This document shows, one piece after another, positions 1-64,000 of a DNA stretch of 64,000 nucleotides (its first letter is position 1; each line of letters begins with the position of its first letter). The notes under the pieces were generated by a model that had not been told where the DNA came from, made no database searches, and worked only from the letters and a program-made list of their open reading frames with translations. The stretch spans positions 136,350,448-136,414,447 of the forward strand of contig CM061136.1 of NCBI GenBank assembly GCA_030789695.1, given 5' to 3'. The position numbers were made by a program, and so were the translations under genes. The DNA is from Scilla litardierei. Its lineage: Eukaryota; Streptophyta; Magnoliopsida; Asparagales; Asparagaceae.

Positions 1-1124
1 GGCCCCGCATCGCTTCTCCCGAGTCGAACCACGTCCTGAGCTGCACCTTGTCCCGAGCCGAACCATTTCCCAAACCGCACCACATCCTGAGGCAAACAAC
101 ACCCTTGTCGCTGAGCCAACCACGCATCGAAGAAGATTTTACATTGAGTGGATCCTTCATCAAGACTTCGGATCTGATCCGCGCTTTTTCGTAGGTTTGC
201 TAGAGCCCGAATAGGAGCAAGAAAGAAATTTAGGGGGAAAGAGAATATTTATTTTAAGCTCAGATCCGGGCTTGCTCATATTTAATGGAGCTACCCAGAT
301 CTGGAGCTTGAGACGAGTTTCAAGAAGGGGAATATGCCCCTATTTATATAGGCGGCTGACCCATCCCCTTTACTCCATATCCGATGTGGGACTACAAACT
401 TTGGGAGAAACATTAATTAAAGTTTGCATTTCACAAAGGCCAAACTTTGGTGAATTTTTCCTCCCTCAATATTGGCTTCGCAAGTGATACAACCTATCAA
501 ATCGAAAAGGGTTGAATGATGAATGTGTAGGTTCGAACAACACTCAATTCTGACTTCGTTTAACCCCTCAAATGTTGTCTCAAAGTTGCCCAAAACATTA
601 ATTTTCACAAAAAATTACAGCCGTCACAATTCTGCTCGCAACCCTAGGTTGGGTCGGGCCCACCCACATCCATCGGGCAGATCTGGGGCTGAGCGCCCAC
701 CCCAGCCCGCTGGGACGGTTAGACCTGCCCAGGGGCGGGCAGGTCAGGCGCCCACCCATGCAGGCGGGCCCTAACCCACCCAGCCTTTGGCTGGCTGGAC
801 TGCCCCTGGGTGCCCATCCCAGGTGGGCTGGTGCGACCAATCCCCTTGGGACTGGGCTGGGGCTGTTTTTGCTCTAAATCCTTCGTTTGGCGTCAGTTTT
901 GGACACTGTTCGAACCTGAGTTTAGACCAGGACGTTCCCATCATCCATATATCCTTTTCTACGTGTTTATTATATTAAATATGTACGTAAACAATTTACG
1001 ACGCATTTAAAACCCTTTGCATCATATGTAAAATGTCCACATCTAATATATCACAAACTCTTTGCGACTTATAAAATCCATTTGCATCTAATACAAATGA
1101 ACTGAGGGCATACATTCCCCAACA
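1..1124 (-). repeat. Copia element K, 3' LTR (cut by window edge)
   Basis: This segment is homologous to 32,038-33,193, so it is one of a pair of LTRs. On the minus strand it starts TGTTGGGGAATGTATGCC, a typical plant Copia LTR start, and the bases just outside it (1,125-1,140) read as a purine-rich tract, so this is the 3' LTR of a minus-strand element. About 290 bp of its far end lie outside the window. It contains a TATA box and a GC-rich stretch at about 640-860. The short plus-strand frames here are not genes. Confidence 0.85.
340..351 (-). promoter_or_regulatory. TATA box of Copia LTR
   Basis: On the minus strand this reads CTATATAAATAG, preserved at the same place in the partner LTR (32,378-32,389). 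It would be the Pol II promoter of element K. No transcript evidence can be seen. Confidence 0.6.
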
Positions 1125-1140
1125 TCTCCCACTTGCACTC
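1125..1140 (-). other. Polypurine tract of Copia element K
   Basis: Reads GTGCAAGTGGGAGA on the minus strand and directly precedes the LTR start, the expected place and composition for the plus-strand primer of a Copia element. The frame around it reads NDPECKWEML, which resembles the usual C-terminal end of Copia pol. Confidence 0.7.
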
Positions 1141-2232
1141 AGGATCATTTATCCCGAATGCATGAGCTAATTGCAAACTATTTGCAGTTTTCTATCCCTA
1201 GAATCAAAATGCATATTCTCCCTAATTCCAACATATTACTTGACGAAGGTCTCACTCTGTGTGAGACCCTACAGCCTGACCCTACTAAAGGTGGGGTTCG
1301 AAACCCAAGACGTCAGAGACCACGAGCAGCAGGTGTCGTCCCTGTTTTGGTATCATAATTATGTGTTAACTCATTGACATGAGCATTGTCGGGACCACCC
1401 TGACTGTGTCCGTGAAGAATTCCGTAGTTATAGTCTTTCGTCAAAACTATGACGCTTAGTCAAGCCTAGGGTATGGTTAACTGTCAACCCTACCCGCTCA
1501 AACTTGATTAGTCTCCATCGATCTTTAGTCAAATAATGTTGGACTTCTTCCAACATACTCTGGCCAGAGTTTTCACTAAAAGATCGAACTAACACCGCGA
1601 CACTAACTCCCATTGACCGGGAGAGACGAATCCTATCTTGGTCATTACTATCCTCGCATTCTTCAAATGTCACCCAACCAAAAATCTTTCAACGGGGCTT
1701 TCCCGAGGCTAGATCAGTTATCTAAGTGACACTGTTCATGCACAGGTTCGTACAATGACCTCAAGTCAAAAGAACAACTCCTCTATCATCACTAAGAGTT
1801 ATCATTGATAGATTGGTCAATCATAACCATTTAATAACTCTTGTTGGGTCGTTCAGTGAACTCATTCTCCAATGAGCATATGTGTCTCGTCTTCGACTTT
1901 GCCAAGTCAAACAATCATGAGATCATCGTCACCACTTCATGGTAAAGACTAAGACACAATATTCTATCTGATGTTTCAATATCCTTTTCTCAAAACATCT
2001 ACGACCACGAATGATTTCAGACTTACGCTACTAAAGGTCAAACAATTCTCTGTGATCGAGATCCTCATTTCGATACTTGTTTAACCTCGCATTATGTCTT
2101 AGGAATTTACCTAAGTTCGAATGTCGACTACATTGTGATTTAACGTAGATAAATTCTTACCATACAGCTTACTGTAATTTTGAACAAGATGTTTGTACAC
2201 ATACAAAGAGATAAATTGCCTCGAGTTCGAGG
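1141..2232 (-). other. Copia-derived non-coding stretch left of element A
   Basis: No intact frame is present. Joined across element A to 28,073-28,086, its right end reads like a second Copia LTR start (TGTTAGGAGATAGG on the minus strand) that is followed, further upstream on that strand, by a Copia pol C-terminus. So this stretch is probably LTR or 3' non-coding sequence of a Copia relative. A Pol III B-box-like string, GGTTCGAAACC, lies at 1,295-1,305. The exact borders between Copia pieces here could not be resolved. Confidence 0.4.
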
Positions 2233-2237
2233 GCATA
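2233..2237. other. Target site duplication of element A, left
   Basis: GCATA, repeated exactly at 28,068-28,072 on the other side of element A. A 5-bp duplication is standard for LTR retrotransposons. It ties the two distant LTRs together as one insertion. Confidence 0.9.
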
Positions 2238-2600
2238 TGATCGTCACCCGGTATGCACGCGCAACCGAGACGAGCGACTCGTAGTCTTACTGCAAGCACA
2301 CGGCAAAGTGGCGAGCGGGTATCGAACTCAGGGAGGTGCAATGACAGTGTCGCGTTCTAATCACCTAGCTATCAAAATGGTCAAATGTAATTTGGGATAA
2401 AATTGTCACAATCGTTCGTATATCGCTGGAAATATCAATGAAATAAAACGCCTAGGGATAGGGAATCCCCACTACAAACCGTATCTCGTCGTTATGATTC
2501 GTAGGTCACATCATTGCTAGACATGAATTTTGGGTGAACTAGTTGCAACTAAATGTGAACCAAGCTCACGCTCTCGCGCTATTGCCGGTCTATAGCGAAC

Positions 2601-2897
2601 CTAGGTTAGGGCCCAATCTCTTGCAAACCCTAACCTAAGCCGCTAGCATTAGGATCGACATCATCGTTCAATCGTATCTCGAGTCCACTCTCGTGCAAAC
2701 TCGAGCTACGACCTAGGTTGAGATAGTTCCTACCCGTCCAATCTCTTGCAAACGGGTATTTGTATAGAAATACGATTAAAACCCCTAGCCTTGGTCCAAT
2801 CTCTTGCAAACCAACTCTAGAAAATTCCAATCGTAAATCTAAATCGAATATCTAGGTCTTCCAATCAATTGGGACCCAATCTCTTGCAAATCCCAAT
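2601..2897 (-). repeat. Array of five stem-loops with a constant loop (A, 3' LTR)
   Basis: Five times within 300 bp, a near-constant core CCAATCTCTTGCAAA is flanked by self-complementary arms that differ each time: 2,601-2,637 (10-bp arm), 2,678-2,705 (CTCGAG), 2,731-2,758 (TACCCG/CGGGTA), 2,791-2,814 (TTGGT/ACCAA), 2,868-2,897 (ATTGGGA/TCCCAAT). The second core is the variant CCACTCTCGTGCAAA. Same order and spacing occur in every LTR of A, B and C. Position downstream of the TATA box places it in the 5' leader of the element RNA. Function unknown; see findings. Confidence 0.85.
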
Positions 2898-3283
2898 CGA
2901 TATGAATCCCTAGCTATCCGTAATTTATCAATCCCAACCTAACCCTAATCAATTCTAACAACAATTTCACCAATTCATCACAATTTAGAAATAGGGTTCA
3001 TAGGGTTCATCCCCATGCCCTAGGGCAATTAAACTACTCACTAATCATTATGCAATTCATAAGAAATTCAATAGAAAATTCAACACAAATCATTGCAACA
3101 GAGAAATATTCAATAAAAATAGAGTTTTTAACAAGAAATAAGACAAACCAATGAGATTCCAATAGCATCCAACAAAAATCCACTTTCTAATCTCTCAAAA
3201 GCCCTCAATCTAATTAACTAAAAAGCTCTCTAAAAAGGCTGCAAAAAGTATCAAAAAGTTCTTCTAACCTAGGGCAAAAACTG

Positions 3284-3293
3284 GGTTTAAATA
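3284..3293 (-). promoter_or_regulatory. LTR TATA box, element A
   Basis: Minus strand GTATTTAAAC, conserved at the matching place in the other LTRs (12,316, 24,648, 27,303, 47,094 and 56,869 areas). It sits about 85 bp downstream, in element orientation, of the palindrome cluster. Transcription would start near 3,255. Confidence 0.6.
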
Positions 3294-3377
3294 CCCCTCA
3301 AAATCGCCCAAAAAATCGTGGCAAAAATGCCCCTGCGCAGCTCAAAAATCGCAGTTTACGCAGCAGGCGGGGCGGCT

Positions 3378-3745
3378 CACTCGACCGAGTGACAAATGTC
3401 ACGCGGCCGAGTGACAAACCCTGTACAATTACAGTAAGTTCGGGATTTTGGGGGTCTGTCTTCGAAAGGTGACTCGGCCGAGTGGATTTACTCACTCGGC
3501 CGAGGGGCAATTCTTGCTCGGCCGAGTCGGAGTCGTCAAAAATCCTATAAATTAAGAGTAAGTCGGCCGTTTTTGAAGTTTCTTTTCTCATGCCACTCGG
3601 GAGAGGAGATTTCCATGCTCGGCCGAGTGGACTATCGTCACTCGGCCGAGTGCACGCCTATTTTCTTCTGTGGATGCGTGTCCGGTCTGGTCGGCCGAGT
3701 GGTCTTCTTGCTCGGCCGAGTGGGTAGTTCACTCGGCCGAGTGAG
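3378..3745 (-). promoter_or_regulatory. Cluster of CACTCGGCCGAGTG palindromes (A, 3' LTR)
   Basis: About eleven exact or near copies of the palindrome CACTCGGCCGAGTG in under 370 bp, for example at 3,378, 3,400, 3,472, 3,492, 3,516, 3,617, 3,639, 3,711 and 3,730. The first two face each other across a spacer that is itself inverted. The cluster lies directly upstream of the TATA box in element orientation, the place of an enhancer or promoter-proximal element. Present in all six LTRs of A, B and C. Confidence 0.8.
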
Positions 3746-4049
3746 ATGCTGCAAAGGCCCAATCTTCGTCTTTTCGCTTCCTCGTCGCTCCTACGACGTT
3801 CTTTCTTCTCCCACTTGTCTTCCATCGCCGAATACCCCTCGAAAGAGCTTTAGGTGACACTCCGGAGTGGGTGCAAATCCTCTTGTTCTCAAAATCATTC
3901 TGAATCGCTCCATATCTCCTGAAATACGACAAAAACAAGAAATCGTGAAAAGCATCGCAATATTGCCGAATAATCGTGAAAAACACGATATGAGCGATCA
4001 AAGTGGCATGCAAACATGCAGAAAAAGGGTGTAAAATACGGAGCGATCA

Positions 4050-4064
4050 AAATCCCCCAAGCTT
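4050..4064 (-). other. Polypurine tract, element A
   Basis: Minus strand AAGCTTGGGGGATTT, directly against the LTR start TGATCG. This is the expected primer for plus-strand DNA synthesis and fixes the element's orientation. Confidence 0.85.
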
Positions 4065-4069
4065 ACCTC

Positions 4070-4096
4070 TTACTCGTCCTCGAGGAAGATGAGTAA
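4070..4096 (-). other. PPT-proximal hairpin, element A
   Basis: A 27-nt imperfect inverted repeat with outer arms TTACTC/GAGTAA around a CTCGAGGAC-type apex, about 6 bp from the polypurine tract. The same fold occurs in B (13,091-13,117), C (47,873-47,899) and F (61,981-62,007). E and G have perfect hairpins of different sequence at the equivalent place. Confidence 0.6.
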
Positions 4097-5994
4097 AAAG
4101 CGAGCCCGACGGGCAAAATGATGGAAAAGAGGGAAAAATAAAAGAAATAAAAAAATAAAAACAAAAATATAAATAGAATAGAAAGCGAAGAGAGGGGGGT
4201 GCTAGATCATTTTTCTCAGGGCGTGGGTTTTGCTTACTCATATAGCATACATCGAATATAAAACACACGTCAAAGACTTTTATTTCGATATCATAGTATA
4301 ATTGATGCATTCGAAATAGAAAACCCTAAAATATCAATATAGCATGAAACATGGAATCATTCTAGGATTAACATCGTCTGAAGCATCTAAAGCGGTATGC
4401 ATAACAATAGATCACACACTTTTCAATTGAATGCTTTCTATAAGGAGTATAAGAGATATCACACGATATGGAATAGTAAGAATAGAAAAGCATGGTTTTC
4501 ATGAAATGAATGCTAAGTGTCGATCTCTGGATTTCGTGAAACTTTAGCAATCTCACCGAGTATAGAAGATTACTTAGCCTAGGTTGTCATGCACCGTCAA
4601 GTGGTCACTCTCTCACACATCGTTGGATCCTCTCCCCCAAGCTTATCCATAAGTGTGATGGCATAAACAAATCAATATGTACATTCCCCATTTCTTTTGA
4701 AGCTCCAAAAAAGTAAAAATAAAACAAAAGAGAGAAGAAATGAGAGAAAGAGTATGAGATGGGATCGTTATGAACTTATTTTTCTATTTTCTTTTCTTTT
4801 TTTTTCAATTTTTCTCTTTCTTTTTTTTCATTAAAAATATATACATAAGCGATCCCAAATCAAAAGAGAGAAGGATATACAGGTATATTTTTTTTTCTTT
4901 TTGATTTTGGGGATTTGGAGCATGGAAATTAATAGCGGGGGAAATGCCGATAATAGACTTGCTAGGGGGGTTCACCAATGAATTTCAAGTAGAGAAATAA
5001 TGCTCGAGATATGTGGAGAAAGAAATCAATGTATCACTCAGTTCACTCTATAGGACGTGCATGACAACTATCAGCAGAGTAATATAATCTACTCAGTTTA
5101 ATCCCAAAAAGAAACTAGTCCAGATATATCACCCTAGCAAACATTCAATCAACCTGAAAGTGAAGCGCACAATTCATGCAATAAGAAGTGACATGAGAGA
5201 GGAAAGCAATACTCCAAATATAAGCAGACAATGCATGAAGCTTGGTGTGTTTTCTATGAAAAGCATATATATGAATCATTAGACATCAGCTAATAATAGA
5301 ATTTCATCCATATTCATACAGGAAAAGAGTGGGTTACTATTTCAAAATGCAAAGCAGGACATAGCATATGATATCTGAAACAAAAGCTATGACGTGACAA
5401 AATAGCATGCATATGTGGATAAGCTAACACCACGTCATCATCATCACAGAAAAATCATCTCCAGCAAAAGATGAAAGAAACAAAGATAAAAAGAAAATAG
5501 AACTATATACAATGCAGCATACTCAAAAAGGAAAAGAAAACGTGATGCATGATAAAAAAACGAAAAAGTGGTGAAAATAAGTGCAAAAGTGGAAAGAAAG
5601 TGTGAAAAATAAAAAATAAAAGGGGCAAAAATGAAAAGGTGTGAGAACTCACTCCCCCAAGCTGAAGTGCACAGTGTCCTCAATGTGCAAAGTGTGGCAC
5701 ACTGAGAGGCGTGAGGTGGGTGGGGAGGGTAAGGATGCATGCATGATAAAAAAAGAAAAAGAAAAAGAAAATAAAATGCGAATGAATGTGATGCATGCAA
5801 AGATCAGGATGATGCAAATATAAGTGTCCACAAAAAGTCTCTCTCCCTCACTCCCAAAAAGGTATAAAAAAGAATATGATCAGGAAGTCATCAAAATAAT
5901 AATACGTGGAGGAGGGGGGCAAAAATCAATCACCAGGCCCAGGAACAAATGGGCATCAAAACGACAAAAAATATCAGAGGCATCAAGAATGTGC
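4097..5994 (-). other. AT-rich 3' non-coding region of element A
   Basis: Nearly 1.9 kb between ORF2 and the polypurine tract with no convincing frame. It holds pyrimidine runs (4,787-4,830) and two further PPT-like strings, AGCTTGGGGGA on the minus strand at 4,633-4,644 and 5,653-5,663. B and C carry the same region with the same two strings. Short frames here have low-complexity translations and are not genes. Confidence 0.7.
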
Positions 5995-7997
5995 CTAAGC
6001 TGGTGGTGACGCTGCACCAGCACCGTCCTGTGGCGGAGGTGGTGGTGGTGGAGGTAGTGGTGGTATCTGCTGGGAGGGTGTGGGTGGTGGAGGCAGGCGC
6101 GCCAGAATCTGAGTCAGGCAAGCCTGAATATCGGGAAGCATGGCGACACGGGACTGTACGAAACTGACCGTGGCAGAGAGAGCCCTGAAGTCTCCTCGAA
6201 GTCCACTAACAGCCCCCTCGAGAGCACAAATGCTCTGAACTAGAGTGTTAGGGGGTGGTGGAGCGGAGAGACGCACAGGTCGAACAGGTGAGGTGTGGGG
6301 CTGTCTCTGGCGGGAGGCGTATAGGATGGGGCCAGCAGGGTAGTGTGGAAGGGGTGCTGTGCTCGGTAAGTGGTGCCCAGCCTCGGTGTGAGGCTGGGAC
6401 GCAGGCTGGGTCAAAGCAGCAGTAGCAACAACAGAGGTGGAAGGCAAAATAGGTGACGAGGCAGCAGGAGAGGTCAGTGACGCAGAAATGGGGACAGAAT
6501 TCACGACACTCTCGGTGAAGACAGCGGCGGTGGAGACCGTAAGGTCGACGACTGGGGAGGCAGTGTAGGGCACAGAAGTGAACTCCCCAGGAGCCGTCGA
6601 CAGCAATCGGGAGAGGGTCTCCACAGCAGCAGAAAAGGAAGACTCGCCGCTCTCTAGAATGGTGGTGGGACGCTTGGGGCTAAAAGAGGTGATAAGCTCG
6701 ACGGACATAGGCTCAGCGGTGGTGGTGGTGGTGGTGGACTTAGCTACGGTGCTCCCGACACTGACAAAAGTATGGACAGAAGTGTCGGGAGGTGCAGACA
6801 GTGCAGGTGCAGGCTGAGGGATCACGGGGTCAACAGGTGGTGCAGGGGGTGCCTGCTCAGCATCCTCAGACTCAAGTACGTAGGCAGCGGGGATAAGTAG
6901 GTCCATCGCTGGAATCCAATCCCCGTGGGCCGGTCCAATGTGTGTCCGAGCGAGGCTCAGATGAACCATGTAGTCAGCACTAAAGGGACCATGCAACCAC
7001 ACCCAATGCCTGCGACCATGGGGACGGAGCATCTTCATCCGGGCCATAACATCTATCGAGAGTGAAGTGGGGCCCGGGGCTCGACGCAAGTCGTCAGGTA
7101 GGTCCACGCCGGTCATAAGGGCTAGAAGTGTGATCAGACCGTCGCAACAAATAGGCGAGCGAGCGTTCACCGAAATGATGATGCGGTCCAAAAACCAACT
7201 AGCGATGTCGATCTCGACGGCGGGGACCAGGTCGTCGCTACCCCTATCCAGAACCCTGGGGCGAGTCATCGTGTTGAGCATGTAGAGCTCTGGCATAGAC
7301 ATCTTCCCAGGCTCGTACCTCGCTAGGAAGGTAGTCACCATGAGGCACTATGCAATGCAGAGGCAGGGGTGCAGGATGGCTGAGGCCTTGGCCCTACTAG
7401 GGTCAAAGCCAAGTGGGGATCCCGTGATCCGTGGCCAGAATGTGGAGGTGTCGAACGACAGTGGTGGGATGTGCGTGGGACCGTAGGCACGGTCAGGGAC
7501 AGGGACAGCGGGCCACTGGAAGAATGCACGAAGCATGTTGAGAGTGATCTCGCACTCTCGATCCATCAAGCGGAATGTGCATCCTCCAGGGGTCTGATCA
7601 ATAGAGCTCAGGACCTCTAGTTCGGACGGATGAAAGTATCCGTCGACACCGCAAGAAAATCACGCCATCCCACGTTGTCGTACAACGTGAGAAGCCCCTC
7701 GAGTACCCCTAGGCGGTCAAGGTTAGCTAAGTGCGCGAACCTAGAGGGTACTATTGAGCGATGGCAGATACACTCAAACCTGACGCGGTGTGCGTCATTT
7801 CGAAACGTGATCCCCATCGGACCGACAGCGGGAGCGGGTGGAGGGACAGGATCGGCTGGGATTGACTGTGTGGGTGGTGGTGGCGGTGGCGGGCTAGGTG
7901 GATGGGAGTCCTGCCTAGCGTGAGAGGGACCGGGGTCATCGGTCCGCCTCCGCTTGGGGGCGGATCCCCGTGTACGTGGCCTAGTACGCGGCGGCAT
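5995..7997 (-). pseudogene. Element A ORF2 (Athila ORF1-like N-terminal domain), broken
   Basis: A frame of about 667 codons located where other Athila-type elements carry their extra 3' ORF. The start at 7,997 (MPPRTRPRTRG) is shared with copy C. In order: a basic, proline-rich N-terminus with a run of eight prolines; a conserved globular block beginning RFAHLANLDRLGVLEG and including NVGWRDFL, which resembles the Athila ORF-1 family; a Ser/Thr/Pro-rich middle; a C-terminal amphipathic segment (ALEGAVSGLRGDFRALSA) that could coil; a polyproline tail. There is no signal peptide or membrane segment, so an envelope role is not supported. Breaks: an early stop at about 7,619, a frame change near 7,570, and a stop near 7,370 where B has Gln. 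The last 448 codons are open. Confidence 0.75.
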
Positions 7998-8522
7998 GTG
8001 TGCCGCGAGACGTGTCCCAACTAAAATAAATGATGCGGCGTGCTAAATGATGGAACAAGTGTACCTGAACATACCGCGAGAGAAATAAGTGATGCGTGCG
8101 AAGAGACGAAGCTAAATGTGTGTCCAAAAGCTCCTCGAAGCTCCCCCAAGCTAGCCTGCAAATGAAACGATCAAATCAGCGAATAATATTCAATACGTAT
8201 GGGGGAGATAGGGGATAATAGATAGAATGAAATTTAATTTGGGTTAGGGGCTCAATGGGCGTACGGATCAAGAGAAACGGGGAGAAAATGAGTTTTTGGG
8301 GGAAAACAGGGCAAATCAACTGTCGGCCGGCGGTGGGGGTGGTCGTCGGTCGTCGGCGAGGTGACGGGAGGTTGTCGCCGGCGATCGGAGGTCGGTTCGG
8401 CCGGTAGTGAGGTCGGATCAGGCGAGGGAGATGGTTGCATCAGGCGAGGGAGAGGAAACGGCGCGGGCTCGGGCGAAATTTGGGGCGATTTGGGCTTTTA
8501 GAAAGTCGCGCCTGCGGCTGAA
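7998..8522 (-). other. ORF2 leader region, element A
   Basis: About 525 bp between the internal TATA box and the ORF2 start. It includes a GC-rich GGCGGTGG-type stretch (8,320-8,470) and another PPT-like string at 8,142-8,152. No reading frame is conserved between copies. If the internal promoter works, this would be the 5' leader of the ORF2 transcript. Confidence 0.5.
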
Positions 8523-8531
8523 CTTATATAG
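8523..8531 (-). promoter_or_regulatory. Internal TATA box upstream of ORF2, element A
   Basis: Minus strand CTATATAAG, 11 bp downstream in element orientation of an internal palindrome cluster. B has TTTATATATAAA at 17,539-17,550 and C a weaker CTACATAAG at 52,269-52,277. The layout copies that of the LTR promoter, suggesting a separate promoter for ORF2 (inference). Confidence 0.55.
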
Positions 8532-8541
8532 AAATTGTTAC

Positions 8542-8880
8542 GACTCGGCCGAGTGACAATGTCACTCGGCCGAGTGCGTAAACGAAATAAATTTTGAAAA
8601 TCTCGTTCCCACTTACGACTCGGCCGAGTAGCTTTGCTTCACTTGGTCGAAGGGAGAAACTCCACTCGGCCGAGTGGCTCTGCCACTCGGCAATTTTTAG
8701 GCTCGGAGGGTATCTGTTTCACTCGGCCGAGTGACAAGTCACTCACCCGAGTGGCGATTAAAACTAAAATTTACAGAAATTGACAGAGAGTTGGTCTGCA
8801 GAAACTTTCCTATTTTGCGCTCCACTCGGTCGAGTGGAGTCTTTGCTCGGCCGAGTGGCATATGCTACTCGGCCGAGTGA
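8542..8880 (-). promoter_or_regulatory. Internal cluster of CACTCGGCCGAGTG palindromes, element A
   Basis: Around ten exact or degenerate copies of the LTR palindrome, at 8,542, 8,562, 8,617, 8,662, 8,719, 8,739, 8,822, 8,844 and 8,866 among others. It lies between the protease and ORF2 and is followed at once by a TATA box. The flanking sequence is otherwise not an LTR copy. B (17,556-17,896) and C (52,287-52,625) have the same block. Confidence 0.75.
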
Positions 8881-9210
8881 CATGCTGTTTTCTGCATCGG
8901 CTCTCCGTTTTTGCTCTGGTCTCTGTTTTTATTCCTCCAGTCTATTTCTTCCTCCTCTTAAGGCCTGAACGCATTCCTGGAGCGCTCTTCCTTGCCTCTA
9001 TCTTCCTCCATATGATTGATCTCCCTTTCTCCTTCTCCTGTCATGAAAAATAGGACCCGTTGTCACGATTTTCATGGACAAAAGACTCTAAAAACTAACG
9101 AAAGGCTAAACCAAAAATGAAAATCAAATAAAAACAACGCTAAAATCGTCGGGTTGCCTCCCAACAAGCGCTCGTTTAAGGTCGTGAGCTCGGCCCCTTT
9201 AGATATTCGT
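8881..9210 (-). other. Spacer between protease and internal cluster, element A
   Basis: Non-coding spacer downstream of protease. It contains a segment conserved in A, B and C: minus strand CGCTTGTTGGGAGGCAACCC at 9,151-9,170 (18,164-18,183 and 52,896-52,915 in the others). I recall very similar strings near the end of the main ORF in other plant Ty3 elements. Its role is unknown to me. Confidence 0.5.
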
Positions 9211-10062
9211 TTAGCTCGTGATATTAGGTGCATATGAGATGCACCCGTCAAACTTGTCGGGAAGGCCGCTCGGATTTGGGTCTTGATGATCATCGGTCTT
9301 CCTCGATGTCTCCTCATCATGGGCAATGTTGGGGGATAAGTCCCCCAAGCTAGAGCTTGTTCCTATCTTCTTCTTGGCCGGTGACACCGATCTTCCGTTC
9401 GGTGGAGCTTTCTTCGGATTCTTGGCCTTTGAGAGCTTGCAAAGCTCTCGTATTCTTGAGACATCAGCGTCACCTTCATCACCATCTGTGGAGCTATCTG
9501 GAGGGTCCTCCAACTTCTCTTCTTCACCCGAAACTTGGCCTTCTTCGAAGCCATCGTCATGGAGAGCACCAATAGAGTGGGGGATTGCTTCTTCAATCAC
9601 TTCATCGAGGAGATCCAAATAATCTAACTCCTCGTGATATGGCATATGTTTCATGGCCCGGGGTATGAGAAGCTCGACTTCTATGTTCCCGAAATTCAAG
9701 GATAGAGTTCCTTCACGCACGTCGACGATAACACCGACGGTTGCGTGGAACGGGCATCCAAGTATGAGCGAAGTGTCGCCCTCTTCATTGATGTCCATTA
9801 TAACAAAATCACAAGGCAAGCATATACCTCCCGGTACTTGGAGTGGAATATTCTCTGCGATCTCTACCGGCCTAGTAATCTGACCGTTTGCAAGTTGAAT
9901 CCTCATGTCGGTCGGCTTTAAGTCGGTGCCCGTGTTCAATCTCTGGAACATACTAAGGGGCATAAGGCTCACACTAGTGCCCAAGTCTACTAGAGCTTTT
10001 TGCAAAGGGACGCCTCCTAGTGTGCAAGGGATGCGGAAACTCCCAGGATCCTTCATTTTCAC
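9211..10062 (-). pseudogene. pro: Element A protease (retropepsin) and C-terminal tail
   Basis: An open stretch of 283 codons encoding an aspartic protease of the retropepsin type. It shows the catalytic motif DLGTSVSLMPLSMF, the DLG form being normal for Athila/Tat proteases, and downstream the second conserved motif as ILGCPFHAT, where B and C have ILGRPFLAT. The upstream part is continuous with gag, so gag and protease were once one frame. After the protease core there is an acidic tail rich in Asp, Glu and Ser. It would cleave the Gag polyprotein inside the particle. The partner RT and integrase that normally follow are absent. Confidence 0.85.
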
Positions 10063-11268
10063 CGGCTCCTTCTCCTTCCGGGTAAACCAAGTTCCTTACT
10101 CCGCAAGCATGATTTTTTCCTTCCTTCTCTTTCCTGAAATCAAGTCCTTCAAGAACTTTGCGTAAGACGGGATCTCAACAATTGCATCTAAGAAAGGAAT
10201 ATTGAGGCTTACTCCCCTCAAGTATTCTAGAAACTTGGCGAGCCTCTTCTCCATCTTGGCTCTAGCTAGCCGTTGTGGAAACGGCACCGGTGGCATGTAG
10301 CGGCGCTCATCAAGTGGCTCCACCACTTTAGGATTTCCTCCTTCAATTGTCTCCTTTCGGCTCTCTTCTTCAATTGCCGTCTCTTTTTCTTCCAAAATTT
10401 CCACCATGGGTTGCTTGCTTTGGGTCATAGCGGGAGTGGTATCCTTCCCACCCCTTGTTGTAACCGCGACCACTGCATTGATGTGTCCGGTGTTGCTCCG
10501 TGGATTGGGCTCGGGTTGAGCCAGCAATTGTTGGGCATTCTTATTAAGCAATGCAAGTTGCTCCGCAAGTTGAGCGACGACGGTACTTAGTGACTCTTGC
10601 CCCGCCGTCAACTTAGCATTTATCTTCCGTTGCTCCACCATAAATTCCTTCACCCTAGCTTCGTGGTCCGATCGTGGTTGAGCTTGAGGTGGGTTGGGAG
10701 CTATCCAACCTTGGTTGTACCCGGGGGGTCTATATGGTCCTGCTTGTTGCCTCAGCGGGTAGTTTTGTTGTGGTGGCCCCCTCGGTTGATATTGAGGTTG
10801 TGGTGGTGGAGGCCGAGCTTGGGGAAGTTTTTGTGACGGCGGGTTCAAAGCACCATCATTGTTTGCATATGAAAAGCCGGTTGGTTTCTAGTAGCCGGGT
10901 TGGCCCAATATCCGGAATTTCCCGCGACATATTGTACTTGCTCCCAGGCTCCTTCTCCATTGTCCCCTCCTACATACATAGCTTGGGATTGGTCTTGCCA
11001 ATCGCTCATATTGCTTGTCGGCGTAGATGTAGAGGGTGCTCCATGGGGCTCGGTGATATATTTCTCCAATCTCTCCACCACCTTGTGGAGAGAGTCAAAC
11101 TTGTTTGAAAGCTCCACCACGGCCTTGGCCTCATAAATGCTAGTGGTCTTCAAAGAGGACGAAGAATGTCCCCGCTCGTCCCCCCATTGTTGGTTATTAG
11201 AGGCCATCTCCTCTAACAAGGCCGTAGCTTCATCCGGAGTCTTTGATAGTATGGCTCCATTGGCGGTT
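10063..11268 (-). pseudogene. gag: Element A gag, middle and C-terminal part (cut by element B)
   Basis: Continues the gag begun at 26,120-25,412 on the far side of element B. It contains SIYEAKAVVELSNKFDSLHK (a likely coiled coil), the GYWANPATRN block typical of Athila gag linkers, a long Pro/Gln-rich stretch, and near the end the conserved RLAKFLEYLRGVSLNIPF segment. No CCHC zinc knuckle is visible, which fits the Athila group. A frame break near 10,846 separates two open parts, and a stop lies at about 10,095 before the protease. At 11,268 the frame is cut by the 3' LTR of element B. Confidence 0.8.
11264..11268. other. Target site duplication of element B, left
   Basis: CGGTT, repeated exactly at 25,412-25,416. 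Joining the sequences at this duplication restores continuity of the element A gag frame, proving that B landed inside the gag of A. Confidence 0.95.
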
Positions 11269-11626
11269 TGATCGTGCCCCGGATACACACCCGGGACGGG
11301 ACTCGCTAGTCTTACCGCAAGCGCACAGTGTAGCGGCGAGCGGGTATCGAACACGAGGAAGGCAAATGACGGTGTCTTCTTCAATTCACCTGGCTATAAT
11401 AACAGTCGAGAAATATTCGCAATAAAGCGGTCACATTCGTTCAATTGTATAAAGAAAATATCAAATTAATAAAACGCCTAGGGATAGGGAACCCCCGCTA
11501 CAAACCGTATCTCGTCATTGTGATTCGTAGGTTTCACAATTGCTAGACTTGAAATTCAGGTGAACTAGTTGCAACTAAATGTAGAACCAAGCTCATGCTC
11601 TCGCGCTATTGCCGGTTTATAGCAAA

Positions 11627-11925
11627 CCTAGGCTAGGGTCCAATCTCTTGCAAACCCTAACCTAGGCAAGCTAGCGTGAAGAACAACATCATCGTTCAAT
11701 CGTATCTCGAGCCCACTCTCATGCAAACTCGAGCTACGACCTAGGTTGGGATAGTTCCTACCCGTCCAATCTCTTGCAAACGGGTATTGGTATAGAATTA
11801 CAATCGAAAACCCTAGTTTCGGTCCAATCTCTTGCAAACCGATTCCAGAGAAACCCAATTGTACCCCCAATTCGAATTTCTAGGGCTTCCTATCGAGTTG
11901 GGATCCAATCTATTGCAAATCCCAA
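11627..11925 (-). repeat. Five-stem-loop array (B, 3' LTR)
   Basis: Same five stem-loops as element A. Notable changes: stem 4 is TCGGT/ACCGA where A has TTGGT/ACCAA, a paired change that keeps the stem. Stem 1 has one mismatch but is two pairs longer at its base. Stem 5 is TTGGGA/TCCCAA. Confidence 0.8.
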
Positions 11926-12408
11926 TCGGTATGAATCCCTAGCTATTCGTATTAAATCAATCCCAAACTAACCCTAATCAATTCTAGCAAGAATTTCACC
12001 AATTCATCACAAATTAGAAATAGGGTTCGTAGGGTTCATCCCTACGCCCTAAGACGATAAAACTACTCACAATTCATAATGCAAATCATTAGAAATTCAA
12101 TAATAAAAACAATAGAATTCATTCTAATAGAAAATATATCAATAAAAATGAGGTTTTTGATAGAAAGAGAGACAAACCAATGAAGATTCAATAGCATCCA
12201 ACAAAATAGCACTTTTATCTCTCTCCAAAGAACCAAATCTAATCTCCTAAAAAGTATTCTAAAAAGGCTGCCAAAAGTTTGAGAAAAAGCTCTCCAAACT
12301 AGGTTAAATACTGGGGTTAAATACCCCCCAAAATCACCCAAAAAACTGTGACAAAATTGCCTCTGCGCAGTTTGAAAATCGCACTTTACGCTACAGGCAG
12401 CGCGGCTC

Positions 12409-12777
12409 ACTTGGCCGAGTGACAAATGTCACTCGGCCGAGTGACAGACCCCGACGGATTCCAGTAACTTCGGACTTTTGGGGGTCGTCTCCTCGGGAGT
12501 CACTCGGCTGAGTGACTTTCTTTACTCGGCCGATGTGATTTCTTCATTCGGCTGAGTCGGAACTCGGGAGCTGACTGACGGATTACAGTAACTTCGGGAT
12601 TTTTGCTTGCCGTCGTTGAGATGCCACTCGGGCGAGTGGTGTCTCTGTGCTCGGCCGAGTGGTCTGACGAAGCTCGGCCGAGTGCACGCTGATATTCAAT
12701 CTGCTGCGTGTCCGATCTGGCCGGCCGAGCGGGCTGTCGATGGTCGGCCGAGTGACTCCTTCACTCGGCCGAGTGGC
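12409..12777 (-). promoter_or_regulatory. Palindrome cluster (B, 3' LTR)
   Basis: About ten near-copies of CACTCGGCCGAGTG directly upstream, in element orientation, of the LTR TATA box at 12,316-12,324. Spacing between palindromes differs from A while the motif itself is kept. Confidence 0.75.
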
Positions 12778-13070
12778 ATGCTAAAAATGCCCAATCTTTG
12801 TATTTTTGCTTCCTCGTCGCTCCTACGACGTTCTTTCTTCTTCCACTCCTCTCCAATCGTAAAATTCCCCTCAAAAGAATCACGGGTGACACTCCGGAGT
12901 GGGTGCATCTCAGAATCACTCCAAATCGCTCCAAATCTCATGAAATTCGACAAAAACAAGAAATCGTGAAAAGCATCGCAATATTGTCGAATAATCGTGA
13001 AAAACGCGATATGCGCGATCTGAATGGCATGCAAACAAGCAGAAAAAAGGTGTAAAATATGGAGTGATCA

Positions 13071-13085
13071 AAATCCCCCAAGCTT
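13071..13085 (-). other. Polypurine tract, element B
   Basis: Minus strand AAGCTTGGGGGATTT against the LTR start. A hairpin equivalent to that of A lies at 13,091-13,117. Confidence 0.8.
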
Positions 13086-13117
13086 ACCGCTTACTCGTCC
13101 TCGAGGAAGATGAGTAA

Positions 13118-15001
13118 AAAAAGCGAACCCGGTGGATAAAGATAATGGAAGCGATGGAAATATGGAAAATGAAAAATGAAAAACAAAATAGAAAACGAAG
13201 AAGGAAGCTGCTAGATCATTTTTCTCAGGACGTGGGTTTTGCTTACTCATATAGCATGCATCGAATATAAAACACATGTCAAAGACTTTTATCTCGATAT
13301 CATAGTATAATGGTGCATTTGAAATAGAAAACCCAAGAATATCAATATAGCATGAACAATGGAATAATTCTAGAATTAACATCGTCCGAAGCATCTAAAG
13401 AGGTATACAAAATCGTAGATCACACACTTTTCAATTGAATGCTTTCTATAAGGAGTATAAGAGATATCACACAATAGAGTAATAAGAATAGAAAAAGCGT
13501 GGTTTTCATGAAATGAATGCTAAGCGTAGATTTCTGGATTTCATGAAACTTTTAGCAATCTTACCGAGTATAGAATATTACTTAGCCTAGGTCGTCATGC
13601 ACCGTCAAGTAGTCACTCTCTCACACTTCATTAGATTCTCTCCCCCAAGCTTATCCATAAGCGTGGTGGCATAAACAAAACAATATTTACATTCCCCGTT
13701 TCTTTTGAAGCTCCAAAAGTAAAAGAAATAAAAATAAAAGCAAAAGAGGGAAGAAAGAGAGAAAGGGTATGAGATGGGATCGTTATGAACTTCTTTTCTC
13801 TTACTTTTCTTTTTCTCAATTTTTCTTTTCTTTTCTCTTTTTTTTCTCTTTTTTTTTCAAATAACATATATACACAAATGATCCCAAATCAAAAGAGAAG
13901 GATATACAAGTATTTTCTTTTTGGGTTTTGGGGAATTTGGAGCATGGGATATAATGACGGGGGAGATGCCAATAATAGAATTGCTAAGGGGAGATTCACC
14001 AATGAATTTAAGATAGAGAAATAATGTTCAAGATATGTGGAGAAAGAAATAAATGTATCTCTCGGTTCACTCTATAGGACGTGCATGACAACTTCAGCAG
14101 GGTAATTTAATCTACTCAGTTTAATCTCAAAAAGCAAACTAGTCCAGATATATCAATGCTAGCAAACATTCAATCAACCTGAAGTGAAGCGTACAAATCA
14201 TAAAATAAGAAGTGATATGAGAAAAGAAAGCAGTACTCCAGATATAAGCAATCAATGAGTGAATCTTGGTGTGTTTTCTACGATAGCATACATATGAATC
14301 ATCAGACATCAGCTAATAATAGAATTTCATCCATTTTCATACGGAAAAAGAAGTGGGTTACTATTTCTAAATGCAAAGCAAAACATAGCATATGATATCA
14401 AAAACAAAAGCTATGACATGACAAAATTAGCATGCAAATAGAGAAAAGCTAACACCACGTCATCGTCATCACAGAAAAATCATCTCTAGCAAAAGATGAA
14501 AGAAATAACGATAAAAGAAAACAGAACTATTTACAATGCAGCACACAAAGAAAATAAGAAAAACGTGATGCATGGTAAAAAAAGAAAAAGTGATGAAAAA
14601 TGGGTGCAAAAGCGGAGAAAACGTGAAAAAAACTAAAAATAAAGGCGATAAAAGCAAAAAGTGTGAGAACTCACTCCCCCAAGCTAAAGTGCACAGTGTC
14701 CTCAATGTACAAAGTGTGGGACACTGAGAGACGTGAAATGGGTGGGGTGGGTGAGGATGCATTCATGATAAATAGGAAAAATAAACAGAAAATATGATGC
14801 GGATGTGAAGCATGCAAAGATCAGAGTGATGCAGATATGTGTCACCAAAAATACACTCCTTCTCTCCCAAAAAAATATGTAATGATGTGATCAGAACAGG
14901 GACCAAAATAGTGAGGGGAGGAGGTGGGGACAAAAATCTCCAGGACTGGCAGAAAATGGGCAGCATAACGACAAAAAATATCAATGGCATCAAGGGTGTG
15001 C
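13118..15001 (-). other. AT-rich 3' non-coding region of element B
   Basis: Homologous to 4,097-5,994 of element A, with pyrimidine runs near 13,795-13,860 and PPT-like strings at 13,641-13,652 and 14,675-14,685. No supportable gene. A short frame at 14,842-15,024 matches the ORF2 extension of copy C at protein level, but here it lies behind a stop. Confidence 0.65.
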
Positions 15002-17020
15002 CTAAGCTGGTGGTGCTGCACCATATCCGTCCTGTGGCGGAGGTGGTGGTGGAGGTGGTGGTCGAGGTGTCTGCTGGGTGGGTGGGTGTAGTGGAGGCAG
15101 TCGCACCAGGATCTGATTCAGGCAAGCCTAAATATCGGGAAGCATGGCGACGCGGGACTCCACGGAACTGACCGTGGCAGAAAGAGCCCTAAAGTCGCCT
15201 CTGAGTCCACTCACCGCCCCCTCAAGAGCACGAAGGCTCTGAAGTAGAGTGTCAGGGGGTGGTGGAGCCGAGGGACGGACAGGTCTAGGCTGTGAAGGAC
15301 GGGGCTGTCTTACACGGGCAGTGTAAATAATCGGGCCAGCAGGTATGTGCGGAAAAGGTGATGTGTTCACTAGTGGATGCCCAGCCTCAGTGTGAGGCTG
15401 GGACGCAGGCTGGGACGAGGAGGCAGCAGCAGCAGTGGTGGAAGACAAAATCGGCGACGAGGCAGCAAGAGAGGTCGGTGACACAGGTGTGGGGACAGAC
15501 GTCACGACACTCTCGGATAGGACAACTGCGGTGGAGACAGAAGGGTCGACCACTGGGGAGGAAGTGTAAGGACCAAAAGGTGACACCCCATCGGACAACA
15601 AGCTGGATAGGGTCTGCACAACAGCAGGGAAGGAAGACTCGCCGCTCTCTAGTATGGTGGGTGGACGCTCGGGAAGAAGTGAGGAAATAGGCTCAACCGA
15701 GATAGGCACAACAGTGGTGGAGGTGGTAGTAAACGTGGTGGAGGTGGTGGAGGACTCAGCAAGGGTACTCCCGACACCGACAGAAGTATGGACAGAGGTG
15801 CCGGGAGCTACAGACAGTGCAGGCTCAGACTGAGGGATCACGGGGTCGACGGGTGCAGGCGGTGCCTGCTCAGCTCCCTCAGCCTCTAGCACGTAGGCGG
15901 CAGGGATCAGGAGATCCATCGCCGGAAGCCAGTCCACGTGTGCCGGTCCTATATGTGTCCGAGCGGGGCTCGGGAGAACCATGTAATCGGTACTAAAGAG
16001 ACCATGCAATCATATCCAGTGTCACTGGCCGTGGGGACAAAGCATCTTCATCCAGGCCATGACGTCTATCGAAAGTGCAGTGGGGCCCGGGGCTCGTCGG
16101 AGGTCGTCAGGTAGGTCCACGCAGGTCATAAGGGCTAGAAGCGTGATCAGACCGCCGTAACAAATAGGGGAGTAAGCGCCCACCGAAATGATGATGCGGT
16201 CTAAAAACTAGCTAGCAATATCAATCTCAACAGTGGGGACCAGGTCGTCGCTACCCCTATCCAGAACTCTGGGGCGAGTCATCGCGTAGAGCATGTAGAG
16301 CTCAGGCGTAGACATCGTCCCAGGCTCGTACCTCGCTAGGAAAGTGGTCACCATGAGGCGCTGTGCTATGCGGAGGCAGGGGTGTAGGATGGCTGAGGCC
16401 TTGGCCCTACTAGGGTCAAAGACAAGATGGGATCCCGTGATCCGTGTCCAAAAGGTGGAAGTGTCGAACGACTGTGGTGGGATGTGCGTGGGCGCGTATG
16501 CACGGTCGGGGACAGGGACAGCGGGCCACTGGAAGAACGCATGAAGCATGTCGAGAGTGACCTCGCACTCTCGATCCATCAATCGGAATGTGCATCCTCC
16601 AAGGGTCCGGTCAATTGAGCTCAGGACCTCTAGTGTCGGACGGATGTAAGTATCCGCCGACACCGACAAAAAATCACGCCATCCCATGTTGTCGTACAAT
16701 GTGAGTAGCCACTCTAGTACCCCTAGGTGGTCAAGGTCTGCTAAGTGTGCGAACCTAGAGGGCACTATCGATCGCTGGGCGATACACTCAAATCAGACGC
16801 GCTATGCGTCGTTTCTGAACGTGATCCCCAGCGGCCCGACGGCGGGAGCCGGTGGAGGGACAGGATCGGCTGGGATCGGCTGTGTGGGTGGTGGTGGCGG
16901 TGGCGGGCTAGGTGGAGGGGAGTCCTCCCTAGCGTGAGAGGGACCGGGGTCATCGGTCCGCCTCCGCTTGGGGGAGGATCCCCGTGTGCGTGGCCTGGTG
17001 CGGGGCAGCATGTGTGCCAC
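15002..17020 (-). pseudogene. Element B ORF2 (Athila ORF1-like N-terminal domain), broken
   Basis: Second ORF of element B, same design as in A: basic and polyproline N-terminus (PRTRPRTRG), conserved block with NMGWRDFLSVSADTYIRP and GGCTFRLMDRECEVTLDML, a Ser/Thr/Pro-rich middle, and an amphipathic C-terminal segment ending in polyproline. The start could be 17,020 or 17,011; the latter matches A and C. Internal stops lie at about 16,802 and 16,795 (before the conserved block), at about 16,207, and in the 16,010-16,030 area, and one before the last 40 codons near 15,127. Open parts are 185 and 293 codons. No membrane segment. Function unknown; nucleic acid binding by the basic end is possible but unproven. 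Confidence 0.75.
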
Positions 17021-17538
17021 GAGTGCTCACCCAACAAGAATAATATGCGACGTGCTAGAAAAATGGAACGAATGTACCTGAACATGCCGCGAGAGCAAAT
17101 CAGCCAATGAATGCGAAGAACGTCGCCTTCGTGGAGCTAAAAGCGCGTCCAGAAGCTTCCCAACGATCCCCCAAGATAGCCTGCAAATCAAACAACGATA
17201 TCAGCGGATAATATTCGAAATACATGGGGGAGATGGGGTATAATAGATAGATAAAGGAATTAATTTGAGTTTTGGGCTCAACGGGTCTACGGATCGAGAG
17301 AAACAAGGAGAAAATGGGATTTCGGGGCAAACCAAGGCGATAGGGGGCGGGGGAGGGGCGGCGCCGGCGAGAATGACGGTGGCCGGCGGTCGGCGCGACT
17401 CGGGGAGGTCGGTCGCCGGTCGGAGGGGGTTGATTCGGGCGCGGGGGATGTCACAGCGGGTGAGGGAGACGAAGCAGCGGAGAGCTCGGGCGAAAACGAA
17501 GAGATTTGGGTTTTTAGAAAATCGCGCCCGCCACTCAG
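17021..17538 (-). other. ORF2 leader region, element B
   Basis: About 520 bp without a conserved frame, containing a GC-rich GGCGGGGGAGGGG-type stretch (17,340-17,420) and a degenerate PPT-like string at 17,167-17,177. Corresponds to 7,998-8,522 of A. Confidence 0.5.
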
Positions 17539-17550
17539 TTTATATATAAA
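17539..17550 (-). promoter_or_regulatory. Internal TATA box upstream of ORF2, element B
   Basis: TTTATATATAAA, the best internal TATA of the three copies, directly next to the internal palindrome cluster. Confidence 0.6.
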
Positions 17551-17555
17551 TTGTT

Positions 17556-17896
17556 ACGACTCGGCCGAGTGGAAATGTCACTCTGCCGAGTGCATAAACG
17601 AAAAAAAATTTGAAAATCTCGTTTCCACTTACGACTCGGCCGAGTGGCATTTGTTCACTCGGCCGAAGGAAGAAAACTCCTTCGGCCGAGTGGCTCTGCC
17701 ACTCGGCAATTTTTAGGCTAGGAGGGATCTGTTTCACTCGGCCGAGTGACTTTACGTACTCGGCCGAGTGGCAATTAATGCTGAAATGCAAAAAAAAATA
17801 GAGAGTTGGTTCCGCAGACTTCCCTGGTTGGTGCCCCACTCGGCCGAGTGGGGTCATTTGCTCGGTCGAGTCGCATATGATACTCGGCCGAGTGGC
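17556..17896 (-). promoter_or_regulatory. Internal palindrome cluster, element B
   Basis: Around ten copies of the CTCGGCCGAG core, for example at 17,558, 17,635, 17,656, 17,683, 17,735, 17,758, 17,836 and 17,881. Same place as in A and C: between protease and ORF2, next to a TATA box. Confidence 0.75.
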
Positions 17897-18224
17897 ATGC
17901 TGTTTTCTGCTTCGGGGCTCAGTTTTCGCTCTACTCTCTGGTTTTCTTCCTCCAGTTGGTTTCTTTCTCTTCTTAAGCCTCGAGCGCATTCCTGGAGCGC
18001 TCTTCTTTGCCTCTATCTTCATCTTATGATCGGTCTCCTTTTCTCCTTCTCCTGTCATGAAAAATAGGACCCGTTGTCACGATTTTTATGGGCAAAAAGA
18101 CTCTAAAACTAACAAAAGTCTAAACCAAAATGAAAATCAAATAAAAATAATGCAAAAACCGTCGGGTTGCCTCCCGACAAGCGCTCGTTTAAGGTCTTGA
18201 GCTTGACCCCTTTGGATTTTTGAT
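17897..18224 (-). other. Spacer between protease and internal cluster, element B
   Basis: Non-coding, homologous to 8,881-9,210. Includes the conserved CGCTTGTCGGGAGGCAACCC string (minus strand) at 18,164-18,183. Confidence 0.5.
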
Positions 18225-19442
18225 TTAGCGCGGGATGTTGGGTGCATATGAGATGCACCCGTCAAATTTGCCGGGAAGACCGCTCGGATTTGGATCGTGG
18301 TGGTGTGTGGCCCTCCTCAGCGCCCCTTCATCATGGGCAATGTTGGGGGATGGATCCCCCAAGCTTGAGCTTGTTCCTATCCTTGACTTCACCGGTGACA
18401 CCGATCTTCGAATCGGTGGAGCTTTCTTCGGGTTCTTCGACGTTGAGAGCTTACAAAGCTCTCGTATTCTCGCGACATCAGCGTCACCATCATCATTCGC
18501 CGTGGAGATATTGGGAGAGTCCTCCATCTTCTCTTCTTCGACCAAATCTTGGCCTTCTTCAAAGTCGTCATCATGGAGTGCACCGATGGAGTAGGGGATA
18601 GCCTCTTCTATAGCCTCGTCAAGGAGGTCCAAATAGTCTAGCTCCTCTTGATATGGCATGTGCTTCATAGCCTTTGGTATATGGAGCTCAACTTCAATGT
18701 TGCCGACATTCAAGGTAAGAGTCCCTTCCCGCACATCGACGATTACACCGGCGGTGGCGAGGAATGGGCGTCCAAGTATGAGGGATGTGTCACCCTCCTC
18801 CTTGATATCCATGATCACAAAATCACAAGGCAAGCATATGCCTCCCGGAACTTGGAGTGGGATGTTCTCCGCGATCCCAACCGGCCTAGTGATCCGACCG
18901 TCTGTGAGTTGAATCCTCATGTCGGTCGGCTTTAAATCGGTGCCGGTGTTCAACTTCCAGAACATGGTGAGAGGCATGAGGCTCACATTAGCGCCCAAAT
19001 CAACTAATGCTTTTTGTCAGGGGACGCCCCCTAGTGTGCAAGGAATCCAGAAACTCCTGGGATCTTTAAATTTGGCGGGCTCCTTTTCCTTCCTAGTGAA
19101 CCAAGTTCCTTGTTCCGCAAGCATGATCTTCTCTTTCCTTTTTCTTCCCGTAATCAAGTCCTTTAAGAACTTCGGGTAGTATGGGATTTCCACTATGGCA
19201 TCAAGGAAAGGGATATTGAGGCTCACCCCTCTCAAGTATTCGAGGAACTTGGCTAGCCTCTTCTCGATCTTGGCTCTAGCTAGCCGTTGAGGGAAAGGCA
19301 CCGGTGGAATGAATCGGCGCTCATCAATAGGTTCCTCCACTCTAGATTTTGCTCCTTCTTGCGGCTCCTTCTCTTTTTCCACCTCAATTACCGGCTCGCT
19401 CTCTTCTAGAATCTCCACCACGGGTTCCTTGACTTGAGTCAT
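18225..19442 (-). pseudogene. pro: Element B gag C-terminus and protease
   Basis: Two open stretches, 19,442-19,017 and 18,998-18,225, separated by one stop codon (TGA) right before the protease active site, where element A has Leu. Visible motifs: RLAKFLEYLRGVSLNIPF in the gag end, LVDLGANVSLMPL at the catalytic site and ILGRPFLATAG downstream, as expected for a retropepsin. The acidic C-terminal tail matches that of A. The catalytic Asp is kept, so only the stop and the upstream frameshifts disable this copy. Confidence 0.85.
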
Positions 19443-20987
19443 GGGGGAGTGGTATCCTTCCCACCCCTTGTCGTAACCGCAACAACCGCGTTGATATGGC
19501 CGGTGTTGCCCCGTGGATTTGGCTCGGGTTGAGCCGGTAATTGTTGGTTGTTTCTATTAAGCAACGCAAGTTACTCCCCAATTTGAGCGACGACGGTGGT
19601 GAGAGAATCTTTTCCCGCCTTCAACGTGGCGTTAATCTTTCTCTGCTCCACCATAAACTCTTCCACCTTAGCTTCAAAATCCGAACGTGGTTGAGCTTGC
19701 GTAGGGTTGGGATTTTTCCAACCTTGATTATACCCGGGTGGCCTATAAGGTCCCACTTGTTGCCTAGGTGGGAAGTTTTGTTGCGGTGGCCCCCTTGGTT
19801 GATAATTCGGTTGTGGTGGTGGAGCCCGAGCTTGAGGAGGTTGTTGTGGTGGGGGGGTTCAAGGCACCATCATTATTAGCATAGGAAAAACCCGGATGGT
19901 TTCTAGCGGCCGGGTTGGCCCAATATCCGGAATTCCCTGCAACATACTGAATTTGCTCCAAAGCTCCTTCTCCATGCTCTCCTCCTACATACATTGCTTG
20001 GGATTGGTCTTGCCAATCACTCATATGGTTTGTCGATGCGGATGTAGAAGGAGCTCCATGCGGCTCGGTAATGTATTTCTCCAATCTCTCCACTACCTTG
20101 TGGAGAGAGTCAAATTTGCTAGCAAGCTCCGCCACAGCCTTGGCCTCATAAATACTCGTGGGCTTCAAGGAGGACGAGGAATGTCCTCGCTCGTCGCCCC
20201 ACTGTTGGTTGTTGGAGGCCATCTCCTCTAGCAAGGCCGTAGCCTCATCGGGGGTCTTTGACAAAATGGCTCCGTTGGTGGTAGCATCAATAATCTGTTT
20301 TGTGCCCGGTTGGAGTCCATTGTAGAAACTGTGGACAAGCTCCCAATCCTATATGCTGTGATGGGGGCATTGATGCTGCAAGTCCTTGAAGCGCTCCCAT
20401 GCCTCATAGAGAGTCTCCTGAGGTCCTTGCTTGAAGTACATGAGAGCACTTCTTATCTTCACCGTCTTGGAGGGCGGGTAAAATTTGTCGACGAAAGCAC
20501 TCGCCAATTCATCCCAAGTGGTGAAGATTCCTTCAGCCTGCATCCTCAACCAATATAAGGCTTTGTCCTTGAGTGTGAAGGAGAAGAGGCGCAGTCTGAT
20601 AGCATCTATGGAGACGCCCGGCATTTGGAAGGTGGCACATTTTGATAAAAAGAGCTGGATGTGGTAATGAGGGTTTTCATGGGAATTCCCATGAAAAGGG
20701 TCTTGCTGCATCAGAACTACCAACCCAGTCTTCAACTCAAAATTTTTGTCGGCCGCCAACTCCGGCATAGCTATGGACGAGGTCGTGGAGGAAGTCTTAG
20801 GCCGAAGCCTATCTCTAATGGAAATGATCCTCGCCATTCGCGCCGCCAATTCTTCGGGTGTCTCAGGATGGGTCATAAAATTCCCTTCCGTATCGAGTCT
20901 CCTCTCCGCTCTGATCCTCCTCAATGTATGATCGATCTCCGGATCGTATAGTATTTCCTCGGGGTCCGCTGTGGATCTCGTGTACAT
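19443..20987 (-). pseudogene. gag: Element B gag, N-terminal and middle part
   Basis: Start at 20,987 (MYTRSTADPEEI), 133 bases after the primer site region, shared by all three copies. The first 213 codons are open and contain the retrotransposon gag domain: KNFELKTGLVVLMQQDPFHG, then HYHIQLFLSKCATFQMPG, then a YWLRMQAEGIFTTWDEL helix block and WERFKDLQHQCPHH. The frame ends in a stop at about 20,349 where element A has Glu. It resumes from about 20,264 with the coiled-coil block and the GYWANPAARN linker. Later breaks are a frameshift in a G run near 19,850, a stop near 19,571, and a frameshift near 19,450. Gag would form the virus-like particle. Confidence 0.85.
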
Positions 20988-21101
20988 GCAAGGAAAAACA
21001 GAGTTTCAAAGAAATAGTTAGCACAAAGGAAGGGTAAAATAAAAACAGAAATAGTAAAACAAAAAGAAAAATAGCTAGGTAGGTAGAATCAAACACTATC
21101 G

Positions 21102-21121
21102 CGTCCCCGGCAACGGCGCCA
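21102..21121 (-). other. Primer binding site, element B
   Basis: Minus strand TGGCGCCGTTGCCGGGGAC, complementary to the 3' end of plant tRNA-Asp as used by Athila-type elements. It is 6 bp from the LTR end. The match is intact in B. Confidence 0.85.
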
Positions 21122-21380
21122 AAAACTTGATCGCGCCCCGGATACACACCCGGGACGGGACTCGCTAGTCTTACCGTAAGCGCACGGTGTAGCGGTGAGC
21201 GGGTATCGAACACGAGGAGGGCAAATGACGGTGTCTTCTTCAATTCACCTGGCTATAAGAACAGTCGAGAAATATTCGCAATAAAGCGGTCACAGTCGTT
21301 CAATTGTATAAAGAAAATATCAAATTAATAAAACGCCTAGAGATAGGGAATCCCCGCTACAAACCGTATCTCGTCATTGT

Positions 21381-21385
21381 GATTC
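21381..21385. other. Target site duplication of solo LTR S, left
   Basis: GATTC, repeated at 23,857-23,861. In the undisturbed LTR of B (around 11,520) GATTC occurs once at this place. Confidence 0.95.
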
Positions 21386-22091
21386 TGTCACGACCCGCTT
21401 CCCTAAAATGGAGGCGAGACGTGAAAAGGTCCGCACGGGAGTGGAGCTGTGAAGCCCCAAACCCGATAAGCGTCAATAATACATAAGCAGGTCCCTGTAA
21501 CCACAACAGAATAACAATAATAACACAAGGAGAGACTGAAATAAAATCTCACATCTCAAATATTGTCCAACAAGAAAATAATAAGTTCAGCGTCCAGAAA
21601 AGCCACCAGGCTAAAAGAAAAGAGTCTAAAGGCCCAGAACAAGGCCAACAAAAGCAACAGCAACAACAAGTATGGGTGCTACGCACCGATAACAAAACAA
21701 CCGTCTAACAAAAGTAAAACACAACGAAGACACTAGGACTGGTCCCCAGTGTCCACGTACTCCCCGTCAAACACAAGGTCGGGTTCGGCGTCAGCAAACA
21801 CCTCGTCCTCAACAAAGTACTCAGGCTCAGGATCTAACATGTGTCACCCAAAAGAGTAAAGGGGCACATGTCAGCAAGTCTAAAAGACTTGGGCAAGGAA
21901 ACTAGAAGTAAGGCAACTAACAACCTAGCAGTTTAGTATGCATGACATGGCAGTTATAACATGAGTGCACAATCAAGACATGGCAAGACAATTCGTACAA
22001 GAGAACAATCATCGGGACAAGACAAGACAAGGCAAGAGTAGCCACGCTACTATCAATCTTAATCAATTCACTATTCACGTTGTTTTGTAGA

Positions 22092-22235
22092 TGTTTACGC
22101 CTTACAGCTGAATGGTTTCACATCCGCTGAGTGGCCGCTTAACAACTACCCCAAACCCAAGAGTTTACGCCTTACCACTGCAGTTGCTGATCGGGCAGAC
22201 TCCCAGTTGATTGGTCGCTTAACTCTTACCCCCAA
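22092..22235. repeat. Two-unit degenerate tandem repeat in solo LTR S
   Basis: Two adjacent units of about 70-75 bp, each opening GTTTACGCCTTAC and ending TCGCTTAAC followed by TACCCC. Seen by eye; no function assigned. Confidence 0.55.
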
Positions 22236-23115
22236 TACCCACACGTAATGGAGCCAGGGTCCCCGCACAATGAACTCAGCTAGTGAGCCTGGGGTTGCCC
22301 CGCACATGAGCTCGCATTCTTAAACATTTGGCGTAGGGGTGCACCTAGTCGGAAACGAGCAATTCGGGCATTGGCTATCAACCAACACATGGCCCGCTTC
22401 TGGAACACGAGCCAGGAACACAAGCATTTGTAGCAAAGTTACGCAATCACAGAAACGCTTAAAGAATGCAATGACATGACAATTAATTTGCGTACCGTTA
22501 ATGGAAAGTAAACATGACATGGAAATTGTGCAACATGCTATATGTGTTGGAACTAGCTTCGTTGTCAAGCTAGTTCTCCAATTTGCGCCTAGGCGAGTAT
22601 CATTTCGTCGCCTAGCCTCTTTTACGCCTACTATGAGAAAATGGCCTAAAACATGACCTAAACCCTAAGTGGCAAGTTTCACTTGCCTAGCACCGGGGAT
22701 GGCGACTACTTCGTCACACGAATGCCAATCTACGGGGAAATCGCTGTTATGGGGGAAACAACATCAAACAACACGAAATTTATTAGGGTTTCACAAAAAT
22801 TATAAATAAGTTATAAAAACAACGGTAGATCGATTTCTTACCGAGAGGAGGCGGAAGAAACACTCCGGGGAACCCTAGGATCAGATCTGGAGAAGATTGG
22901 AGAAGTTTGGGGAAACTAGGGTTTTGGGGGATTTGGAGATTTGATGGATTTGGGTGAGATTTTGGGGAAGATGAGAGGTAGATGGAGTGGATGGATGGTT
23001 TGGATGATGGATTTAGGGCTTGGAATGAAGAAATGAAGCTTGGAGGAAGATGGGGCTCAAGGGGGAAGATTTTAGGGTTTTGGATCGTGTTGGGGAAGAA
23101 GAAAACGTTTGGGTT

Positions 23116-23128
23116 GGGTTTAAATAGG
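23116..23128 (-). promoter_or_regulatory. TATA box of solo LTR S
   Basis: Minus strand CCTATTTAAACCC, located immediately downstream in LTR orientation of the GACCGACTAG cluster, the same arrangement as in A, B, C, E and F. Confidence 0.5.
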
Positions 23129-23169
23129 ATGGGCTGGCGGCTGCCCAGAAATTAGGGTTTCAACACTGG

Positions 23170-23587
23170 TTAGTCGGTCAAAGAGCAACCACTGACCGAC
23201 TAGTTTGGCAACTAGTCGGTCGGTCGACCAACGCAGACCGACTAAGTGCAAACAGTAACTCCTGAACGAAAATAGGATTTTAGAGTTAGTCGGTCCATGA
23301 ACAAATACTGACCGACTAGTTTAGCATCTAGTCGGTCGATGAACGTTCTTAGACCGACTAACGATAAACAGTAGCTGATACAAAAATAAGATGATGAGTT
23401 AGTCGGTTAAAGAAGCATTGATGACCGACTAGTTTGCAACCTAGTCGGTCAACCAACGTTCTTAGACCGACTAACGATAAACAGTAACTCCTGGGAAATT
23501 TAGAAAGCTAACTAGTCGGTCCAAGAAGGATTGCCGACCGACTGGATCGTCATCTAGTCGGTCGGTGCCCCTTCTTATACCGGCTAA
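23170..23587 (-). repeat. Tandem array of GACCGACTAG / CTAGTCGGTC motifs
   Basis: Almost four units of about 114 bp starting near 23,170, 23,285, 23,398 and 23,513. Each unit contains GACCGACTAG followed closely by its reverse complement CTAGTCGGTC. The array lies just upstream of the LTR TATA box. The motif is unrelated to CACTCGGCCGAGTG, but the design is the same. Confidence 0.8.
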
Positions 23588-25411
23588 TGAGCACAAAAAG
23601 TTCCGATACGGAGCGCGGGGCCCCGGGATCGATTCCTAAGACTCCTAGGCTTGATCTAATAGTTAGATACGACCGTTATGAAGTCTGTCACGAGTGACAT
23701 ACTTCGAAATCGACAATCCTAAGGAAGAAATGAGAAAATACGACGAATCGATCGAAAATGAAATCTACGGAGACGAAAACCACACAAGAGGAGAAAATCC
23801 ACCAAAACATATATTATATTATATTAAATCTAGATACATGAAAAGCGGCCGTTACAGATTCGTAGGTTTCACAATTGCTAGACTTGAAATTCAGGTGAAC
23901 TAGTTGCAACTAAATGTAGAACCAAGCTCACGCTCTCGCGCTATTGCCGGTCTATAGCAAGCCTAGGGTAGGGTCCAATCTCTTACAAACCCTAACCTAG
24001 GCAAGCTAGCGTGAAGAACAACATCATCGTTAAATCGTATCTCGAGCCCACTCTCGTGCAAACTCGAGCTACGACCTAGGTTGGGATAGTTCCTACCCGT
24101 CCAATCTCTTGCAAACGGGTATTGGTATAGAATTACAATCAAAAACCCTAGTTTCGGTTCAATCTCTTGCAAACCGATTCCAGAGAAACCCAATTGTAAC
24201 CCAATTCGAATTTCTAGGGCTTCCTATCGAGTTGGGATCCAATCTCTTGCAAATCCCAATCGGTATGAATCCCTAGCTATTCGTATGAAATCAATCCAAA
24301 ACTAACCCTAATCAATTCTAGCAAGAATTTCATCAATTCATCACAAATTAGAAATAGGGTTCGTAGGGTTCATCCCTACGCCCTAAGACGATAAAACTAC
24401 TCACAATTCATATTGCAAATCATAAGAAATTCAATAATAAAAACAATAGAATTCATTGTAATAGAAAATATATCAATAAAAATGAGGTTTTTGATAGAAA
24501 GAGAGACAAACCAATGAAGATTCAATAGCATCCAACAAAATAGCACTTTTATCTCTCTCCAAAGAACCAAATATAATCTCCTAACAAGTATTCTAAAAAG
24601 GCTGCCAAAAGTATGAGAAAAAGCTCTCCAAACTAGGTTAAAAACTGAGGTTAAATACCCCCCCCCCCCCCAAATCGCCCAAAAAACTGTGACAAAATTG
24701 CCCATGTGCAGTTTGAAAATCGCACTTTACGCTACAGGCAGCGCGGCGCACTGGGCCGAGTGACAAATGTCACTCGGCCGAGTGACAGACCCTGACGGAT
24801 TCCAGTAACTTCGGACTTTTGGGGGTCGTCTCCTCGGGAGTCACTCGGCCGAGTGACTTTCTTCACTCGGCCGATGTGATTTCTTCATTCAGCTGAGTCG
24901 GAACTCGGGAGCTGACTGACGGATCACAGTAACTTCGGGATGTTTGCTTGCCGTCGTCGAGATGCCACTCAGGCGAGTGGTGTCTCCGTGCTCGACCGAG
25001 TGGTCTGGGGATGCTCGGCCGAGTGCACGCTGATATTCAATCTGCTGTGTGTCCGATCTGGCCGGCCGAGCGGGCTGTCGATGGTCGGCCGAGTGACTCC
25101 TTCACTCGGCCGAGTGGCATGCTAAAAATGCCCAATCTTTGTATTTTTGCTTCCTCGTCGCTCCTATGACGTTCTTTCTTCTTCCACTCCACTCCAATCG
25201 CAGAATTCCCCTCAAAAGAGTCACGGGTGACACTCCGGAGTGGGTGCATCTCAGAATCACTCCAAATCGCTCCAAATCTCTTGAAATTCGACAAAAACAA
25301 GAAATCGTGAAAAGCATCGCAATATTGTCGAATAATCTTGAAAAACGCGATATGGGCGATCTAAATGGCATGCAAACAAGCAGAAAAAAGGTGTAAAATA
25401 TGGAGTGATCA

Positions 25412-25416
25412 CGGTT
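25412..25416. other. Target site duplication of element B, right
   Basis: CGGTT, identical to 11,264-11,268. Confidence 0.95.
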
Positions 25417-26120
25417 GCGTCAATAATTTGCTTCATGCCCGGTTGGAGTCCATTGTAGAAACTGTGGACAAGCTCCCAATCTTCTATACTATGATGGGGG
25501 CATTGATGTTGTAAGTCCTTGAAGCACTCCCATGCTTCATAGAGGGTTTCTTGTGGTCCTTACTTAAAGAACATGAGAGCACTCCGTATCTTCACCGTCT
25601 TGGAAGGAGGGTAAAATTTGTCGACGAAGGCGCTTGCCAACTCATCCCAAGTGGTGAATGTCCCTTCCGCTTGCGTCCTTAACTAATATAAAGCTTTATC
25701 TTTGAGTGTGAAGGGGAAGAGTCGCAGTCGGATTGCATCAACGGAGATGCCTGGCATTTGGAAAGTGGCGCACTTGGACAAGAAAAGTTGGATGTGGTAA
25801 TGCGGATTCTCATGGGCATTCCCATGAAATGGGTCTTGTTGCATCAATACTACCAATCCCGTTTTCAGCTCAAAATTCTTGTCCGTCGCTAGTTCCGGCA
25901 TGGCGATGGATGAAGTGGTGGAAGAAGTCTTAGGCCGAAGCTTATCTCTAATGGATATGATCCTCGCCATTCGTGCAGATAGCTCCTCCGGTGTCTCCAC
26001 ACGGTTCATACAACCGTCCTCCGTAGCGTGCCTTCTCTCGGCTCTGATCCTCCTCACGGTACGCTCGATCTCTGGATCAAATAATATTTCCTCGGGGTTC
26101 GCCGTAGATCTCGTGTACAT
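25412..26120 (-). pseudogene. gag: Element A gag, N-terminal part
   Basis: Starts at 26,120 (MYTRSTANPEEI), 110 bases after the primer site. 145 codons are open, with NFELKTGLVVLMQQDPFHG and HYHIQLFLSKCATFQMPG, the start of the retrotransposon gag domain. Then come a TAG where B has Trp (about 25,682) and a TAA at 25,560-25,562 where B has Gln; copy C has a stop at that same Gln codon. The frame then runs into the duplication CGGTT and continues on the other side of element B at 11,268. Confidence 0.85.
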
Positions 26121-26230
26121 GCAAGGGAAAACAGAGTTTCAAGGGAAATGTTAGCACGAATAAGGAGTAAAAAGATTAAAAGTAACAAAAGAAAAAGAAA
26201 ACACTAAGTAAAGAGAATAAAACACTGTCC

Positions 26231-26250
26231 GATCCCCGGCAACGGCGCCA
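26231..26250 (-). other. Primer binding site, element A
   Basis: Minus strand TGGCGCCGTTGCCGGGGATC, complementary to plant tRNA-Asp, 6 bp (AGTTTT) from the LTR end. Intact. Confidence 0.85.
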
Positions 26251-26256
26251 AAAACT

Positions 26257-28067
26257 TGATCGTCGCCCGGTATGCACGCGCAACCGGGACGAGTGACTCG
26301 TAGTCTTACCGCAAGCACACGGCAAAGTGGCGGGCGGGTATCGAACTCAGGGAGGTGCAATGACAGTGTCTCGTTCTAATCACCTAGCTATCAAAATGGT
26401 CAAACGTAATTTGGAATAAAATTGTCACAATCGTTCGTATATCGCTGGAAATATCAATGAAATAAAACGCCTAGGGATAGGGAATCCCCACTACAAACCG
26501 TATCTCGTCGTTATGATTCGTAGGTCACATCATTGCTAGACTTGAATTTTGGGTGAACTAGTTCCAACTAAATATGAACCAAGCTCACGCTCTCACGCTA
26601 TTGCCGGTCTATAGCAAACCTAGGTTAGGGCCCAATCTCTTGCAAACCCTAACCTAAGCCGCTAGCATTAGGATCGACATCATCGTTCAATCGTATCTCG
26701 AGTCCACTCTTGTGCAAACTCGAGCTACGACCTAGGTTGAGATAGTTCCTACCTGTCCAATCTCTTGCAAACGGGTATTTGTATAGAAATACGATTAAAA
26801 ACCCTAGCCTTGGTCCAATCTCTTGCAAACAAATTCTAGAAAATTCCAATCGTAAATCTAAATCGAATATCTAGGGCTTCCTATCAATTGGGACCCAATC
26901 TCTTGCAAATCCCAATCGATATGAATCCCTAGCTATCCGTAATTTATCAATCCCAACCTAACCCTAATCAATTCTAGCAACAATTTCACCAATTCATCAC
27001 AATTTAGAAATAGGGTTCATAGGGTTCATCCCCATGCCCTAGGGCAATTAAACTACTCACTAATCATTATGCAATTCATAAGAAATTCAATAGAAAATTC
27101 AGCACAAATCATTGCAATAGAGAAATATTCAATAAAAATAGAGTTTTTGACAAGAAAGAAGACAAACCAATGAGATTCCAATAGCATCCAACAAAAATCC
27201 ACTTTCTAATCTCTCAAAAGCCCTCAATCTAATTAACTAAAAAGCTCTCTAAAAAGGCTGCAAAAAGTATCAAAAAGTTCTTCTAACCTAGGGCAAAAAC
27301 TGGGTTTAAATACCCCTCAAAATCGCCCAAAAAATCGTGACAAAAATGCCCCTGCGCAGCTCAAAAATCGCAGTTTACGCAGCAGGCGGGGCGGCTCACT
27401 CGGCCGAGTGACAAATGTCACTCGGTCGAGTGACAAACCCTGTACAATTACAGTAAGTTCGGGATTTTGGGGGTCTGTCTTCGGAAGGTGACTCGGCCGA
27501 GTGGATTTACTCACTCGGCCGAGGGGCAATTCTTGCTCGGCCGAGTCGGAGTCGTCAAAAAGCCTGTAAATTAAGAGTAAGTCGGCCGTTTTGAAGTGTC
27601 TTTTCTCATGCCACTCGGGCGAGGAGATTTCCATGCTCGGTCGAGTGGACTATCGTCACTCGGCCGAGTGCACACCTATTTTCTTTTGTTGATGTGTGTC
27701 TGGCCTGGTCGGCCGAGTGGTCTTCTTGCTTAGACGAGTGGGTAGTTCACTCGGCCGAGTGAGATGCTGCAAAGGCCCAATCTTCGTCTTTTCGCTTCCT
27801 CGTCGCTCCTACGACGTTCTTTCTTCTCCCACTTGTCTTCCATCGCCGAATACCCCTCGAAAGAGCTTTAGGTGACACTCCGGAGTGGGTGCAAATCCTC
27901 TTGATCTCAAAATCGCTCTGAATCACTCCATATCTCCTGAAATACGACAAAAACAAGAAATCGTGAAAAGCATCGCAATATTGCCGAATAATCGTGAAAA
28001 ACACGATATGAGCGATCAAAGTGGCATGCAAACATGCAGAAAAAGGGTGTAAAATACAGAGCGATTA
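26257..28067 (-). repeat. Element A 5' LTR
   Basis: 1,811 bp, pair of 2,238-4,049. Stem-loop array 26,620-26,916, TATA box near 27,303-27,313, palindrome cluster about 27,396-27,761. The outer end reads GCGATTA instead of GCGATCA, so the terminal CA has decayed to TA by a single C-to-T change. Confidence 0.9.
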
Positions 28068-28072
28068 GCATA
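28068..28072. other. Target site duplication of element A, right
   Basis: GCATA, identical to 2,233-2,237. Confidence 0.9.
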
Positions 28073-28086
28073 CCTATCTCCTAACA

Positions 28087-28835
28087 TCTTTCACTTGCAC
28101 TCAGGCCCATTTATCCAGGTATATCTTACCGCATTTACACATAAGTCTCTCTAGACTTTATGTGACAGAGCCTTCGTGAGTGAATCCGCTAAACCGTCTT
28201 TATTTATAGACTTAAGGAGTTTTCTATGTTCATTTTAGACCACACATTTGAATCTCATCCAAATAATTTCATTGGTCTCTTGGAATCCATAATTAATGTC
28301 TTGTATGGATCTCATCTAGCTCATCGTACCTTACGAGAATAATCCAAATAAGTTTTACTGGTTATTTAATCGGTTCATAATCATTTCTGATAAAGTGTCA
28401 AACTCTTTGACCACTTTGTCAAACCATATGTTCCGGCTCCTTGATACATCGCATGTTTTATATTCGCTCCCACTGACATTGAAAACTCTCTAGCCGGTTC
28501 ACATAAGTTCATTCTTCTAAATCAAATTTAGAAAATAGATTATACGTGAATTCTCCAGTTGTCATGGTCATCATGAGCATTTACATCAAGTTCGGTCTGA
28601 GTAGATCTGTACACATATGTTGGCGGGACAGCTTCATCATAATCTATTTATAGGAGTTAGGATGATAACCCTTCTCAACCAACATAAGTTGTACTTCACT
28701 ATTGTCTTTCTGCATCGATCTTCTTTCTTGAAGATTTACTTGCAGCCAATAAGAAACACTTTCTTTGGGCACATAAACTAAAGTCCATACTTTATTTACG
28801 TGCAAGGACCCTTTCGAATTGCATAAAACCATTTC
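28087..28835 (-). pseudogene. pol: Copia pol remnant (reverse transcriptase to RNase H end)
   Basis: Heavily decayed Copia pol on the minus strand. At 28,832-28,644 the open part contains NKVWTLV and VEKGYHPNSY, matching the usual start of the Copia RT domain (NKVWTLV and VAKGY). It is followed by IDYDEAVPP, which resembles the conserved IDYDETFSP, and by a HDNWRIHV-like trace of the first catalytic region. At about 28,150-28,200 DGLADSLTKALSHKV matches the C-terminal end of Copia RNase H (ADPLTKALP type). A PPT-like tract follows at 28,087-28,101, next to an LTR-like start at 28,086. The region between is short for a full RT-RNase H, so it is also deleted. Confidence 0.7.
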
Positions 28836-31730
28836 ATAGAGTCACTACTCTGAATGGCACCTTGGAAGTTGTTTAGGCCATCATAAACTATGATGTCGTA
28901 CTTGACTCTTCATCTCACGAGACTCGAGTAATCTTTTAACTTCCTAACGATTGATTTAATGAATATCTTATTGATAAGGTCCTCATAGAGCCTTATTAAG
29001 AACCTAGGCATTACTATCTGGGACTTAACCCAGAGGGAGGATTATAACTCAGAGTCACTTGCCATGCATCACACCATGTCTAACAAAGTGCGATTCATGC
29101 TCTCCAACACACCGATGAGTTAAGAGACTTGACCTGAGAGAAAATCACATTTTCTTTTAATTACGCAAGATTTATACAGCTAAGTATTCGACTCTTCGAT
29201 CCTATCGAATCAGTTCAAATACTTTTATCATTGTGTTCTCTATTTTATCAAACTTGTGTTTCATCCAGAACACGTGTCGTAATAAAATAAGAATACCTTA
29301 TCCTGGCTAACTTAGACTTGGGTCCGGGTACATCCGTATTTACCTAACTTACTAGTTCACAACTCATTCTCCCACTGTCTTACAGAGGGAATTTCGGCCA
29401 TCATACATTTGAGACAAGATTTACAAGTTTCTATTGACTTCATAATAAGAGAGGTCGGACCCCTCTTTATGTGACTTGTGAAGCTTAGTCTCTTTGGTAC
29501 GGCATAGTCTATTTAGCCATATAAGTTTTGTTATTATCTTGTGTATTCATGTATTAACATTTAATACATTATCGTTATACAAATTACTTATTGCTTCAGA
29601 AGCAAGGTGACGACATTCGCCAAAAATGTTAGACATCCTTTATGGTCCAAGAAACAACAATTGCTCCTTTTTCCAACACATATGACAATCTATTTTGTAT
29701 TAAGATTATCCTGAAGTCGTGACATCAAATATGTCACATTTTCAGTTCCTCCTACTTTTGCCTTCACTAATGATAGATAAAACTTTCTTTCTCAATTGAC
29801 TTTCCTTAATGCCTTCTTCCTTTTCTAAATCTCGTTTAGATATTACGCGTCTCAACAAAAATAATAGCCATGCAAACATCTCATGTATCCAAACGCTTGA
29901 GCTTTTCAACCTTGAGTGTGCTCAACAAGTTGCATGTCTCAAGATCCGGTTGGGATACATAGTCTTGCACCGCTCATGTACTCATCTTCAATTCAAACAA
30001 TTTGATCGAAGTTTCAAACTTTGCGGATCGAAACCGTTTTCTATACAACCTTGAGTTGACTCAACAAATTGTATGGAGAAATATGCTTTGAACATCAGTA
30101 TGTTCAAGCTGCCCCTCATAGAGGCGAGTGACAGGTAGCGTGCATTTATTTTATTGGACCCAGAGCTTAAGGAAATCATTGTCATTAAGCCTGTGCTAAG
30201 AAGGTCATTTTAATGTCAATCAGAACATAGTTTAGTCTATCAATTATAATTTGAGTTGATATTCCATTAACCAACCATTTGTACCAGTTAACTTATTCGC
30301 TTAGGATATTATGTTTGGATTCTATCGGTAAACATAGAACTACCCTAGTTTAGCATATGTTCAATTTTAAATATAGATAGAATGGCTTGTATCTAATTAT
30401 ATTCTCCCACTATTTTTGCGATCATTTTAGCCATAATAATGAACGTTTTAAGTAAATTAAATTTAATGGAAAAGAGATCCAACAACCCTGAGCCTCACAA
30501 ACTTGAGTGTGCTCAACAAATTGCTTGACTCTGCGATTGGTAGATGACTCTTCATCAATCATATCATATATGATTCTCTTGTTGATTTTTTACCCATAGT
30601 CACTTATGATCATGAGTATGCTCATCCAAATCACAATGACTAGTCTAGTCGGACCCTTGTTTTCATGTCTAGCCTAACTTACGCTGGCACTCAGTGTATG
30701 GGCACGACGCGACGGTTTGGGTTAAGGCTAGACTACATCTCATGTATTGAGAAGTTGGTTTCCATAAAGTAGCTATGACATAGCTTGAGTGTGCTCAACA
30801 ACTATAACATAGAACCTATAGTTACCAACCTATAAAACAAAGAGGGTTACGGCTAACCTTGAAGAAGATTTTTAACGTAATTGACTAGATATAATCGAGG
30901 TGTCACATAATCATAATTCGTATCCTTGCGGTCCAGCGGAACACGGCCAGGGATTTGACTAGGCCAGGATCATTATCCTAAGTCAAGTAAGGGTGATCTT
31001 CAACACTAGTCAAAACACACTAGACCAGATCATGGTCCATTGAAGGAAACTTATTATTCATATGTGTCATGTTCGATTAGAAATGGCTTTATTAAAACTA
31101 GTTAATCATATCAACTAGTTGAATCCTAAATTCGAAATTATTAGGATTGGTTAATAACTTTTATTAATGTCATTATCAACTATAAGGATTATTAAGGTGC
31201 TATCCTAATCAAGTATTAGGCATTTTAAAATTCAAGTTGCAACAATTTTAAATCACAGCATTTTGTTCGAAATTAGTATTAAAACAATTAAAATAATTAT
31301 TTAGAGAGGGCTACCCTAAACATGAATTTAATTTGTTGCAACAATTTTTAAAACATAGCATGTCCAAAAATTATCTCATAATATTTCTGGAAGTTTTAAT
31401 GGCTATCCTAATAGTCTTTCTTGAATTATCACATAATCAAAATTAACTAATATAACCATTAAAACATTAACTAAACAATTTAGCATGGCATGCAACTTAA
31501 AATTAGCACATAAATCTCAGTTACATCAATAATTATCAAATAATTATAAAGATCTAATTTTTAAAATTATCACATGATTTTAAAATTAAATCTAATTTTC
31601 TAAAACAATTTTCGAAAATAAAAACATTACTTAAAACGAAAATTTTAAAGTTTAAATAAAACCTCCATCTAATGGAGAAGCATGATGTATCATATACAAT
31701 TTATAAATTGCAAAACTGTAGATCAATGTA
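28836..31730 (-). other. Decayed Copia gag-protease-integrase region
   Basis: About 2.9 kb between the Copia RT remnant and the primer site, the right length for gag, protease and integrase. It is AT-rich, especially beyond 31,000, and has no frame that I can recognise. Four copies of an inverted motif near CTTGAGTGTGCTCAACAA lie at 29,911, 30,050, 30,502 and 30,784. Confidence 0.5.
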
Positions 31731-31748
31731 GACCTAGTTCCGATACTG
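31731..31748 (-). other. Primer binding site of Copia element K (decayed)
   Basis: Minus strand CAGTATCGGAACTAGGTC, close to TGGTATCAGAGC plus AGGT, the initiator tRNA-Met site used by plant Copia elements. It starts one base after the LTR end. Confidence 0.65.
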
Positions 31749-31749
31749 C

Positions 31750-33193
31750 TGATGGGTTTTTTGGGTCCTTAGGGCCATAAATACGACGTCTGGCCTAAGT
31801 CGGACGGATGAAGTTATCAAAACAGCAGCGGAAAATAGACTTAAAACAGTTTTAAGTTAAAGCCCTAAAGGGAACATACCCTAGCCAAGATCTCTACTAT
31901 CCCAGGTTGGGTTCGACCAACCCCTAAGAATAGAATATCTAACATATGCAATTTATAAACGCATGCTTAATTTAAACTACATATCTTTCACTTCGTTTCC
32001 GCAGAATACGAAGCGTCGTTTTCAGCAACACTTCTTTGGCCCCGGGCCGCTTCTCCCGAGCCGAACCGCGTCCCGAGCTGCAACTTGTCCCGAGCTGAAC
32101 CGCTTCCCAAACCACACCGTGTCCAGATGCGAGCAACACCCTTGTTGCTGAGCCAACCATGCACTGAAGAAGATTTCACCTTGAGTGGATCCTCCGTCAA
32201 GACTTCGGATCCGATTCAAGCTCCTTCGTAACTTTGCTAGAGGCCGAACAGGAGCAAGGAAGAAATTTAGTGAGAAAAAGAATATTTATTTTAAGCTCAG
32301 ATCTGGGCTTGCTCATGTTTAATGGAGCTACCTAGATCTGGAGCTTGGGACGAGTTTCAAGGAGGGGAGTAGGCCCCTATTTATATAGGCGGCTGACCCC
32401 TCCCCTTTACTCCATATCCGATGTGGGACAAAAAAATTTGGGAGAAAAATTAATTAAAGTTTGCCTTTCACAAAGGCCAAACTTTGGTGAATTTTTCCTC
32501 CCTCACCGTTAGGCTTCACAAGTGATACAACCTATCAAATCGAAGAGGGTTGAACGGTGAACATATAGGTTCAAACGACACTAAATTCCAACTTCGTTTG
32601 ACCCCTCAAACATTGTCTCAAATTTGCCCAAAACATTGATTTTTGCAAAAAAAAATGCAGTCGTCACAATTTTGCCCCCAATCCTAGGCTGGGTTGGGCC
32701 CACCCGCATCCAGCAAGCGGATCTGGGGCTGGGTGCCCACCCCAGCCCATTGGGCAGGTTAGACCCGCGCAGGGGCGTGCGGGTCAGGCGCCCGCCCATG
32801 CGAGCATGCCCGACTCGCCCAGCCTTGGTCGGGCTGGCCCGCCCCTGGGCTGGGCACCCATGCCCAAAATGGGCATGTGCACCCAGCCCAGTTGGGCTGG
32901 TGCGCCCAATCCCCATGGGACTGGGCTACGGTTGTTTTTGCTCTAAATCCTTCGTTTGGCGTCTGTTTTGGACACCGTGCGAAGCTGGGTTTAGACTGGT
33001 ACGTTTACAACATCCAAATAACCTTTTCTACGTGTTTATTATATTAAATATATATGTAAACAATTTACGACACATTTAATACCCTTTGCAACATATGCAA
33101 AATCACCACATCTAATATATTGCAAACTCTTTGCGACTTATAAAATCCATTTGCATCCAATACAAATGAACTGAGGGCATACATCCCCCAACA
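31750..33193 (-). repeat. Copia element K, 5' LTR
   Basis: 1,444 bp, pair of the truncated LTR at 1-1,124. On the minus strand it starts TGTTGGGGGATGTATGCC and ends CCCATCA. TATA box CTATATAAATAG at 32,378-32,389 (minus). GC-rich GGGCTGGG-type sequence at 32,690-32,935. The right flank 33,194-33,198 is CTCCG; the matching left duplication is outside the window. Confidence 0.85.
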
Positions 33194-33199
33194 CTCCGC

Positions 33200-34996
33200 C
33201 CGCTCCCTCATGGCAGATTGCTCGGCTTCTCTCTTACGAGACTCTCATAAGTATTGTTTGAGCTGTTGAATGTGATTCAGTCTCAATTTGCACAGAAGTC
33301 TAATATTAGCCAGCTCAGCCTGAGACTTCTCCACGACCAACTTGACAGCCTCCAGGGTGACCTCGTGATTGGCCACCACCGGAGCATGTCGATGCAATGC
33401 AGCAGTTGCCACGAGAGCCTGCAAACAACGCACGATAGTCAACATCCATGCTTGCCTCACCTACAGTTGAGGATGGTGCAATAATTACCTGAACACTGGC
33501 ATGAACGTCTATCGACGCAAGCCACTCATAATTGACCCTCTCCACGACAGCCATGTCCCGTAGAAGGGTCGCATTTTCAGCAATGCGGGAGGCAGTCCCG
33601 CAGTCAAGAAGGGCAGAATCTTCTCACCTCATCGAAAACTCCGGTTGAACGAGCTCCTCCACGGAGCAGTCAACTGGAGTCTGGTGAGATCGACTCTGTA
33701 GCAAAATCGGCCTGAATTCATCAGAAATGTCTTCAGACAATTGTATAGGAGGGAACACACACCCCATGCCAAGAATCCTCGTGCAGAAGGAGCTCCGGAT
33801 GGACCTGGGTCTTCCCCGAGTCTCCCTCTAGAGGAATACACATATCCTACTGGGAGACCTGCTCCACAGCTTCATTTGACCCAGACCCCCTCTCCTACTA
33901 GGAGACCTGCTCCGCAGCTTTATTCGACCCAGACAGCTTCGAGTCGCTGAGAAGAAGTCGTCGCCTCCTCTTACTCCCATTAAGTGCAACCACTTCAAAT
34001 TCAGAGGCAGGCTTTTCCTTCTTCTTATGCTGGAGACGGGCCACCTGAGCAGCCCTCTCGACAACAACGGGTCGATCCTCTGACATTGGGCCATCCTTTC
34101 CCCCACAATCGGCACCCGAGGAGATAACACGCTCACCTTCACATCTCTAATGGAAGCCTCAATTGCCTACCTCAACGCAGGATCCACCTGATAATCCACA
34201 CCGGCCATACCGACAGAAGAAACAAACAAGTTAAGTCAAAGAACGAGGGTCGAACAGTTGGCAGGCACGATCGAACCAACCTTTTGTTCACACGGTCCGA
34301 TGCAACACGTCGTCAGACCACAGCCACTTTGTCTTCCTCATGTTCTCTAGCAGACTCGTTAATGTGTCGGCGGCTTCTTTCTTCTCCCTAGTCAGAGGCT
34401 TATGCTCGGCGTGGCCTAAGTCAGGGGCACCCCAGCCGGTGCAGAAGCTTGCCTCTCCTTGGAAGACCACAAACACGAACTCCTCTCTCTATTTGGGATT
34501 ATAGGAGGGGAGGTCGTCAAACAGCTTCCTGCCTCGACGGACCGTTATCGTGTACCAGCATGGGGTCTTGAGGGGATGGATCGAAAAGAAGTAATTGAAC
34601 AGTCTCATGGGCGGTTCAATTCCCTTCATCGTACACAGAGCTATAAAGCCCATCAGCATGCCAATGGCATTCGGCATCAACTAGCATAGGGAAATATTCG
34701 GGGTGCACAAGAAGTACCGCATGAAGGGATGCATGGGAAATCAAAGGCCTCGTTGGAAGGCTTTGACATATACCCTCACTTCCCAAACGCCGGGACGATG
34801 GACCCTCTCATCCCTCACATGCATGCAGATTCGGTAATCTAGGCAGATGTAGTTCCTCTGAAGCTCGGGGATCTGGTCGGCTCCGACTATGGACCTCAGA
34901 TTAGTGAGCAACACTGGCTCCATAACCCCTTACCTGTTGTTCTGCATGATGGTGACCAAGCTCCTCTCAAAGGCGAGGATGGAAGACAAAGCCATT
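33200..34996 (-). pseudogene. Antisense ORF of a Tat/Retand-like element (Transposase_28-type), decayed
   Basis: A broken frame opposite in strand to the LTR that follows it (35,291-36,028, plus strand). From 34,996: MALSSILAFERSLVTIMQNN, then GVWEVRVYVKAFQRGL, RFPMHPFMRYFL, then AIGMLMGFIALCTMKGIEPP and FNYFFSIHPLKT with TVRRGRKLFDDLPS. These match the layout of the plant 'putative gypsy type transposon' domain (Transposase_28). The downstream part (to 33,200) has a basic segment and a likely coiled coil (LVVEKSQAELANIRLL). Antisense ORFs near the 3' end are known from Retand-type elements. At least six stops or frame changes. Function unknown. Confidence 0.6.
33846..33946. repeat. Tandem duplication, two units of about 52 bp
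   Basis: Two adjacent copies sharing CTACTGGGAGACCTGCTCC or CTACTAGGAGACCTGCTCC followed by CAGCTT and GACCCAGAC. Lies inside the antisense ORF relic and would encode a duplicated peptide. Confidence 0.6.
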
Positions 34997-35278
34997 TCTT
35001 TCGAAGGAAGAAAATCTAAATCAAGTAAAATGAAGAAGATATATTTGCATTCTATCGCTGGAACTGTCTTATATCGACGAGGCGACGACCGCATGATGAA
35101 CCACGCATCGAAGATCCGAGGACTCTGAATGTCTCGGATTTCGAACCAACAAGTCATCCGAATCGACGAGGTGGGTGTTTTGGAGCATGAAACTTGAGTG
35201 CTAATTTCTCGACTACCTTACCCCATTAATGTGATGTAACGTCGCTTGACTTCATAGGCAAATCCTTTGAGGTCGTGC
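34997..35278. other. Spacer between antisense ORF and 3' LTR
   Basis: No gene. It separates the start of the antisense ORF from the polypurine tract of the presumed plus-strand element. Confidence 0.4.
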
Positions 35279-36028
35279 GACGAGGGTCATTGTTGAATCA
35301 TTGGGTCGACACTCGAGATGACTCGATCGTCGGATGACTAGGACCCACAGGGCCCACAAGAGAAGCCCAATATCGACTCGGTCAAAGCCCACTGGACAGT
35401 CGACCGTTGCACTCCCCTCACTCGAACGTGGGATTAAAGACGAGCCCGTGACTAGCGGGAACGTGGGCAACATTCACTCCTATTAAAGGGGGAAGATCTT
35501 GGAACCATAATGGGTAACCATTATCCCCCCAACGTCACTGAAGAGACATAAGAGGTCTATAAAAACCGTAGGGTTCCAATTCCCAAGGTACGAGATCTAA
35601 TACATAGACTCTACTCTTTCAGCATATAATTCTACCGCTAAAGAGCTTGCGACGACAAATCTGAGACGAACCTCTGTGGGTCGATCTCAGCTGCTCCAAG
35701 CTCCCTCCCATCCTTAAGTTCCCATACTAACTTAATCATCGGAGGGGATTTGGGTCGGGACCCAGATCCGACCCCACTAACGTGTCTCTGTGGTGTAGAT
35801 CGACTTGTCTCCATCTTCCACGAGAGTCGTTTCCGGGCTTCCCAATCTCGAACGATCGACTTACAAGCTGTCCGAAGGTCGATCGAGCACCGCATCCCAA
35901 CCAACCTACATCATCAAATCCTAGTTCTTCCCACCTAGGGTCCCACCTCGCAAGCTGACGATGCTCCGCCTCAGCACGAAGGGCCCACGTCAGCTTGACA
36001 ACTGTCTTGGTCATTTTTGGCCCTAACA
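35279..36028 (+). repeat. Tat/Retand-like LTR R1 with polypurine tract
   Basis: LTR of about 738 bp (35,291-36,028), TGTTGAATC to CCTAACA, preceded by a purine-rich tract (GCGACGAGGGTCAT). A plus-strand TATA box CTATAAAAA lies at 35,557-35,565. It carries the ATCGGAGGGGATTTGGGTCGG segment type that is shared with R2 and R3 and is familiar from Tat-type LTRs. No primer site follows it, so it is a 3' LTR or a truncated piece. With the antisense ORF to its left this fits the 3' end of a Retand-like element. Confidence 0.6.
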
Positions 36029-36051
36029 CTATCCGTTTCCGCAATTAGTAT

Positions 36052-36060
36052 TAAAATGTA
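36052..36060. other. Target site duplication of MITE, left
   Basis: TAAAATGTA, 9 bp, repeated exactly at 36,483-36,491. Nine bases is the size made by Mutator-like transposases. Confidence 0.85.
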
Positions 36061-36482
36061 GGGGTTTTAGCATATTTGTCCCTTAAATCTTGCGTATTTT
36101 GATATCTGTCCCTCAAATCTTCATATTTGCCCTCAAGTCCCTCAAAAGTTAGTATTTAACCTTAATAGTCCCTCTCACTAACTATCTGTTAAAATCCCAA
36201 CGGAAATGGGAATATTCCGTTAGTATTTAACCTTAATTTGCCCTCAAGTCCCTCAAAAGTTAGTATTTAACCTTAATAGTCCCTTAAATTTTGAACGTTA
36301 ACCTTAATAGTCCCTTAATTTAACGGAATATTCTCATTTCCGTTAAGATTTTAACAGATAGTTAGTGAGAGGGACTATTAAGGTTAAATACTAACTTTTG
36401 AGGGACTTGAGGGCAAATAAGAAGATTTGAGGGACGGATATCAAAATACGCAAGATTTAAGGGACGAATATGCTAAAAACCC
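36061..36482. mobile_element. Mutator-type MITE with long terminal inverted repeats
   Basis: 422 bp, almost entirely one imperfect hairpin. The left arm (about 36,061-36,222) starts GGGGTTTTAGCATAT and the right arm (about 36,322-36,482) ends ATATGCTAAAAACCC. Arms contain the repeated phrases CTATTAAGGTTAAATACT and GAGGGACTTGAGGGCAAAT. The loop holds a partial duplication of the left arm. No coding capacity. Exact 9-bp duplications on both sides. It lies 23 bp from the end of LTR R1. Inference: mobilised in trans by a Mutator-like transposase. Confidence 0.85.
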
Positions 36483-36491
36483 TAAAATGTA
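36483..36491. other. Target site duplication of MITE, right
   Basis: TAAAATGTA, identical to 36,052-36,060. Confidence 0.85.
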
Positions 36492-37984
36492 TAGCTTCCT
36501 TTCTTTTTGATATGGGTCTAAAACTTCGTCTATTTACCTTTTATTTCTTTTCCCTTCTAGATAATCAAATTTTTTATTAAAAAAATTAACATTATTTAAT
36601 GCACAGTCACGCAGATGGAACCATACGTTTTGAAGCTAACTATAGTACAAATAGGTAAAAGCAAAACCCCGAAAATGGAAAAAAGAAGAAGGAATCATTA
36701 CTTTTTGTTTAGGTACGTAACTGTTAAATATTTTGCAAATTTTTTGACACTGTAATCATGCTCATTAAGTTGTCCAAAGGTTGTTGGTAATATGACATGT
36801 CTAATATTGGTTAATTATTAACACAATTGCATAGCTAATCAAATTTAGCGTATCATAATATGACTCTTTCTTCTCGTTTGAGAAATCTTAAAATTGGATT
36901 CTCCGGTTTATGGTGAGTGAAAATTTAGTCGAAGCAGAATACATCCAATTTTTTTTAAAATTCTCTCTTAACCTTACACGTTAATTTGGGTGTGAAAAAT
37001 TGGAGTTAGGAAAAATGACACATTAAAAGAAAAAATGGGACAAAAAATCTCGGAAGAAACACGATTCATCAAAATTTTATTTGCACGTGCACGTGCGTAC
37101 GTGGATGCATGCATGCGTGGAAAATGAGCAAAAATAGATTTTTTCCTTTCGAAATCAAGAAATAGTAAATCAAATATCATGGGGCGGTTTATTATTTGCC
37201 TATGCTCCTTTTTTTATTTTGTTTTTATCCCATGATTGGGATCATGATTGTGATTTAACAGCGACAAGCCTTTTTCAGATTCAATGGATGGTCAAACAGT
37301 GTGAGATTTGTGCTGAGAGGATTGCATTGAGAATTTAGAGTTGTCTTCCATTAGTGGGTCTCCATCAATTTTCACGTTGATTGCAATTAAATGACCAAAA
37401 AGTTTCAGACACCTTGCACTTATTACTTATATATCTCTTAATGTGTATTTTGCACTTAATATCCACAAGATGCTTCTGTAAAATCTTAAATGCCCTTATC
37501 TAGAAAAAAGTTTAATGTCTAAATATTTCTCGCATCTCAAGCTGTGAAAAACAAAGCAAAAACCCTAAATTTAATAGTTTGTGTATGTATGCTATCGTAG
37601 ATCACATATTTGATGGAGATTGACCTTCCTGTCGGTGGCCTGCTGATATGACCCTCTCACAATCTACACAGATGAACATGTCTAAGGTGGGTTGGGATTC
37701 TCCTCTAACCACATATGATTCTAAAGTTAGAGCTTGTTGATAGAGAGAACGATATGAATAAGAAGGAAGAGTGATACTATGGTTTTAAGAGAGATTTGTA
37801 TCGCAATGGCTTGAATTGACTTGTTAAAATCCCGTTGATCTCTTAATTTTATGTAGGATGAGAGTTCGTGAATCTATTTACCAATGCTAATTGAGTCTAA
37901 TTCTTACTTAGAGTGGTTACATAACATTAATAAGTTTTGGGAAAATAAGTGGGCCATTGGAGATTTAATCTTGTATTTAAACTA
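36492..37984. other. AT-rich stretch without recognisable features
   Basis: About 1.5 kb of AT-rich sequence. I see no convincing frame, repeat pair or element end. It may be the only relatively unique DNA of the window. Confidence 0.5.
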
Positions 37985-38697
37985 GCGAAACCCTAAAGCC
38001 CAGTACAATCAACAGCTAGCCCACAGTGCTGGCCCGATAGCCCGATGTCCTCACGTGCAGCCGGTCATCCCTCCAGTTAAGACGCCAGCTAGGCTGATCG
38101 TTGGATTCCTTCATCAACGCCGACCATTAAGCTCGTTTTTAATGAGGGTATTCAATGCTTGACCGATTCAGCTCCCTCATCATTATCGACAGCTCAGGCT
38201 AAAGCAATAAAGCGTCATAAAGGCTCGGACGTTACGCTCTAATGTCTCCTGCCGGTAAGTAACCTCTCAAGCAATGAGAGATATTGTTTCAATTCTTCTG
38301 ACTCCACATTCTCATTTTCTTATAACCACTAAAAGTTAGGTATTCCTAAACTTGGCATCTGCTCCACCTTATACATTACCTCCCTAGCTCGACACGATAA
38401 CTAGTGGATGATCTATCAACAGGTCGGACATAGTTAACCCGAGCCTCCTTAAGTCATCTATTGACTTAAGGATCGGATGGAATTAGGTCGGACCCCCGAT
38501 CCGACCCCTAATGAGCTCTTTGTACTGCAGACACTTCAGAGATAGCCCAGACCCGACTCCAATATCTCGGATCAAAGCTCCTTCAGACCGTAGTCAGCTC
38601 ACCCAGTGCCTAGCCAACTGTCCACGTCATCCCACGTCAGCTACTACAGCGAATTCATTTTCCAACAATTTCTGTGGTGAGAAAACACATGTTAACA
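37985..38697 (+). repeat. Tat-like LTR R2 (5' LTR, left border approximate)
   Basis: Ends GTTAACA and is followed two bases later by a primer-site-like sequence, so it is a plus-strand 5' LTR. A TATA-like TTCTTATAACC lies near 38,317. The segment TGACTTAAGGATCGGATGG and the TCGGACCCCCGATCCGACCCC-like part match R1 and R3. The left border is a guess from where similarity and GC content change. Confidence 0.55.
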
Positions 38698-38699
38698 AC

Positions 38700-38717
38700 T
38701 GGCGTCGTCTGTGAGAA
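38700..38717 (+). other. Primer binding site of R2
   Basis: TGGCGTCGTCTGTGAGAA, one or two changes from the TGGCGCCGTCTGTGGGAA form typical for Tat-type plant elements. The changes are C-to-T or G-to-A. Confidence 0.7.
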
Positions 38718-38749
38718 GAGAGTCGACATCCACAACTTTAACCACACTG

Positions 38750-38964
38750 ATGATGACTCAACCCACCAACCAAGTGCCTGAAAGGCTAGTTACCACAGAG
38801 GAGGCATTGGCCAGACAAGCACACAGAGATACTCTAGTCATACATGACGACCTATAAGAGCTATTAGGGTTACTCAAGCCAGAAGAAATTCCAGAGATAT
38901 TTTTGTCCATCCTTGGAATGCAGAGAACCCGCGAAGGTATTATTGGTACAACACAATTGAACTG
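38750..38964 (+). pseudogene. gag: Tat-like gag start fragment
   Basis: Begins MMTQPTNQVPERLVTTEEAL 33 bp after the primer site, where gag should start, and runs 72 codons with one stop (about 38,852) to a stop at 38,964. The rest of gag is missing; similarity to an element stops soon after. No domain is recognisable; assignment rests on position and on the Glu/Gln-rich opening seen in such elements. Confidence 0.45.
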
Positions 38965-39136
38965 AGTAAACAAATACATTGTTTTTACATTTCGATTCTA
39001 CTGTTTTTTTTCAAAGAAATATTATATCTTGCTGACATAATAGCTCCAAAAGAATACTAATAAGAAGACATTAAACAGCTTCTCCAATTTCACTTTCTTT
39101 CGAGCGTATAGGATTTGCCAGAAGACTTCACAGGTT
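38965..39136. other. Short AT-rich spacer
   Basis: No feature recognised between the gag fragment and the tandem array. Confidence 0.4.
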
Positions 39137-39506
39137 GGTCGGCTGTAGGACAGGGGGCCACTACCCTTGCACATCAACCTAGTTATCTGGCGACTGTAGG
39201 TCGGGTGTCATTCCTCTCGCAGGCTGATCCAGCTAAAGTTCGACTGAAGGTCGGAGGGCCACTCCCCTCATGGGCCGATTTAGATCTACGTTGGCTGAAG
39301 GTCGGGAGGTCACTCCCCTCGCGGCTGACCTAGCTCTACTTCGGTTGTAGGTCTAGTGTCCAACCCCCACACAGACTGACCTATCTCTGCCTCGGCTATA
39401 GGTTAGGGGATATGTCTGGGGGCCACTCCCCTCACGGGCTGACCTACCTCTGGATAGGCTGTAGGTTGGGGGCTAATCCCCTCATGAGCTGACCTAGCTA
39501 TACGAT
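39137..39506. repeat. Degenerate tandem array, about 50-bp unit, seven units
   Basis: Seven units each built as GGCTGTAGGTCGG, then GGGCCACTCCCCTC, then GGGCTGACCTAGCTCTA, with units starting near 39,137, 39,190, 39,241, 39,292, 39,342, 39,392 and 39,454. Retand-type elements are known for amplified tandem repeats in their 3' part, which fits the neighbouring LTR-like sequence. Confidence 0.75.
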
Positions 39507-40264
39507 CATGATCACTTCTCTCTCATGTATACCACATCACCTGACATCAACCTTTGCAGTGGTTGAGCTCAGGAGATGTAGGCCATTGATACAACACTGG
39601 TCCAATGGATAAGCTAGGCTCAATTATTTTGTGCATGCTTGGGAGATGCTTGTAGTCATGGCATTTATGACATCTATGGCCTAAACTGTTAGGCTTTCTC
39701 ACTTATGGGGTACCATCAATGGTGACCGTTTTCTCCAGTTTATGCTGGCTATTAGCCCGTCTTCAATGGCAATAACTTGGAAATAATAAAGGATCACCTC
39801 GCCTATAAAAAGTCTCCCAACAATGGGAGAAGGGGGCGAATAATTTCGGCTACATCTTACGGTCCCTCTCACAGGCAATCTCTTGAATAAGCTCGGGTCA
39901 CATGAGCCTCACACGATTCCAGACGCTCACAAGAACAGTGAAGATTAGACAGTCTGAAACGACTTCAGACTATTCATGTGTCTTCTAAACAGGACCTTCT
40001 CTGACCTAAGCACTACATGCTCTCTTTAGCTCAGCGTGACAACTACTGGCGAGTATGCCTAATAGATTGGCCTTAGTTGCCCCAAGCCTCCTTTGAGTAA
40101 CATGCTGACTTAAGCATCAGAGGTGATTTGGTCGGGCCCCAGGTTCGATCCTCTCTCACGAGTTGTATGTGTTGCAGCTTGCTTAAATATAGTTCAGCTC
40201 GGATCAGAAGCTACAACTGAAAGACCCAACATACACACACCTCAGATTGGCAGATTCACACGTC
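39507..40264 (+). repeat. Tat/Retand-like LTR R3 (borders unclear)
   Basis: Contains TGACTTAAGCATCAGAGG followed by GATTTGGTCGGGCCCCAGG, matching R1 and R2, and a TATA-like CTATAAAAAG near 39,803. No primer site or polypurine tract could be fixed, so the ends are approximate. Confidence 0.45.
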
Positions 40265-41011
40265 AGTAAGTCTCCTAAATGGAGAGGGGTTCTAAATATA
40301 GAATCAGAATAAAAGAATCCCAAAAGAATGCTATTATTTAATATTGATATGGACCAAACTGAATAAACGGGCTAATAAACTCACATCTAATTAGGAGTCT
40401 AATATGACCAAATTTTTTGCAGTAACCAAAAAATTGACATGAAGTTGTTAAAATTTTTGTTAATTTAAACCTTCAAAAGACCTAACAAAAATGAAGTTCG
40501 TGGGAAAAAATTAAATCTAGATAGTTTTTAAACTAAAAACATTTGAAATTTGATTACCTCATGGTATCAACAATGAAATTTTGATTCCTGAAGAAAAATC
40601 ATATAAAAACACTTTTTAAAAGAATAATCAATAGATTAGTCAAAATCAAAGAATCTCTCTTAACTTTTTATGCTTGTATCTACTTTTTGACCACCGAAGT
40701 GACAAATTATGTTTCACCTTTTTTAATTTAATTTTTTTTTAAATATTTTAAATGATATTGGGATTTATTGAAAAATTATGTATATGAAATAATGACTAAG
40801 ATTATTTTTGTATAATGATGATTGTTAGTGAAGCTTCGAGCTAGGCCAGCCAGACCTGACGACGGGATCCACCGTGCCCGAGTATGGAAGCTAAGCATGT
40901 CCCTATGGACCACCAAAATTAGCCTGAGAGGTCAGCCCGACCGAGGTACCAACACAACTCTATAGAACCGATCTACTCTCCTCGACCCAGGTCTGTAAGC
41001 TTCCAGCAGGG
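40265..41011. other. AT-rich stretch, no gene seen
   Basis: AT-rich to about 40,830. From there GC content rises in a retroelement-like sequence leading into the tandem array. Nothing further recognised. Confidence 0.4.
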
Positions 41012-41225
41012 AAAGCCTCGACGAGGTTGGTTCCCCCTCGCTAGCAAGGACGACCTCGATGAGGTCTGCTCCTTTAGACAACTAAGCTCCACAAAGATGA
41101 CCTCCACGAAGGATGCTCCTTAGAGGCACGGCTTCTCAGCAAGGTCGACTCCCTCAGTAGCTATGCTCCAAAAGGGCGACCTCCACGAGGTCGACTCCTT
41201 ACAAACATAACTTCCCAGGGCAACC
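41012..41225. repeat. Degenerate tandem array with GACCTC..GAGGTC cores
   Basis: Four to five units of about 45-55 bp, each with an inverted core such as GACCTCGATGAGGTC, GACCTCCACGAGGTC or CCTCGACGAGG, followed by a TCCTT and GCTCC segment. Adjacent to the second antisense ORF relic, again as in Retand-type elements. Confidence 0.6.
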
Positions 41226-43083
41226 TCTGGGGCAAACACCCAAGTTTAGGTCCTTCACCTACATAATCCAAGGGTCTGTTTGCCTGACAACTCAGCTTCC
41301 ATAAATGCCATGTGCAATCTTCGAAGATCCCCTCTCCAAACCGTTACGAGCATCGACAGTAATTCTCCCCAGGTCAACCTCCTTCAGCTTCCCAATTTGG
41401 GCTTGGAGGTCGTTCTTCTCCTTCTTCCTTCTCTTCCGTCGGTGGCCAATTCTTCTTTAGCTGTCTTCTTCAAAGAAGACAAGACTTGAACACTCTCCTT
41501 AGTAACTGAACGAGCTACCTCGACAGCCAACCGTGTGCCTTTTCTTCGGCCAATGCCTTCTCCAACTTTTCCACCTTTGATGTGAGGTTAGAGACTTGAG
41601 ATGTAAGCTCAGTAGCCTTAAGCAACACCGACTTGAACTCGGCCTTCGCATCCTCAACAATCTTCTTGGCAGCCATCACCTTTTGATGTTCCCAATCAAG
41701 GATCATTTTGAGTTGGCCATCATTGCTGAGCATCATCACAACTTTGTAACCACTAATGACATCTATCCAAAGAATAGAGAAGTCAGATATAATACTTGAA
41801 CAAAACTCAAAGATAGAAGAATGGACAGGAAAAGTCGACATGTTGACTCTGCCAAACCAAATAGCATGCCAATCTTTCAGGGTCGATCTTTTGCATAAAA
41901 GAACAATCCGTTAGAAGGACGGAGTTTTTTGCTATTCAGGCTACCACCCTGCAATCGATGAAGACTGATTCGCCAGACCCTACCTTGTGAATAAGTTTGA
42001 CGAGCTCATCTTTAGGACATTCCAGGTCGACGATGATAGACTTATACAGTGGTAGTATTCAAGCTTGTGCATGCTCAAAGGGAGTTAGCTTGGTTGACTT
42101 TTGAAGAGGGAGGCCCCCATGGTCAGGAGTTTGATGACCCCGAAGTGTCAGCCGAAGCTGCAATATTGTCCAATGAGGTTCGGAGGCCCGTCCTTGCCTT
42201 TCTTCCTCTTCTTCTCAAAAAATTTAGGGTGTGCTGAAGAACGCTCCTTTCTTTCTGTAGACTTTCAACAACTTTAGCCGAACTCTCTACAATTCTAGAG
42301 GAGCTCTTATCAGTTGATGTCGAGCTCTCAACCACTGAGGCCAAATTCCTCATTGTTGTAAGCGAGCTCTCAATAACTAAAGCCGAGATATCATCAGCCT
42401 GGTTCGATCACCCGATCAATTGAACCGACTTATGCTTCTCTTTAGTTATGGGGAGAGTCAGCGGCCGACCAGACGTGCCACCCAAAAATTTCATAAACCA
42501 AGGACAAAGAAGCATATTCACATTAAAGGGCATGTTGAACTCATGTCTGTCGATCTCTGCAAAAACAGAGAAGATTAGGGTAAGCAAAGACGGGAACAAA
42601 ATCAAGCTTGTTGGCTTTACTCGGAGCCCACTATATGCTCTTCATAGTTGATCATTTAAGAAGACATGAATCGACCTCTCTTCTGCTGGTAGAGCCAATA
42701 AATGGCTGGCTGCATTCGATTCGACTTCAGAGAGATCCAATTCCATTGATGCTGAAGTGTCAAGACAACCCCAATGGGTGAGGAATAGTTCTTTACCTGT
42801 GAAGGTGATGAAAACAAAGTTGTCCTTCCAACCACGGACTTTGCTTGGAATGTCAAGGATGTTGTACGTGTTCTTTTTAGCGGTGATATAGTAGCATAAA
42901 TTTGAATAAGAAAGCTTCATTTGGAAGAAGAAATGAAAAAAGCAACAAGGTCAACACTATTTCATGTAACAAGCAAAACAGAATAAAGCTGACCAGAGAA
43001 GAAATGGAATTGAGCATTAATTGACAGAGGGATAGTTCGAGAAAGCCCAAGACTTTGAGAATGAATGGATGGAGGGGAAACAA
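41226..43083 (-). pseudogene. Second Transposase_28-type antisense ORF, decayed
   Basis: Broken minus-strand frame. From 43,083: FPLHPFILKVLGFLELSLCQ and LVSFILFCLLHE, then ITAKKNTYNILDIPSKVRGW and KDNFVFITF, matching the order of the plant gypsy-type transposon domain (PLHPF, NSW-like, FxxFF, VRGWKDxFFFV). Downstream there is an acidic and Ser-rich linker, then at 41,841-41,515 a strong coiled coil (ATELTSQVSNLTSKVEKLEK). Several stops and frame changes. It is a diverged relative of 33,200-34,996. Element E is inserted just upstream of its start. Confidence 0.6.
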
Positions 43084-43150
43084 AGTTCATCTGAAACATC
43101 TTTGAGGACATCCTGACCTCACATTTTTAGGGGAAACACATTCTTTCAGC

Positions 43151-43155
43151 ATTAT
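43151..43155. other. Left flank of element E (presumed target site duplication)
   Basis: ATTAT directly precedes the LTR. The partner cannot be checked because element F breaks the 5' LTR of E and its outer end lies beyond the window. Confidence 0.4.
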
Positions 43156-43945
43156 TGTGCTTTAAATTTACTGCAAGCGCACGATGTCAGTTGTAGCTTA
43201 CGGGTCGAACACATGGAGGCGATGGTATGAGTATGCGTTAATCATGTATCTAATTATCTACGCGGATGGTGGCGAATGTGAAGTAATTACACTAAAAATA
43301 CTAAAATAGAAAGGAAGAAAGGGGTGCCAAGGGCTAAGCGTCGCCACTAGCATGGACTATACATGTGTGATGACCTAGCTTCCCGTCCTAGTAGAGTAGA
43401 GCCGTGTATAAGGGTTAAACCCTTAACACACGTCCTCATAGTGTCTAAGCACGGAAGAGAGAACGAGGGGTAATGCTTGGACCTCGTATGGGGTACCCGA
43501 TGGTTAGTCGAGAGTCCCCAAAGTAGTTGTTCTAGTGAGTGTGCCCGATGGTTCGTCGACACGTAGCACTAGATGGTTAATCCTCCGGTGAGGGATGGGT
43601 TGATATGAGTTGTATCCCAGCAAAATCCTAGAAATGATTTAATAGAACGATCTTTGTGGCGATCAACCAACAAGATTCATCTACACTTGGACTTAGCTAT
43701 ACCCTAAGCACAAAGATCGACTCGCTAAGCATCATGATAAACAACAAATCGATCAAAGAAATAAACATCACAACTAGCATGTAGAGAGAAATTAAAAGCA
43801 ATGCAATTAAAGGAACTATATAGATTCAATACAAAACATAAATTAAAATAGTCTTACAAGGCATCAGAAGAACAGCCCCCAAAGGGTGTGAAACCCCCAG
43901 AAAAATCGTAGATCTAAAAAAGGGATCCCCCTCAATTCGCACCCG

Positions 43946-43958
43946 TTTATTTATATTA
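43946..43958 (-). promoter_or_regulatory. TATA box, element E LTR
   Basis: Minus strand TAATATAAATAAA, about 20 bp downstream in element orientation of the palindrome cluster. In the 5' LTR (60,084-60,095) it has decayed. Confidence 0.5.
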
Positions 43959-43978
43959 CAGTCAGAATTTTGGGAGCA

Positions 43979-44275
43979 CACGGTCGTGCCACAAATCGGC
44001 ACGACCGTGTCACCACCAGGAACTAAGGCATGACAGCAATGGCTGCTCCAAGCACGGCCTTACAGCAAATTGGCATGGCCATTTTAATACTTCTTCATGC
44101 CCGAAGTGACACAGTCGTGGAAAACGACCGTGCAAGAGGAGAGCTCTCTACCTTCTGCACCGAAATTTCGCACGATCGTGCAATATATCTGCACGGCCAT
44201 GTCAACGATGCTGATGATTTCTCCTTAGGTTAATGATATGACACGACTGTGTGGTTGCACACATGACCGTATTGC
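43979..44275 (-). promoter_or_regulatory. Cluster of CACGGTCGTG / CACGACCGTG palindromes (E, 3' LTR)
   Basis: About nine exact or degenerate motifs: CACGGTCGTG at 43,979, CACGACCGTG at 44,000, then GCACGGCC, ACAGTCGTG, CGACCGTGC, GCACGATCGTGC, GCACGGCCATG, ACACGACTGTG and ATGACCGT to 44,271. The first pair forms a 10-bp stem. Counterpart at 60,110-60,385. Confidence 0.7.
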
Positions 44276-44525
44276 CTGCTTTTTGGCCCGTTTCTTCCCT
44301 TCTTGTACTTTAACCTTCGATATTCTTTACCGCCATATCTCCCATGCTCCACAAATCACCAATTTGCATCGTTTAAGCATGAATTTCCTGAAATACACAA
44401 ACATACCCCAAAAGCGTTAAATAGACAAAAGCATTTAAAACTGAAAAATGAGGGGAATGATATGAAATAAACATGGAAAATAAAGGGTGAAAGGGACGGA
44501 AAAAGGTGCATAAATACGCCTAACA

Positions 44526-44564
44526 AAATCCCTCAAGCTAAGCTCATGCTCGTCCCGAGCATGA
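44526..44564 (-). other. Polypurine tract and adjacent hairpin, element E
   Basis: Minus strand AGCTTGAGGGATTT against the LTR start. Next to it, 44,546-44,564 is a perfect hairpin CATGCTCG-TCC-CGAGCATG. Confidence 0.75.
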
Positions 44565-46074
44565 CTAGACATGAAGTGTGGGGAGATAATTGCTAGAGAA
44601 ATCTAAAGATCGCCCTCTCAAAGCCAATACGCGTGCAAGCCACATAAGCATCGAAATTAGAGTTTACTCTTAACATGCGACACTCTTGCTACCTAGTATG
44701 GTGCGTGACTCGAAAATATCGGGCTCCAACAAAATCTCAAGTTTAACTCGTATCCCCGTGGAGAAGACTAAATCGCAGATAATCCACCTAATAGGCTTAC
44801 TATTGGGAGAATTCAACCGTTGTCTTACATAGGCAAAGGAAAGAACCAAAAGTGTTTCGTATGGACTTAACTTTATGAATTTGGCTCAAGATAGGCTAAA
44901 TTCTCTTAAACCGCAGTGGTGGACATGCATGTTATGTAATCTCTTATATGCACGGAGCTTGGGTGATTCGTGTAGTGGAATTTCAGTCAACGACTCTCGA
45001 CCCAGACGAGTCTAGGGCGTTGGGCCGAAAAGGGCCCCTCAGACCTACTCTTCCGAACCTCCTAAGTCTGATTATTTCTACTTAGTGCACTCCCCAAATT
45101 TTCACTGTTCGGCACGAACATCCAATGTTTCTTGAGACATGGAGACCCGGCTACTTGGTGGACCAGAAAAGCGATGCACTTATTCTTTTCTCTCTCTTTT
45201 TGTATTCAATTGCAGAATATCAATTCTTTTGAATGGAGCATGTCAAACCACTATGTTCTAGAGGGGATCACGATATATCTAAGGCCAATACTCTTCAAGC
45301 TAAATTCTACTCTGTTGAATTGGCAAAACCTATGTTTGTGTGAGCCAAAGGTTGAATAACCAACCATTCTATCCTATTGGTGACCAAACGGAGATCTAGT
45401 GCTCACTCACAAAGAGGGAGTTAAAAATGTGATTCTGTGTGAGACGAGAAAAAGTCTCGCCAAGAAAGCAATGAGAGTGTGTGTAGGGAACAACTCAAAT
45501 CAGGTGCCTAGGTGGAATCACACGCGAGTGTGGCTTTTCCTCAAGGGATCATTTCTTTCAATTTCTATGGAGAAAATGAAAAAGAAAGGAAAAACGGAGA
45601 AGAAGATGGGGAAAATAAACGAAAAAGTGTGGAGTCCTCCCCCAAGCTAGGAGTGAAACGCAACTCCCCCAAGCTAAAACTAAGCATTGTCCTCAATGAA
45701 AGAGGAATATGAGATATGTGGGTAGAAATGTGTGAGGGAGGGGGTGTGGTGAAAATGGGGATGTTATGTGATAGCGTTAGGTCCATAGGAAAGTGGTGGA
45801 GGGCACGTGAGAGTCTCCCCCAAGCTAAAGTGAAGTATAGCCCTAAAGAAAATAGTGTGTGCAACAAGGGCTCAAGTGTGATTGGGGGGAAGTGGAAAGA
45901 TCGAAGTTAAATGGGGTCATGGGGGATTAAATGATAATATATGAGGCGATTGAGGTGAGAAATTTATTAAAGGAATGTAAATCCTACTACACTTTTCCCG
46001 CTTCTGAGAGGAGACGAGATTATTAATAAGCTAAACTAGAAAGCATAAAATAAAATATCTACACTACTAGATTA
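44565..46074 (-). other. Element E 3' internal region, non-coding
   Basis: About 1.5 kb without a supportable gene. Contains PPT-like strings (AGCTTGGGGGA, minus strand) at 45,638-45,648, 45,665-45,675 and 45,816-45,826. Element C interrupts E at 46,079. Confidence 0.6.
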
Positions 46075-46079
46075 GGATA
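46075..46079. other. Target site duplication of element C, left
   Basis: GGATA, repeated exactly at 57,629-57,633. Confidence 0.95.
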
Positions 46080-46430
46080 TGATCGCGTCCGGATGTATAC
46101 CCGAAAAACGACTTGTAGTTTTACCGCAAGCGCACAGTGTAGCGGCGAGCAGGTATCGAACTCAGGGAGGACGAATGACCGTGTCTTACTCAAATCACCT
46201 AGATATCGAGAGAACAAGAATAGTTGGGTGTAATAGTCACAATCGTTCAAATATCAAGAAAATATCAATATAATAAAAAGCGTCTAGGGATAGGAAATCC
46301 CCACTACGGACCGTCTCTCATCCTTGTGAATCGTAAATTTCATTGTTGCTAAGCTTGAATATAGATGAACTAGTCGCAACTTAATGTAGAACCAAGCTCA
46401 TGCTCTTACGCTATGCCGGTCTATAACAAA

Positions 46431-46728
46431 CCTAGGATAGGGCCCACTCTCGTGCAAACCCTAGCCTAAGCCGCTAGCGTGAAGAATGACATCATCGTTC
46501 AATTGTATCTCGAGCCCACTCTCGTGCAAACTCGAGCTACGACCTAGGTTATTGTAGGTCTTATTCATCCAATCTCTTGCAAACGAATATTAGTATAAAT
46601 TCACAATTAAAAATCCTAGCTTTGGTCCAATCTCTTGCAAACCAAATTTAGAGAAACCCAATTGTCAATCTAAATCGAATATCTAGGCTTTCCTATCAAT
46701 TGGGATCCAATCTCTTGCAAATCCCAAT
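46431..46728 (-). repeat. Five-stem-loop array (C, 3' LTR)
   Basis: Stems at 46,431-46,466, 46,509-46,536 (CTCGAG), 46,562-46,589 (TATTC/GAATA), 46,621-46,646 (TTTGGT/ACCAAA) and 46,699-46,728 (ATTGGGA/TCCCAAT). Stem 3 differs from TACCCG/CGGGTA of A and B by paired changes on both arms. Loops 1 and 2 are CCACTCTCGTGCAAA, the others CCAATCTCTTGCAAA. Confidence 0.85.
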
Positions 46729-47188
46729 CGATATGAATTCCTAGCTACCTGTAATCAATCAATCACAACCTAACCCTAATCAATTCTAGCAATAAATCAA
46801 CAAATTCATCACAATTCAGAGATAGGGTCCATAGAGTTCATCCCCATGCCCTAGAATGATGGTACTACTCACAAAGCATCATGCAAATCTCAGAAATAAC
46901 GACAATAATCGCGGCAAAATTCATTGCAAAAGAGAAATACTGCATAAAAATTGAGTTTTTAATAAGAATAGACAAACCAATGTTGATGCCAACGATCTCC
47001 AGCTGAGAATTCACACAAGAGTAGCCGTCAAAATCCTAAAAGAAAGTCTAAAAAATATAGTTCAAGTCCTCCCTAAACTAGGACAAAAACTGGGTTTAAA
47101 TACCCTCTAAAATCATCCAGAAAATCGTGACGAAACTACCCCTGCGCAACCCAGAAATTGCAACCCTAACAGCAGGCAGAGAGGGTCA

Positions 47189-47548
47189 CTCGACCGAGTG
47201 ACCCTTGTCACTCTGCCGAGTGACAAACCCTGTAGAAAAACAGTAACTTTGGGGCTTTCAGGGTTTGTCTTCGGGGGTGGCTCGGCCGAGTGGACTTCTT
47301 TATTCGGCCGAGTGAGCATTCGTGCTCGGCTGAGTGGGCCTCCTCAGGATCTCTGAAAATTACAGTAACTTGGGCCTTTCTCTGGACGAATTCCCGGTAC
47401 CACTCGGGCGAGTGAACTTTCTCACTCGACCGAGTGGGCTTCCTTTGTTCGGCCGAGTATACGCTAAAAAATGTCGTGTGCATATCCGTTCCGTTCAGCT
47501 GAGTAGGGCTTCTTACTCGGCCGAGTGAGTGGTCTACTTGGCCGAGTG
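47189..47548 (-). promoter_or_regulatory. Palindrome cluster (C, 3' LTR)
   Basis: About ten near-copies of CACTCGGCCGAGTG, directly upstream of the LTR TATA box in element orientation; several are decayed (CGACCGAG, CTGCCGAG). Confidence 0.75.
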
Positions 47549-47853
47549 GTGTGCTGTTGAACTCATTTCTTCTTCTTCTCGCCTCCTCGTCGCTCCTATT
47601 GATTTCATTCTTCTTTCGCTCATCCTCCATCGCTGATAAGTCCTCAAATGAGCCATGGGCGACACTCCTAAGCGCGTGCAAATCCTTTGATCTCAAATTC
47701 GCTCCAGATCGCTCCATATTTCCTGAAATACGACAAAAACAAGAAATAGTGAAAAGCATCGCAATATTGTCGAATAATCGTGAAAAACACGATATGAGCG
47801 ATCAAAACGACATGCAAACATGCAGAAAAAAGGTGTAAAATATGGAGTGATCA

Positions 47854-47867
47854 AAATCCCCAAGCTT
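47854..47867 (-). other. Polypurine tract, element C
   Basis: Minus strand AAGCTTGGGGATTT, one G shorter than in A and B. Hairpin at 47,873-47,899. Confidence 0.8.
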
Positions 47868-47899
47868 ACCTCTTACTCGTCCTCGAGGAAGATGAGTAA

Positions 47900-49584
47900 A
47901 AGGCGAACTTGATGGAAAAAATAAAGAAAAGGGAAAAAGAAAAAGGAAATAGGAAAGAAAACAAAGAGAGAGAAGTGCTAGATTATTTTCTCAAGACGTG
48001 GATTTTGCTTACTCATATAGCACACGACGAATATAAAACACATGCCAAAGACTTTTATCTCGATATCATAATCATATGGATGCATTCAAAATAGATACCC
48101 AAGAATAGCAAAATAGTATGGAATATGGAATCATTCTAGAATTAACATTGTCTGAAGCATCTAAAGCGATATACATAGTCATAGACCACACACTTTTCAA
48201 TTGAATGCTTTCTATTTGGAGTATAAGATGTATCACACAATATGGATCGATAAGAATAGAAAGGTATGGCTTTCATGAAATGCATGCCAAGTTTCAATTC
48301 CTGGATTTCGTAAAAACTTCTAGTAATCTCACGGAGTATAGAAAATTACCTAGCTTAGGTTGTCATGCACAGTCAAGTAGTCACTCTCTCACACATCATT
48401 GGATCCTCTCCCCCAAGCTTATCTATAAGCGTGGTGGCATTAGATAAATCAATAAGTACGTTCCCCATTTTTGGAGCTTCAATAAAAATAAAAACAAAAA
48501 AGGGAAGAAAGAGAGAAAGAGTTTGAGATGGGATCCTGTATAAGCTTCTTTTCTCTTTTCTTCTCTTTTTCTTTTTCTTTTTCTTTTTTTATAGCATATA
48601 TACATCTGAGATCCCAAATCTAAAGATAGAAAGATATTCATATATTATTTTTTTTCTTTTTGATTTTGGGGGTATTGGAGCATGGAATTTAATAGCGGGG
48701 AAATGCCAATATAGGATCCGCTTAAAGGAAGATTCACCAATGAATATAAGTATAGAAATAATGCTCAAGATATGTGGAGAAAGAAATATATGTAACACTC
48801 GGTTCACTCTATAGGACGTGCACAACAACTTTCAGCATAGTAATGTAATCTACTCAGTTTAATCTCAGAAAGTAAACTAATCCAGTTATATCAACCTAAC
48901 ATACATTCATTCAACCCGAAAGTGAAGCGCACAATTTTCATGCAATAAGAAGTGATATAAGAAAAGAAAACAGTACTCCAGATATAAGCAATCAATGCGT
49001 GAAGCTTGGTGTGTTTTCTACGAAGAGTATACATATAAATTATCAGACTCAGCTAATAAAAGAATTTCATCCATATTCATACATGAAAGTGTGGGCTACT
49101 ATTTCAAATGCAAAGCAAGACATAGCATATGATATCTGAAATAAAAACTATGGCATAACAAGATAGTATGCATATAGAGATAAGCTAACACCACGTCATC
49201 ATCATCACAGAAAAATCATCTCTAGCAAAAAGATGAAAGAAATAAGGATAAAAGAAAATGAAAAACTACTATACAATGCAGCACACTCGTGAAATTAAAA
49301 AAACGTGATGCATGATAAAAAATAAAAAGTGGGTGAAAGCAAGTGTAAAAACGAAGAAATGTGGGAAAAAAGAAAATAAAAGGCGACAAAAATAAAAAGC
49401 GCGTGAGAACTCACTCCCCCAAGCTAAAGTGCACAGTGTCCTCAATGTGCGAAGTGTGGCACACCGAGAGGCAAAAAGTGGGTGAGGAGGGCGAGGATGC
49501 ATGCATGAAAATATAAAAAGAAAAAGTAAAAGTAAAAAGTATGCAGTGGAAATGCAAGTGGTGCAACTAGAGATCAAAACGGTG
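47900..49584 (-). other. AT-rich 3' non-coding region of element C
   Basis: Homologous to 4,097-5,994 of A. PPT-like strings at 48,409-48,420 and 49,415-49,425. No gene seen. Confidence 0.65.
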
Positions 49585-51729
49585 TCAGATAGGTGTCCCC
49601 AAAAGTACTCCCTCACTCCCAAAATGATATAGACAGATATGACCAAAATGTGACCAAAACAGTGTATGGAGGAGGGGTGCAAAATCAGCAGGCTCAGAAA
49701 AATATCCAGCGTAACAATCACCAAGAAAAATATCGAGGGCATCCAGTGTGAGCCTAGGTGGTGGGGGTGCACCAGCACCATCCTGTGGCGGAGGTGGTGG
49801 TCGTGGAGGCTGCTGGGTGGGGGTGGGTAGCTGAGGCAGACGCTGAAGAATCTGGTTCAGGCAAGCCGGAATACCAGGAAGCAATGCAACGCGGGTCTGG
49901 ACAGCACTAACAGTAGCAGAGAGAGCCCGAAAATCTGCTCTAAGTCCACTCACCGTCCCCTCAAGAGCACGTAGGTGCTGAACTAAGGTGTCAGGGGGGT
50001 GGAGCAGCGTGTCGAGCAGGACGAACTGGGGAAGAGTGGGGCTGTCTCGCTCGGCTACTGTAAATGATAGGTGCTACAGTGGGGTGGTGAGGAGGTGATG
50101 TGCTTGCTAAGTGTCGCTCAGCCTCAGTGGGAGGCTGAGACGCGGGAATGGTCGAAGAGGAAGGAGTGGCAGCAAAAACAGCAGTGGTGGCAAGCGACGA
50201 GGCGGGTAGAGAGGTCTGTGACACAGACATGGGGACAGACGTCACGACACTCTCAGAGAATACAGCGGTGGTGGAGACAGTGAGGTCGACGACAGGGGAG
50301 GTCGTGAAGGGTGCAGAAAATGACTCCCCGGGAGTCGAGAACAACAATGAAGAAAGGGTCTCTACCGCAGAAGCAAAAGAAGGCTCGTCGCACTCAACTA
50401 CGGTGGGGAGACGCTCAGGGCTAGCAGCAGAAATGGGATCTACTGACATGGGCACAGTGGTGGTGGTGGTGTGGGTGGACTCAGCTAACGTGCTCCCGAC
50501 ACTAACAGAAGTGTGGATAGAGGTGTCGGGAGGGGCAGACGAAGCAAGTCCAGACTGAGGAATCATGGGGTCAAGTGGTGGGAGGAGGAGCTCCTGCTGA
50601 GCACCCTCAGGCTCAAGCACGTATGCGGCGGGGATGAGGAGATCTGTCGGTGGAATCCACTCCCCACCAGCAGGTCCAATATGTGTCCGAGCAGGGCTCA
50701 GGAGAATCATGTAATTGGCACCGTGGGGACCGTGCAGCCACACCTAGTGGCGCTGAGGATGCAGTGTCCTCATCCGGGCCATGACATATATGGAGAGAGA
50801 GGTGGGGCCTGGTGGTCTCAGCAAGTCGGCTGGAAGGTCAACACCGCACAATAGGGCCAAGAGGGTAATCAGACCGCCACAGCAGATAGGCGTACGAGCA
50901 CCGACAGAAATAATGATGTGGTCGATGTACCAACTGGAGATATCGATCTTTATAGCGGGGACCAGAACATCTCCTCCATCAAAGACCCTAGAACGTGTCA
51001 TCGCGTAGAGCATGTAGAGCTCTGGCGTCGACAACATCCCGGGCTCGTACCTCGCAAGAAAAGTGGTCGCCATAAGGCGCTGTACAATGCAGAGGCACGG
51101 GTGGAGGACGGCAGAGGCCTTAGCCTGACTAGGGTCAAAGGCAAGGGGTGATCATGTGATCCGAGTCCAGAAAGCATGGGTGTCGAATGACGGCGGTGTG
51201 ATGTTCTGGGGCTGTAAGCTCGGTCTGGGTCAGGGACAGCGGGCCACTGGAAGAATGCTCGGAGCATGTCAAGAGTGACCTGGCACTCCTGATCCATCAG
51301 GCAAAATGAGCATCCTCCAGGGGTCCGCTCGATAGAGCTAAGGACCTCTAGTGTCGGGCGGATGTAAGTGTCCACCGACACCGATAAGAAATCACGCCAT
51401 CCCACGTTGTCATACAACTGGAGTAGCCCCTCTAGGACCCCTAGGTGCTCAAGGTCAGCTAGGTGCGTGAACCTAGTGGGTACGATCGAGTGATGGGAAA
51501 TACGCTCAAATCTGGCGTGCTGGGCGTCATCTCGGAATGTAATCCCCATCGCATCGAACGCGGGGGCAGGCTGTGCAGGTGGTGGAATGGGTTCGGTAGG
51601 AGGCGGCTGTGTGGGTGGTGGTGGGCTAGGTGGAGGGGAGTCCGTCCTAGCGGAAGAGGAGCCAGTATCACCTGACTTCTTTCGCTTGGAAGCGGGCTCC
51701 CGAGTGCGTGGCCTAAGGCGAGGCGGCAT
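49585..51729 (-). pseudogene. Element C ORF2 (Athila ORF1-like N-terminal domain), broken
   Basis: Start at 51,729 (MPPRLRPRTREP), matching A. Visible parts: basic N-terminus and polyproline; block with RFTHLADLEHLGVLEGL, NVGWRDFLSVSVDTYIRP and GGCSFCLMDQECQVTLDML; frame change near 51,240; MATTFLARYEPGMLSTPEL block (51,073-50,744); stop near 50,743; Ser/Thr/Pro-rich middle to about 49,991; coiled segment GLRADFRALSATVSAVQTRV and polyproline tail. A and B stop at the polyproline tail. C reads about 53 codons further (LTLDALDIFLGDCYAGYF onward) to 49,585, which may be the ancestral end or a lost stop. No membrane segment. Confidence 0.75.
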
Positions 51730-52268
51730 TTGTGCCATGAGACGTGCCCACCCAAATAAAAAATGTGACGCGCTATATAATAAGTAGGGAACGAGTGTAC
51801 CTGAGTACGACGCGAGAGAAAAATATGAAGTGTGCGAAGAAACGCCTCCTCCACGAAGCTCTAAGTGTGTCCAGAATCTCCCCAAAGCTCCCCCAAGCTA
51901 ACCTGTAACGCAAACGATAGAATCAGCGACGAATATCAATAAATATAGGGAGAGATGGGGAATAATAGATATATATAGGAATTAATTGGGAATTGTGGCG
52001 CAATGGGCATACGGATTAGGAGAATGGAGAAGAAAAATGGATTTGGGGCGAAATGGGGGGTGACCGACGGCACGGGAGGTGGCGCTGGTGACGATCGGTG
52101 GCGGGGCGACGTCGGCGACGGCCGGCGATGGGTCGTCAGTCGGCGGCAGTGAGGTGCTCGGGCGAGGGAAGCGGCGATTCGGGCGGGAGAAGGTGATCGG
52201 GCTCGGGCGCTGGGTGAAACGATTTAGGGGTTTTTTGGTTTTTTTCGGAATTCGCGCAGCCCGCAGCG

Positions 52269-52277
52269 CTTATGTAG
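52269..52277 (-). promoter_or_regulatory. Internal TATA-like site upstream of ORF2, element C
   Basis: Minus strand CTACATAAG at the position of the CTATATAAG of A; probably decayed. Confidence 0.35.
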
Positions 52278-52286
52278 GAATGTTGC

Positions 52287-52625
52287 GACTCGGCCGAGTG
52301 ACGTGTTCACTCAGCCGAGTGGGACTATTTTAATTTTTTTTTGAAATATCTCCCACAAGTTACGACTCGGCCGCGTGGCTTTTCCCACTCGATCGAATGG
52401 ACAAGTTCCACTCGGCCGAGTGGCATGGCCACTCAGCAACTTTTGAGCGTGGAGAGTATCAGATTCACTTGGCCGAGTGACAAGTCACTCGTCCGAGTGG
52501 CAAATTATACTGTAAATCATAGAAAATAACAGAGAGTTGGTCTATAGGATCCTCCCTGGTCTGTACTCCACTCGGCCGAGTGGAGTCTTTGCTCGGCCGA
52601 GTGACATATGTCACTCGGCCGAGTG
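52287..52625 (-). promoter_or_regulatory. Internal palindrome cluster, element C
   Basis: Eight to ten CTCGGCCGAG-type motifs, for example at 52,288, 52,410, 52,569, 52,590 and 52,612. Same place as in A and B. Confidence 0.7.
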
Positions 52626-52926
52626 GCTTCCTGTTTTCTGTAACGGCTCTCTGTTTTCGCGCCACTCTCTATTTTTCTTCCTCCAGTTAGTCTCTACCTT
52701 CTCCTGGGGCCTGAGCGCATTCCTGGAGTGCTCTTCCTTGCCATGGCTAACCTCCATATGAATAATTTCACGCTCTCCATCTCCTGTCATTAAAAATAGA
52801 GCCCGTTGTCACGATTTTTATAGACACTAGACTCTAAACACTAAGAAAAATCTAAAATAAATATAAAAATCAACTAAGAATGATATAAAACCGTCGGATT
52901 GCCTCCCGACAAGCGTTCGTTTAAGG
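52626..52926 (-). other. Spacer between protease and internal cluster, element C
   Basis: Non-coding, homologous to 8,881-9,210, with the conserved CGCTTGTCGGGAGGCAATCC string (minus strand) at 52,896-52,915. Confidence 0.5.
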
Positions 52927-55718
52927 TCATGAGCTCGACCCCTTATGATCTTCGTTTAGTGTGTGATATTGGGCACGTGTGAGATGCCCGTCAAATTTGC
53001 CGGGAAGGCCACTTGGATTTGGATGTTGATGATCGTGGGCTTTCATCGGTGTCCCCTCATCACGGGTAGAGTTGGGGAATAAGTCCCCTAAGATTGAGAT
53101 ATCACCAATCTTCTTCTTCACCGGTGACGCCGACCTTTTATCCGGCGGAGCTTTCTTTGAATTGTTGGCCATGGAGAGCTTGCATAGCTCCCTAATCCTC
53201 GCGACATCAGCGTCGTCTTCTTTGTCATAGGCCATAGAGCTATCCAGGGGGTCCTCCAACTTTTCTCCAATGCTTGAAGTTTGGCCTTCTTCAAGGCCGT
53301 CATCATGTAGAGCGCCAATAGAATGTGGAATGGCTTCATCGATCACCTCGTCAAGGAGGTCCACATAGTCCAACTCCTCTTGGTAGGGCATATGCTTCAT
53401 AGCTTTAGGGATATGGAACTCAACCTCGATGTTTCCAACATTCAAATGTAAAGTACCCTCTCTCACGTCGACTATCACGCCGACGGTGGCTAAGAAGGGG
53501 CGTCCGAGTATAAGTGAAGTGTTGCCCTCCTCCTTGATGTCCATAATGACGAAGTCGCATGGCAAGCATATTCCTCCCGGTACTTGGAGCGGTATGTCCT
53601 CCACAATCCCTACCGGCCTAGTAACCCGATCATCCGCAAGTTGTATTCTCATGTCTGTTGGCTTCAAGTTGGTCCGCGTATTCAATTTTCGAAACATGCT
53701 AAGGGGCATTAGGCTCACACTTGCTCCCAAGTATACCAAAGCCTTTTGTAGTGGGACTCCTCCAAGTGTGCGCGGTATGCGAAAGCTTCCGGGATCCTTG
53801 AATTTAGTAGGCTCATTTTCCCTTCGGGTGAATCAAGTTCCTTGCTCGGCAAGCATTAGTTTCTCCTTTCTTTTCTTCCCCGAAATTAAGTCCTTCAAGA
53901 ACTTGACGTATGACGGGATCTCTACGATAGCATCCAAGAAAGGTATGTTGAGGCTTACTCCCCTCAAGTACTCAAGGAACTTGGTGAGACGCTTCTCAAT
54001 TTTAGCTCTCGCCAACCGTTGCGGAAAGGACACCGGTGGCATGTAGGTACGCTCCTCATTTGGCTTCTTAACTTCAGAATTTCCACCTTCTAGCGGCTAT
54101 TTTGTGCTCTCCTCCTCAATAGCCGGCTCTTTGTCGTCCAAAATCTCTTCCACGGGCTCCTTGGTTTGGACCATGGTGGGAGTGGTATCCTTTCCGCCCC
54201 TAGTAGTGACCGCCACCACCGCATTTATGTGGCCGGCATTGCTCTGTGGATTGGGCTCCGGTTGAGCTGGCAATTGTTGAGTGTTTTTGTTAAGCAACGC
54301 AAGTTTCTCTCCTAGTTGTGCAACGACGGTATTGAGCGAGTCTTGTTGCACCGTCAATCTAGCATTTATTTTTCTTTGCTCCGCCCTGAATTCCTCCACC
54401 CTAGCTTCATGATCCGGTATCGGTTGTGGTTGTGGTAGGTTCGGAGCTCTCCAACCTTGGTTATAACCTGGTGGCCTATATGGTCCCGCTTGTTGCCTAA
54501 GCGGGTAGTTTTGTTGTGCAGCCCTCTTGGTTGGTATTGAGGTTATGGAGGTGGAGGCCTAGCTTGAGGTTGTTGCAGCGGTGGTGGGTTTAGAGCTCTG
54601 TCATTATTAGCATACGAGAATCCCAGATGATTCCTCGTGGCTGGGTTGGCCCAATAACCAGTGTTCCCCGCTACATATTGGATTTGCTCTAAGGTTCCTT
54701 CTCCATGTTCTCCTCCTACGAACATAGCTTGAGATTGGTCTTGCCAATCGCTCATATTGCCTCCCGGCGTAGATGTGGCGGGAGCTCCATGCGGCTCGGT
54801 GATCAACTTCTCCAATCTCTCCATGACCTTGTGGAGAGAGTCAAACTTAGTCGAAAGCTCCGCTACAGCCTTGGCCTCATATATGCTTGTTGGCTTCAAG
54901 GAGGTAGAAGATTTCCCTCGCTCGTCGCCCCATTGTTGATTATTAGAGGCCATCTCCTCTAATAGGGCCGTAGCTTCATCCGGTGTCCTGGATAAAATGG
55001 CTCTGTTGGCGGTTGCATCTATAATTTACTTAGTACCCGGTTGGAGTCCATTATAAAAGCTGTGTACTAGCTCTCATGCTTCGATGCTGTGATGGGGACA
55101 CTGATGCTGGAGAACTTTAAAGCGCTCACATGCCTTGTATAGGGTCTCATGCGGTCCTTACTTGAAGGACATGAGTGCGCTCCTTATCTTCACCGTCTTG
55201 GATGGCGGGTAGAATTTATCAACAAAAGCACTAGCCAACTCATCCCATGTAGTAAATATCCCCTCCGCTTACGTCCTCAACAATTATAGAGCTTTATCTC
55301 TGAGGGTAAATGGGAAGAGTCGCAATCGGATAGCATCGACGGAAACACCCAGCATTTGAAAGGTGGCTCACTTGGATAAGAATAGCTGAAGATGATAATG
55401 TGGATTCTCATGGGAGTTCCCATGGAATGGGTCTTTTTGCATTAAGACCACTAGTCCCGTTTTGAGCTCGAAATTCTTATCCGCCGCCAACTCCGGCATA
55501 GCGATGGAAGAAGTAGTGGAGGTAGTCTTTGGCCGAAGCCTATCTCTGATAGATATTATCCTCGCCATGTGTGCTGCAAATTCTTCCGGTGTCTCCGATC
55601 GGTTCATACAACCGTCCTCTATGTTGAGTCTCTTCTCAGCTCTAATCCTCCTTTCGATATGTTCGATCTCCGGATCAAATATTATATCCTTTGGATTCGC
55701 CGTAGATCTCGTGTACAC
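52927..55718 (-). pseudogene. gag-pro: Element C gag-protease, broken
   Basis: Start at 55,718 (MYTRSTANPKDI). The gag domain is open for 116 codons, then has stops, including a TAA at 55,158-55,160 at the same Gln codon as in element A. Later open pieces are 54,953-54,543 (coiled coil and GYWANPATRN linker), 54,399-54,097, 54,042-53,833 (RLTKFLEYLRGVSLNIPF) and 53,739-52,927 (protease). In the protease the catalytic Asp is replaced by Tyr (VYLGASVSLMPLSMF, about 53,735), so even an open frame would be inactive. The second motif ILGRPFLAT is intact. Total length equals B, about 930 codons. Confidence 0.85.
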
Positions 55719-55828
55719 GCACAGAAAAATAGAGCTTTGATGGAATTGTTAGCATGATAGAGGAGTAAAAAGATAAAAAATAATAAAACAATAAGAAATA
55801 ACTAAGTAAAGAAAATAAAACACTGTCG

Positions 55829-55848
55829 CCTCCCCAGCAACGGCACCA
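55829..55848 (-). other. Primer binding site, element C
   Basis: Minus strand TGGTGCCGTTGCTGGGGAGG, the tRNA-Asp-type site of A and B with two C-to-T changes at CpG or former CpG positions. Confidence 0.8.
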
Positions 55849-55854
55849 AAAACT

Positions 55855-57628
55855 TGATCGCGTCCGGATGTATACCCGAAAAACGACTTGTAGTTTTACC
55901 GCAAGCGCACGGTGTAGCGGTGAGCGGGTATCGAACTCAAGGAGGACGAATGACCGTGTCTTACTCAAATCACCTAGCTATCGAGAGAACAAGAATAGTT
56001 AGGTGTAATAGTCACAATTGTTCAAATATCAAGAAAATATAAATATAATAAAAAGTGTATAGGGATAGGAAATCCCCACTACAGACCGTCTCTCATCCTT
56101 GTGAATCGTAAATTTCATTGTTGCTATGCTTGAATACAGGTGAACTAGTCGCAACTTAATGTAGAACTAAGCTCACGCTCTCGCGCTATTGCCGGTTTAT
56201 AGCAAACCTAGGATAGGGCCCACTCTCGTGCAAACCCTAGCCTAAGCCGCTAGCGTGAAGAACGACATCATCGTTCGATCGTATCTCGAGCCCACTCTCA
56301 TGCAAACTCGAGCTACGACCTAGGTTATGATAGGTCGTATTCATCCAATCTCTTGCAAACGAATATTAGTATAGATTAACAATTAAAAATCCTAGCTTTG
56401 GTCAAATATCTTGCAAACCAAATCTAGAGAAATCCAATTGTCAATTTAAATCGAATATCTAGGCCTTCCTATCAATTGGGATCCAATATCTTGCAAATAC
56501 CAATCGATATGAATTCCTAGCTACCCGTAATCAATCAATCACAACCTAACCCTAATCAATTCTAGCAACAAATCAACAAATTCATCACAATTCATAGATA
56601 AGGTCCATAGGGTTCATCCCCATGCCCTAGAACGATGACACTACTCACAAAGCATCATGCAAATCTCAGAAATAACGAAAATAATCGCGGCATAATTCAT
56701 TGCAAAAGAGAAATAATGCATAAAAATTGAGTTTTTAATAAGAATAGACAAACCAATGTTGATGCGAACGATCTCCAGCTGAGAATTCACACAAGAGTAG
56801 CCGTCAAAATCCTAAAAGAAAGTCTAAAAAATATAGTTCAAGTCCTCCCTAAACTAGGGCAAAAACTGGGTTTAAATACCCTCTAAAATCTTCCGGAAAA
56901 TCGTGACCAAACTGCCCCTGCGTAGCCCAGAAATCGCAACCCTAACAGCAGGCGGAGAGGGTCACTCGGCCGAGTGACCTTGTCACTCGGTCGAGTGACA
57001 AACCCTGTAGAAAAACAGTAACTTCGGGGGTTTTCAGGGTCTGTCTTCGAGGGTGGCTCGGCCGAATGGACTTCTTCATTCGGCCGAGTGAGCATTCATG
57101 CTCGGCCGAGTGGGCCTCCTCAGGATCTCTGAAAATTACAGTAACTTGGGCCTTTCTCTGACGAATTCCCTGTATCACTCAGATGAGTGAACTTTCTCAC
57201 TCGGCCGAGTGGGCTTCCTTTGTTCGGCCGAGTATACGCTAGAAAACGTCGTGTGCATATCCGTTCCGTTCGACCAATTAGGGCTTCTTACTCGGCCGAG
57301 TGAGTGGTCTACTCGGCCGAGTGGTGTGCTGTTGAGCTCATTTCTTCTTTTTCTCGCCTCCTCGTCGCTCCTATTGATTTCCTTCTTCTTATGCTCATCC
57401 TCCATCGCTGATAAGTTCTCGAATGAGCCATGGGCGACACTCCTAAGCGCGTGCAAATCCTTTGATCTCAAATTCGCTCCAGATCGCTCCATATTTCCTG
57501 AAATACGATAAAAACAAGAAATAGTGAAAAGCATCACAATATTGTCGAATAATCGTGAAAAACGCAATATGAGCGATCAAAACGACATGCAAACATGCAG
57601 AAAAAAGGTGTAAAATATGGAGTGATCA
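55855..57628 (-). repeat. Element C 5' LTR
   Basis: 1,774 bp, pair of 46,080-47,853. Array 56,208-56,504 (right arm of stem 5 mutated to TACCAAT), TATA box about 56,869-56,880, palindrome cluster about 56,964-57,321. Confidence 0.9.
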
Positions 57629-57633
57629 GGATA
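57629..57633. other. Target site duplication of element C, right
   Basis: GGATA, identical to 46,075-46,079. Confidence 0.95.
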
Positions 57634-59123
57634 CATCTATTCGAAAGGCAGATCTCTGATCTTTATTGGCGTAGGAATTTGTTCCTTATGTTGCTTTCGT
57701 GGCTCTGCTAAATGCTTTACTCCACGAGAATCAACGAACCCCAGCAACGCGGCTCCCAATATCGCTTGGAGGTGTCCACCTAAGACCTGCAAGGAATGCG
57801 CCGTGTCAGCCCAATGAGAATAATTATCAACTCCAATGAAATTTATCCAGAGGTAATCATCAAAATTTGTAGAAAATTCTAAATCAAATAGGTGAATAAT
57901 CCATGGAGGAACTTCGTTACTCTCAGGATTTGGTACGACCAGATCTCCGTCATCTTTGTCTTCAGGCTGGTCAGGTGATGGCACAACCAAGCATGCCTCC
58001 GACACACGTGTATCAATGTCCTTGTGGGAGACACGTTGCATTAGTAATAACCAAATCTAAATAATAATGCAATAAAAATTGAGATTCGGAGAGGAAGTGC
58101 TCAGGGTTCAAGAAATTTCCCTGTATGATGTGGTGCTGATGCTCCGGCTCTGCTGGGATGCGGGGCGCTGTGGTGCAAATTGATGATGTGAACATGGTTC
58201 GGGCCCATCGAAATCAATTGTCACGCAAGTGGTCGAACTCATGTACTCCCCAAAGATGTGCACGTGCGTCGTAATCTCCTCGATGATCGTGCATGGCTCC
58301 AACTTGGGGATCTGACCAAAGGAAAAGGTTGGCACAGGCTCTTCTATTTCTGGGTGTCTCGCTCTTGCCCACGTAAACCTCTTAGAATTCTGATCGGAAC
58401 CGTGTCAGGAGTCCCTCAATCTCCGCTAACGCCCCATCAAATTTCTCATTCCTTACGGGGGCATAGCTTTGGATGATGCCACCTGCATGATATGTGCCAA
58501 TGGTATCACCTGCAAGAAATAAAAATTTTCGCTCAAATAAATTACCTCCCACCGTGCAAGTGGCCGGCGTCCCGTTGGCCAATGTCTATCCTCTACACTA
58601 AAAGTGGATTCTCCTCTGTCGAGCCATGGAAGGGTGGTAGAGGTATTTCCCGAGCTGAATGGTCCTTCCATATGCTCCCCCTTCTGTGGTATGGTATCAT
58701 AGACTTCACCTCATGAGTGCTGCTCAAGACGCCCATATGATAGAGAGGGTGGCTGGGCTATCGGGTTAGGAGGGGTGTAGGTCATAGTGGTGAGGCAAGG
58801 AGTGGTGGGTAAGCCTTGGTCTACCATAAACTGTTCCATCTTAGATATAAGGCTTCCTTTCTCTTCCAATGGACGCATGTATGGTGAAAGATTTGAATTG
58901 GAGTGGTTTGGACAGTGGTTGTAGGTATGTAGGATTGGGTCATGGGGATTGGTGCAAAATATGCAAACACCGATGGCATGACACGGAGACCACAATTCCT
59001 GCAATACCCTGCAACCTGTGGAAGATAATTTTGTGCTCTCATCTGAGAATCATGACTCGCCGAGACACCAAAATTGTTCGAGAATGTTCCGTCTGGCATC
59101 CACTTCGTAACTCCAAAATTCAT
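57634..59123 (-). pseudogene. Coding relic in the 5' internal region of element E, unassigned
   Basis: I do not recognise this product. Minus-strand frames begin at 59,123 (MNFGVTKWMPDGTFSNNFGV), about 150 bp after the primer site, where gag should start. One frame carries FCTNPHDPILHTYNHC, which could be a decayed zinc-knuckle-like segment. The longest open part, 58,041-57,637, includes DDGDLVVPNPESNEVPPW and HSLQVLGGHLQAILGAALLG and is cut by element C. After element C the interior resumes as non-coding sequence, so the whole interior of E is only about 3.2 kb and cannot encode a full gag-pol. Confidence 0.35.
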
Positions 59124-59272
59124 CAGTCTATAAAAATAGAAGAACTAGAAAAAGGTCGTCAGTAGACAAATGAGTGTAAAAAGGCGTGGAGGGGTAAAAA
59201 ATTTCTTTTATTCATTTTTTGAAATGCGTAGACTAATAAATACACAATTAAATCGATATCAAGTCGATTGCC

Positions 59273-59290
59273 ACCCCGGCAATGACGTCA
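59273..59290 (-). other. Primer binding site, element E
   Basis: Minus strand TGACGTCATTGCCGGGGT, the tRNA-Asp-type site TGGCGCCGTTGCCGGGG with three G-to-A or C-to-T changes. About 9 bp from the LTR. Confidence 0.7.
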
Positions 59291-59299
59291 AAAGCTTGG

Positions 59300-60385
59300 T
59301 GTGCTTTAAATTTACCACAAGCGAACGGTGTCAGTTGTAGCTCACGGGTCTAACACATGGAGGTGATGTTATGAGTACCAGTTAATCGTGTATCTAATTA
59401 GCTACGTGGATGGTGGTGAAGGTGAAGTGATTACACTAAAAATACTAAAATAAAAAGGAAGAAAGGGGTGCCAAGGGCTAAGCGTCGCCACTAGCAAGGA
59501 CTAGATGTGTGGGATGACCTAGCTTCCCGTCCTAGTAGAGTAGAGCCGTCTATGAGGGTTAAACCCTCAATACACGTCCTCACAACATCTAAGCACGGAA
59601 GATAGAACGAGGGGTAATGCTTGGACCTCTTATGAAGTACCCGATGGTTAGTCAGGAGTCCCCAAACTAGTTATTCAGTAAAGGTTCCCGATGGTTCATC
59701 GGTGCCTAGCACTAGATGGTCAATCCTCTGATGAGAGATGGATTGATATGAGTTGTATCCAAGCAAAATCCTAGCAATGATCTAATAGAATGACCTTTGG
59801 GGTGATCAACCCATAAGAATCATCTACATTTTGGCTTAGCTAAACCCACAAAGATCTACTCGCTAAGCATCATGATAAACAACAAATAGAGCAAAGAAAT
59901 AAACATCACAACTAGCATGTAGAGGTAAATTAAAAGCAATGCAATTAAAGGAACTATATAGATTCAATACAAAACACAAAGTAAAATAGTCTTAAGGTAT
60001 TAGAAGAACAGCCCCCAAAGGGGGTGAAAACCCTAGAAAAATCACAGATCTTAAAAAGGGATCCCCCTCAATTTGCACTCGTCTATTTATTTTACAGTCA
60101 AAATTTTGGGTGCGCTTTCCTGTACAACAAATCGACACGACCGTGTCACTACCAGGAACTAGGGCACGATAGTAACGGCTGCTTCGAGCATGGTCATGCA
60201 GCAAATTGTCATGGTCGTGTCAATACTTCTTCACGCCCCATGTGACACTGTTGTGCGAAACGACCGTGCAAGAGGAGAGCACTCTGCCTTCTGCCACAAA
60301 ATTTCGCACGGACGTGCAGTATATCCGCACAACCATGTCAATGATGTTGATGCTCCCTCCTTGGGTTAATGATATGACGCGACCG
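59300..60385 (-). repeat. Element E 5' LTR, broken by element F
   Basis: Homologous to 43,156-44,240. Similarity stops near 60,385 inside the palindrome cluster, where the LTR of F begins. The outer 280 bp or so must lie beyond F, outside the window. Confidence 0.8.
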
Positions 60386-60731
60386 TCGTTCACATTTCAC
60401 AAGTGCACGGTGTCGATAGCTTTGTAGTATAATATAGGTTGTCGGTCCACAGGGAGGCGAATGGTATGGGTCTCGGGCCATTATTTTAAGTTATATGGCT
60501 GTGTTAGTTGTAGGGTGCATCCAAGATTGTTGTCACAATTATCTCTCTTTTTCACTAACGATAAAGGGAATCTAGGGCACCAGGAGTCACCACTAAGATT
60601 CGTTGTGTATCGATGCTAAGTCACAATTCTTAGGTTGGATTTGGTTCATAGGGTGAGATTGTCGCATCTTGAATGTGAAATCATAGCCAACTATCATTGA
60701 AATACTCATCTAACGTGTCCCTTGCTTAGCC

Positions 60732-61008
60732 CCACCATCGTGGATGGCCTCGCACGTGATACGTGCATTACGATCGACAAATATTTCCCAATCTCCACTC
60801 ATGTCATTATTGTGAGTTTGAGTTTCGATCTGTGAAGTGATGGCTCTTATTGTTGCTACTATCGTAGGTCATCAATTAGGGATATAAGGCATCAGTGGAG
60901 ACCCGTAGAGGAAGTGCCACTATCGTGGATCACAAACCCTAAGTGAATTCACTAATGACTCTAATCAAGCCTATAGTGGAATCTCTAGGGCAAGTGCCAC
61001 TATCATGG
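60732..61008 (-). repeat. Four small hairpins with ATC loop, element F LTR
   Basis: CCACCATCGTGG (60,732), CTACTATCGTAG (60,856), CCACTATCGTGG (60,917) and CCACTATCATGG (60,997). The second has paired changes in the stem relative to the first and third. The third is flanked by an outer GTG/CAC arm. They lie downstream of the TATA box, like the array of A, B and C. Confidence 0.6.
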
Positions 61009-61392
61009 ATCACAAACTCTAGATGAGAACCCTATAAACTTGGGTAAATCAATCACATCACACTACTAATCACCAATCTAACCTAAAAATCATGGTTTCA
61101 GCATCTAAACCCTAAAATCATATGGCTCATCCATTAGCCCAAGATAGTACTACTCACTAAACATGGTAAAAATAAGAAAACCAATGATAATAAGGGGATT
61201 AAACATCATAACAGAAATTTATATATATATAATGGAGATTCAATAGAAATAGGGAAGCGATTCAATACCAAAGAGAAGAACTCGGAATTTTACTCAGAAA
61301 TTTAAGAACCCAACAAAGAAATCCAAGATTCCAAGCTCAAAATCCTCTCAAACCTAATATTTGCTCTAGAAAGTTAATGGCTGCTCAAAAGA

Positions 61393-61405
61393 TTTATATA
61401 CAAGT
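61393..61405 (-). promoter_or_regulatory. TATA box, element F LTR
   Basis: Minus strand GTATATAAATC, about 70 bp downstream in element orientation of the palindrome cluster. Confidence 0.55.
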
Positions 61406-61472
61406 GGGTTTGAACCCATTAGAACAAAAGAAACCCCAAAAACAAACTCAAATCTGCGCTGGCAACCTAGCC

Positions 61473-61645
61473 GACTCGGACCGAGTCACCTAGGCACTCG
61501 GTCTGAGTACAGAGGCTCGAAATTGGCTTGAAAATGGCCTTTGTCCGAGTGCCGTTTTGCACTTGATAAGCTACTAAGTCTTCAGCATAATCTTCTTTAT
61601 GCTATACCTACTCGAACCGCGTGGTAAGTCCACTCGGTCCGAGTG
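61473..61645 (-). promoter_or_regulatory. Cluster of ACTCGGACCGAGT-type palindromes (F LTR)
   Basis: GACTCGGACCGAGTC at 61,473, CACTCGGTCTGAGTA at 61,496, GTCCGAGTGC near 61,545, ACTCGAACCGCGTGG at 61,611 and CACTCGGTCCGAGTG at 61,631. Related to but distinct from the GGCC-centred palindrome of A, B and C. Confidence 0.65.
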
Positions 61646-61960
61646 AACTGGAAATGTTGAGGTGATTTGGGCAGCTTCATTCTTCTTATTCTCTTCTCCT
61701 TCTCCCATCTTCTTCTCCTCGAATCTCCTTCTCCACCATGTCAGGCACCTAGCAAGCCATGATATTGATGCTCCAGCTATCTTGGATGTGTACATAGCTC
61801 CGTTTTGTTCCAAATCGACTCGAAAACTCCTGAAAATGAAATAAAAGCTCTGAAAATCATATAATCCAATAAACGATCAATAAAGCGATAAAAACAAGTT
61901 TCAAGCGATCAAAATGATATCAAATAATGCGATAAAAGTATAGAAAACATGGACACATCA

Positions 61961-62100
61961 AAATACCCCAATCTTACCTCTTACTCGTCCTCGAGGAAGA
62001 CGAATAAAAAGCTTGTCGGAGAATAAAAATAATAAAGTGAAAAAGAAGTCAAAGCTAAGAAAAATTGACCAAATCATCTCATAAGCATGCCTTTCGGTAG
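61961..62100 (-). other. Polypurine tract, hairpin and 3' internal tail of element F
   Basis: Minus strand AAGATTGGGGTATTT against the LTR, then a hairpin at 61,981-62,007 and a purine-rich stretch like that of A. Similarity fades by about 62,100. Confidence 0.65.
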
Positions 62101-62324
62101 ACGGTGATGTGGATTTATAAGTTCAGTGCTAGGGCGTGATTCTAGTTGTAGCATTAGCCAGTGGAGAGACGGGTTATGATGGATTATTTGAGGAACGATG
62201 TTTGAAGTTATATGATTAGAGATCATTATGTGGAATATGTGAGTAGTAGGCATAAGTGTTTATAGATATTATTATTATTATTATAAGTGATTCCGAGGAC
62301 GGAATCATTTCTAAGGTGGGAGAA
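62101..62324 (+). other. 3' internal tail and polypurine tract of Ty3 element G
   Basis: Ends in a purine tract AAGGTGGGAGAA (62,313-62,324) directly before an LTR start. A perfect hairpin GATTCCG-AGGA-CGGAATC lies at 62,289-62,306, and an (ATT)n run at 62,266-62,284. The CGAGGACG-type string before the tract is common at the end of plant Ty3 pol. No coding frame is kept. Confidence 0.6.
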
Positions 62325-62786
62325 TGTAACGGCCGCTTTCCGACCGTTCGTATTTTCTGCGCGTACGGCTCTTTTCGTGTGCGTATTTTATTTGGCCTCT
62401 TCCTGGATCCGGACTATGCGATGTGATATGTCGTTGTGACCGTAAGGAAGAGTAGTTATTTGTGGGATTTTTAGTGAACGTCATTCCATGGGTCGTTCTC
62501 CCACAAATCAGGTTTGATTACAGAGTCGTCGTAGCTTTAGACTTAGTCGTCGGATCTTTTATTTTTTTGTTCGTTTTCCATGGACCAAATGCACGATTGA
62601 CCATCGTACCCCCGAGCCTCTCTTCATCACGGTCATCCCGTATTTTTTTCGTAATTTTCTGACACCACTAGCCCAATCTATTCACTACTCAAATTCAGCC
62701 CGTTTATCCAATTTCGAAATTCAAACTTAACCAAATCCTTTGGGATTCTTACGAATCATGAAAATTTTTCTGGCCTATCCTCACCA

Positions 62787-62804
62787 TATATATATCTAAA
62801 TAAA
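62787..62804 (+). promoter_or_regulatory. TATA box, element G LTR
   Basis: TATATATATCTAAATAAA followed by a CCCTTCCCCTCTC pyrimidine stretch, typical for a plant Pol II start region. Confidence 0.55.
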
Positions 62805-63224
62805 CCCTTCCCCTCTCACACACTCTCTCCCATCTAGCCTTAAATCTCCCCTTTCTATACCCTATTTAGCAAAATATCTCCTTAAAACAACAACCCAAAA
62901 AAACCTAGGGATAACTCACGCATGAAGCCAGCCGCCTCTTCCAAACCCACGCCCTCTTATTCCGGCCATCTTCCAGCCATCTCCGGCCTCATCTACCTCC
63001 TCCTCTCTCTTGACTCTCTTCTCTCTCTCCTTGAACTCCACAAAAACACCATGGCCAAAATCTGGACAACCCAGCTCCAAAACCACTGGCCACCTCTTTT
63101 CCGGCCATCGTCGGCCGTCCTCTGGCCTCCTCCCTCTCACTCAACAACCCCACAACCCTACTCCCTCTTCTCTCTACCTCAAAACCTCTCGAAACCCCTT
63201 TAAACCCATTGAAAACCCCATCAA

Positions 63225-63735
63225 AACACAGTTTTTGGAAAGATCTACCGCACGCCGGAAAACCCGACGCCCACCGCCTCCGGTGACATCAAGCCACCGT
63301 CTCCACCTCCCTAGGACTCCCCTCGAGTTCTCCTATAACCTATAACTATCCTTCCACTTTCCTCTCATCTCTATCTCCCTCCAAACACTCTCAAACACAA
63401 CACAAACGGCAGTTTGGACAAATCTGTCCATCGACGGAAAAACGCTGCACCCAGCCACCTCTGGCCACCGCCGGTGACCACCCTACCACCGTTGGACTCC
63501 TCTCGAACCCTCCTATCATCTTCAATTCCCTTTACCCTCTTCTCACATCTCTATCTCCTCGAAATCCCCTTGAAACTGAGCCCTAACTACAGTTTTTGAC
63601 AGATCTGTGCTCTGCCGTTCAACGCCGACGCACGGCCATCTCCGACCACTTCTGTCGACCACTCCACCACCATTGGATCCCTCTTGAACTCATTTAGCTA
63701 CTACAAGTTCCCTTTGACTCCTCTGATTACTGCTT
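63225..63735 (+). repeat. Degenerate tandem repeat, about 180-bp unit, three units
   Basis: Units start near 63,229, 63,411 and 63,590 with CAGTTTTTG-type strings followed by AGATCTGT, a GCCG segment, CCACC and TTGGAYTCCTCTCGAAC-like ends. A weaker fourth unit may follow at 63,760. Confidence 0.5.
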
Positions 63736-64000
63736 TTCTGCTGTGATGCACGACAACGACCGTTGCAGGAATCTGTCCTCTTCGTCTTCTCACGGCCACC
63801 CACTGCCGTGCGCTGACGCCGTCGGCCAACCACCGGGCCGAGCAATCCCCACTGACCTCCTTCATTCTTTGGCAGCCCCCTTGGATCCTGGGAGTTCATG
63901 TGCATTACCGAATTCACGTGTTTCTTCCCGACGTTACCGCCGCCGTGTAGATCCGTTGCGCTACCCGCAACGGGAGAGATCTTGACGTGTGCTCGCTGTC

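Follow-up and report, generated by a model that had tools for sequence, protein, structure and literature searches.

The window, a 64,000-nt stretch of the 3.68-Gb genome of Scilla litardierei, contains three long terminal repeat (LTR) elements of one kind, A, B, and C, with B nested in A. Their sense strand is minus, because the frames for gag, protease, and the Athila ORF, the primer-binding site, and the order of the LTRs all agree. The features on which the analysis draws are given below (A3 and A5 denote the 3' and 5' LTRs of A, with the same usage for B and C); a core is one copy of the constant 15-mer, and the five hairpins are those of A3.

2236-4050, minus strand: 3' LTR of A, ends accurate to a few bases, 97.2% identical to the 5' LTR at 26257-28067
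26233-26250, minus strand: primer-binding site TGGCGCCGTTGCCGGGGA of A, adjoining the 5' LTR of A
About 11270-13071 and 21127-25411, minus strand: LTRs of B, the second split by ~2.5 kb
About 46080-47855 and 55857-57631, minus strand: LTRs of C
3286-3293, minus strand: TATA-like box TATTTAAA, present in all six LTRs by alignment
2593-2645, minus strand: hairpin 1, last in sense order, core 2613-2627, with 98.5% of cells paired across the six LTRs
2670-2713, minus strand: hairpin 2, core 2685-2699, in the C-G form (TTTGCACGAGAGTGG)
2731-2758, minus strand: hairpin 3, core 2738-2752
2765-2841, minus strand: hairpin 4, core 2796-2810, with a long outer stem
2845-2920, minus strand: hairpin 5, first in sense order, core 2876-2890, with a long outer stem
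26632-26909, minus strand: five cores in the 5' LTR of A
11640-11919, minus strand: five cores in the 3' LTR of B
23975-24253, minus strand: five cores in the 5' LTR of B, an LTR interrupted at about 21386-23856
46444-46721, minus strand: five cores in the 3' LTR of C
56220-56497, minus strand: five cores in the 5' LTR of C

Matches to gag (PF03732), an aspartic protease, and the Athila ORF (PF03078) all fall on minus-strand frames. The Athila ORF was detected at 16211-16792 in B (E=2e-11) and at 51001-51897 in C (E=3.3e-4, 0.1 bit under the curated score). The primer site TGGCGCCGTTGCCGGGGA, which we take to be of the tRNA-Asp type, adjoins the high-coordinate (5') LTRs of A and B and has two changes in C. 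By eye, each element is bordered by a 5-bp target duplication (GCATA around A, CGGTT around B, GGATA around C); no duplications were found in the fetched ends of two further elements of the same genome. With an Athila ORF (PF03078), and a primer site of presumed tRNA-Asp type combined with a 5-bp duplication, A, B, and C are, judged by sequence, Athila-type Ty3/gypsy elements.

Further repeats and matches were recorded in the window. The insertion of ~2.5 kb in the 5' LTR of B (21386-23856) includes a 113-bp tandem repeat within 23169-23587, and two more repeat pairs of 85-86% identity link 1-1129 with 32038-33197 and 43156-44247 with 59300-60383. Two Rfam snoR71 matches over threshold, both on the + strand, lie antisense to the gag region of B (20353-20459, 50.7 bits) and to that of A (25486-25589, 50.8 bits).

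The original prediction described five inverted repeats closing on a nearly constant 15-nt loop and kept in all six LTRs. Both points were confirmed: the 15-mer lies at 2613, 2685, 2738, 2796, and 2876 in A3, and five copies are present in each LTR, 30 in total. The extent had been given as ~300 bp; the hairpins are longer and cover about 2593-2920. Outside the arrays, the 15-mer was found in the window at up to three mismatches only at 25273, 33112, and 39875, each time as a solitary copy. In A3, B3, and C3, the arms beside every core contain a run of 4 to 14 pairs, and some copies in A5, B5, and C5 have a shorter run due to single mismatches. When the single bases of the pooled flanks were shuffled in the three LTRs A3, B3, and C3, none of 20,000 trials per LTR gave four or five cores with a run of at least 4 pairs, compared to the observed 5/5. 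A covariance model built from the 30 units recovered those 30 at 40 bits or more and nothing else in the window above 12.7 bits. Rfam 15 gave no match in the LTRs, with only sub-threshold, chance-level matches in A3. No complement of the main core form reaching 9 bases was present elsewhere in the window (six eight-mers against 7.8 expected), and a search for core pairs in the viral-contig and genome-contig collections returned 0 matches.

In sense orientation, the constant sequence is UUUGCAAGAGAUUGG, followed by A or G. The 15-nt segment is constant, as had been claimed, but it is not a plain loop, since it contains a 3-bp stem and a GAGA tetraloop. In the tip, U1 pairs with the purine at position 16 and U2 with G15; a two-base UG bulge (U3, G4) and three pairs then lead to the GAGA tetraloop. 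Among the 30 window cores, the U.G pair 2/15 and the C5-G14 pair are each present in 29, the A6-U13 pair is present in all, and the closing GNRA tetraloop is GAGA in 26. Positions 7 and 12 are paired in 30/30 (A-U in 22, C-G in 6, U-G in 2). The second form of the loop does occur in hairpin 2, as first reported, but it is not confined to it, being found also in hairpin 1 of C. All other core deviations among the 30 affect one LTR of a pair only and therefore arose after insertion. Hairpin 2 is among those for which single-sequence folds favour a slightly different tip. Identity with the sarcin-ricin loop, for which a GAGA loop and its closing pair served as the features compared, was rejected; the common ground is only the GAGA loop and one closing pair.

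The five stems are unlike one another and comprise 11-31 pairs including the tips in the six-LTR consensus structure. In a test of whether the hairpins descend from one another, flanks of different hairpins exceeded the shuffled 95% point for likeness in 5/60 comparisons, none of them in A3, with hairpins 1 and 4 the most alike. Corresponding stems also differ between elements: in hairpin 3, CCCG/CGGG in A and B (with one mismatch in A5) stands where C has TTCG/TGAA, and in hairpin 4, A3 and C have TTGG/CCAA and B has TCGG/CCGA. Five measures were used to compare units and arrays with shuffles, and two of them were not exceeded. In the 30 units (23 distinct), 96.5% of cells pair versus 74.5% when shuffled, and both-side changes affect 46 cells versus 12.8. 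No excess is seen in the units for pairs changed on both sides (6 versus 5.3 in shuffles; 229/500) or for pair types (15 versus 15.8; 390/500), and in the six arrays both-side-change pairs and further pair types likewise fall within the shuffles (57 and 488/500).

Fold z-scores range from -5.8 to -10.5 for the six sense arrays and from -4.9 to -7.3 for the antisense arrays, and in B the antisense value equals or exceeds the sense value. With folding this good in antisense too, fold scores by themselves leave the strand undecided. A strand test based on G.U versus A.C mismatches was likewise neutral in these arrays, with G.U at 26/36 sites and a share of 66% expected from base composition alone (p=0.29). 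When the predicted leader was folded for five LTRs, mean probabilities of the consensus pairs were 0.71-0.98 in 22/25 hairpins; the exceptions are hairpin 3 of A5 (0.49) and hairpins 3 and 1 of C3 (0.21 and 0.08).

The array lies about 370-700 nt downstream of the TATTTAAA box. The RNA probably starts ~30 nt downstream of that box, near 3260, which would place the array in the leader ahead of the primer site. The earlier claim that the array lies downstream of a TATA box stands, and its presence in the 5' leader RNA is predicted from TATTTAAA. C5 has a second TATA-like box, TATAAA, at LTR position 1431, downstream of the last core, and this may be taken as a sequence hint against a place in the leader. 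The leader would be about 1 kb long, and from the assumed start to the end of the LTR there are 13 AUGs in A5 and 16 in C5; depletion of AUGs within the array is weak (fractions 0.04-0.11). Upstream of the TATA-like box, in U3 (e.g. 3472-3741), the palindrome CTCGGCCGAG occurs in 2 to 7 exact copies per LTR. This set is much like the CGG-CCG boxes of Sireviruses, yet it lies in Ty3/gypsy elements, and it is separate from the array.

Exact cores are abundant in the source genome (82,835 + 83,849 = 166,684; a reversed control pattern gave 1). We fetched 33 arrays, all located in the first 2.6 Mb of contig C1 and each selected because one or more exact cores were present. Allowing up to 3 mismatches, 33/33 have five cores; a sixth weak match in four of them (3 mismatches, 28 nt after core 1) was excluded from the counts. 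The core spacing is 80/57-58/53-54/71-73 in 30/33 arrays, with one gap altered in the other three. In the 165 fetched cores, positions 7-12 are A-U in 123, C-G in 38, U-G in 3, and unpaired in 1, and the loop is GAGA in 157. At ~3 exact cores per array, the genomic count points to LTRs numbering on the order of 50,000.

Between families A, B, and C, the 120-column windows of the array (columns 1081-1500) are 80-90% identical, compared to 42% to 85% in columns 301-1020 and 90-93% in the first 120 columns; the array with its immediate surroundings and the first ~120 bp are the best-conserved parts of the LTR. Wherever both LTRs of an element have sequence, they are 88-100% alike, and the mutation rate is therefore not visibly lower in the array. 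At sites free of gaps and of disagreement between an element's two LTRs, differences between families in the array affect 5/72 core sites (position 16 counted), 24/158 stem sites, and 16/63 unpaired sites.

The 33 fetched and 6 window arrays were placed on a tree of 39 (FastTree, midpoint root, parsimony states), in which internal branches mostly represent evolution of active lineages and terminal branches mostly decay after insertion. The 75 core sites have 6 internal versus 45 terminal changes, and all other sites 234 versus 193 (Fisher 1.5e-9). The six internal core changes are three double changes at 7/12, all of which keep the pair: A-U to C-G in hairpin 1 on two branches and C-G to A-U in hairpin 2 on one, with directions that hang on the position of the root. 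Counting stem changes that start from a standard pair, 82/111 on internal branches keep a standard pair, versus 56/135 on terminal branches (p=3.9e-7). The window LTRs alone gave a result in the same direction that was weaker than the tree test, with pairing kept in 17/22 cases between elements versus 7/17 within (p=0.045). In a simulated tree null with independent sites (111/112 pairs used; columns with >30% gaps dropped), 0/200 runs reached the observed 94.5% of paired cells (null maximum 89.7), and the 20 pairs observed with both sides changed exceed the null mean of 8.8 and maximum of 16. In the 23/39 arrays that are <95% alike, 17/112 pairs have both-side changes with each type in at least 2 arrays, and 144/2,549 cells are unpaired.

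The stems, first described as covarying, were also screened for covariation. An R-scape-like G-test with APC on the 39 arrays gave no pair at E<=0.05 when all pairs were screened, but 2/31 pairs when the screen was restricted to structural pairs, the best being 7-12 of hairpin 1. In the all-pairs screen, the top 10 of 9,045 pairs held one structural pair (0.03 expected) and the top 100 held three (0.3 expected). In our opinion, the lack of all-pairs significance is due to too few independent lineages. Judged from these substitution patterns, natural selection keeps both the tip and the base-pairing. This evidence concerns structure and is silent on which factor reads the array.

We also compared the interiors of 12 elements (A, for the part at 4051-11267, B, C, and nine LTR pairs of contig C1) by tblastn and by Pfam searches of selected frames. 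The array is present in the LTRs of 12/12. Six elements (A, B, C, L045, L046, L050) have gag, protease, and the Athila ORF and no RT-RNase H-integrase match. In L047 and L049, RT, RNase H, and integrase lie just after the LTR end and are accompanied by an Athila ORF (PF03078, E=4.6e-8 in L047); this assignment rests on Pfam for L047 and on 89-95% similarity to L047 for L049. Neither gave a match to gag or to the protease domain by tblastn. Residues 162-292 of the protease-bearing piece, which lie behind the protease domain, match the sequence after the integrase of L047 and L049 (61-62%), as if the gag-protease and RT-integrase classes had each lost a different part of one gag-pol. The remaining four elements, L042, L043, L044, and L048, gave no match to gag, protease, RT, integrase, or the Athila ORF, and gag, protease, RT, RNase H, and integrase occur together in 0/12 of the elements examined.

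The Pfam frame scan of these gag/pol-less elements covered L042-L044, whose tested open frames (up to 541 aa) matched no Pfam family. Distant likeness to the N-terminus of the RT-bearing frame was seen in frames of L042, L043, and L048. The 541-aa open frame, at 2306-3928 (-) of L044, is very acidic (102 D/E, 30 K/R) and has no Pfam match; it is distantly similar to frames of L042, L043, and L048 and, in L049, to the sequence where the RT-bearing region starts. There is a small chance that the elements without a recognisable gag encode a very diverged Gag. All four belong to a single clade of 17 arrays, in which gene content was examined for these four elements (all but nine of the arrays) and no gag- or RT-bearing element is known. 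In this clade, the core has 2 internal changes (one double change) versus 22 terminal changes, compared to 73 versus 98 for the rest (p=7e-4). Among the gag-bearing elements, L045 has an open gag-protease frame of 939 aa at 103-2919. No CCHC zinc knuckle was seen in the gag pieces of the window or in this 939-aa frame, and 0 relatives of the gag piece were confirmed among 2 viral-contig and 7 genome-contig pattern matches.

That the array is a repeated recognition site within a structured element, as originally suggested, is well supported by the compensatory changes, the purifying selection on the core, and the position after TATTTAAA. Our proposal is that this very large Athila-type family carries, in its R/U5 leader, a structured RNA element of five copies that would act in cis. 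Each hairpin of the array would present the same tip, with the stem merely holding it up, and a trans-acting factor would most likely read the tip. On this proposal, the array would be transcribed and bound by a protein, and we infer that this protein is the family's Gag. The array would then mark the RNAs of all three element classes for co-packaging into shared particles. We give roughly even credence to the array being a multi-copy cis signal in the genomic RNA, most likely one for packaging by the family's Gag.

Two features expected of a packaging signal are seen here: a conserved structure at a (predicted) leader position and retention in elements without a recognisable gag (2 RT-integrase and 4 gag/pol-less elements of 12). 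Since RNAs that do not encode the machinery keep the signal, it is best explained as a tag read in trans, and gag-less elements would be packaged in trans. By its sequence, a Gag with no zinc knuckle seen has its usual RNA contact either missing or unrecognised, which counts against reading by Gag; a knuckle-less Gag also makes a specific hairpin ligand more interesting. An extension of the packaging proposal, which we put forward only tentatively, is a split (multipartite) retrotransposon in which separate elements supply Gag-protease, RT-integrase, or neither, and the tips would serve as a shared address label by which a knuckle-less Gag loads common particles.

We rank second the possibility that a host RNA-binding protein reads the tips, for export, stability, or silencing avoidance, and is exploited by all RNA classes. 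Host-protein sites such as iron-responsive elements typically combine a constant tip with variable stems, and both the absence of a visible zinc knuckle in Gag and the array's presence in gag-less elements, for which a host protein would work equally well, are consistent with this alternative. It is nevertheless unlikely, given that the LTR matches no Rfam family and that no link leads from the tip to any named host protein. A role in translation, in which the hairpins would let ribosomes bypass or enter the long, AUG-rich leader as in plant pararetroviruses, is distinctly improbable. Ribosome shunting uses one long stem, unlike the five equal tips found here, and selection keeps the array in a clade where the four elements examined lack a recognisable gag or pol, although they do contain other open frames, of up to 541 aa (L044). 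That the array persists without recognisable gag, protease, RT, or integrase makes a role in Gag translation less plausible and favours a cis signal recognised in trans. What recommends translation control is the ~1-kb leader with its many AUGs, together with the precedent of ribosome shunting in plant pararetroviruses (PMC5902531, PMC2241666).

Dimer initiation through kissing of the palindromic core UUGCAA appears highly unlikely. The motif is self-complementary and occurs in most tips, and kissing loops have been proposed in Ty1 (PMC5454406) and shown in retroviruses (PMC7599994). However, half of the palindrome lies within the 3-bp stem, and the 7-12 pair is kept in 30/30 window and 164/165 fetched cores, compared to 22/30 and 124/165 that have the palindrome's A at position 7. 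Position 7 switches between A and C together with T and G at position 12. The palindrome is broken in 8/30 cores, and the array lacks the conserved, self-complementary, unpaired loop of a kissing-loop initiation site. There is even less to suggest that the hairpins are Dicer substrates or other silencing-related structures, acting as a small-RNA source or decoy. Selection here is mostly on the tip and not on the stem sequence, and Dicer is not known to require an identical tip. On the other side, work on Sireviruses has reportedly dealt with palindromes and siRNAs. An account of siRNA854 raises a fold-back of the Athila6 transcript as one of three models for how this siRNA starts (PMC3276544). 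Least credible is an element acting at the DNA level through cruciforms or transcription-factor sites. Inverted repeats with a constant 15-mer could be read in this way, and Sirevirus LTR palindromes have been interpreted as possibly cis-regulatory (PMC2829016), but the TATA-like box shared by the LTRs lies upstream of the array, the near-invariant U.G pair 2/15 (29/30) would be a mismatch in DNA, and A-T to C-G double changes at 7/12 are unexpected for a linear DNA site.

The array, which we favour as a packaging signal read by Gag, combines a compact motif, repeated five times, with strong evolutionary support and ~167,000 exact core copies in one genome. Direct, testable predictions follow from the tip, from its A-U, C-G, or U-G variants at 7/12, and from the spacing. 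Little has been established about how plant LTR retrotransposon RNA is selected for packaging, and an array common to elements that complement one another in gene content suggests a route by which a plant genome can be flooded by non-autonomous families. The original prediction knew of no description of this array; in agreement, a non-exhaustive search of the open-licence PMC literature gave, among the matches listed and far from exhaustively, no title or abstract start describing it.

Constant loops on variable stems serve as recognition sites in the repeated loops of coronavirus SL5 and in iron-responsive elements, which are unrelated to the array in sequence and host and offer an analogy only. 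Non-autonomous elements of the LARD/Dasheng type, which have no Gag of their own, keep cis signals and are packaged in trans, and the array in gag-less elements is comparable to these and to the BARE1/BARE2 partnership. BARE2, which produces no Gag itself, enters particles and has retained signals for dimerisation and packaging (PMC3735527). Unlike in the BARE and LARD cases, gag-protease and RT-integrase here reside in different classes with one leader, and 0/12 elements are complete. The palindrome boxes of Sireviruses, which are Ty1/copia elements, lie upstream of the TATA box and mostly have a CGG-CCG core (Bousios et al., 2010, PMC2829016). The array resembles Sirevirus LTRs in having many inverted repeats that are kept as flanks diverge (PMC2829016). 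It differs from the boxes in lying downstream of its TATA-like box and in having a tip as its constant part on stems that vary; the constant part has no CGG-CCG core, and we rejected the array as a case of Sirevirus repeated palindromes. In the TIPIRT domain of Ty1, leader hairpins are proposed to start dimerisation and packaging; that domain relies on complementary loops and a pseudoknot, whereas the present array repeats one tip (PMC5454406). In retroviruses, SL-B, SL-C, and SL-D of MoMuLV and the leader hairpins of HIV-1 are packaging signals in a row, several of which are needed together in MoMuLV and some of which have tetraloop tips (PMC7599994). The array would share with these signals a row of hairpins in the 5' leader of an LTR-element RNA. 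It differs from them in belonging to a plant Ty3/gypsy element whose Gag has no visible zinc knuckle and in presenting one near-identical 15-nt tip on five hairpins with unrelated stems.
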